Shown: in pieces, positions 1-29,752 of the stretch
Layout of the letters: every line of letters begins with the position of its first letter
How positions within the stretch are numbered: position 1 is the stretch's first letter
IMG/VR virus record: IMGVR_UViG_3300039106_000208
Coordinates: 1-29,752 of that record
DNA: 29,752 bases
Source of the DNA: a virus
Reading direction: 5' to 3' (one strand)
The notes under the pieces: generated by a model
What the model was told of the DNA's origin: nothing
The model's database searches: none
Seen by the model: the letters and a program-made list of their open reading frames with translations, nothing else
Position numbers and translations under genes: made by a program

Positions 1-2
1 CA

Positions 3-89
3 TATGCAGACTTAGAAAATATGCTGTCTGAAATAGAAAAATGTGAAAATGATGAAGATTATTATTTTGAAAACTACATTAGTGAATAA
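3..89 (+). CDS. 3' end of an unidentified gene
   Basis: An open frame enters from the left edge and ends at a TAA at 87-89. The 28 visible residues are very acidic and contain the stretch YADLENMLSEIEKCENDEDY. No domain can be recognised. It is followed after 24 bases by the next gene in the same direction, so it is probably the end of an upstream member of the same operon. The other two forward frames hit stops within the first 30 bases. Confidence 0.5.
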   Translation, partial: YADLENMLSEIEKCENDEDYYFENYISE

Positions 90-98
90 CCAAGCCAA

Positions 99-116
99 CC
101 AAAACAAATAACTATG
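99..116 (+). promoter_or_regulatory. Start-associated leader repeat, copy 1
   Basis: CCAAAACAAATAACTATG ends in the start codon of the following gene. It differs from four other copies in the window (410, 7821, 7999, 8207) only by lacking one C before TATG. No Shine-Dalgarno is present. An A-rich leader of this kind fits Bacteroidota translation initiation. The exact reuse resembles the start-associated sequences described in cluster K mycobacteriophages. Confidence 0.6.
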
Positions 117-422
117 AAAACTGCAATGCAAGAATTAATTGATAGATTAAAAAGAAATATTAAAGAAATGCCTAACGAAATAAATACATATACACAAGGT
201 TATAAAGCAGGTTTAAATTTTGTAATTGAATGTGCTACCACTTCACTTGAAAAAGAAAAAGAGCAGATAAAGGCAGCAGTTTGCTATGGTCAAAATAACC
301 ATGAGGCAAGTGTATATGAAGAAGGTGAACTTTATTATAATGAAATTTATAATAGTGATGCCTCAATTATTAAATCGTCAATACCAAATGGGAATATTGA
401 AGTAACAAACCAAAACAAATAA
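114..422 (+). CDS. Hypothetical protein, 102 aa
   Basis: I do not recognise this family. The protein is charged and mostly helical in appearance. A Lys/Glu-rich N-terminal half is followed by an acidic, tyrosine-containing segment. It has no membrane segment or signal peptide. The start is set by a copy of the repeated leader at 99-116. Its last codons (TNQNK, stop) are themselves part of the second leader copy at 410-428, so the end of this gene doubles as the initiation region of the next one. That supports translation as a real, tightly packed operon gene. Confidence 0.6.
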   Translation: MKTAMQELIDRLKRNIKEMPNEINTYTQGYKAGLNFVIECATTSLEKEKEQIKAAVCYGQNNHEASVYEEGELYYNEIYNSDASIIKSSIPNGNIEVTNQNK

Positions 423-428
423 CCTATG
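410..428 (+). promoter_or_regulatory. Start-associated leader repeat, copy 2
   Basis: CCAAAACAAATAACCTATG is an exact 19-base copy, identical to those at 7821, 7999 and 8207. The TAA inside it is the stop codon of the preceding gene, and its final ATG starts the VRR-NUC gene. The element could couple termination to reinitiation. Confidence 0.65.
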
Positions 429-740
429 GATATATCAGCTAATGACCTAACTAAGTGGGCAAAAAAAAGTCTTGAATATATAGGATATCGACTAAATAGA
501 GTAAATAATATTCCATTTGGAAAACGAAAGGGAACAATAGAAAAAGGATGGGCAGACCTGCAAGGATACACACCTGAAGGCAAATATGTTGCAGTAGAAG
601 TTAAAAAAATAGGGGACAGATTAAGTCCTGAACAAAAAGAAAGATTACAAGATATTCATAATTGTAATGGAATTGTCTATATTTGTACAGAAAAGGATAA
701 TCAACCTGTATTAATTGAATGGACAAAAATAAAATTATAG
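426..740 (+). CDS. VRR-NUC domain nuclease
   Basis: A 104-residue protein with the features of the VRR-NUC branch of PD-(D/E)xK nucleases. It shows a G-W-A-D-L-Q-G motif (D44), then V-A-V-E-V-K-K (E58 and K60), then the conserved SPEQKERL helix. These residues form the metal-binding active site in the family, whose members cut branched or damaged DNA. The length matches a stand-alone single-domain phage VRR-NUC. In phages it is thought to resolve branched DNA during replication or before packaging; that role is inferred here. The gene sits in a dense operon and overlaps the next gene by 22 bases. Confidence 0.85.
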   Translation: MDISANDLTKWAKKSLEYIGYRLNRVNNIPFGKRKGTIEKGWADLQGYTPEGKYVAVEVKKIGDRLSPEQKERLQDIHNCNGIVYICTEKDNQPVLIEWTKIKL

Positions 741-1201
741 AGCAATATTGGCTTAATGAAGAAGTCAATCAGGCATTTGCAAAAATGCAACCTGAAGAAT
801 TGCAATATGATTTAAAGGTAGAAGTATTTTTAGTTTTGCTAGAAATGGATGAAGCTAAATTGCTAGGGATGTATGAAAGAAATGAAATTAGATTTTATAT
901 AGTTAGGACAATGCTTAATATGATTAAATCTGATAGAAGCCAATTCTGGAAAAAGTACAGGAATCATACAGAATATAAAGAAAAGGATGTTGCTCATATT
1001 GAAGATAATTGTGTTATTGGAGTTATGGAAAAAGGTATAGAAAATCTTCATTGGTATCAAAAGGAAATATTAAAACTATATGCATTTGATTTTAATAAAA
1101 ATGCAAAGGAGTTAAGCAGACATACAGGCATTCCATATATGTCAATTATTAGAACGCTAAAACAAACAAAAACTGAACTGAAAAAACACATTAGGAAATG
1201 A
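719..1201 (+). CDS. Sigma-70-like protein (probable phage sigma factor)
   Basis: A 160-residue protein with two parts that match sigma-70 layout. Residues about 29-80 resemble region 2: an acidic D-L-K-V-E-V-F-L-V-L-L helix, then RFYIVRTMLNMIKSDR, which parallels the R-x-W-L-x-x-I-A-x-N-x-x-x-D-x-x-R core helix. Residues about 100-158 resemble region 4, a helix-turn-helix with AKELSRHTGIPYMSIIRTLK. If correct, it would direct host RNA polymerase to phage promoters. No other regulator is visible in the window, so it is a candidate partner for the shared promoter module at 6778 and 17763. That link is inference. An alternative is a helix-turn-helix protein with another role. Confidence 0.6.
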   Translation: MDKNKIIEQYWLNEEVNQAFAKMQPEELQYDLKVEVFLVLLEMDEAKLLGMYERNEIRFYIVRTMLNMIKSDRSQFWKKYRNHTEYKEKDVAHIEDNCVIGVMEKGIENLHWYQKEILKLYAFDFNKNAKELSRHTGIPYMSIIRTLKQTKTELKKHIRK

Positions 1202-1437
1202 TTCAAATAATTATAACAAGTATATGTGCTTCATTATTTTTTAATACTATCCACAACCTGCACCGTAAATGGGGAGTCAATTTCAAGCCTTTCAGTTGTG
1301 GAAGTTGCTTGGCTTCATGGATTGCGGTCGTATTGTATTTCACACCTGAATTGATTTTAAACATTTCAAGTGTATTATTTATATCAGGATTTTTAGCCGC
1401 AATAACAGAAACACTAATATATAAAATATGGAACTAG
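1198..1437 (+). CDS. Small membrane protein with a CGSC motif
   Basis: A 79-residue protein with an N-terminal hydrophobic stretch (IIITSICASLFF), a central cysteine pair (FSCGSCLASW, about residues 32-41) and a hydrophobic C-terminal half with two likely membrane spans. The cysteine-tryptophan pattern recalls small phage and Bacillus membrane proteins of the DUF1360 type (CxxC followed by W), but the match is loose. Its ATG overlaps the stop of the sigma-like gene (ATGA). The function is unknown; it should sit in the inner membrane. Confidence 0.55.
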   Translation: MIQIIITSICASLFFNTIHNLHRKWGVNFKPFSCGSCLASWIAVVLYFTPELILNISSVLFISGFLAAITETLIYKIWN

Positions 1438-1721
1438 AGCATAGGCAATATTTAAAAGAGCATTATAATAATTATGAAACTGCAAAGAGTGGATTCCTTC
1501 GCAATTTAGATTTGAGCATAATGAAAATGTATGAACATATTTATAGGAAATATATTGATGCAGGTTTTATATTAACTATATGGTGTGGGAATTGCAGAAT
1601 GGATATGGTGCTAAGACTATATTCCCATTATGAAAAAGTATTAAATCAAGATAATTTATTAATCCCAACTGAAATAGTTGAAGTAAAAAAGCGTGGTCGC
1701 AAACCAAAGACTAATGGCTAA
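1428..1721 (+). CDS. Hypothetical protein with AT-hook-like tail, 97 aa
   Basis: A helical, Tyr-rich protein ending in VKKRGRKPKTNG. The R-G-R-K-P core with flanking lysines is the minor-groove-binding AT-hook pattern, so the C-terminus may bind AT-rich DNA. There is a W-C-G-N-C pair near residues 52-56. I cannot name the rest. It overlaps the preceding gene by 10 bases and the next by 8, as expected of a translationally coupled operon. Confidence 0.55.
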   Translation: MELEHRQYLKEHYNNYETAKSGFLRNLDLSIMKMYEHIYRKYIDAGFILTIWCGNCRMDMVLRLYSHYEKVLNQDNLLIPTEIVEVKKRGRKPKTNG

Positions 1722-2196
1722 TTATATTCATCCAACTGCAATCATTGGTGATAATGTTATATTAGGTGATAACAATTACATAGGTGCTTATTGTATTATA
1801 GGTGATAAGGCAGAGCATAAGAAGTATTGGAATGAACCAAAGGGAAAAGTTATAATTGGTAATAACAATGTTATAACAGGACTAGTTACAATAGATGCAG
1901 GAACAGAACAAGTAACTTATATTGGTGATAATTGTTTTATTATGAAGCACGCACATATAGGACACGATTGTACTATAAATAATAATGTTACAATAAGTTG
2001 TGGTGCTAAGATAGGTGGACATTCTGTAATAGGTGAAAAATCAAACATAGGATTAAATGCAGTATTACATCAATTTTCTAGTATTAAAGTAGGTTGTATG
2101 ATTGGAGCAAGTGCATTTTTTAAAGGTGAATCAGAACCATATTCAAAATATGCAGGTGTACCTGCCAGAAAATTAGGAGAAAATAAACCAAGATGA
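1714..2196 (+). CDS. LpxA-like left-handed beta-helix acyltransferase
   Basis: A 160-residue protein built almost entirely of hexapeptide repeats (I-G-D-N-V-I-L-G-D-N and similar), which fold as a left-handed beta helix. The segment KHAHIGHDCTI (H79, H81, H84) matches the H-I-A-H-D-C motif around the catalytic histidine of LpxA, the UDP-GlcNAc acyltransferase. The C-terminal AGVPARKL is the usual helix cap. LpxA itself is about 260 residues and has a C-terminal helical domain that is absent here, so this is probably a sugar O- or N-acyltransferase. I start at ATG 1714 rather than GTG 1693 because the repeat fold begins at MANYIHPTA. The two glycosyltransferases after it suggest joint modification of a surface sugar. 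Confidence 0.8.
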   Translation: MANYIHPTAIIGDNVILGDNNYIGAYCIIGDKAEHKKYWNEPKGKVIIGNNNVITGLVTIDAGTEQVTYIGDNCFIMKHAHIGHDCTINNNVTISCGAKIGGHSVIGEKSNIGLNAVLHQFSSIKVGCMIGASAFFKGESEPYSKYAGVPARKLGENKPR

Positions 2197-2780
2197 ACGC
2201 AATAATATTTTTAAACTATCAAAATGATAGTGTTAGTACATTAGGACACAACTTGATTAATGCAGGTGCAGATGTTGAACAATTAATAATAGTCAAGGAA
2301 AAAGGAATAGCTAATGCAATTAACGTAGGATTAAATAAAATAGACTTTAGTCATATTGATTATGTTACCATTTTGGGAAATGATATATTAGAACCTAATA
2401 ATTGGTTATCAATTAGAAATGAATTTTTAAATGATGAATCAATAGGTATATGCTCAATTCCTTTAGATGGGTTTTCAGGTGATTCATTAGATTTAATTGG
2501 TAATTTTACAATTACTAAAGAAGCAATAAAAAGAGTTGGTGCATTTAATCAAGAGTTAGACCCTTACGGAGCAATTGATTTAGATTACTGCACAAGAGTA
2601 AGGTCAGCAGGATTACATACTAAATTTGTACCATCTACTAAAGCTACACACTTAGAACAGAACGGTAGTGATAAATATGGTTATAATAAAATGGAGTTAG
2701 TTAAAAAGACTTGGGATTTACACAATAAAAACGTATCACAATATACTGATGGAACTAAAGCATATTATATACCATTATGA
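2193..2780 (+). CDS. GT2-like (GT-A fold) glycosyltransferase
   Basis: A 195-residue protein with the order of a GT-A glycosyltransferase: an N-terminal strand MNAIIFLNYQNDS, an acceptor-side segment KGIANAINVGL, a G-N-D metal-site analogue (residues 62-64, in the DxD position), and DPYGAIDLDYCTRVRSAG (about 123-140), which parallels the E-D-x-D-x-C-x-R-x-x-x-x-G signature of GT2 enzymes. It is shorter than most GT2 enzymes, with no membrane tail. It would move a sugar from a nucleotide donor to an unknown acceptor in the cytoplasm. Its ATG overlaps the acyltransferase stop, and its own stop overlaps the next glycosyltransferase. Confidence 0.7.
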   Translation: MNAIIFLNYQNDSVSTLGHNLINAGADVEQLIIVKEKGIANAINVGLNKIDFSHIDYVTILGNDILEPNNWLSIRNEFLNDESIGICSIPLDGFSGDSLDLIGNFTITKEAIKRVGAFNQELDPYGAIDLDYCTRVRSAGLHTKFVPSTKATHLEQNGSDKYGYNKMELVKKTWDLHNKNVSQYTDGTKAYYIPL

Positions 2781-3772
2781 GAATATTAGCAGTAACAAGC
2801 AAATTTAGTGGAGTTGGTTATCATAGAATAATGATGCCATTAGTTAATATGCGTAAAGACTATTGCATGATTACAGATACTATTAATGAATTAGTATTTG
2901 ATAATAATTATGATATAGTAATTTTTAATAGGTTTTTAAATTCAACAGATGCAAAGCTATTAGTTAAAATGAAGTTGAAATATAACTTTAAATTAATAGT
3001 TGATAATGATGACTATTGGCATTTACCCCCATCACATATTTTGTATCAAAGATATCAGGATACCAATATATCTGAAATCATAACTGAATATTTAAAAGTA
3101 GCAGACCTTTGTACCTGTACTCATGAAAGGTTAGCTGATGAAATTTATAAGTATAATACTAATGTAGAAATATTACCTAATGCTTTACCATATGGTGAGG
3201 AGCAATTCCAAGATAATAAATTGGAATCTGATATGGTAAGACTATTTTGGTCAGGTTCAGGTACTCATGTTCCTGATTTAGATATATTAAGAAATCCAAT
3301 GAAGAAGATTAATTTCCCTGTAAGAACTGTAATTGCAGGTTATAATCTAGCTGAAAAACATCTTTGGGATAGAATGATAGGAGTATTTACCAATGGATTA
3401 AAACTTAATCCAACCATATATGACTATGCAGAGGTAACAAAATATATGGGTGCTTATGCTGATTCAGATATTAGTGTTATTCCTTTAGTTGAAAATAAAT
3501 TTGGTGCAATGAAATCTAATTTAAAAGTATTAGAAACTGCATCAAAGAGAAATCCTGCTATTGTTAGCAATGTGCATCCATATAAAGATATGCCTGTATG
3601 CTATGTAAATAATCAAAGGGATTGGTATTATTGGATTAAACTATTAGTCAATGATGAAGCAGCTAGGATTGAATATGGACAAAAGCTATTTGAATACTGC
3701 AATGCTAATTTCAACCTGCACACAATAAATAACAAAAGATTTGCTATTTATAATAAATTGATAGGTAATTAA
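2777..3772 (+). CDS. GT-B fold glycosyltransferase (GT4-like)
   Basis: A 331-residue protein that begins MRILAVTSKFSGVGYHRI, the N-terminal Rossmann strand and loop of GT-B enzymes. VDNDDYWHL and LPNALPYGEEQF mark the end of the first half. The C-terminal half holds DISVIPLVENKFGAMKSNLK followed by LETASKRNPAIVSNV, equivalent to the nucleotide-sugar site (E-x-x-x-x-x-x-P). A retaining transferase on a surface glycan is likely. With the two genes before it, it forms a three-gene sugar cassette. The target could be host lipopolysaccharide (superinfection exclusion) or virion proteins; the sequence does not say which. Confidence 0.72.
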   Translation: MRILAVTSKFSGVGYHRIMMPLVNMRKDYCMITDTINELVFDNNYDIVIFNRFLNSTDAKLLVKMKLKYNFKLIVDNDDYWHLPPSHILYQRYQDTNISEIITEYLKVADLCTCTHERLADEIYKYNTNVEILPNALPYGEEQFQDNKLESDMVRLFWSGSGTHVPDLDILRNPMKKINFPVRTVIAGYNLAEKHLWDRMIGVFTNGLKLNPTIYDYAEVTKYMGAYADSDISVIPLVENKFGAMKSNLKVLETASKRNPAIVSNVHPYKDMPVCYVNNQRDWYYWIKLLVNDEAARIEYGQKLFEYCNANFNLHTINNKRFAIYNKLIGN

Positions 3773-3954
3773 TGGAATGGTTTATTCAATTTGGTAACTT
3801 TAGAATATCATTAGGTATATTAACCAATACAATACACTTGGGTATATCATTAGGCTATAGCGTAGATGAGGATAATCAGTTACATAAAAGTTTGAATTTT
3901 GGATTTATCTTTGTATCATTGAACTTTATAATGTTTAATGAAGAAACATACTAA
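3772..3954 (+). CDS. Hypothetical protein, 60 aa
   Basis: A small, hydrophobic, beta-rich protein with alternating Phe/Leu/Ile and Gly (FGNFRISLGI, LGISLGYSVDE, LNFGFIFVSLNF). It starts on the last base of the preceding stop. I do not recognise it. Its 3' end overlaps the ancestral start of the HNH gene (ATG at 3938), which shows that the junction was a normal operon overlap before the homing endonuclease inserted. Confidence 0.5.
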   Translation: MEWFIQFGNFRISLGILTNTIHLGISLGYSVDEDNQLHKSLNFGFIFVSLNFIMFNEETY

Positions 3955-3964
3955 AATCTATTAT
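3938..3964 (+). repeat. 5' copy of duplicated flank (ancestral start of the HNH gene)
   Basis: Starting with ATGAAGAAACATAC, these 27 bases encode MKKHTKIYY. They recur with five mismatches at 4440-4466, where the frame reads LKKHTKIYF and continues into the HNH protein. Three of the five differences are silent. The 5' copy is the likely original start of the downstream HNH gene. Confidence 0.75.
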
Positions 3965-4468
3965 ATGGAAATATGGAAAGATATACCTGAATTACAAGGT
4001 AAATATCAATGCAGTAATTATGGAAGCATAAGAAGAAAAAATAAAGACCATAGATGTCAAGAGTATAAATTGCTCAATAATCAATTAACTAAAGATGGTT
4101 ATTTATCTTCTAATCCAACTAGAAATTATAGAAAAAGATTACATAGAATTGTAGCTGAATTGTTTATAGATAATCCAAATAATAAACCATATGTAAATCA
4201 TAAAGATTTAAATAAATTAAACAATCATTTTAGTAATTTAGAATGGGTAACTGCTTCTGAAAATTCTCAACATGCGAATAATAATGGAAAATTAGGTAGG
4301 ATGCATTGTAGTGTAATTGATATTAATAATAAACAAATATATAAAAGTATTAAACAGGCTTGTGAATTTTATTCATTTCCTTATAAATATGCTGCAAAAA
4401 TATTAAAAACAAAAGGTGTTTATAAAAATCTTAAATCAATTGAAAAAACATACAAAAATATATTTTGA
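3965..4468 (+). CDS. Free-standing HNH homing endonuclease (NUMOD4, HNH, NUMOD1-like)
   Basis: A 167-residue protein. It opens with MEIWKDIPELQGKYQCSNYG, a NUMOD4 domain. An HNH_3 nuclease core follows (LHRIVAELFI, then VNHKDLNKLNNHFSNLEWVT, with the H-N-H residues). A NUMOD1-like DNA-binding helix region ends it (VIDINNKQIYKSIKQACEF). It would make a site-specific nick or break and spread its own gene. The frame is also open to ATG 3938, which would add MKKHTKIYY, but family proteins begin at the MEIWK position. It lies between two copies of the first codons of the downstream HNH gene, so it appears to be a recent insertion. Its last residues probably come from target DNA. Confidence 0.88.
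   Translation: MEIWKDIPELQGKYQCSNYGSIRRKNKDHRCQEYKLLNNQLTKDGYLSSNPTRNYRKRLHRIVAELFIDNPNNKPYVNHKDLNKLNNHFSNLEWVTASENSQHANNNGKLGRMHCSVIDINNKQIYKSIKQACEFYSFPYKYAAKILKTKGVYKNLKSIEKTYKNIF
4440..4466 (+). repeat. 3' copy of duplicated flank
   Basis: Begins TTGAAAAAACATACAAAAAT and matches the 27 bases at 3938-3964 at 22 of 27 positions. It spans the final codons and stop of the homing endonuclease in one frame and the N-terminus of the HNH protein in the other. The original ATG is here a TTG. Confidence 0.75.
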
Positions 4469-4697
4469 TTATTTTGGTTATGGTATTGATAGCGTTATTT
4501 TGTGTGAATCATGTGGAGCAAAGGCAGTAGACATTCACCATATAGAAGCTAGGGGAATGGGGGGAAACAAAGAAGCGGACAAGATAGGAAACCTGATGGC
4601 ACTGTGCAGATATTGTCATACAGTTATGGGGGATACTAAAACACATATGGAATATTTAAAAAATAAGCATAAAGAAAAATTAGATGGCAAAGGGTAA
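4440..4697 (+). CDS. HNH protein next to terminase, with start disrupted by the insertion
   Basis: An 85-residue protein if translation begins at TTG 4440; a GTG at 4416 is the other choice. It has a zinc-binding pair CESCGAKAVDIHHIEARG and a second pair LMALCRYCHTV, the layout of small HNH nucleases. Such proteins beside terminase genes are known to take part in DNA packaging in several phages (work on HK97-like packaging). The gene seems to have begun with MKKHTKIY at an ATG now found at 3938, before the homing endonuclease inserted. Translation may now depend on the TTG and on coupling to the overlapping endonuclease stop at 4466-4468. Confidence 0.75.
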   Translation: MKKHTKIYFDYFGYGIDSVILCESCGAKAVDIHHIEARGMGGNKEADKIGNLMALCRYCHTVMGDTKTHMEYLKNKHKEKLDGKG

Positions 4698-4806
4698 AAA
4701 CGATTCAACCAAAGTATCATTTGGCAAACGCAAAAGAGGTCAGGCAAAGAAATCTTATAACAAGCATTCGCCAAAGCCTAAGACATACAGAGGTCAAGGC
4801 AGATAA
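4684..4806 (+). CDS. Very basic 40-aa protein
   Basis: A short gene that overlaps the end of the HNH gene. The product starts MAKGKNDSTKVSFGKRKRGQ and ends KPKTYRGQGR. About 40 percent of residues are Lys or Arg, and there are almost no acidic residues. I recall proteins of this size with the ending Y-R/K-G-Q-G-R just before terminase in other Bacteroidota phages. A nucleic-acid-binding role is suggested by composition only. Length and composition make it easy for gene callers to miss. Confidence 0.65.
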   Translation: MAKGKNDSTKVSFGKRKRGQAKKSYNKHSPKPKTYRGQGR

Positions 4807-4817
4807 AAACTAAAACT

Positions 4818-5171
4818 ATGATAATACTACCTGCACAGATAGAAGGGTTAGCATCAAGGAAAGACAAAACCATCAAAGTAACATTTGGTACACAGGAACT
4901 TTCACCTGCAGATGCTGCACAAGTTTTCCAACTGAATCAAAAGTTCTGCTATATAGCTATCAAAGAAGAATCATTTCAACAGGATGAATTAGATAATCTT
5001 GATAGTATTAAGACAGACCTAGAAGCAAACAAAACCCCATCACAAAGATTAAGGGGTATTTTATATATTAACTATCAACAGGATGATGAAGGCTATAAAG
5101 ATTTCATGACTTACTATATTGGTAAAATGGATAAACTTTGTGAGCATTTTAAATCTAAATTAGATAAATAA
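4818..5171 (+). CDS. Conserved phage hypothetical upstream of terminase, 117 aa
   Basis: A soluble protein with a beta-rich N-terminal half (MIILPAQIEGLASRKDKTIK, then VTFGTQELSPADAAQVFQL) and a helical C-terminal half (SQRLRGILYINYQQ, then FMTYYIGKMDKLCEHFKSKL). The pattern SQRLRxxLY followed by a helix ending in K-x-K-L-D is one I associate with Bacteroidota phage genes next to terminase. The function is unknown. The gene starts behind an A-rich leader (AAAACTAAAACT). Confidence 0.6.
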   Translation: MIILPAQIEGLASRKDKTIKVTFGTQELSPADAAQVFQLNQKFCYIAIKEESFQQDELDNLDSIKTDLEANKTPSQRLRGILYINYQQDDEGYKDFMTYYIGKMDKLCEHFKSKLDK

Positions 5172-5188
5172 ACAGAAACACATCAGAA

Positions 5189-5566
5189 ATGCCATTTGAA
5201 AAAGGAATAACACCACAAGGAGCAAAGCCATTTGAAGCAGGGGAATCAGGGAATCCCAATGGCAGACCTAGAAAATATGTCAGCCTATTAAAAGAACAAG
5301 GCTATAAGCTATCAGAAATTAATGATAGTATACAGGCTTTAATGTCTATGGATGAAGAAGAACTAAAATCAGTTAGCACAAATGACAAAGCAACTGTACT
5401 TGAAAAAACGATTGCTAAAGCTATTTTAAAATCCATGAGTAATGGTAGTCTATATTCATTAGATACTTTATTGACTAGGGTATATGGTAAGCCTAAAGAA
5501 CAAATGGATATTAAATCAGATAACAAAATAGAAGTTATCTTTGTAGATGGTAAAACCATTTTATAA
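5189..5566 (+). CDS. DUF5681-like protein, probable terminase small subunit
   Basis: A 125-residue protein. Its N-terminal segment includes KPFEAGESGNPNGRPRKYVS (about residues 13-32), the F-x-x-G-x-S-G-N-P-x-G-R-P signature of DUF5681, common in small-terminase-like phage proteins. The rest is helical. Its stop overlaps the ATG of the large terminase (TAATG at 5564-5568), the usual small/large terminase arrangement. It would recognise phage DNA and hand it to TerL. The assignment rests on the signature plus position. Confidence 0.65.
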   Translation: MPFEKGITPQGAKPFEAGESGNPNGRPRKYVSLLKEQGYKLSEINDSIQALMSMDEEELKSVSTNDKATVLEKTIAKAILKSMSNGSLYSLDTLLTRVYGKPKEQMDIKSDNKIEVIFVDGKTIL

Positions 5567-6717
5567 TGCAGATATTTCTACCTAACCCACACGCAAACCA
5601 ACAGAAGATACTTGAATGCGACAAGCGTTTCAGGGTGGTGATGTGTGGTCGTAGATTTGGTAAATCAGAACTATCACAGATACTTTCGGTCACATATGCG
5701 GTTAAAGGCTATTCTGTGGCTTATATAACCCCTACTTATGGATTGGCTAAGGTTTTCTTTAGTAAGCTAACTGAATCCCTAGAATTGCCTAAAAACAAGT
5801 CTGATTTAAAAATAGATTTCCCTAATGGTGGGCAGGTCGAATTCTTTACAGGTGAAAGGCTAGATAACCTAAGGGGTAGAAAGTTCCATTTGGTTATTAT
5901 AGATGAGGCTTCATTTATTCCTGACCTAGAATCTGGATGGCAAAATAGTATTAGACCTACGCTAACCGATTACAAAGGCAAGGCAATATTCCTTTCAACA
6001 CCTAGAGGCAAAAACTATTTCTATAGTTTATTTATGAAGGCAGGTGAAAATGATTGGGCATCATTCAAATTTACTAGCTATGACAATCCTTTTATTGACC
6101 CAATGGAAATAGATGAAGCTAGGATGCAACTGCCTAACGTGGTATTTGAGCAGGAATACATGGCTAACCCATCAGAGAATAGTGCTAACCCATTTGGTAA
6201 TAAGTTTATACAGGATTGTGTTAAGCCTATTAGTAACCAACCTATAGTTGCATTTGGTATTGACCTTGCTAAGTCAGTTGACCATACCGTAATCATAGGT
6301 CTTGATAATGGTGGCAATGTGGCTTATTTTGACAGGTATCAAATGGATTGGCATAATACTAAGGAGAATATAAAGAGACTGCCTAGATGCCCTATATTGG
6401 TAGATAGTACAGGTGTAGGTGACCCTATCCTAGAAGACCTGCAAAGGGAAGGGATAGCTATTGAAGGGTTAAAGTTCACAAGTTCTAGTAAGCAGCAGAT
6501 AATGGAAGGCTTGGCTACTGCCATTCAACAGGGCAGGATAGGATTCCCAGAAGGAGCAATCACAAATGAGTTGCAAGTGTTTGAATATCAATTCACCGCC
6601 AATGGGGTTAAGTATTCTGCACCTAGTGGATTCCATGATGACTGTGTTATGGCATTGGCTTTGGCTTGGAATAACTTCAGCATAAAAAGGGGTAATGGAA
6701 GATATTCTTTTGCCTAA
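5566..6717 (+). CDS. terL: Terminase large subunit (TerL)
   Basis: A 383-residue packaging motor. The ATPase half has a Walker A variant CGRRFGKSE (G28-S34), a Walker B LVIIDEAS (D113, E114) and the coupling motif STPRGKN (about 144-150). The RNase H-like nuclease half has FGIDLAKSVDHT (D233), LVDSTGVGDP (D280) and GFHDDCVMALALAW (D358/D359). All key residues are present, so the protein should be active, although it is slightly shorter than the usual 400-500 residues. It powers DNA entry through the portal and cuts the concatemer. Portal is 14 kb downstream rather than adjacent. The transcript probably ends soon after, where the next promoter module begins at 6720. Confidence 0.97.
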   Translation: MQIFLPNPHANQQKILECDKRFRVVMCGRRFGKSELSQILSVTYAVKGYSVAYITPTYGLAKVFFSKLTESLELPKNKSDLKIDFPNGGQVEFFTGERLDNLRGRKFHLVIIDEASFIPDLESGWQNSIRPTLTDYKGKAIFLSTPRGKNYFYSLFMKAGENDWASFKFTSYDNPFIDPMEIDEARMQLPNVVFEQEYMANPSENSANPFGNKFIQDCVKPISNQPIVAFGIDLAKSVDHTVIIGLDNGGNVAYFDRYQMDWHNTKENIKRLPRCPILVDSTGVGDPILEDLQREGIAIEGLKFTSSSKQQIMEGLATAIQQGRIGFPEGAITNELQVFEYQFTANGVKYSAPSGFHDDCVMALALAWNNFSIKRGNGRYSFA

Positions 6718-6719
6718 TT

Positions 6720-6750
6720 ACCGTTCGTCATTAATATTTACCATTCATCA
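6720..6750 (+). promoter_or_regulatory. Two-site operator-like direct repeat, copy A
   Basis: Two related decamers, CCGTTCGTCA (6721-6730) and CCATTCATCA (6741-6750), are spaced exactly 20 bases apart, about two helical turns. The same pair with the same spacing occurs on the opposite strand at 17793-17822. The sites lie upstream of the promoter at 6778, roughly -65 to -95 from the expected transcription start. That favours activator binding over simple repression. Confidence 0.65.
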
Positions 6751-6777
6751 CAAAGTTTAAAAATAGTTAGCAATATG

Positions 6778-6810
6778 TTTGGATTGTGTATATAAGTTGT
6801 ACTATATTTG
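6778..6810 (+). promoter_or_regulatory. Bacteroidota-type promoter, copy A
   Basis: TTTG at 6778-6781 and TATATTTG at 6803-6810 are separated by 21 bases, matching the Bacteroidota consensus TTTG-N19/21-TAnnTTTG. The -33 region lies inside ATGTTTGGATTGTGT (6775-6789), which is identical to 17755-17769 on the minus strand. Transcription should start near 6817 and lead into the gene at 6842. Confidence 0.75.
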
Positions 6811-6841
6811 ATTTATCAAACAAACCAAAAAAACCAACGTT

Positions 6842-7075
6842 ATGAAACAAATTAAAAAAATTGGACAAGGCTATTATCAATCAGGTTATGGCAGAGGATT
6901 TAAAAAGAATCCTATTGTAAGACTTATTAATGGTAAAGCATATGTCAAAGATTCAACACAAACTCCATTTCAAACTGACTTAGAAGGATATGTAATGGTT
7001 AATGCTTTTAAAACAGGAGACCAAATATTCTTTGCAGCAGTTAGCTTAATTAAAGAACATAATTTACATAACTAA
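6842..7075 (+). CDS. Hypothetical protein, 77 aa
   Basis: A small basic protein that begins MKQIKKIGQGYYQSGYGRGF. The remainder alternates strands and turns, ending in VSLIKEHNLHN. No family is recognised. It is the first gene behind the strong promoter at 6778-6810, with a leader of about 25 bases (AACCAAAAAAACCAACGTT) resembling the repeated start leader. Its regulation is therefore the best supported in the region: the upstream two-site repeat should control it. Confidence 0.6.
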   Translation: MKQIKKIGQGYYQSGYGRGFKKNPIVRLINGKAYVKDSTQTPFQTDLEGYVMVNAFKTGDQIFFAAVSLIKEHNLHN

Positions 7076-7112
7076 CCCACGCAGGGGTGCGACTGTCCAA
7101 CGCACAATTTTT

Positions 7113-7202
7113 ATGAAAGACAAACAAAAACAATACAACTTTGAGGCAGCAGTAATTATGGTTTTAGCTATCTTAGCTACTGCATACATTCAAAATAATT
7201 AA
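7113..7202 (+). CDS. Tiny single-span membrane protein, 29 aa
   Basis: ATG at 7113 opens a 29-residue frame, MKDKQKQYNFEAAVIMVLAI and nine more residues. A short charged N-terminus precedes one hydrophobic helix. It is preceded by a small hairpin-like sequence (GTGCG and CGCAC around 7088-7103, followed by ATTTTT). The function is unknown. Support is the clean hydrophobic pattern and its place in a run of small genes. Confidence 0.4.
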   Translation: MKDKQKQYNFEAAVIMVLAILATAYIQNN

Positions 7203-7207
7203 ATCAT

Positions 7208-7267
7208 TACCCCTGCCACAATTATTAATTAACAAAATAAAGGGTGTTGGTTATATCGGTGGGGGTA
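7208..7267 (+). other. Possible long-loop hairpin in intergenic region
   Basis: TACCCCTGCC (7208-7217) can pair with GGTGGGGGTA (7258-7267) around a 40-base loop, just before the gene at 7279. The same arm pair, with short loops, forms the terminators at 9093 and 20053. Here the loop is long and the following T run is short (ATTTT), so it may be a terminator remnant or a structured leader. Confidence 0.3.
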
Positions 7268-7278
7268 TTTTAAAAACT

Positions 7279-7527
7279 ATGATTATGAATAAAAACATTG
7301 AAGATTTATTATATCCTAATAATAATAAACTTATACTTAATGATGATGAAATAACTACTACAATAGTAGATTGTGAATTAGATGAATATAGATGTACATT
7401 TAATGGAGCAGAAGATATACAAATAAATACAGAGGGTTATACTCATATAACATTAGATATTGATACACTTGAATCATTAATACTATTAATTAAGAAGGCA
7501 GAAAAAATGTATAATAAAATCAAATAA
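7279..7527 (+). CDS. Hypothetical acidic protein, 82 aa
   Basis: An acidic protein with an N-terminal DLLYPNNNKLILNDDE segment, a central beta-like stretch (TTIVDCELDEYRCTFNG) and a C-terminal helix (LESLILLIKKAEKMYNKIK). No domain is recognised. Start choice is between ATG 7279 and ATG 7285. It belongs to the run of small genes behind the 6778 promoter. Confidence 0.5.
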   Translation: MIMNKNIEDLLYPNNNKLILNDDEITTTIVDCELDEYRCTFNGAEDIQINTEGYTHITLDIDTLESLILLIKKAEKMYNKIK

Positions 7528-7530
7528 CCA

Positions 7531-7695
7531 ATGACAAACTACGAATTAAAACAAGGCATTTTAGACAAGTTAGAAATAGAAGGTTTAATTTCAAGGATTG
7601 AAAAACTTGAACATCAATTAGCAGAAAAGGAACAGGAACTCAAAAAGCTGACAAAGGAATTTATTTCATTACAACACGAATTCTATAAAGATTAA
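7531..7695 (+). CDS. Short coiled-coil protein, 54 aa
   Basis: ATG 7531 to TAA 7693 encodes a helical protein with clear heptad spacing: LISRIEKLEHQLAEKEQELK then KLTKEFISLQHEF. It is likely a dimeric coiled coil, possibly an adaptor or a small antagonist of a host protein, but nothing identifies a partner. It starts three bases after the previous stop (TAACCAATG), a shortened form of the repeated leader. Confidence 0.5.
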   Translation: MTNYELKQGILDKLEIEGLISRIEKLEHQLAEKEQELKKLTKEFISLQHEFYKD

Positions 7696-7698
7696 CCT

Positions 7699-7833
7699 AT
7701 GAAAACAGCAAACAAAATAAAATTAGCTAAAAATCTTTTTGAAGGAGGATTAAAATGGGATGCTTGGGTTAAGTTAAATTTATATTATAAAAACTTAAAA
7801 GTAATTAAAAGATTAATTCACCAAAACAAATAA
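7699..7833 (+). CDS. Small basic protein, 44 aa
   Basis: ATG 7699 to TAA 7831. The product begins MKTANKIKLAKNLFEGGLKW and is Lys-rich with few acidic residues. The spacing from the previous stop is TAACCTATG, a shortened form of the leader repeat. The last four codons (HQNK) are written by the next leader copy at 7821. No family is recognised. Confidence 0.45.
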   Translation: MKTANKIKLAKNLFEGGLKWDAWVKLNLYYKNLKVIKRLIHQNK

Positions 7834-7839
7834 CCTATG
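7821..7839 (+). promoter_or_regulatory. Start-associated leader repeat, copy 3
   Basis: CCAAAACAAATAACCTATG, an exact 19-base copy. The internal TAA is the stop of the preceding 44-residue gene and the ATG starts the next, the same arrangement as at 410-428. Confidence 0.65.
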
Positions 7840-7998
7840 GGAAGCCAATTACAATACAAGACACAATGCCTTAAGAGAAATTTAATTAGTGGTACATACC
7901 AAAGAGGCAAAAATGGTAAATGGTATAGACAATATTGCAGAAACTATGCTAATGGATTTATATCTGAATCAGATAAACAATTAATAGAAAACCTATAA
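7837..7998 (+). CDS. Small basic protein, 53 aa
   Basis: ATG 7837 to TAA 7996. It is rich in Arg, Lys, Tyr and Gln, with GTYQRGKNGKWYRQYCRNYA in the middle, which looks like a small nucleic-acid-binding or beta-strand protein. The start is fixed by an exact copy of the 19-base leader. The function is unknown. Confidence 0.5.
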   Translation: MGSQLQYKTQCLKRNLISGTYQRGKNGKWYRQYCRNYANGFISESDKQLIENL

Positions 7999-8017
7999 CC
8001 AAAACAAATAACCTATG
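7999..8017 (+). promoter_or_regulatory. Start-associated leader repeat, copy 4
   Basis: CCAAAACAAATAACCTATG, an exact copy. It starts on the base after the preceding stop codon and ends in the next start codon, so the whole intergenic region is the repeat. Confidence 0.65.
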
Positions 8018-8206
8018 ATACAAGATTTAAATGAAATTAATTACCAAATTAATGAAGGAAGATTATTAATGGCAGCATTAGCAATCATTACTACTGAATG
8101 TAGAACAGATAAAACACCTAATGAAGTAATAAGCGAATTAAACCAACGAGCAGACGATATGTTTCAGGTTACTGAACTAAAAATAGAAACCTATCCAGAT
8201 AAATAA
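8015..8206 (+). CDS. Hypothetical helical protein, 63 aa
   Basis: An acidic, mainly helical protein: MIQDLNEINYQINEGRLLMA, a short hydrophobic AALAIITTEC segment, then TPNEVISELNQRADDMFQ. It has no motif of known function. The start codon is the end of an exact leader copy, and the gene is followed immediately by another. Confidence 0.5.
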   Translation: MIQDLNEINYQINEGRLLMAALAIITTECRTDKTPNEVISELNQRADDMFQVTELKIETYPDK

Positions 8207-8225
8207 CCAAAACAAATAACCTATG
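8207..8225 (+). promoter_or_regulatory. Start-associated leader repeat, copy 5
   Basis: CCAAAACAAATAACCTATG, an exact copy occupying the entire space between the stop at 8204-8206 and the next start. Confidence 0.65.
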
Positions 8226-8327
8226 AGGTTTATAAAGTTCTTTATTATTAGCATACCTTTGGCTTGTTTAATATATGTAATTGTATTATCTTTATGCAAA
8301 ATCAAAAACGTATGTGGGAAAAAATAA
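8223..8327 (+). CDS. Tiny membrane protein, 34 aa
   Basis: ATG 8223 to TAA 8325 encodes MRFIKFFIISIPLACLIYVI and 14 further residues. One hydrophobic helix has positive charges at both ends. It overlaps the first 16 bases of the tail chaperone gene. The start is set by an exact leader repeat. It is probably inserted in the inner membrane; function unknown. Confidence 0.5.
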   Translation: MRFIKFFIISIPLACLIYVIVLSLCKIKNVCGKK

Positions 8328-8983
8328 ACGTCTGGCAATATCAGCAGATATACAATCTTTATAATTCAAAGGATAATTACACTACTGATTTAGAAGTAGA
8401 TAGTAAATTAGTTTCAATAGTTAATGATATAACAGAAGCACAGGTTGACAGTTTGCCATTAAGTGAATTTAACAAGCTAAAGGAAAGTATTAAATTTTTG
8501 ACTGAACCGATTGTAGGTAAGCCTGTTAAATATATTAAAATAAGTAAAAGTAAAAGGTATAAAATTAACTATGATGTTAGCAAGATGCCATTTGCTAGGT
8601 ATATAGAGAGCAAAGTATTTAGTGAAGATTTGTATGGCAATCTGCACAAGTTGGCAGCAACTATGGTTATACCACAAAAGAAAAGATATGGATTCTGGGT
8701 TACAGAAAAGTATGACGCTAGTAAGCATGAGCAATATTCAGATGATATGCTGACTGCTAGATTTGTAGATGTTTATCATTCGCTTGTTTTTTTTTATCAA
8801 GTATACAGAAATTGGATAGAAGTTTCACAGGATTATATGGTGAACAAAATGATGGAAGCAGGGATGACACAGGCACAGGGGAAAGAGGCGGTTCAAAGTT
8901 TATGCAGTATTTTGGATGGCAATATTCCACCAAACTTATTGCCGAGTACGAAAATTGCACAGTTACAGAAGCGTATGAACTAA
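8312..8983 (+). CDS. Tail assembly chaperone (G-like)
   Basis: A 223-residue protein. I start at ATG 8312 (MWEKINVWQYQQIYNLYNS), since the frame upstream of it is a hydrophobic read-through of the preceding tiny gene. The N-terminal part resembles phage tail assembly chaperones that bind the tape measure: an inner W-Q-Y-Q-Q-I-Y helix, a PLSEFNKLKESIKFL helix, a beta hairpin (KRYKINYDVSKMPFARYIES), then LHKLAATMVIP. At T9 (8787-8795) a -1 shift joins residue 161 to a 90-residue extension. This is the classic G/GT arrangement of long-tailed phages. Unshifted translation continues 62 more residues to 8983, overlapping the extension in another frame. Confidence 0.65.
   Translation: MWEKINVWQYQQIYNLYNSKDNYTTDLEVDSKLVSIVNDITEAQVDSLPLSEFNKLKESIKFLTEPIVGKPVKYIKISKSKRYKINYDVSKMPFARYIESKVFSEDLYGNLHKLAATMVIPQKKRYGFWVTEKYDASKHEQYSDDMLTARFVDVYHSLVFFYQVYRNWIEVSQDYMVNKMMEAGMTQAQGKEAVQSLCSILDGNIPPNLLPSTKIAQLQKRMN
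8788..8794 (+). other. Candidate -1 ribosomal frameshift site
   Basis: Within a run of nine Ts (8787-8795) the zero frame reads GTT TTT TTT TAT, giving the slippery heptamer T TTT TTT at 8788-8794. Both tRNAs can re-pair after slipping back one base. The -1 frame is open from here to TAG at 9064. A sequencing slip in the homopolymer is the main alternative. Confidence 0.55.
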
Positions 8984-9066
8984 GTACAATAGAGTGCTTA
9001 AATATATTAGCATACTTAAAAGCTAAGGCTGATTTTGACAAAGAACAAATAAGAAAGATTAGATAG
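8794..9066 (+). CDS. Frameshifted C-terminal domain of the tail chaperone (T-like)
   Basis: Read in the -1 frame after the T9 site, this adds 90 residues: a Gly/Asp-rich linker (EQNDGSRDDTGTGERGGSK) and a compact helical domain (MQYFGWQYSTKLIAEYENCT then ECLNILAYLKAKADFDKEQI). A linker plus short helical domain supplied by frameshifting is what the T part of the lambda-type GT protein looks like. The fusion would be 251 residues. Separate initiation at ATG 8902 (54 residues) is the alternative. In lambda-type phages, GT binds both tape measure and tube subunits during tail assembly. Confidence 0.6.
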   Translation, partial: LSSIQKLDRSFTGLYGEQNDGSRDDTGTGERGGSKFMQYFGWQYSTKLIAEYENCTVTEAYELSTIECLNILAYLKAKADFDKEQIRKIR

Positions 9067-9092
9067 TGCATATAGGTTTTTTGGTTTGCTGA

Positions 9093-9116
9093 CCCCTGCC
9101 CTTAAAAAAGGTGGGG
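9093..9116 (+). terminator. Rho-independent-type hairpin after the chaperone genes
   Basis: CCCCTGCCCTT and AAGGTGGGG can form a stem closed by an AAAA loop; GTTAGTTATTTTTAT follows. The T run is not immediate, so termination may be partial. It lies 26 bases after the stop at 9066. Confidence 0.55.
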
Positions 9117-9130
9117 GTTAGTTATTTTTA

Positions 9131-9138
9131 TATCTTTG
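9131..9138 (+). promoter_or_regulatory. Possible -7 element before tail completion gene
   Basis: TATCTTTG followed by C fits TAnnTTTGY and directly follows a terminator. No TTTG is present at the proper upstream distance, so the promoter would be weak or would need another factor. Its expected start point is about 8 bases before ATG 9153. Confidence 0.25.
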
Positions 9139-9152
9139 CCCTATTTATTAGT

Positions 9153-9821
9153 ATGAGCATTAGTAAAGCACAGGCAAAAGCAATTGGTGATGGATTCCTA
9201 AATTCATTAGGTGAGCAACCTATGAAAGAAGTGGAAATGCCTGTTATTGAAAGAATACTAAAAGACTTTGGTGGTGATTTTATAACTGCTGCCCAGAAGA
9301 ATCTTAATAAAAATAATTCAATTGCTTCAGGTGCTATTGATGATATAAGGATGAATTTTACAAAGTTTGCCACTAGTTATACTATTTCATTAGGTTACCC
9401 TAAAAGTGAACCTGCTTCTAAATATTGGGACTTTATAAATAAAGGGGTTAAAGGTACTAAGAATATAAAAGCAGATGGAAAGACACCTTACAAATTTAAG
9501 TCAGGTAAAAAGGCTATTCCAATAGCTGCTGCAGAAAAATGGCTAGGATATAATAAGTTAAAAGCAACTTCAATAAAACCTTATAAGAAAAAGGGTATTG
9601 AAACAAAAGCAATAGAAGGGAAAAAATCATTGGCTTATATGTTAGCTAGGTCAATACATAGAAAGGGTATTAGGTCAACACACTATTTTGACAATGCCCA
9701 AAAAGAAGTGTTTGGTAAAAACTTTTATGAAGTAATGGAAGCAGCATTAGGAAAAGATATTCAAATTAAAATTAGACAAATAGGTAAAGAATTAAAAAAT
9801 GGCAATAACAATACAAAGTAG
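9153..9821 (+). CDS. Tail completion / HK97 gp10-like protein
   Basis: A 222-residue basic protein. The centre YWDFINKGVKGTKNIKADGK, followed by TPYKFKSGKKAIP, matches the Y-x-x-F-V-N-x-G-x-x-x-x-K core seen in HK97-gp10-like tail completion proteins. MLARSIHRKGIRSTHYFDNA matches the R-x-I-x-x-x-G-x-x-x-x-x-F segment near their C-terminus. It would sit at the head-proximal end of the tail. ATG 9153 is chosen because the upstream GTG extension (from 9111) is read through the terminator hairpin. The gene overlaps the next by 23 bases. Confidence 0.6.
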   Translation: MSISKAQAKAIGDGFLNSLGEQPMKEVEMPVIERILKDFGGDFITAAQKNLNKNNSIASGAIDDIRMNFTKFATSYTISLGYPKSEPASKYWDFINKGVKGTKNIKADGKTPYKFKSGKKAIPIAAAEKWLGYNKLKATSIKPYKKKGIETKAIEGKKSLAYMLARSIHRKGIRSTHYFDNAQKEVFGKNFYEVMEAALGKDIQIKIRQIGKELKNGNNNTK

Positions 9822-11025
9822 TCCTGCACCTTATTCAAGTATGCATGATGACTTATGGTACGTTTCAAGTTCAACTAATGTAGGTCAAACTGCATTTAAA
9901 TTCGTTTATGATGTTTATGTAAACGGAGCACAAGTAAGCAGAACAAAGGTATATCCTTCACCATCAGGAGAAGGTAGCTATGGTGTATTCAATGCTTCAC
10001 CAATGGTGCGTAGTTATGTAACTAATTACTTTGAACCATCTGGCAGTTCAATATTAGTGGCATCAAATGATAAAATAAAGGTAGATAGTACAATCAAGAT
10101 AGGTGAAGAATATGTAAGTGGTGGGAACTTGATAACAAATCTTAATTTAGTTTCAGGTGCTTTGAGTGCTTATAATTATTATCCCCCATTATTTGCAGAT
10201 ATTTTATTTGTTAATAATAATACACCATTAGTATTATCTGATTATTATGATAATCTATTATTGGAAAACTTTACAGACGATTGGATTACGGAAAGGGATA
10301 CCCAAAATATTACTATTGAATATGGTGATAATTTCTATGCTACCTATTTTAAAATAACTTCAGGTACTTATTCAGCATGGGTTGATGTAGTTAATGAAGG
10401 TGGCACAGTATTGGATACTGCAAGTGGTAATATAACATTTAGCGGTGAAATGAATCTATTCAATTGTCAGGCAGGACATATAAATACCTTTGCAGGTAGA
10501 ACATTAATAACAGAGAATACATATGGCTATAATGTTTATTTAAAACGAGGGGTAGCGGTATCTAGGAAATTGCAGTTCATTCAAAAGTGCTATCCTAAAT
10601 ATAAGCAATATAATCTGCATTTCCTTAATAGGCTAGGCGGTTGGGATACCATGAAATTTGCATTGGTTAATAAAAGGTCAACAGAAGTACAAAGGGCATC
10701 ATATAGAAGAAACGATTGGCAGCTTTCTGGCAATACAATGACAAATATAGATTCATACAATAAGTATAATGAAACTACTTTGAATTATGCAATTCAGCAT
10801 AAGGATAAATTCCATTTAGTTTCTGATTGGGTTAGTGAACAGGATTATGAATGGTTAGCACAATTATTTGCAAGTACAATTACATACATGGAAGTACAAG
10901 GTGCATATTTCCCTGTAACAATTAGCAGCACAAACTATGAATATAAATTAGAAAGTTCTGATAAATTATTCAACTTTGAAATAGATATTGAAGTAGGTAA
11001 ATATTTAACAAGTCAATTTAGATAA
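9799..11025 (+). CDS. Tail structural protein (distal tail/baseplate type), 408 aa
   Basis: A beta-rich virion protein. The start MAITIQSSPAPYSSMHDDLW is followed by YVSSSTNVGQTAFKFVYDVY, a pattern I know from Bacteroidota phage tail clusters. The middle is Ser/Thr/Asn-rich beta structure. The C-terminal third contains LHFLNRLGGWDTMKFAL and WLAQLFASTITYMEVQG, probably a folded tail-tip domain. It sits between the tail completion gene and a larger tail protein and shares a base with the latter's start (TAATG). It is probably part of the tail tip; the exact subunit is not determined. Confidence 0.55.
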   Translation: MAITIQSSPAPYSSMHDDLWYVSSSTNVGQTAFKFVYDVYVNGAQVSRTKVYPSPSGEGSYGVFNASPMVRSYVTNYFEPSGSSILVASNDKIKVDSTIKIGEEYVSGGNLITNLNLVSGALSAYNYYPPLFADILFVNNNTPLVLSDYYDNLLLENFTDDWITERDTQNITIEYGDNFYATYFKITSGTYSAWVDVVNEGGTVLDTASGNITFSGEMNLFNCQAGHINTFAGRTLITENTYGYNVYLKRGVAVSRKLQFIQKCYPKYKQYNLHFLNRLGGWDTMKFALVNKRSTEVQRASYRRNDWQLSGNTMTNIDSYNKYNETTLNYAIQHKDKFHLVSDWVSEQDYEWLAQLFASTITYMEVQGAYFPVTISSTNYEYKLESSDKLFNFEIDIEVGKYLTSQFR

Positions 11026-13067
11026 TGATTAGTACAGAAATATATATTGAAGATTACAAATTAGACTTATTGCAAGATATAAGTACAGAGTTTACATATA
11101 CTATTGATGACATTAATGACTTCGGTTCAAAGAATACATCATTTAGTAAAACATTATCATTATCAGGTACTGCTAGAAATAACCAGATATTTGGATTTAT
11201 ATTTGACTTAGGCAATGCAAACTTTACTGATGATACATTGCCAAATGTTAATTATAATTTCAATGCTTCTAAGTCTGCACAATGTAAAATCTTTATTGAC
11301 AAAGTACAGATATTTAAAGGAACATTAAGGATATTGGAAATAGTAAGTGAAGGTAAAACAATAGAATACCAATGTTCAGTATTTGGTGAATTAGGTGGGT
11401 TTATGAATTCATTAGGTAATTCAAGATTAGAAGACTTGGATTTTAGTGCTTATGACCATACTTACAATGTTAGTAATATAACAGGAAGTTGGGATGCATC
11501 TGCAGGTTCTGGATATTACTACCCATTAATTGATTACGGTAATGTAAGTACAGACAAAGTTAATTTTCAATTTAGTGCATTTAAACCTGCTTTCTATGTT
11601 AAGCAATACATAGATAAAATTTTTGAAGGTACTGATTACACATATGAATCTGATTTCTTTAATAGCAGTTTCTTTAAAAGATTAATTATACCACATAATC
11701 AAAAGACTTTAACAAGTTCAAGCAATACACAATTATCTGCATTGCCTGTTAGTCAAACATATAGTGATTACGGTACAGATTTTTATTTAGAATTTGGTGC
11801 TACATTATTAGGTAACTTTACAACTGATGGAATAACGTTTACATATACAGGAGCAATAACAAAGACAATAAATATAAATTTCACATTAAGTGGTGAATAT
11901 ACTTTAGGATATGCAGGTTCATTTCATGTTAGAAAAAATGGTGGCATAATTGGTACTTATTATGTAGGTGCAGGATTTCAAGGTAATTTATTTGATGCAA
12001 CTATTTCTATAACAGGTGTGTCAATTTCAACAAGTGATGCAATTTCTGTTACTTTTGATATTGCACATATTGGTGATAGTGACTATGAATTAATTGCATC
12101 AATAGGTACTTTAGATTTTACTACTACAAGTGTTGAAATAGTTCCTGTTGGTTATAATGAAACTATTGTAGCTAATAGCACAATTCCTAAAGGTATATTT
12201 CAAAGAGACTTTTTGTTAAGTATTGCTAAGATGTTTAATTTATATATATATGATGATACTTATGATGATAAGAAAATTCACATAAAACCTTATATAGATT
12301 TTTATCCAACATCAAGTGCTGATGCATTAGATTGGAGCAATAAAATAGATAGGTCGAAGCCATTGAGCATAAAGCCAATGAGTGAATTAAATGCCAGATA
12401 TTATCACTATAAATTTAAAGAAGACAATGATTTCTATAATGAAAACTACAAAAAGAAATATAACGAAAGTTATGGTGACAGGATATATGATACTTCATAT
12501 GATTTTAGTAAAAATACAGAAAGTGTTGAAGTAATATTTGCACCTTCTGTTTTATTTCAAGCAACAGGAACTGACAAAAAATATCCTGCTATATATAAGT
12601 TATCTAATAATAATAGTAAAGAGGATTCAATGGATAGTGTTATTAGAATAATGCAAGTGAAAAAGATTACAGGTGTAACATCATGGACAATTAAAAATGG
12701 TGCTACTACATTATCTACATTGACATCATATGGATATGCAGGTCATTTGGATGACCCTAATAACCCTACTAATGATATTAACTTTGGTTCACCTAAGGAA
12801 ATACAAATAGTAGTTTCTAATTATCCTACTACTAATTTATTCAATGCATATCATTCTGAATACATTGCAGAAATAACAGATAAAAATAGTAAGCTATTAA
12901 CCTGTTCTGCTTTATTAAATACAATAGATATATTTAATTTAGACTTCAGTAAATACATCTGGATAGATGGTATATTATTTAGATTGAATAAGGTTGAAGG
13001 GTATAACCCAATGGAATACAATACAACGAAAATAAGTTTATTAAAAGTAATTGAAACAACATACTAA
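11025..13067 (+). CDS. Large tail protein (hub-like), 680 aa
   Basis: The N-terminus reads MISTEIYIEDYKLDLLQDIS, then DDINDFGSKNTSFSKTLSLS, which matches a Bacteroidota phage tail family with the N-x-x-F-S-K-T-I-x-L-x-G-T block (about 37-52). A beta-sandwich stretch at about 235-370 (TDGITFTYTGAITKTININF and following) may be an inserted carbohydrate-binding or Ig-like module. After about 385 comes a second conserved part (IFQRDFLLSIAKMFNLYIYD, then KKIHIKPYIDFYP) like tail-hub domains. It directly precedes the tape measure, where hub proteins interact during assembly. Assignment as hub is inferred. Confidence 0.55.
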   Translation: MISTEIYIEDYKLDLLQDISTEFTYTIDDINDFGSKNTSFSKTLSLSGTARNNQIFGFIFDLGNANFTDDTLPNVNYNFNASKSAQCKIFIDKVQIFKGTLRILEIVSEGKTIEYQCSVFGELGGFMNSLGNSRLEDLDFSAYDHTYNVSNITGSWDASAGSGYYYPLIDYGNVSTDKVNFQFSAFKPAFYVKQYIDKIFEGTDYTYESDFFNSSFFKRLIIPHNQKTLTSSSNTQLSALPVSQTYSDYGTDFYLEFGATLLGNFTTDGITFTYTGAITKTININFTLSGEYTLGYAGSFHVRKNGGIIGTYYVGAGFQGNLFDATISITGVSISTSDAISVTFDIAHIGDSDYELIASIGTLDFTTTSVEIVPVGYNETIVANSTIPKGIFQRDFLLSIAKMFNLYIYDDTYDDKKIHIKPYIDFYPTSSADALDWSNKIDRSKPLSIKPMSELNARYYHYKFKEDNDFYNENYKKKYNESYGDRIYDTSYDFSKNTESVEVIFAPSVLFQATGTDKKYPAIYKLSNNNSKEDSMDSVIRIMQVKKITGVTSWTIKNGATTLSTLTSYGYAGHLDDPNNPTNDINFGSPKEIQIVVSNYPTTNLFNAYHSEYIAEITDKNSKLLTCSALLNTIDIFNLDFSKYIWIDGILFRLNKVEGYNPMEYNTTKISLLKVIETTY

Positions 13068-15331
13068 TGGCAGAGAATTTAAATTTAAATGTAAAAGTAG
13101 ATACATCAGAAGCTAATGCTTCGGTAGGTTCACTTAAAAAGCAACTTAGAGAAGCACAACAGGAGGTAATGGCATTGTCTGACAAGTTTGGTGCTACTTC
13201 AAAAGAAGCTATTAATGCAGCAAAAAAAGCAGCAGAACTTAAAGATAGAATAGGTGATGCTAAAGCATTAACAGATGCATATAATCCTGACCAGAAATTT
13301 AAAGCATTGACTGCTTCATTATCAGGTGTTGCAGGTGGCTTTGGTGCAGTTCAAGGTGCAATTGCTTTATTTGGTGTTGAATCTGAAAATGTTCAAAAAA
13401 CATTATTAAAGGTTCAATCTGCAATGGCTATTTCTCAAGGATTAAATGCAATAGGTGATTCTATTGATTCTTTTAAAACATTAGGTAATCAAATAGCACA
13501 AACTACAGTATTTCAAAAAGCTAATAATGCTGCAACGGTTGTAGCTGCAACAGTTCAAAGAGCATTTACAGGTGCAGTTGCTCAAACAAGTCTTGGGTTT
13601 CAAGCATTAAAAGGTGCAATTGCTGCAACAGGTATTGGATTATTAGTAGTAGGATTAGGAAGTTTAATTTCTGCAATTACATCATGGGTATCAAGTACAG
13701 AAGAAGCAGAGGCTGCACAAAGAAATTTAAATAGTGCACTTAAAGAACAAAATGAATTAACAAATACACAGGTTAGATTAAGTGATTATAATTCTGATTT
13801 AGCAATAGCAAAAGCAAGAAGATTAGGAAAAAGCCAAGAAGAAATTAATAAACTTGAAAATTCTAAAAATGCTGAAAGGCTTAAATATTTAGAAATAGCA
13901 AAAGATAAAGCAGAAGAATTATATCAAACAACTGCAAGAAATCAACTTATATCTGATGAAGACGCTGCAAAAGCAGAGGAAAATAGAAATAAAGCTAGAG
14001 ACGCATATCATCTTGAATATCAAAGACAAACTTTACAAAGTGAACAAACATGGGCTAAAAGTGAAGAAGATAAAAGAAAGAAAACAAAAGAAGAGAATCA
14101 AAAATCTATTCAATTAAATAAGGAAAGAAAAAAAATAGAAGAACAATTACAAAAAGAAAAGGATGATGCAGAAATTGAAGCAACTAAAAAGTTAGTAGAT
14201 TTAAAAAATCAAATATATCTTAATGGAATTGAAGATGAAAATAAAGCTAGAAAAATAGCTATTGGGCAGCAACTTTTTAAAGAAGCTGCTGAAATAAATG
14301 CTAATGAAAAACTTAAAGCAGAAACTAAACAAGCATTAATTATTGAATTGCGTAAAAAAGCACAATTAGAAATTGATGAAATAGATAAAAAAGAGGCAAA
14401 AGATAAAAAAGAAAAAGAAGAAGAATTTCAAAAAGAATTAGAAAAACTAAAACTTGAAATTAGATTATCAGGTATTAAAGATGAGTATGAAAAATCTAAA
14501 GCACAGATAGAATCAAATTATCAATTACAATATAAAGATATTGATAAAAATGAAAAATATACTGCAGAACAAAAACTTGCATTAAAACTTGCACTTCAAC
14601 AAAAAGAAAATCAAGAATTAGATAAATTAAAAGTAGATAAAGATAATTTAAAAATACAAGATGATAAAAAGAAGGCAGCGGATGATATTGCAGAACTTGA
14701 TAGGGAAATTGCAAAGAATGTTGCTAAGTTTGATATTGAAAGAGAATTATTAGATAAGAAAGATTTATTATTAAAAGAATATTTTGATAAGGGATTAATA
14801 AAAGAAAAAGAATATACTGATGGACTTGAAGCAAATTCAAAAGCTAGAGTTGACATAGCACAAAAAGAGGCTGATGCTAAAGCTCAATTATTACAAATGA
14901 TTTCACAAGCATTAGCACAGGCATCAGATATTGTAGGTAAAGAAACAGGTGCAGGTAAAACATTAGCAGTTGCAAGTGCATTAATAAATACATATCAAGG
15001 TATTAGTAAAGGAGTTGCTTTAGGATTTCCTTTAGCTATTCCTGCAGTAGCTATGGCAGCAATGACAGGATTTAGTGCAGTTAAAAATATATTAGCAGTA
15101 AAAGTCCCTGCAGGTGGTGGTACAGGTGGCGGTTCTACACCTGCTATGCCAAATGTTACAACATCTGCACCTATGACCCCTGCAGCACCTACTGCACAAA
15201 CTACTAATATTAGTCAGCAGTCTATTAATCAATTAGGCAATCAAGCGGTTAAGGCATATGTTATTGAAAGTGATGTAACTAGCAATCAACAAAGAATAGA
15301 AGCCATTAGACAAAGAGCAAGATTTAGTTAA
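13067..15331 (+). CDS. Tail tape measure protein
   Basis: A 754-residue protein with the standard features. The helical N-terminal region contains VGSLKKQLREAQQEVMALSD. Hydrophobic, Ala/Gly-rich membrane-like stretches lie at about residues 85-210 (SLSGVAGGFGAVQGAIALFG and GAIAATGIGLLVVGLGSLIS). A very long Lys/Glu coiled coil spans about 215-600. A second hydrophobic stretch (about 610-670), a Gly/Ser/Pro linker and a small C-terminal block ending QRIEAIRQRARFS complete it. At about 0.15 nm per residue, tails of roughly 110 nm would be expected. It begins on the last base of the hub-like gene stop. Confidence 0.92.
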   Translation: MAENLNLNVKVDTSEANASVGSLKKQLREAQQEVMALSDKFGATSKEAINAAKKAAELKDRIGDAKALTDAYNPDQKFKALTASLSGVAGGFGAVQGAIALFGVESENVQKTLLKVQSAMAISQGLNAIGDSIDSFKTLGNQIAQTTVFQKANNAATVVAATVQRAFTGAVAQTSLGFQALKGAIAATGIGLLVVGLGSLISAITSWVSSTEEAEAAQRNLNSALKEQNELTNTQVRLSDYNSDLAIAKARRLGKSQEEINKLENSKNAERLKYLEIAKDKAEELYQTTARNQLISDEDAAKAEENRNKARDAYHLEYQRQTLQSEQTWAKSEEDKRKKTKEENQKSIQLNKERKKIEEQLQKEKDDAEIEATKKLVDLKNQIYLNGIEDENKARKIAIGQQLFKEAAEINANEKLKAETKQALIIELRKKAQLEIDEIDKKEAKDKKEKEEEFQKELEKLKLEIRLSGIKDEYEKSKAQIESNYQLQYKDIDKNEKYTAEQKLALKLALQQKENQELDKLKVDKDNLKIQDDKKKAADDIAELDREIAKNVAKFDIERELLDKKDLLLKEYFDKGLIKEKEYTDGLEANSKARVDIAQKEADAKAQLLQMISQALAQASDIVGKETGAGKTLAVASALINTYQGISKGVALGFPLAIPAVAMAAMTGFSAVKNILAVKVPAGGGTGGGSTPAMPNVTTSAPMTPAAPTAQTTNISQQSINQLGNQAVKAYVIESDVTSNQQRIEAIRQRARFS

Positions 15332-15357
15332 TATTTTAAATTAATATATTTATAGTT

Positions 15358-16806
15358 ATGGAATTACCTTTATATATGTTGGAAATATCTGATGATTTGA
15401 ATGATGATGCAGAGGTGCAATTCGTTTCATTAGTAGATAGACCTGCCATTCAAAAGAATTGGAATGCGTTTAAAAATGAACAAAAGTTTCAAATTGTTAG
15501 CGAAGACAAGCATATTATTAGCGGTTGTGCTATGTTGGCTGACACTCCTATTTTTAGAAGTGACGTTAATTTTGGTGACTACTATGTGGCTTTTTCTAAA
15601 GATACAATTGTTAAGATTGTACAGAAATACTTTAAAAAGGGTTACCAAAATAATGTTAACTTAATGCATGACCCTAATCAGATTGAAACAGGGGTAACAA
15701 TGTTTGAAAGTTTTATTAGTGATAAGACTAGAGGCATACATCCTATGAAAGGATTTGAGGATGCACCTGATGGCAGTTGGTTTTGTTCAATGTTGGTAGA
15801 GAATGATGCAGTATGGCAGCAAGTTAAAGATGGCAAAGTTAATGGATTTTCAATTGAAGGTATATTTAACTATGCACCTAGTATTTCAAAAGAGCAACAG
15901 ATAATGAATGAAATATATAAGATATTAGGTGATATTAAAATGGGTGGGCCTGGCAGTGGTCGTAGGCCTGAAGGTGGCGGTGATAATGAAACATCAGGTA
16001 AATCTAGCTCTGCAATTGCTAAAGAAATAGCAGATAAATATGCTAAAGATGCAGAAGCAAGTGTATATAAATTAATGTCATCACCTGATATGGATACACA
16101 TAAATTATATCAGGATAAGGATGGTAATTATAATGAAGAAAGAACTGCATTTCATAAAGGCATAGTACAAGATAAAATTAATGAAGGTTCTACAAATTTA
16201 GGCACTTCTTATTTTTTAGGTGGAGCACCTGCAACAGGTAAAAGTTCATTAGAAAGTTCAGGTCAGGTAACATATCCAGAAGGAATATTAAGGGTTGACC
16301 CTGATGGGATAAAAGAAACTTTGCCTGAATATAATAAAATGACTGAAAATAAAGTTTCAGAAGCGGCTTCTAAAGTTCATGAAGAATCATCAAAGATTAC
16401 AAAAGATGTAATAAATAATGCTGCTCAAATGAAAATGGATGCAGTAATTGATACAGTTGGTGATGGTTCATATGAAAAAGTTGCAGAAAAAGCAAAGCAG
16501 CAGAGGGATGCAGGGAAAAGAGTAGTAGCACATTATGTTACAACTGATGTTGAAACATCATTAAATAGAGCAGCATCAAGGGCAGAAAGAACAGGTAGAA
16601 ATGTTCCAACAGATTATATTAAAGATATGCATAAAGAAATATCAACTATATTCCCAAAATTAGCAGCTAATAATACCTTTAATGAATTGCATTTATATGA
16701 TAATAACGGTGCAACCCCTAAACTTATATATAGCAAAAAAGATGGCAAAGAAACCATCTTAGATACTAATGCTTATAATAGCTTTTTGAAAAAGGCTAAT
16801 GGTTAA
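15358..16806 (+). CDS. XkdF-like prohead protease fused to zeta-toxin-type kinase
   Basis: A 482-residue two-part protein. Residues 1-175 look like an XkdF/S78-type capsid maturation protease: VQFVSLVDRPAI near the start, a possible catalytic H104 in NLMHDP, and S165 in KVNGFSIEGIF. A GGPGSGRRPEGGG linker (196-208) follows. Residues about 215-482 match the zeta toxin kinase family: Walker A GGAPATGKSS (288-297), DPDGIKETLPEY (314-325), AVIDTVGDGS (362-371) and an RAASRAERTGRNVP region. Zeta toxins phosphorylate UDP-GlcNAc and related substrates. Protease position in the head cluster suggests the kinase could be packaged. An in-frame ATG at 15940 could make free kinase. The stop codon overlaps that of the convergent next gene. 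Confidence 0.8.
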   Translation: MELPLYMLEISDDLNDDAEVQFVSLVDRPAIQKNWNAFKNEQKFQIVSEDKHIISGCAMLADTPIFRSDVNFGDYYVAFSKDTIVKIVQKYFKKGYQNNVNLMHDPNQIETGVTMFESFISDKTRGIHPMKGFEDAPDGSWFCSMLVENDAVWQQVKDGKVNGFSIEGIFNYAPSISKEQQIMNEIYKILGDIKMGGPGSGRRPEGGGDNETSGKSSSAIAKEIADKYAKDAEASVYKLMSSPDMDTHKLYQDKDGNYNEERTAFHKGIVQDKINEGSTNLGTSYFLGGAPATGKSSLESSGQVTYPEGILRVDPDGIKETLPEYNKMTENKVSEAASKVHEESSKITKDVINNAAQMKMDAVIDTVGDGSYEKVAEKAKQQRDAGKRVVAHYVTTDVETSLNRAASRAERTGRNVPTDYIKDMHKEISTIFPKLAANNTFNELHLYDNNGATPKLIYSKKDGKETILDTNAYNSFLKKANG

Positions 16807-16976
16807 AGATTTGAAGGAATGTAAGGCATTTGACCTTTCTTCTTCATTTCTTCTAATTGTGCAGCAATCTGTTCTTCATAAGCATTGGCAGGTTTTCTAC
16901 CGTTAATCAATTCAATAAGGACTTTTTCTTTTTGGTCGATTTGAATTGGCTTGTTATCTACTATAACTTCTTTCAT
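16803..16976 (-). CDS. Small leftward protein, 57 aa
   Basis: Read leftward from ATG 16976 to a TAA at 16803-16805. The product begins MKEVIVDNKPIQIDQKEKVL and continues with INGRKPANAYEEQIAAQLEE then MKKKGQMPYIPSNL. It has a plausible beta strand, then an amphipathic helix. I do not recognise the family. Its stop overlaps the stop of the convergent protease-kinase gene. It is the third gene of the leftward cassette. Confidence 0.5.
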   Translation of the reverse strand: MKEVIVDNKPIQIDQKEKVLIELINGRKPANAYEEQIAAQLEEMKKKGQMPYIPSNL

Positions 16977-17022
16977 ATATGTAATTTAAGTATTTTATTT
17001 TAAATAGCAAAATTTAGTTTAT

Positions 17023-17598
17023 TTAAGCATACCAACTAGAATAAACACCTGATTCAGAATTTGCATATTCACAGAAGCAGCCATGTTCAGCTTTTATATA
17101 GTAGCTTATATTCCCATTATAACTAACTGAAAGATTAACTTTTTTAAGGAATGGTTCACCTATAAAAGCATTTTCAACAGGCTTAACATTAGCACACATG
17201 AAACCTTCAGAACCTTCAACATAGCTTTTGCAAATCTTTCTTAATCTAATTGATTTTTCTTTAGATTCGACTACTTGATAAAAGTCAATGTTAGTTTGGT
17301 CATATCCCCAACTATTGTAAAGAATCATACCTTCTTTGAAATTGTGATTCATTTGCTTTTGGGCTTCTTTCTTTTTAGCTTTCCTTTCATTTTCTGCATT
17401 GATATTTCTTTCAATTCTTTCAATCCATTCATTACAGAATTCAACCATTCTTTCAACGCTTCTGAATCTGTAATTAAATAAAGGCTTTTTAAATCTTGCT
17501 TTACTAACCTTTCTAACACAATAGCCAACAATAATTGGTTCTTCTTTTACAGAAAGGTGAAACCCTAAACTTTCATACTTTTTGATTAAATTTTCCAT
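17023..17598 (-). CDS. Conserved phage-type hypothetical, 191 aa, leftward
   Basis: An unusual gene on the otherwise unused strand. Residues 1-75 include ESLGFHLSVKEEPIIVGYCV and a basic helix. From about residue 85 comes NHNFKEGMILYNSWGYDQTN then IDFYQVVESKEKSIRLRKI, a beta-rich domain whose W-G-Y-D-Q-T-N-x-x-F-Y-x-V core I have seen in proteins from many phages and mobile elements. Its function is not known to me. The last quarter carries Cys and Tyr residues (AEHGCFCEYANSESGVYSSW). It lies second in a leftward cassette controlled by the promoter at 17735-17766. Confidence 0.75.
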   Translation of the reverse strand: MENLIKKYESLGFHLSVKEEPIIVGYCVRKVSKARFKKPLFNYRFRSVERMVEFCNEWIERIERNINAENERKAKKKEAQKQMNHNFKEGMILYNSWGYDQTNIDFYQVVESKEKSIRLRKICKSYVEGSEGFMCANVKPVENAFIGEPFLKKVNLSVSYNGNISYYIKAEHGCFCEYANSESGVYSSWYA

Positions 17599-17608
17599 GT
17601 TTTTTGAT

Positions 17609-17710
17609 TTATTTGATTATGATTTGAATTAATACTGAAACAAAAGCGGCAACAATTAAAAGTAGAAACATCTTAACTTCAATTGGCGGTGGTAGAATCT
17701 TGTGGTTCAT
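17609..17710 (-). CDS. Tiny membrane protein, first gene of leftward cassette, 33 aa
   Basis: Start ATG 17710 (MNHKILPPPIEVKMFLLLIV and on) gives a short Pro-rich head and one hydrophobic helix ending in Lys. The frame stays open leftward from 17851, but the promoter elements at 17735-17766 lie inside that extension. Only ATG 17722 or 17710 can be on the transcript; 17710 leaves a leader of about 17 bases. The gene ends 10 bases before the 191-residue gene. Confidence 0.5.
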   Translation of the reverse strand: MNHKILPPPIEVKMFLLLIVAAFVSVLIQIIIK

Positions 17711-17734
17711 AGTGTCTGTCATTTGATTACATAA

Positions 17735-17766
17735 CAAATATAGACAGGTTTTAAACACAATCCAAA
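17735..17766 (-). promoter_or_regulatory. Bacteroidota-type promoter, copy B (leftward)
   Basis: On the minus strand TTTG (17763-17766) and TATATTTG (17735-17742) are 20 bases apart. The block ATGTTTGGATTGTGT at 17755-17769 is identical to that at 6775-6789. Transcription should begin near 17728 and run leftward through three genes. Confidence 0.75.
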
Positions 17767-17792
17767 CATTTTGGTACTTTTTTTTAGAAATA

Positions 17793-17822
17793 TGATGAAC
17801 GGTAAATAATAAGGATGAACGG
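17793..17822 (-). promoter_or_regulatory. Two-site operator-like direct repeat, copy B
   Basis: Read on the minus strand, CCGTTCATCC (17813-17822) and CCGTTCATCA (17793-17802) are 20 bases apart, the same order and spacing as at 6721-6750. The distance to the -33 TTTG is 26 bases here and 27 there. A shared DNA-binding regulator is the simplest explanation. The site also lies just upstream of the scaffold gene on the plus strand. Confidence 0.65.
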
Positions 17823-17869
17823 TTAAGTGATAATATATCAACAATTATCATATTTATATTAAAATATTT

Positions 17870-18484
17870 ATGAATCCAAAAGAAGCATTAAAACAAATCA
17901 GAGCATTGTTCGAAGATATGCCACAAGTTGTTGAGCCTGTTGCTCCTGTAGAACCAACTGCACCTGCAGAACCTACAGTTACAAAGGTAGAAATGGCTGA
18001 ATATTCTTTAGTAGATGGTACTAAGGTTATGATTTCTGCATTAGAAATTGGTGGTATGGTAGAATTAGCTGATGGTACACCTGCTCCACAAGGTGAGCAT
18101 CAATTAATGGATGGTACAATTATCCAAGTTGATGAAATGGGAGCAATCGTAGAAATATCTTCACCAAAAGAAGATGTTATTGTAGAAGAACCTGTTGCAC
18201 CTGCTGCACCTGTAGCACCTGCACAAGATACAACTGCTATGGCTGAAGAATTAAAGGCAGACTTCGCAGAACAAAAAAGTCAATTAGAATCAAAGATTGC
18301 TGAATTAGAGAGCAAAGTAAAACAAGGATTTGCACAAGTAGCTGAATTAGTAGAAGCACTTTCAAATACCCCAACTGCAGAGCCTACTCAAAAAGCAGCA
18401 AACGCTTTTCAATCTTATGTAACTACTAATGACAGTAAGTTCGAAAGATTAGAAAAATATAGAAACGCAATTTTAAACAAATAA
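17870..18484 (+). CDS. Probable capsid scaffolding protein
   Basis: A 204-residue protein directly in front of the major capsid gene. Low-complexity Pro/Ala/Glu/Val stretches (residues 19-38 and 104-122) flank a small beta domain (MAEYSLVDGTKVMISALEIG, then MDGTIIQVDEMGAIVEI). A coiled-coil C-terminal part (ELKADFAEQKSQLESKIAEL) and a short basic tail follow. Acidic, elongated, coiled-coil proteins in this position act as scaffolds that shape the procapsid and are then removed, here presumably by the upstream protease. Assignment is by architecture and position. The start is after an AT-rich leader with no evident TAnnTTTG promoter. Confidence 0.65.
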   Translation: MNPKEALKQIRALFEDMPQVVEPVAPVEPTAPAEPTVTKVEMAEYSLVDGTKVMISALEIGGMVELADGTPAPQGEHQLMDGTIIQVDEMGAIVEISSPKEDVIVEEPVAPAAPVAPAQDTTAMAEELKADFAEQKSQLESKIAELESKVKQGFAQVAELVEALSNTPTAEPTQKAANAFQSYVTTNDSKFERLEKYRNAILNK

Positions 18485-18496
18485 ATTTATAAAAAA

Positions 18497-19447
18497 ATGT
18501 CATTTTCAGTAAGTACATTAACAAACTATACTAAAGAGAACGAAGCATTATTAGTTTCTTCTTCAGTATTAGGAGCAAAAACTGCATCTTTAATTAAGAG
18601 TGCAGGTAACGTAATGGTTGGTGTTAAATCAGCAGAAACCATTAACGTAATGGATACAGATGCTTTCTTCCAAGCAGGTGGAACTTGCGGTTGGAACGCA
18701 TCAGGTACAACTTCTTTCACTCAAAGAACTGTAACCGTAGGTAAAATCAAAGTACAAGAGTCTTTATGTCCTAAGGCATTAGAGGCTAAGTATTTACAAA
18801 AGGCTTTGCCAACAGGTTCTCAGTATGATTCAATTCCATTTGAGCAAGATTATTCTGATAGAAAAGCAAAAGTTATTGCTGCTCAATTAGAAACTGCTAT
18901 CTGGCAAGGTGATACAGGTTCTGCTAACGGTAACTTAAATAAGTTTGATGGTTTAATCAAATTGATTGGTGCTGCTTCAGGAGTTGTAGATGCTAACGTT
19001 TCAGGTTATGTTTCAGGTGCTCCTTTAACTTCAATCACTGCAGCTAATGTTATTGCATTATTTGATGGTGTTTACAAAGCAATCCCTTCTAAAGTTGTAG
19101 CTGCTGATGATATGACTATCTTCTGTGGTGATGATACTTTCAGAACTTACACTATTGCATTGAAGAACGCTAATATGTTCAACTATGCATTTGATGGTAA
19201 AGCTGATAGCGAATTCGTATTGCCAGGGACTTCAATCAAAGTTGTAGCAGTTGCAGGTTTGAACGGTACAAATGATGTTTACGCAATGCGTTTAAGCAAT
19301 TTGTTCTTAGGTACAGACTTATTGAATGAAGAAGAAAAATTTGAAATCTTCTTTGCTAAAGAAGCTGATGAAGTACGTTTTGCAGCAGAATTCAAAATGG
19401 GTGTGAATATCGCATTCCCTGATGAAATCGTAAAAGTAGCAATCTAA
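18497..19447 (+). CDS. Major capsid protein
   Basis: A 316-residue protein between scaffold and terminator. It begins MSFSVSTLTNYTKENEALLV. The middle holds VGKIKVQESLCPKALEAKYL then LPTGSQYDSIPFEQDY and KAKVIAAQLETAIWQGDT, the long spine-helix and P-domain-like layout expected for an HK97-fold capsid. The C-terminus, FAAEFKMGVNIAFPDEIVKV, resembles the final strands of that fold. C-ending codons such as AAC appear frequent compared with neighbours, fitting high expression. It is followed 8 bases later by a strong hairpin, which fits a need for high, separately set output. Confidence 0.85.
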   Translation: MSFSVSTLTNYTKENEALLVSSSVLGAKTASLIKSAGNVMVGVKSAETINVMDTDAFFQAGGTCGWNASGTTSFTQRTVTVGKIKVQESLCPKALEAKYLQKALPTGSQYDSIPFEQDYSDRKAKVIAAQLETAIWQGDTGSANGNLNKFDGLIKLIGAASGVVDANVSGYVSGAPLTSITAANVIALFDGVYKAIPSKVVAADDMTIFCGDDTFRTYTIALKNANMFNYAFDGKADSEFVLPGTSIKVVAVAGLNGTNDVYAMRLSNLFLGTDLLNEEEKFEIFFAKEADEVRFAAEFKMGVNIAFPDEIVKVAI

Positions 19448-19455
19448 TTATAAAA

Positions 19456-19483
19456 GGGGGTTTGAAATATAACCCCCATTTTT
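19456..19483 (+). terminator. Rho-independent terminator after major capsid
   Basis: GGGGGTT (19456-19462) pairs with AACCCCC (19471-19477) across an 8-base loop and is followed by ATTTTT. The next gene begins 23 bases further with no visible promoter, so read-through must supply it. The hairpin may work as an attenuator or mRNA stabiliser. Confidence 0.75.
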
Positions 19484-19505
19484 AAATAAAATAAAATAAA
19501 TAAAA

Positions 19506-20024
19506 ATGGCGTGTGCATTAACACAGGGATATACCCTAGATTGTCGTGATTCCTTAGGTGGAATTACTGAAGTTTATTTTATTGCAAGTTCGGATATTAC
19601 TTCTAGCACAGAAGCGAGTGGTGTAATTACTGCTTTAGTAAAAGCTACAGGTAAGAGGTTTTATAAATATGAATTAACAAAAGGTACTTCAATGTTTACT
19701 GAAAACGTAGCATCAAACGTACAAAATGGTACTTTATATTTCACTCCTGAATTAACAATAATCTTAAACAAGTTACAAGCTAATACGAGAAACGAAATCT
19801 TATTATTAGCACAAAATAGACTTGTTGCAGTTGCTAAAGATAACAATGGTAAATATTGGTATCTAGGTAAAACAAGAGCATTAGATTTAACAGGTGGTAG
19901 TGCTGCAAGTGGTACTGCTGAAGGTGACAGAAGTGGTTATACATTAACCTTTACAGGTGCAGAACCTGCTCTTTCTCCTGAAGTGAATTCTACTGTTGCT
20001 GCTGCTTTGACTACTGCAGGATAA
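19506..20024 (+). CDS. Probable major tail (tube) protein
   Basis: A 172-residue protein with MACALTQGYTLDCRDSLGGI at the N-terminus, a centre of FYKYELTKGTSMFTENV then NKLQANTRNEILLLAQNRLV, and a C-terminal GDRSGYTLTFTGAEPALSPE. This family is widespread next to capsid genes in Bacteroidota phages. The two-strand core, long helix and a C-terminal T-L-T-F-T-G-x-E strand fit tube-type folds. I therefore favour the tail tube, but a different head-decorating or neck protein is possible. It is bracketed by two terminators, as expected of a protein made in many copies. Confidence 0.6.
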   Translation: MACALTQGYTLDCRDSLGGITEVYFIASSDITSSTEASGVITALVKATGKRFYKYELTKGTSMFTENVASNVQNGTLYFTPELTIILNKLQANTRNEILLLAQNRLVAVAKDNNGKYWYLGKTRALDLTGGSAASGTAEGDRSGYTLTFTGAEPALSPEVNSTVAAALTTAG

Positions 20025-20052
20025 TAAGTTTGTAGATTTTTCATAGTTAGTT

Positions 20053-20084
20053 CCCCTGCCTAGTTTTCTAGGTGGGGGTTTTTT
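20053..20084 (+). terminator. Strong rho-independent terminator
   Basis: CCCCTGCCTAG and CTAGGTGGGG form a stem closed by a TTTT loop, followed by six Ts (20079-20084). It ends the scaffold-capsid-tube unit. The arms CCCCTGCC and GGTGGGGG recur at 9093 and 7208. Confidence 0.9.
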
Positions 20085-20372
20085 ATGTATAAAAAAGTCA
20101 AGTATTGCCTTTACTTTATTACAACTTTTGTAAAGTTTTACCCTTACTTTATGCTGATAATGTCCCTTAAAAGTAACATAAGACTATTCAAATGTTCCTT
20201 TAATGACAACTTATTATAATTTAGATACAACAAGTAATTATAATTTGCATGAATTTTTCTAAAAATATAAGTTAAAAAGTAAAGTTATTGACTTACTTTA
20301 TTATGACATAAGTCAAATAATAGCTTTACTTACTTGTTTTGTAAATATTTATATAATTGCTATTTATAATTG
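20085..20372 (+). promoter_or_regulatory. Gene-poor control region with TTTACTTTA repeats
   Basis: This 288-base, very AT-rich gap lies between a strong terminator and the portal operon. It holds repeats of a TTTACTTTA-like word: 20109-20121 (CTTTACTTTATTA), 20142-20153 (CCTTACTTTATG), 20277-20284 reversed, 20291-20303 (ACTTACTTTATTA) and 20324-20331 (CTTTACTT). A 44-residue frame from 20085 looks spurious. The portal operon must be started here or by read-through, yet I see no good TAnnTTTG; the nearest is TATAATTG at 20365-20372, next to the start codon. Confidence 0.5.
20277..20331 (+). repeat. Interrupted palindrome
   Basis: The left arm AAGTAAAG-TTATT-GACTTA (20277-20295) is complementary to the right arm TAAGTC-AAATAATAG-CTTTACTT (20309-20331), with small bulges and a 13-base loop. 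It could bind a dimeric regulator or form a cruciform or RNA hairpin about 40 bases before the next start codon. Confidence 0.6.
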
Positions 20373-20747
20373 ATGATACATTTAACTAAGGGACAAACCA
20401 ATACAATTATAATGACTTTAACTGAAAAGCAGTTATTGATTAATCCTAACTATTTATTTGTTTTTACAAATAGAAGTAGCAATAATGTTATTAAATTTGT
20501 AGTTTTAAACGCATCAGATTTAAGTTTATTTAAGGATAGATACAATGAATTTAGTATTGTTACTAATACTAACTTTAGTTCTGCATTAGAAGGTCAATAT
20601 ACATATGAAGTGTATGAACAGGCAAGTAGTTCAAACACAAATATAACAGGCTTAAATAAGCTAGAAACAGGCATTATGTGGCTTTCAGGTTCTACTATGA
20701 CATATAATCAATACAATACAACAGACACTTATACAATTAGACAATGA
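20373..20747 (+). CDS. Conserved phage structural-type protein, 124 aa
   Basis: Start ATG 20373 (MIHLTKGQTNTIIMTLTEKQ); a TTG just before it is less likely. The protein is beta-rich, with NPNYLFVFTNRSSNN, then FKDRYNEFSIVTN and LEGQYTYEVYEQAS. This L-F-x-F-x-N and R-Y-N-x-F pattern is familiar to me from Bacteroidota phage structural clusters. I cannot give its role; a small tail or neck component is the best guess. Its stop overlaps the portal start (ATGA). Confidence 0.55.
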   Translation: MIHLTKGQTNTIIMTLTEKQLLINPNYLFVFTNRSSNNVIKFVVLNASDLSLFKDRYNEFSIVTNTNFSSALEGQYTYEVYEQASSSNTNITGLNKLETGIMWLSGSTMTYNQYNTTDTYTIRQ

Positions 20748-22723
20748 TAGATTTAAGAGTATTAACATTCGCAGAAGCTAGGCAGCCTGAATTCAAAGAG
20801 AAGAAAGGTGCAGATGGTGGATATATTAAATATGGGGAAAATAATGATTACCCTGAATATATAGTTGACTTATACAATAAGTCTTCTAAACATAGTGCAA
20901 TTATCAAAAGTAAGGTGCATTATATTACAGGTAATGGGTGGTCAGGTGAGGCTGATGCACAAGCGTTTATAGACAAAGCTAATAGAGTTGAATCATTAGA
21001 TGATTTAACTAGAAAAGTATCATTAGATATTGAAATATTTGGCGGTGCTTATTTAGAAGTTATCTGGGATTTATCAGGCAATCTTGCTGAACTATGGCAT
21101 TGTGATTATGTTAAAATTAGAACTAATAAAGATAATACACAGTATTGGTATAAAGAGGATTGGAAAGATAATAAAGTTAAGCCTACAGTAATAGCTGCAT
21201 TTAACCCTAAGCAGCCTGTTGGAAAACAGATTCTTTATATAAAAGAATATAGACCTAACATTGGAATCTATGGATTGCCTAGTTACTTTGCTGCATTAAA
21301 CTACATTGAATCAGATATTGAAGTATCTAAGCATATTTTAGGAAATGCACAAACAGGGTTTTCTGCTAGTAAACTTATTACTTTGCCAAATGGTGAACCT
21401 AATGATGAGGAAAAGCGTAATGTAGATAATAGATTAAGAAAGACTTATAGCGGTGCAGATGGTAAAAAATACATGATTGCATTTGTTAATGATATATCTA
21501 GGAAGCCTGTCGTAGATGACTTAGGTACTAGTGATTTAACAAAAGAAGATTTTAGCAGAGTAGATGAATTAATTCAGACTAATATATTTAGTGGGCATCA
21601 GGTTACAACCCCATCAATTATGGGTATTGCTGAAGCAGGTAAATTAGGCAGCAGAACTGAAATGCGTGATGGCTATGAAATATTTAAAAACACATATGTA
21701 AATGCAAAACAAATGCATTTAGAAAGTGTATTCAATATGTTAGCTAAATTAAAAGGTGTTGAATCTGAAATAAAGATTATACCTACAGAACCAATTGGAA
21801 TAGAATTTAGTGAACAAACTATTGTTTCAGTTGCACCAAAAGAATGGGTATTAGAAAAGATTGGTATTGATGCTACTAAGTATGCACCTACTGAAGCAAC
21901 TGCACCTGTAGAAGGCTTATCTGTTAACGAGCATATAAAAGGTTTAAAGGGTAGAGAATGGCAAAATATGCAGCGTATCATTCGTGAATTTACCAAAGGT
22001 AAAATTAACAGGCAACAAGCTACTGCAATGCTTAAAACAGGATATGCTTTAAGTGATGAAGAAGTTAATACATGGTTAGGCTCAGAAGAAATGGATGCAG
22101 AATTTGCAGCACAAGATTTTGGTGTGTTCTATGAATTTGGTGAAAATAAAGATGCGTTTAATGTTTGGAAATCTAAAAAACGTTTTAGTGATGAAGCTGA
22201 CTTTCATATGTTTGCTGATGTTACACAATTAGAATCTGACATTTTAGACCAGATAGCAAAGCAAAAAGATATTACACCTGAAGTATTGGCAGAAGTTTTA
22301 GATGAAGATGTTGACACTATTAATACAGTTTTAAAAGACTTAGAAGATAGAAAGATTTTAAAAACTACTGAAACTAAAATAGGCAAAGGAATCAATAGCA
22401 ATATAATTGTTTCAAGAGAATTAACCCAACCATTATCTAAAACAGTAGGTAATGTAAAGCCTGAAACTACAGAAATTTTAGTTCGTTATTCTTATGATTG
22501 GATAACAGGATTTAATAATTCAGATAAGAAAAATAGCAGACCTTTTTGTGTTGCTTTATTAGATGCTAATAAATTATATAGCAGAAGTGACATTGAAGCA
22601 ATGAGTGCAAGACTAGGATATTCTGTATGGGATAGGAGAGGCGGTTGGTGGAATGACAATGGCACAATTAGCGAATCATGCAGACACGAGTGGCGTACAA
22701 ATATCGTTACTAGAAAAAAATAA
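20744..22723 (+). CDS. Portal protein with winged-helix-like and MuF-like C-terminal domains
   Basis: A 659-residue multidomain protein. Residues 1 to about 385 are a portal: KYGENNDYPEYIVDLYNKSS, then SKVHYITGNGW, GGAYLEVIW and a long stem helix. Residues about 395-460 form helices. Residues about 487-550 (ADVTQLESDILDQIAKQKDI, then LAEVLDEDVDTINTVLKDLE) look like a winged helix-turn-helix. Residues about 583-659 contain KNSRPFC, a DRRGGWW turn and SCRHEW, resembling the C-terminal part of MuF minor-head proteins. Portal forms the DNA entry ring; the MuF-like tail would lie inside the head. Fusion of these functions in one chain is notable. It overlaps the preceding gene by 4 bases. Confidence 0.85.
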   Translation: MIDLRVLTFAEARQPEFKEKKGADGGYIKYGENNDYPEYIVDLYNKSSKHSAIIKSKVHYITGNGWSGEADAQAFIDKANRVESLDDLTRKVSLDIEIFGGAYLEVIWDLSGNLAELWHCDYVKIRTNKDNTQYWYKEDWKDNKVKPTVIAAFNPKQPVGKQILYIKEYRPNIGIYGLPSYFAALNYIESDIEVSKHILGNAQTGFSASKLITLPNGEPNDEEKRNVDNRLRKTYSGADGKKYMIAFVNDISRKPVVDDLGTSDLTKEDFSRVDELIQTNIFSGHQVTTPSIMGIAEAGKLGSRTEMRDGYEIFKNTYVNAKQMHLESVFNMLAKLKGVESEIKIIPTEPIGIEFSEQTIVSVAPKEWVLEKIGIDATKYAPTEATAPVEGLSVNEHIKGLKGREWQNMQRIIREFTKGKINRQQATAMLKTGYALSDEEVNTWLGSEEMDAEFAAQDFGVFYEFGENKDAFNVWKSKKRFSDEADFHMFADVTQLESDILDQIAKQKDITPEVLAEVLDEDVDTINTVLKDLEDRKILKTTETKIGKGINSNIIVSRELTQPLSKTVGNVKPETTEILVRYSYDWITGFNNSDKKNSRPFCVALLDANKLYSRSDIEAMSARLGYSVWDRRGGWWNDNGTISESCRHEWRTNIVTRKK

Positions 22724-22736
22724 AAAAAAATAAGAA

Positions 22737-23309
22737 ATGTCATTAAATATATTATTCATATCAGTACAAAGTATAAAAGACAGAACAGGACTTCATGCTA
22801 ATGTTGATGAAAAATTAGTATTACCTGAAATCAAGACTGCACAAGATATGTATATCCTACCTGCATTGGGTAGCACATTATATAATAAATTACAAAGTGC
22901 AGTTAGTGCATCAACTTTAAATGCTAATGAGCAAGGCTTATTAGATAATTATGTTGCTGATTGTTTGATTTATTATGTTATGAGTGAACTTCCAATGGGA
23001 TTATCATATCAGTTTTATAACAAAGGCTTATTAAGAAAGTCAGGTGATAATACAGAAAACCCATCAATGCAGGATATGATTGATGTTGCTAATAGATACA
23101 GGACAAGAGCAGAATTTTATAAGCAAAGATTAATTAAATATCTAAGACAAAATAATACACTATTCCCTGAATATTTAAACTTCACAAGCGGAATAGATAC
23201 AATAGTTCCTGACTTAGAAGGCTATACTTCATCTTTATATTTAGAGGATGATAGTTGCTATGATAGTAAAAGCCTAGAAAAAAAATATCAGGGTAAAATA
23301 GGATGCTAA
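22737..23309 (+). CDS. Head-tail connector (DUF6712-like)
   Basis: A 190-residue protein. Its N-terminal part has LFISVQSIKDRTGLHANVDE then LPEIKTAQDMYILPALGSTL, the signature of the DUF6712 family (I-K-x-x-T-x-x-x-x-N-V-D, A-Q-D-x-x-I-x-P-x-L-G). A helical centre follows (YVADCLIYYVMSELPM) and then FYKQRLIKYLRQN. Helical proteins placed right after portal act as adaptor rings between head and tail. It fits the position of gp6/gp15-type adaptors. It follows the portal by 13 bases. Confidence 0.7.
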   Translation: MSLNILFISVQSIKDRTGLHANVDEKLVLPEIKTAQDMYILPALGSTLYNKLQSAVSASTLNANEQGLLDNYVADCLIYYVMSELPMGLSYQFYNKGLLRKSGDNTENPSMQDMIDVANRYRTRAEFYKQRLIKYLRQNNTLFPEYLNFTSGIDTIVPDLEGYTSSLYLEDDSCYDSKSLEKKYQGKIGC

Positions 23310-23310
23310 T

Positions 23311-23445
23311 ATGAGCAAAGAAGCAAACATTAAAAATCAAAATAAGCTAAAAGTTTATTTAGAAAAATCTAAAAATAATGGGATTAACACTCAATCAAAT
23401 AGTAAAGCAAATAACAACATTCGGAAACAATCACGAGCAAATTAA
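23311..23445 (+). CDS. Possible small basic protein, 44 aa
   Basis: ATG 23311, one base after the connector stop, opens a 44-residue frame beginning MSKEANIKNQNKLKVYLEKS. It is Lys/Asn-rich and overlaps the first 68 bases of the following gene in another frame. AT-rich DNA produces such frames by chance. Its immediate start after a stop is the only positive sign. Confidence 0.25.
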   Translation: MSKEANIKNQNKLKVYLEKSKNNGINTQSNSKANNNIRKQSRAN

Positions 23446-23818
23446 GTTTGTGTATTTCGGTGATGTCTGGGAACGTTTAAGCAATGGTGAGGTTACTTAT
23501 CCTGCTATGTTCTTTTCTTTAATTGATGCACAGATATTAGCAAAGCAAATACAATACAATTTTTCTATCTATGTAATGGATAGGATGCTAATGGAAGAAA
23601 CTAATGAGACAGAAGTATTGAGTGATATGACTTTAATAGGTCAAGATATGGTTGCTAAATTAAGAAGTCCTGAATATAATTGGACTGCAAGTGATAATAT
23701 GACAGTATCATTTTATACGGAATCAGACCCTGATTATTTAGCAGGTGTTAAAATAGACTTTGCATTAACATTATCTTCATTAAACGACACTTGTCAAATA
23801 CCTGAAAATGGAATCTAA
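23378..23818 (+). CDS. Tail-terminator / neck-like protein, 146 aa
   Basis: A soluble alpha-beta protein: MGLTLNQIVKQITTFGNNHE, then IKFVYFGDVWERLSNGEVTY, PAMFFSLIDAQIL and repeated strands, ending ALTLSSLNDTCQIPENG. The Y-P-x-M-F-x-x-x-x strand pattern, size and position between connector and fibre resemble tail terminator or tail-to-head joining proteins of Bacteroidota phages. The function is inferred from position. It overlaps the fibre gene by 11 bases. Confidence 0.5.
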   Translation: MGLTLNQIVKQITTFGNNHEQIKFVYFGDVWERLSNGEVTYPAMFFSLIDAQILAKQIQYNFSIYVMDRMLMEETNETEVLSDMTLIGQDMVAKLRSPEYNWTASDNMTVSFYTESDPDYLAGVKIDFALTLSSLNDTCQIPENGI

Positions 23819-26800
23819 AAAAATAAATCAATTAGCGACAGAAATGTCACCTGCATCTACTGACTTAACAATCATAGGTGACCCAATAACAGGTGTATCA
23901 AAGAAGATTACCTTAGAACAAATTTCATCTTTATTTTCAAGTTCAATTTCTTTTTACACTAACTATGCAGCATTTCCTGCAACAGGTAATGTAGATACTT
24001 TATATTGTGCTAAGGATACTTACAAACTTTATATATGGAATGGTAGTGCTTATGTAGAAACATTCCCTAGTCAAGCATTATTAGATACATATCAATTAAG
24101 AAGTGAAAAAGGTGCTAACAATGGTTATGCATCATTAGATGGTACAGGCAAAGTTCCATCTACACAATTACCTTCATATGTTGATGATGTTATTGAGGTA
24201 GCAAACTATGCTTCCTTACCTGCAACAGGTGAAACAGGAAAGATATATATTACTTTAGATAATAATAAAATATATAGATGGTCAGGTTCTGTGTATGTAG
24301 AAATAGCTGCTAACAATGCAATCTGGGGTTCTATCACAGGAACACTAAGCAATCAAACAGATTTACAAAATGCATTAGATGCAAAAGTTCCAACAAGTAG
24401 AACATTATCTATTAATGGTACTTCTTATGATTTATCAGCAAATAGAACTTGGGCAGTAGGTACAGTTACAAGTGTGGCAGTTACAGAATCAAGTGCAGCA
24501 TTAAGCATAACAGGTTCTCCAATAACTACAAGCGGAACAATCAATATAGGATTTGCAGGAGCATCAACTGATTATGTTGCAGGTGATGGTTCATTAGTTC
24601 CATTCCCAACTGTAGTAACACAAGCACAAAACTTAGTTACTGAAGTATACAATGAAACAGGTGCAACCTTAACAAAAGGTACTGTAGTTTATATCAATGG
24701 TGGTCATGGCAATTTACCAACAATTACAAAGGCTTTAGCAACAGGTGATTCTACATCAGCACAAACTTATGGTGTAGTAAGAACGGATATCACTAATAAT
24801 AATAATGGATATGTTACCGTATTTGGTAATATAGATAATATAGATACACAAGCATATGCAGCAGGTACACAACTTTATTTAAGTAGCACAACTGCAGGAG
24901 CATGGACAAGCACAAAACAATATGCACCTGCCCATTTGGTTTATGTAGGTATTGTAACTAGAAGCCATCCAACACAAGGTGTGGTAGAAGTAAGGATTCA
25001 GAACGGATTTGAAATGGATGAACTTCATAATGTTTCTGCACAAAGTCCTTCAAATAATGATGGGATATTTTATAATACATCAACAAGTTTGTGGGAAAAG
25101 AAATCTATTGCAACTGTTTTAGGTTTTACTCCAATATCATTAAGTTCATTAAGTGCTAATACTCCTTTAAGCTATAATAGCGGAACAGGAGCATTTAGTA
25201 TCCAACAATCTAGCGGTTCACAATCAGGGTATTTAAGTTCTACTGATTGGACAACTTTTAACAATAAACAATCTGCTTTAACTAACCCTGTAACAGGGAC
25301 AGGTACAAGTGGACAAGTTTCATATTTTAATGGTACTTCAACTATCACAGGTTCTAATAACTTTAAATTTGATGGTACTAATTTAACAGTTGGAAATCCA
25401 AGTTCAGCGTTAGCACAATGGCATGTTTATAATGCAAGTGGTGCGGCAACAATGTTATTACAAACAAATAGCACTACTGACTATTCAGAAATAGCAGTAA
25501 GGAATGATAGTTCAACGGCTACTTCTTATTTTAGACAATATTCAACGGCTGCATCAGGTAGCGACTTCGGTATATCAAGAGCAGGGTTAGCTTTGTTTTT
25601 CAGTAACTATGCAACTAACTTTGCAATAGGTACTAGAAACGGTGGTAGTTTAATATTTGGTACGGCTGATACTGAAAGGGCAAGGATTGATACTTCAGGT
25701 AATTTTGGTATTGGTACTACTTCTCCTTCATATAAATTAGACGTTACAGGAACAGGAAGATTTACAAGTAGTGTAACGGCTAGTAACTTTTATGCAATAT
25801 CTAGTAGCGAAATAAGATTATATAATTCTAATAATACGAATTGGGGAACTATAAAAGGTTCAACTGATAGCACTAACGGATATATAACACTTACAGGTGG
25901 AAGTGGGAACGGAATGATTGTTGCTAATTCAGGCAATGTAGGTATAGGAACAAGTTCGCCTGCAAGGACATTAAGTGTCGTAGGTGGGGATGCAGGTTCT
26001 TCAGGTAGGATAACTCTAACACATGGTACAAGTGGTGCAAGTTTAGACCTTTATGTAGGAATTTCGGACGGAACAGGAATACTTGCAAATAATAATCCGT
26101 TATGGTTTTATACTAATGGAAGCGAAAGAATGCGTATTACAAGTGGGGGCAATGTAGGTATAGGAACAAGTTCGCCATTTGTTGGTGGCAACCCTGCAAA
26201 ACTACAAGTTAGACCTGCTACTGATATTAATATAGGATTTCAAATAGGTACTGCTGATTCAACAGGTATTAAGTTAAACGCATATAATGATGCTGCTTCA
26301 GTAAACGTGCCTATGGAATTGAATGGCTCTATAATGATACTTAAGACAGGGGAAACCGAAAGATTAAGAATTACAAGTGGGGGGCAAATTCTTTTTGGTA
26401 GTACTTCAACGCCTTACAACAGTGCGTTATTTAGAAGTTCATACGGTTCAAATACTTATTTTTCTTTTGGTCCAAACAATAATAGCAACTCTTGGGTATT
26501 ATGGAACGATAGCGGTTCAGGGGTTTATTTAACTTCAGGTAACTCGTCTTGGTCATCAGCTTCGGATGAAAGGCTAAAAAATATTAATAGCAATATTGAT
26601 AATGCAGTTGAAAAGTTAATGACATTAAGAACTGTAAACTTTAGTTGGAAATCGGATGAAACAAAAAAAGAAAATTTAGGACTTATTGCCCAAGATGTTC
26701 AAAAGGTATTCCCACAAATTATTGATAAAAATACTTTGCCAAACGAAATCAATGAAAATACTGAATATTTAGGGGTAAGATATGTTGAATTAGTACCTGT

Positions 26801-26858
26801 ATTAATAGCTGCAATACAAGAATTAGAATCAAGATTAAAAACAATAGAAAATAAATAA
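23808..26858 (+). CDS. Tail fibre with C-terminal S74 intramolecular chaperone
   Basis: A 1016-residue fibre-like protein. The N-terminus MESKKINQLATEMSPASTDL is a probable virion attachment region. Short repeats follow (NYAAFPATGNVDTLYCAKDT and NYASLPATGETGKIYITLDN). The shaft is Ser/Thr/Gly-rich. Near residues 620-870 are three or more copies of an E-R-x-R-I-x-S-G-G-N-x-G-I-G-T-S-S-P-type block, found in many S74-bearing fibres. The last 100 residues are a Peptidase_S74 domain: SASDERLKNINSNID with the conserved Ser919 and Lys924, LGLIAQDVQKVFPQII and VELVPVLIAAIQELESRLK. S74 domains trimerise the fibre and then cut themselves off. It probably decides host binding. Confidence 0.9.
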   Translation: MESKKINQLATEMSPASTDLTIIGDPITGVSKKITLEQISSLFSSSISFYTNYAAFPATGNVDTLYCAKDTYKLYIWNGSAYVETFPSQALLDTYQLRSEKGANNGYASLDGTGKVPSTQLPSYVDDVIEVANYASLPATGETGKIYITLDNNKIYRWSGSVYVEIAANNAIWGSITGTLSNQTDLQNALDAKVPTSRTLSINGTSYDLSANRTWAVGTVTSVAVTESSAALSITGSPITTSGTINIGFAGASTDYVAGDGSLVPFPTVVTQAQNLVTEVYNETGATLTKGTVVYINGGHGNLPTITKALATGDSTSAQTYGVVRTDITNNNNGYVTVFGNIDNIDTQAYAAGTQLYLSSTTAGAWTSTKQYAPAHLVYVGIVTRSHPTQGVVEVRIQNGFEMDELHNVSAQSPSNNDGIFYNTSTSLWEKKSIATVLGFTPISLSSLSANTPLSYNSGTGAFSIQQSSGSQSGYLSSTDWTTFNNKQSALTNPVTGTGTSGQVSYFNGTSTITGSNNFKFDGTNLTVGNPSSALAQWHVYNASGAATMLLQTNSTTDYSEIAVRNDSSTATSYFRQYSTAASGSDFGISRAGLALFFSNYATNFAIGTRNGGSLIFGTADTERARIDTSGNFGIGTTSPSYKLDVTGTGRFTSSVTASNFYAISSSEIRLYNSNNTNWGTIKGSTDSTNGYITLTGGSGNGMIVANSGNVGIGTSSPARTLSVVGGDAGSSGRITLTHGTSGASLDLYVGISDGTGILANNNPLWFYTNGSERMRITSGGNVGIGTSSPFVGGNPAKLQVRPATDINIGFQIGTADSTGIKLNAYNDAASVNVPMELNGSIMILKTGETERLRITSGGQILFGSTSTPYNSALFRSSYGSNTYFSFGPNNNSNSWVLWNDSGSGVYLTSGNSSWSSASDERLKNINSNIDNAVEKLMTLRTVNFSWKSDETKKENLGLIAQDVQKVFPQIIDKNTLPNEINENTEYLGVRYVELVPVLIAAIQELESRLKTIENK
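25932..26176 (+). repeat. Direct 29-base repeat within the fibre gene
   Basis: A 29-base stretch (starting GGCAATGTAGGTATAGGAAC) is identical at 25932-25960 and 26148-26176, encoding the G-N-V-G-I-G-T-S-S-P block. A related third block lies near 25695 (GNFGIGTTSP). A partial one lies near 26380 (SGGQILFGSTS). Identity at DNA level points to recent duplication or recombination. Confidence 0.8.
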
Positions 26859-26859
26859 T

Positions 26860-27198
26860 ATGACAACTTATCAATGGGTAATTAATCAAATGGATACAAA
26901 GCCAACCGAAGATGGCTTAACGGATGTTGTGGTTTGCGTACATTGGACAAGAACTGCCGAACAATATGTAGGCGGTGAACCTATCCTAGTTTCTAGTTAC
27001 GGAACAATGAATTGCAGCACTCCAAGTTCAACAGACTTTACGGCTTACCCTGATTTAACATACGAGCAAGTTTGCGGATGGCTAGATGCAGGATTAGACG
27101 TACCTACTATTGACTTAGGATTAGACAAACAAATTGAAAATATTATCAATCCCCCAATTGTTAATTTGCCATTACCTTTCCAAAATCCAAGTATTTAA
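26860..27198 (+). CDS. DUF7936-like fibre-associated protein, 112 aa
   Basis: The protein starts MTTYQWVINQMDTKPTEDGL, followed by TDVVVCVHWTRTAEQYVGGE. Near the end it has YPDLTYEQVCGWLDAGLDVP and a helix with IENIINPP. The pattern (W-x-I-x-x-M, D-V-V-x-x-V-H-W, L-T-x-E-x-V-x-G-W) matches a small phage family (DUF7936) usually found next to fibre genes. It may assist fibre assembly or be a virion component; function is not established. It begins one base after the fibre stop. Confidence 0.6.
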   Translation: MTTYQWVINQMDTKPTEDGLTDVVVCVHWTRTAEQYVGGEPILVSSYGTMNCSTPSSTDFTAYPDLTYEQVCGWLDAGLDVPTIDLGLDKQIENIINPPIVNLPLPFQNPSI

Positions 27199-27209
27199 TC
27201 TTATATTTG
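27177..27209 (+). promoter_or_regulatory. Probable promoter of the lysis cassette
   Basis: TATATTTG followed by T (27202-27209) is a perfect TAnnTTTGY element. TTTC at 27177-27180, 21 bases upstream, is one mismatch from TTTG. The expected start near 27216 leaves a leader of about 13 bases before ATG 27229. It lacks the two-site repeat found at 6720 and 17793. Confidence 0.55.
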
Positions 27210-27228
27210 TAAAAAAAAAATAAATATT

Positions 27229-27369
27229 ATGACACTTAACGAACAACAACTTCAGGAACTACAAAACATTATCAACGCAATCCCTACTTTATACGGAGTG
27301 CAATTAATTCAATTTTTCCAAAAGGTAAGCCAAGATGCACAGCCTAAAGAAGAACTAAAAGCAGACTAA
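27229..27369 (+). CDS. Small helical protein, 46 aa
   Basis: ATG 27229 to TAA 27367. The product begins MTLNEQQLQELQNIINAIPT and ends in an acidic-basic QPKEELKAD tail. It is an amphipathic helical pair with no membrane span. It is first behind the likely lysis promoter, and its TAA overlaps the next ATG (TAATG). Function unknown; a lysis-timing role would be only a guess. Confidence 0.55.
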   Translation: MTLNEQQLQELQNIINAIPTLYGVQLIQFFQKVSQDAQPKEELKAD

Positions 27370-27542
27370 TGACACAACATAGCGACAGAGCAGACCTATC
27401 CACAATTACAAGCATCTTGGGTGCAGTTATTTCGGTAACAAGTATTCAACCAATAGTTACATTAATGGCTAGTTTGGTCGCTATTGTTTCAGGTTTATTT
27501 GCAATTAGATATTACTACAATGCTATTAAGAAGTTAAAATGA
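27369..27542 (+). CDS. Small membrane protein (holin-like), 57 aa
   Basis: ATG 27369 to TGA 27540. A polar head (MTQHSDRADLSTITSILGAV) is followed by hydrophobic stretches, ISVTSIQPIV and LMASLVAIVSGLFAI, then a basic tail with RYYYNAIKKLK. One or two spans plus a positively charged tail fit a small holin or holin-associated protein. Its overlaps with both neighbours place it firmly in the lysis operon. Two other membrane proteins nearby compete for the holin role. Confidence 0.6.
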   Translation: MTQHSDRADLSTITSILGAVISVTSIQPIVTLMASLVAIVSGLFAIRYYYNAIKKLK

Positions 27543-28084
27543 AAAATCTTTTAGTAATTATTTTAATAGGTGTAGTCATTATTTTATTAATGTTCAAACC
27601 TAGCTATATTAAAAATCAAATAGTTATTAAAACAGATACAATAGTTAGCGTTAAGACATTAACTAAATATAAAAAGGGTGATTCTATCCCATATAATATA
27701 ATTGTAAAAGAGAAAGTAATTATACAGGATTCTATAAAAACTACAATCCACGATACAATTCGTATAATTAACGAATATTCACAGATAAAAGCGTATAATG
27801 ATACAATAAGAATGGATTCAAATACGTTCTATATTCAAGATACAATTACACAAAATAAAATAATAGGCAGGGGATTCCAAGTAAAACTTCAGGAAAAAAC
27901 TATATATATTACGAAGACTATAAAGCCTAGAAAGGAATTTCTAATAGGAGGCGATTTAAGGAACTTTAATAATGTTTTGGGTGCTAGTATAGGGTTAGGA
28001 TTAAAAGTGCCTGAAAAGGGCATTATATTGGTTAATTACGGTACTCAGGGATATTCAGTAGGATACTACAAAAAATTGTTTTAA
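27539..28084 (+). CDS. Membrane-anchored protein with DTI repeats (spanin-region), 181 aa
   Basis: An N-terminal hydrophobic anchor (MKNLLVIILIGVVIILLMF) is followed by a periplasmic-type domain with repeated D-T-I words (KTDTIVSV, IHDTIRII, YNDTIRMD, IQDTITQN). A C-terminal Gly-rich beta part follows (FNNVLGASIGLGLKVPEKGI). I recall similar proteins (possibly DUF6808) in Bacteroidota phages. The lysis operon position and the same D-T-I words in the lipoprotein at 28416 suggest a shared role at the cell envelope, perhaps as a spanin component. This is inferred. Confidence 0.55.
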   Translation: MKNLLVIILIGVVIILLMFKPSYIKNQIVIKTDTIVSVKTLTKYKKGDSIPYNIIVKEKVIIQDSIKTTIHDTIRIINEYSQIKAYNDTIRMDSNTFYIQDTITQNKIIGRGFQVKLQEKTIYITKTIKPRKEFLIGGDLRNFNNVLGASIGLGLKVPEKGIILVNYGTQGYSVGYYKKLF

Positions 28085-28122
28085 ATAATAGGTAATATTA
28101 GAATATAAAATAAATTAGAATA

Positions 28123-28416
28123 ATGGCAATAAAAAACTTAAATCCAATAACAAGCGTAATGGACTTTAAATCATTCGCAAAGAACCCAATTGTAGCTACC
28201 CTATTTTTGGTATTGATAGCAATATCTTATTTGTATATAGATGTGAAATCTACATTTAAAGAGCAAATAGTTTCACAAAGTGCAAAGGTTGAAAAGCTAG
28301 AAGTAAAGGTTGAGGTAATGCAAAACACCCTTAGGAAAACTGATTCATCATTATCTGCAGCTACTTCAAAACTAAGTACATTAGAGCAATTAGGTAAAAT
28401 TCAAAACATCAAATAA
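28123..28416 (+). CDS. Inner-membrane spanin-like protein, 97 aa
   Basis: A short cytoplasmic head, one membrane span (about residues 21-41, NPIVATLFLVLIAISYLY), then a periplasmic coiled coil (SQSAKVEKLEVKVEVMQNTL and LSAATSKLSTLEQL). This is the layout of an inner-membrane spanin. Its stop overlaps the start of a lipoprotein gene (ATAATG), the usual arrangement for two-component spanins. It is an alternative to the protein at 27539 for the i-spanin role. Confidence 0.6.
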   Translation: MAIKNLNPITSVMDFKSFAKNPIVATLFLVLIAISYLYIDVKSTFKEQIVSQSAKVEKLEVKVEVMQNTLRKTDSSLSAATSKLSTLEQLGKIQNIK

Positions 28417-28778
28417 TGAAGTATTTGTTTTTACTTTTATTAACAGGCTGCACTTTGAATGCTCAAAAACAAGATTTAGAGCTACAAAAAGATGCTAAAT
28501 TTAATCAACTAATTGCTACTGCAACAAGCAATCAAGCTAATTTTAATGAGGTTCACAAGAAGGCAAAAGAAAAAGAAGATAAAATAGTTGCTCAAACAAT
28601 TAGTAAAATTGTAACTTTGAAAGAAGAAGTATTAGATTTGAAGACAGAAATTAGTGATATGAAAATTAGTGAAGTTAAAATTAGAATAGACACTATATAC
28701 ATACACGATACTATTCAAATTAAAGAAAAGAAAAACTTTTGGGGTAAGACTAAAACAGACACTACAAATAATAAATAA
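28416..28778 (+). CDS. Lipoprotein, outer-membrane spanin-like, 120 aa
   Basis: The signal MKYLFLLLLTGCTLN has a lipobox L-T-G-C with the modified Cys at residue 12. The mature part is a long coiled coil (AKEKEDKIVAQTISKI, LKEEVLDLKTEISDMKI), followed by RIDTIYIHDTIQIKEKKNFW and a polar tail. A lipoprotein with coiled coil directly after a single-span coiled-coil protein is the two-component spanin pattern that fuses inner and outer membranes at lysis. The o-spanin is larger than in lambda, where Rz1 is tiny. The D-T-I words are shared with the 27539 product. Confidence 0.65.
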   Translation: MKYLFLLLLTGCTLNAQKQDLELQKDAKFNQLIATATSNQANFNEVHKKAKEKEDKIVAQTISKIVTLKEEVLDLKTEISDMKISEVKIRIDTIYIHDTIQIKEKKNFWGKTKTDTTNNK

Positions 28779-29039
28779 ATGAAATCAATTTTTAAATGGC
28801 TAGGTGGATTTTTTTCATCTGAAAGTGGAACATCAAGTAAAAGGTTAGTAGGTATATTAGGAGCATTCGCCCTATTTTTTACCTTGTATGACAATTCAAA
28901 AACACAAGGTGATTTTCACCCTGCTGATTCCCTTGTATGGGCAACGTTTGCACTTAGTGCAGTAGCATTAGGCTTAACAACTATTGAAGCAGTTACAACA
29001 CTTATTAGAGGATATAAGGAAAATAAAAAAGAAGAATAA
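28779..29039 (+). CDS. Holin-like protein with two membrane spans, 86 aa
   Basis: An amphipathic start (MKSIFKWLGGFFSSESGTSS) with a K-R-L-V-G motif leads into span one (ILGAFALFFTLY). A polar turn (DNSKTQGDFHPADS) and span two (VWATFALSAVALGLTTIEAV) follow, and a basic/acidic tail ends it. Proteins with this start and two spans are common just before endolysin in Bacteroidota phages. It would form membrane lesions that release or activate the endolysin. Its end overlaps the endolysin start. Confidence 0.7.
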   Translation: MKSIFKWLGGFFSSESGTSSKRLVGILGAFALFFTLYDNSKTQGDFHPADSLVWATFALSAVALGLTTIEAVTTLIRGYKENKKEE

Positions 29040-29545
29040 TGAAAGACCAAAAAACATTAGAAAGAATCCAATTGCTTCATCCTAATTTAAGAGAGGAAGC
29101 ATTAGTTATGTATGATGAAATTGTTGCTGCCTTAACAGGTTCAGCTATTTGTCGTTTTGCATATACCCTAAGAACTTTTGCTGAACAAGATGCATTATAT
29201 GCACAAGGCAGAACAAAGGCAGGTGCTAAGGTTACAAATGCTAAAGGTGGTCAATCATACCATAATTATGGCTTAGCAATCGACATTGTTCTATTAGTAG
29301 ATAAAGATAAGAATGGCACTTTTGAAGCTGCAAGTTGGGATTTAAAAACAGACTTTGATGGTGATGGTAAAAGTGATTGGCAGGAAATTGTATCTATTTT
29401 TAAAAGATACGGATATGAATGGGGTGGCGAGTGGAAATTTGTGGATGCTCCCCACTTCCAAAAAACATTTGGTAAATCAGTTAACGAACTATTAACATTA
29501 CATACAAACAACAAAGTTGATAAGAATGGCTTTGTACTAATTTAA
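29039..29545 (+). CDS. Endolysin, M15-family peptidase
   Basis: A 168-residue peptidase of the VanY/L-Ala-D-Glu type. Zinc-site residues are visible: H75 and D82 in GQSYHNYGLAIDIV, the S-x-H-x-x-x-x-A-x-D motif, and H139 in WKFVDAPHFQ. The start helix (LERIQLLHPNLREEALVMYD) and RTFAEQDALYAQGRTKAGAK match the family. Two Asp-rich loops (VDKDKNGTF and DFDGDGKSDW) suggest a bound calcium ion. It cuts peptidoglycan peptides. No signal peptide is seen, so it should need a holin. It ends the lysis cassette. Confidence 0.92.
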   Translation: MKDQKTLERIQLLHPNLREEALVMYDEIVAALTGSAICRFAYTLRTFAEQDALYAQGRTKAGAKVTNAKGGQSYHNYGLAIDIVLLVDKDKNGTFEAASWDLKTDFDGDGKSDWQEIVSIFKRYGYEWGGEWKFVDAPHFQKTFGKSVNELLTLHTNNKVDKNGFVLI

Positions 29546-29550
29546 ACTTT

Positions 29551-29752
29551 ATGCTAAAAACCAAACGAAGAAGGCTTTACTTTGATATTGAAGTAAGTGC
29601 AAACGTAGGTTTATTCTGGCAGTCAGGCTACAAATTACAAATAGGCACAGAGAATATTATAAAAGAAAGGGCAGTCATTTGTATTTGTTATAAGTGGGAA
29701 GATGACAAAGATGTCTATTATTTGCAATGGGATAGCAAACAATGTGATAAAA
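29551..29752 (+). CDS. 5' part of a DnaQ-like 3'-5' exonuclease
   Basis: ATG 29551 opens a frame that runs off the right edge. The 67 visible residues contain RRRLYFDIEVSANVGLFWQS then NIIKERAVICICYKWEDD. The D-I-E at the end of the first strand supplies the first two metal ligands (Exo I motif) of the DnaQ/RNase H-like fold. The I-x-x-x-R-A-x-I-C-I-x-Y-K-W-E strand is typical of phage PolB-type exonucleases. It starts five bases after the endolysin gene and probably opens the replication module. Confidence 0.7.
   Translation, partial: MLKTKRRRLYFDIEVSANVGLFWQSGYKLQIGTENIIKERAVICICYKWEDDKDVYYLQWDSKQCDK

Follow-up and report, generated by a model that had tools for sequence, protein, structure and literature searches.

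A gene in the window, the 29,752-nucleotide stretch of viral DNA analysed here, very probably encodes the two-ended core of a G/GT-type tail assembly chaperone in which the two alternative endings are coded by the same bases in different reading frames. What supports this directly is the presence of both open reading frames, the selection that acts on both of them, the conservation of a run of nine thymines (T9) at which the frames would be exchanged, and the predicted folds. The proposed scheme is that one gene gives rise to the chaperone in two forms with residues 1-161 in common. Normal reading would produce a G protein of 223 residues, ending in a conserved, mostly helical tail of 62 residues, and in a minority of expression events the frame would shift at T9 to give a G-T protein of about 250 residues, in which a flexible linker and a helical T domain would take the place of the zero-frame tail. 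The arrangement of the frames suggests that the G-T fusion protein is made. The usual roles of G and T in phage lambda concern the tape measure and the tail tube, and by analogy the two ends of the present chaperone may bind these two different partners.

The positions of the features are collected in Table 1. The initial annotation had read GTT TTT TTT TAT at 8786-8797, which is exact to the letter, and had described a -1 frame open for 90 codons, a zero frame open for 62 residues beyond the run (to 8983), and about 190 bases coding in two frames; these are all borne out, the dual-coded stretch being counted at 186 nt. The -1 frame is in fact open from 8761 onward. The start of G is likely to be the ATG at 8312 and not the upstream in-frame ATG at 8294, because the sequence MW..VWQYQQ is common to the relatives. 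Immediately ahead of the G start, at 8287-8294, stands TATCTTTA, and right past the T stop, at 9092-9138, there is a GC-rich hairpin followed by TATCTTTG; both TATCTTTG and TATCTTTA resemble the Bacteroidota -7 box, whose consensus is TAnnTTTG. The T9 run alone is not rare in the window, which contains seven A/T runs of at least eight (11.8 expected) and three of at least nine (4.6 expected); the remarkable part is its conservation.

Table 1. Features of the probable chaperone gene, numbered from the first letter of the window
Feature	Positions	Strand	Remarks
Zero-frame chaperone (G-like) ORF	8312..8983	+	223 aa; stop TAA 8981-8983
T9 run	8787..8795	+	in-frame heptamer T_TTT_TTT 8788-8794
-1 frame tail (T-like)	8794..9066	+	90 codons, counted from TTA 8794-8796, then TAG 9064-9066; expected C-terminal part of G-T fusion
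Dual-coded overlap	8795..8980	+	186 nt; 62-codon zero-frame tail on top of the -1 tail
+1 frame	8796..8819	+	7 codons, TAG 8817-8819; would end a one-base-deletion product
Gly/Asp-rich -1 linker	8827..8889	+	-1 residues 12-32; mostly low confidence; residues 18-32 pLDDT <50
Helical T domain	8899..9063	+	-1 residues 36-90; block pLDDT 91-95 from residue 41

Conservation of the run and selection on both frames

Relatives were sought with the whole zero frame (33 loci), with the -1 tail (the best 80 of 234 and the best 80 of 334) and with the N-terminal part alone (the best 80 of 329 loci retained), the latter two kinds of query being used because an open zero frame should not be selected for. 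The 253 loci examined, several of which come from the same contigs and which include the window and its copy L001, could be anchored in 251 cases, the two others (L033 and L034) ending before the run. When incomplete or identical rows are set aside, 128 distinct sequences are left, many of which came from the queries with just the -1 tail or the N-terminal part. They are related by descent, and counts over them are not independent events.

The run is found in all 128 distinct sequences, as T9 in 126 of them and as T10 in two (L092 and L093), where it results from a GTT-to-TTT codon change and not from an indel, so that the phase is kept. Both frames are open in every sequence. The -1 tail has exactly 90 codons throughout, and the zero-frame tail has 62 codons in 68 sequences, 63 in one, 65 in 26 and 68 in 33. 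The initial annotation had proposed that the same T run and both frames be looked for in related phages, and had named eight or ten Ts together with a single uninterrupted gene in the relatives as an outcome that would overturn its reading; it is the former that is found. The DNA of the 40 nt or so past the run (8796-8838) is nearly invariant among 19 aligned relatives, one of them at 55% protein identity, an observation which dual coding may explain and for which an RNA or nascent-peptide signal may be an alternative.

The constraint on each frame is visible in the substitutions per site, counted by the Fitch method on a FastTree tree and listed by zero-frame codon position (1/2/3). These amount to 3.6/2.2/14.8 in the single-coding head, 3.0/5.7/4.7 in the overlap and 1.45/12.6/2.45 in the end that is coded in the -1 frame only. 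Zero-frame third positions are down threefold in the overlap relative to single-coding sequence, and the third positions of the -1 frame, which are second positions of the zero frame, show a more than twofold drop between the stretch outside the overlap and the overlap itself. The third-position drop occurs in every segment of the overlap (3.85, 6.95 and 3.30, compared with a minimum of 9.3 to 12.4 among head windows of the same size). Under synonymous resampling with the -1 protein held fixed, the zero frame stays open in 279 of 25,600 trials, and with the zero-frame protein held fixed the -1 frame stays open in 109 of 25,600. Zero-frame identity in the overlap is 0.70, compared with 0.49 expected under -1 selection alone (higher in 392 of 400 pairs), and -1 identity from the run to 8899 is 0.669, compared with 0.541 under zero-frame selection alone (higher in 399 of 400 pairs). 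Because of the combined substitution, resampling and identity results, both frames are taken to be selected, including the -1 stretch that precedes the one possible internal ATG, at 8902; there is purifying selection on both frames over the 186-nt overlap.

The zero-frame product was modelled with AlphaFold2 from 29 aligned rows, with a mean pLDDT of 82.6 and a pTM of 0.75. In this model a helix at residues 151-171 spans the slip residues 159-161 and is followed by helices at 173-182 and 187-200 (block pLDDT 77-92), and residues 201-223 are predicted with weaker confidence. The Gly/Asp linker and succeeding helical domain which the initial annotation had seen in the -1 tail agree with the AlphaFold2 models. 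The bases of the disordered -1 linker code for helices in the zero frame, and those of the T helices code for the more weakly predicted end of the zero-frame product. From the two AlphaFold2 models and the substitution pattern, the overlap appears to be shared out between the frames, with a floppy linker in one placed opposite helices in the other, which would make the overlap workable.

These results also bear on three alternatives to a two-ended gene. The T domain could be a separate small protein translated from a start in the -1 frame, at TTG 8812 or ATG 8902, with no fusion at all; these codons are present in 112 and 115 of the 128 sequences respectively, but the TTG is CTG in 16 of the 128 (12 changes) and the ATG is ATT in 13, so that the -1 frame has no conserved start of its own, as is expected of a frame that overlaps a G gene. 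In addition, the -1 frame between the run and ATG 8902 is selected and is open in all 128 sequences, compared with 1,493 of 25,600 resampled ones, and a separate T protein leaves the conservation of the T run unexplained; this alternative is accordingly given very little weight. Slightly less probable again is the possibility that only the -1 tail matters and that the long zero-frame tail is accidental. Some G/GT genes do stop 5-8 codons past the slip, and the gene of Nonlabens phage P12024S has 25 codons there, but an accidental tail is at odds with the reduction at -1 synonymous sites from 12.6 changes per site outside the overlap to 5.7 within it, with a zero frame open in every sequence, with the confidently predicted helices over residues 151-200, and with a tail that can still be aligned in two remote homologues. 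It is least probable of all, to the point of being negligible, that a homopolymer sequencing or assembly error has split a single gene: A/T runs are error-prone, but the same run recurs in 128 distinct sequences on many contigs, in the deposited P12024S genome and in bacterial genomes, and both frames are under selection.

Remote homologues and probable chaperone identity

Eight remote homologues are counted (L253, L254, L268, L269, L270, L272, L273 and L287), the near-copies L255, L265, L266, L267, L271 and L274-L277 being left out of the count. Exactly T9, together with an overlapping -1 T tail, is found in seven of the eight and in three codon registers, and only the three registers are truly independent cases. 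The run reads CTT TTT TTT TAT in phage P12024S (L253), which has 25 zero-frame and 81 -1 codons in its tails. The corresponding tails are of 62 and 90 codons in L254, from a Chitinophagaceae MAG. L268, with an N-terminal identity of 34-40%, and L287, which was found by scanning viral contigs with L268, have zero-frame tails of 47 and 49 codons; the zero-frame tail of the window can be aligned with those of L268 and L254. The run is read as TTT TTT TTT in L269, with 62 codons past the heptamer, and as xxT TTT TTT TTG in L272 (55 zero-frame codons) and in L273 (63 zero-frame codons, in a locus of 56.5% GC). The exception is L270, which is without the run and has a -1 overlap of just 16 nt.

The routes by which these loci were reached differ. 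No match to G came from tblastn against 50,697 phage records, and P12024S was reached by way of the portal protein. The PHROG of the P12024S protein (32199) matches 7 of 29 family members, with a best E-value of 1.4e-4, and the P12024S G fold is a BFVD match. In the P12024S record the region, gp38/39, is annotated as separate hypothetical proteins with no frameshift, an example of how the T half is overlooked by automated annotation. A terminase query yielded the Chitinophagaceae loci. A genome scan with the N-terminal alignment gave zero matches, and profile searches found matching genomes at rates of 4/394, 1/395, 1/3, 3/395, 3/396 and 2/395, in samples that overlap and with several of the matches being members of the query alignments. 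Scans of viral contigs with L272 and L269 found no relative. Two loci of Pollutibacter soli (L256 and L257) carry terminases about 60% identical to that of the window, and this resemblance suggests hosts of the Chitinophagaceae type; no G/GT run is found in the stretches near these terminases.

Among the profiles of Pfam, PHROGs and NCBIfam there is none that identifies the window protein as a chaperone, and the BFVD matches to entries with tail assembly chaperone in their names are weak (E 0.63; E 0.94 and 2.3). A fold search of the PDB gave no match at E 0.001 or better, and the best VIA-align Z-score, 4.7, comes from 39 residues that form a helical pair of a common kind. The BFVD entry A0A6J7WJY4, a 243-residue protein of an uncultured phage, resembles the zero-frame model as well as the T-domain model; it could be a natural fusion of G and T in a single frame. 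A G/GT gene is expected between the genes for the tail tube and the tape measure; in the window the G/T gene is separated by three genes from the tape-measure gene (13067), 4 kb away. L270 is directly upstream of a tape-measure gene that is 47% identical to that of the window over 272 residues, and this position supports the chaperone identity which no family library gives. The in-frame X_XXY_YYZ slippery heptamer inside the overlap which characterizes such genes is also present. The chaperone function itself is inferred.

Several other features of the window may be recorded. Over 5566-15331 the chaperone gene comes after the terminase and three genes ahead of the tape measure, an order similar to that of P12024S. 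A single ORF at 15358-16806 codes for both an XkdF-like phage protease domain (Peptidase_S78_2, E 7.6e-14) and a Zeta_toxin-type kinase domain (E 5.5e-29), and the portal protein at 20744-22723 has a C-terminal stretch like MarR-type winged helices (MarR_2, E 6.7e-4, under the cut-off of Pfam). Toward the left of the phage, 1693-3772 groups a hexapeptide-repeat acyltransferase with a glycosyltransferase-like protein and one more, unnamed ORF, and a homing-type HNH endonuclease with a NUMOD4 motif lies upstream of the terminase genes at 3938-4468.

The level of the proposed frame change

The frame change could be produced during transcription or during translation, and the evidence inclines slightly toward the former, for which the chances are put at about even. 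Under this proposal RNA polymerase would insert one U in the T9 run, and would also make some transcripts that lack a U, from which a short G terminating 7 codons past the run would result. A conserved A/T run of about nine, as expected of genes with programmed transcriptional slippage, is present. Of the run itself, the wobble positions of the three codons show no change in the 128 sequences, whereas the conserved columns for Phe have 6, 11 and 20 changes and those for Val have 9, 13 and 14. Particularly relevant is site 8794, where a T-to-C change would alter neither protein and would preserve a slippery heptamer, T_TTT_TTC: it shows no change in the 128 sequences, compared with 12, 4 and 6 changes at three other doubly silent sites, which are the only controls of this kind. 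In E. coli tetramer tests U_UU.C is reported to shift more than U_UU.U (PMC4066793). Nine is described as the run length at which a large share of bacterial genomes begin to show selection against polymerase slippage (PMC1088944), and poly(T) is described as favoured by the E. coli polymerase (PMC6260861).

The same two products would result from -1 ribosomal slippage on U_UUU_UUU at 8788-8794, as in lambda and P2, and this explanation is given a chance only a little short of even. Every T9, in whichever register, contains the heptamer in frame, so that the ribosome could make the shift there; the motif is listed among those that exceed 0.10% frameshifting in E. coli when no stimulator is present (PMC4066793), and the GT cases in those portions of the review literature drawn on here are ribosomal. 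In the window the run also begins and ends within conserved codons, for Val/Phe/Tyr and for Leu, and the protein sequence may hold part of the run in place. Against ribosomal slippage stand the invariance of the doubly silent 8794 and the occurrence of exactly nine Ts in each of three registers, two more than a ribosome requires (0.09-0.17 for each independent case under a crude flank model). No Shine-Dalgarno-like stretch is visible by eye before the run, and the stimulatory structure which the initial annotation had suggested searching for downstream of 8795 did not appear, no stable RNA structure being predicted there (z +1.88) and none that is convincing around the run (z -0.58). Of the "slippery run" of that annotation, the in-frame heptamer therefore stands, but the ribosomal slip that it implied does not stand as the only reading, since polymerase slippage fits at least as well.

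If polymerase slippage is the source of the shift, a broader picture may tentatively be drawn, although the odds are somewhat against it: Bacteroidota siphophages would make G/GT by polymerase slippage on a selected T9, in three forms (long G, G-T and short G), and the overlap, with its -1 linker opposite helices, would be an old device.

Comparison with known systems

Shigella mxiE, Thermus dnaX and IS elements resemble the present case in having A/T runs of about nine at which polymerase indels open a second frame. In mxiE the insertion of a U brings two overlapping ORFs into one frame (PMC1088944). These are not phage tail genes, and a 186-nt stretch selected in two frames is not described in the portions of the mxiE, dnaX and IS element literature used here. 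For phage tail chaperones, a literature search over titles and abstract openings returned no work on T9 or on transcriptional slippage, and none on a long dual-coded G/GT overlap. If the polymerase makes the switch, then programmed ribosomal frameshifting in phage tail genes, a classic example, gains a transcriptional counterpart.

Among phages, the gp38/39 region of P12024S is alike in its gene order (terminase, G, T, neck gene), its exact T9 and its 81-codon -1 T tail, and differs in that its zero tail has just 25 codons as opposed to 62. Lambda gpG/gpGT, P2 (E/E+E'), N15 14/15 and TP901-1 share with the window a single start, a -1 tail, a slip site in the overlap and a tail-gene neighbourhood, and give no sequence match to the window gene. 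The initial annotation had supposed that the unshifted product usually ends soon after the slip, and so it does in these phages: the zero-frame codons left number 5 past the slippery heptamer in lambda, 6 in P2 (slip T_TTT_TTG), 8 past the heptamer in TP901-1 and about 5 after the annotated slip in N15, compared with 62 in the window. In D29 and Bxb1 the -1 frames are open over the 220 and 148 nt that precede the stop of G, with no X_XXY_YYZ heptamer found there. Among the phages considered, which also included HK97, the comparison of zero-frame tails covers lambda, P2, TP901-1 and N15, and long overlaps may occur in others.

The lambda-like fusion gene which that annotation proposed is supported by the architecture and by the conservation of two frames, the fusion itself being predicted. 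What sets the window apart from the lambda gpG/gpGT group is that its zero-frame tail is long, selected and predicted to fold; the level at which slippage occurs may be a further difference. The window offers a clean natural case of two conserved C-terminal chaperone endings in the same bases, in which it may be examined how overlapping codes are apportioned between a disordered linker and helices. Measured against the counts for lambda, P2, TP901-1 and N15, the dual-coded overlap of this G/GT-type gene is unusually long.
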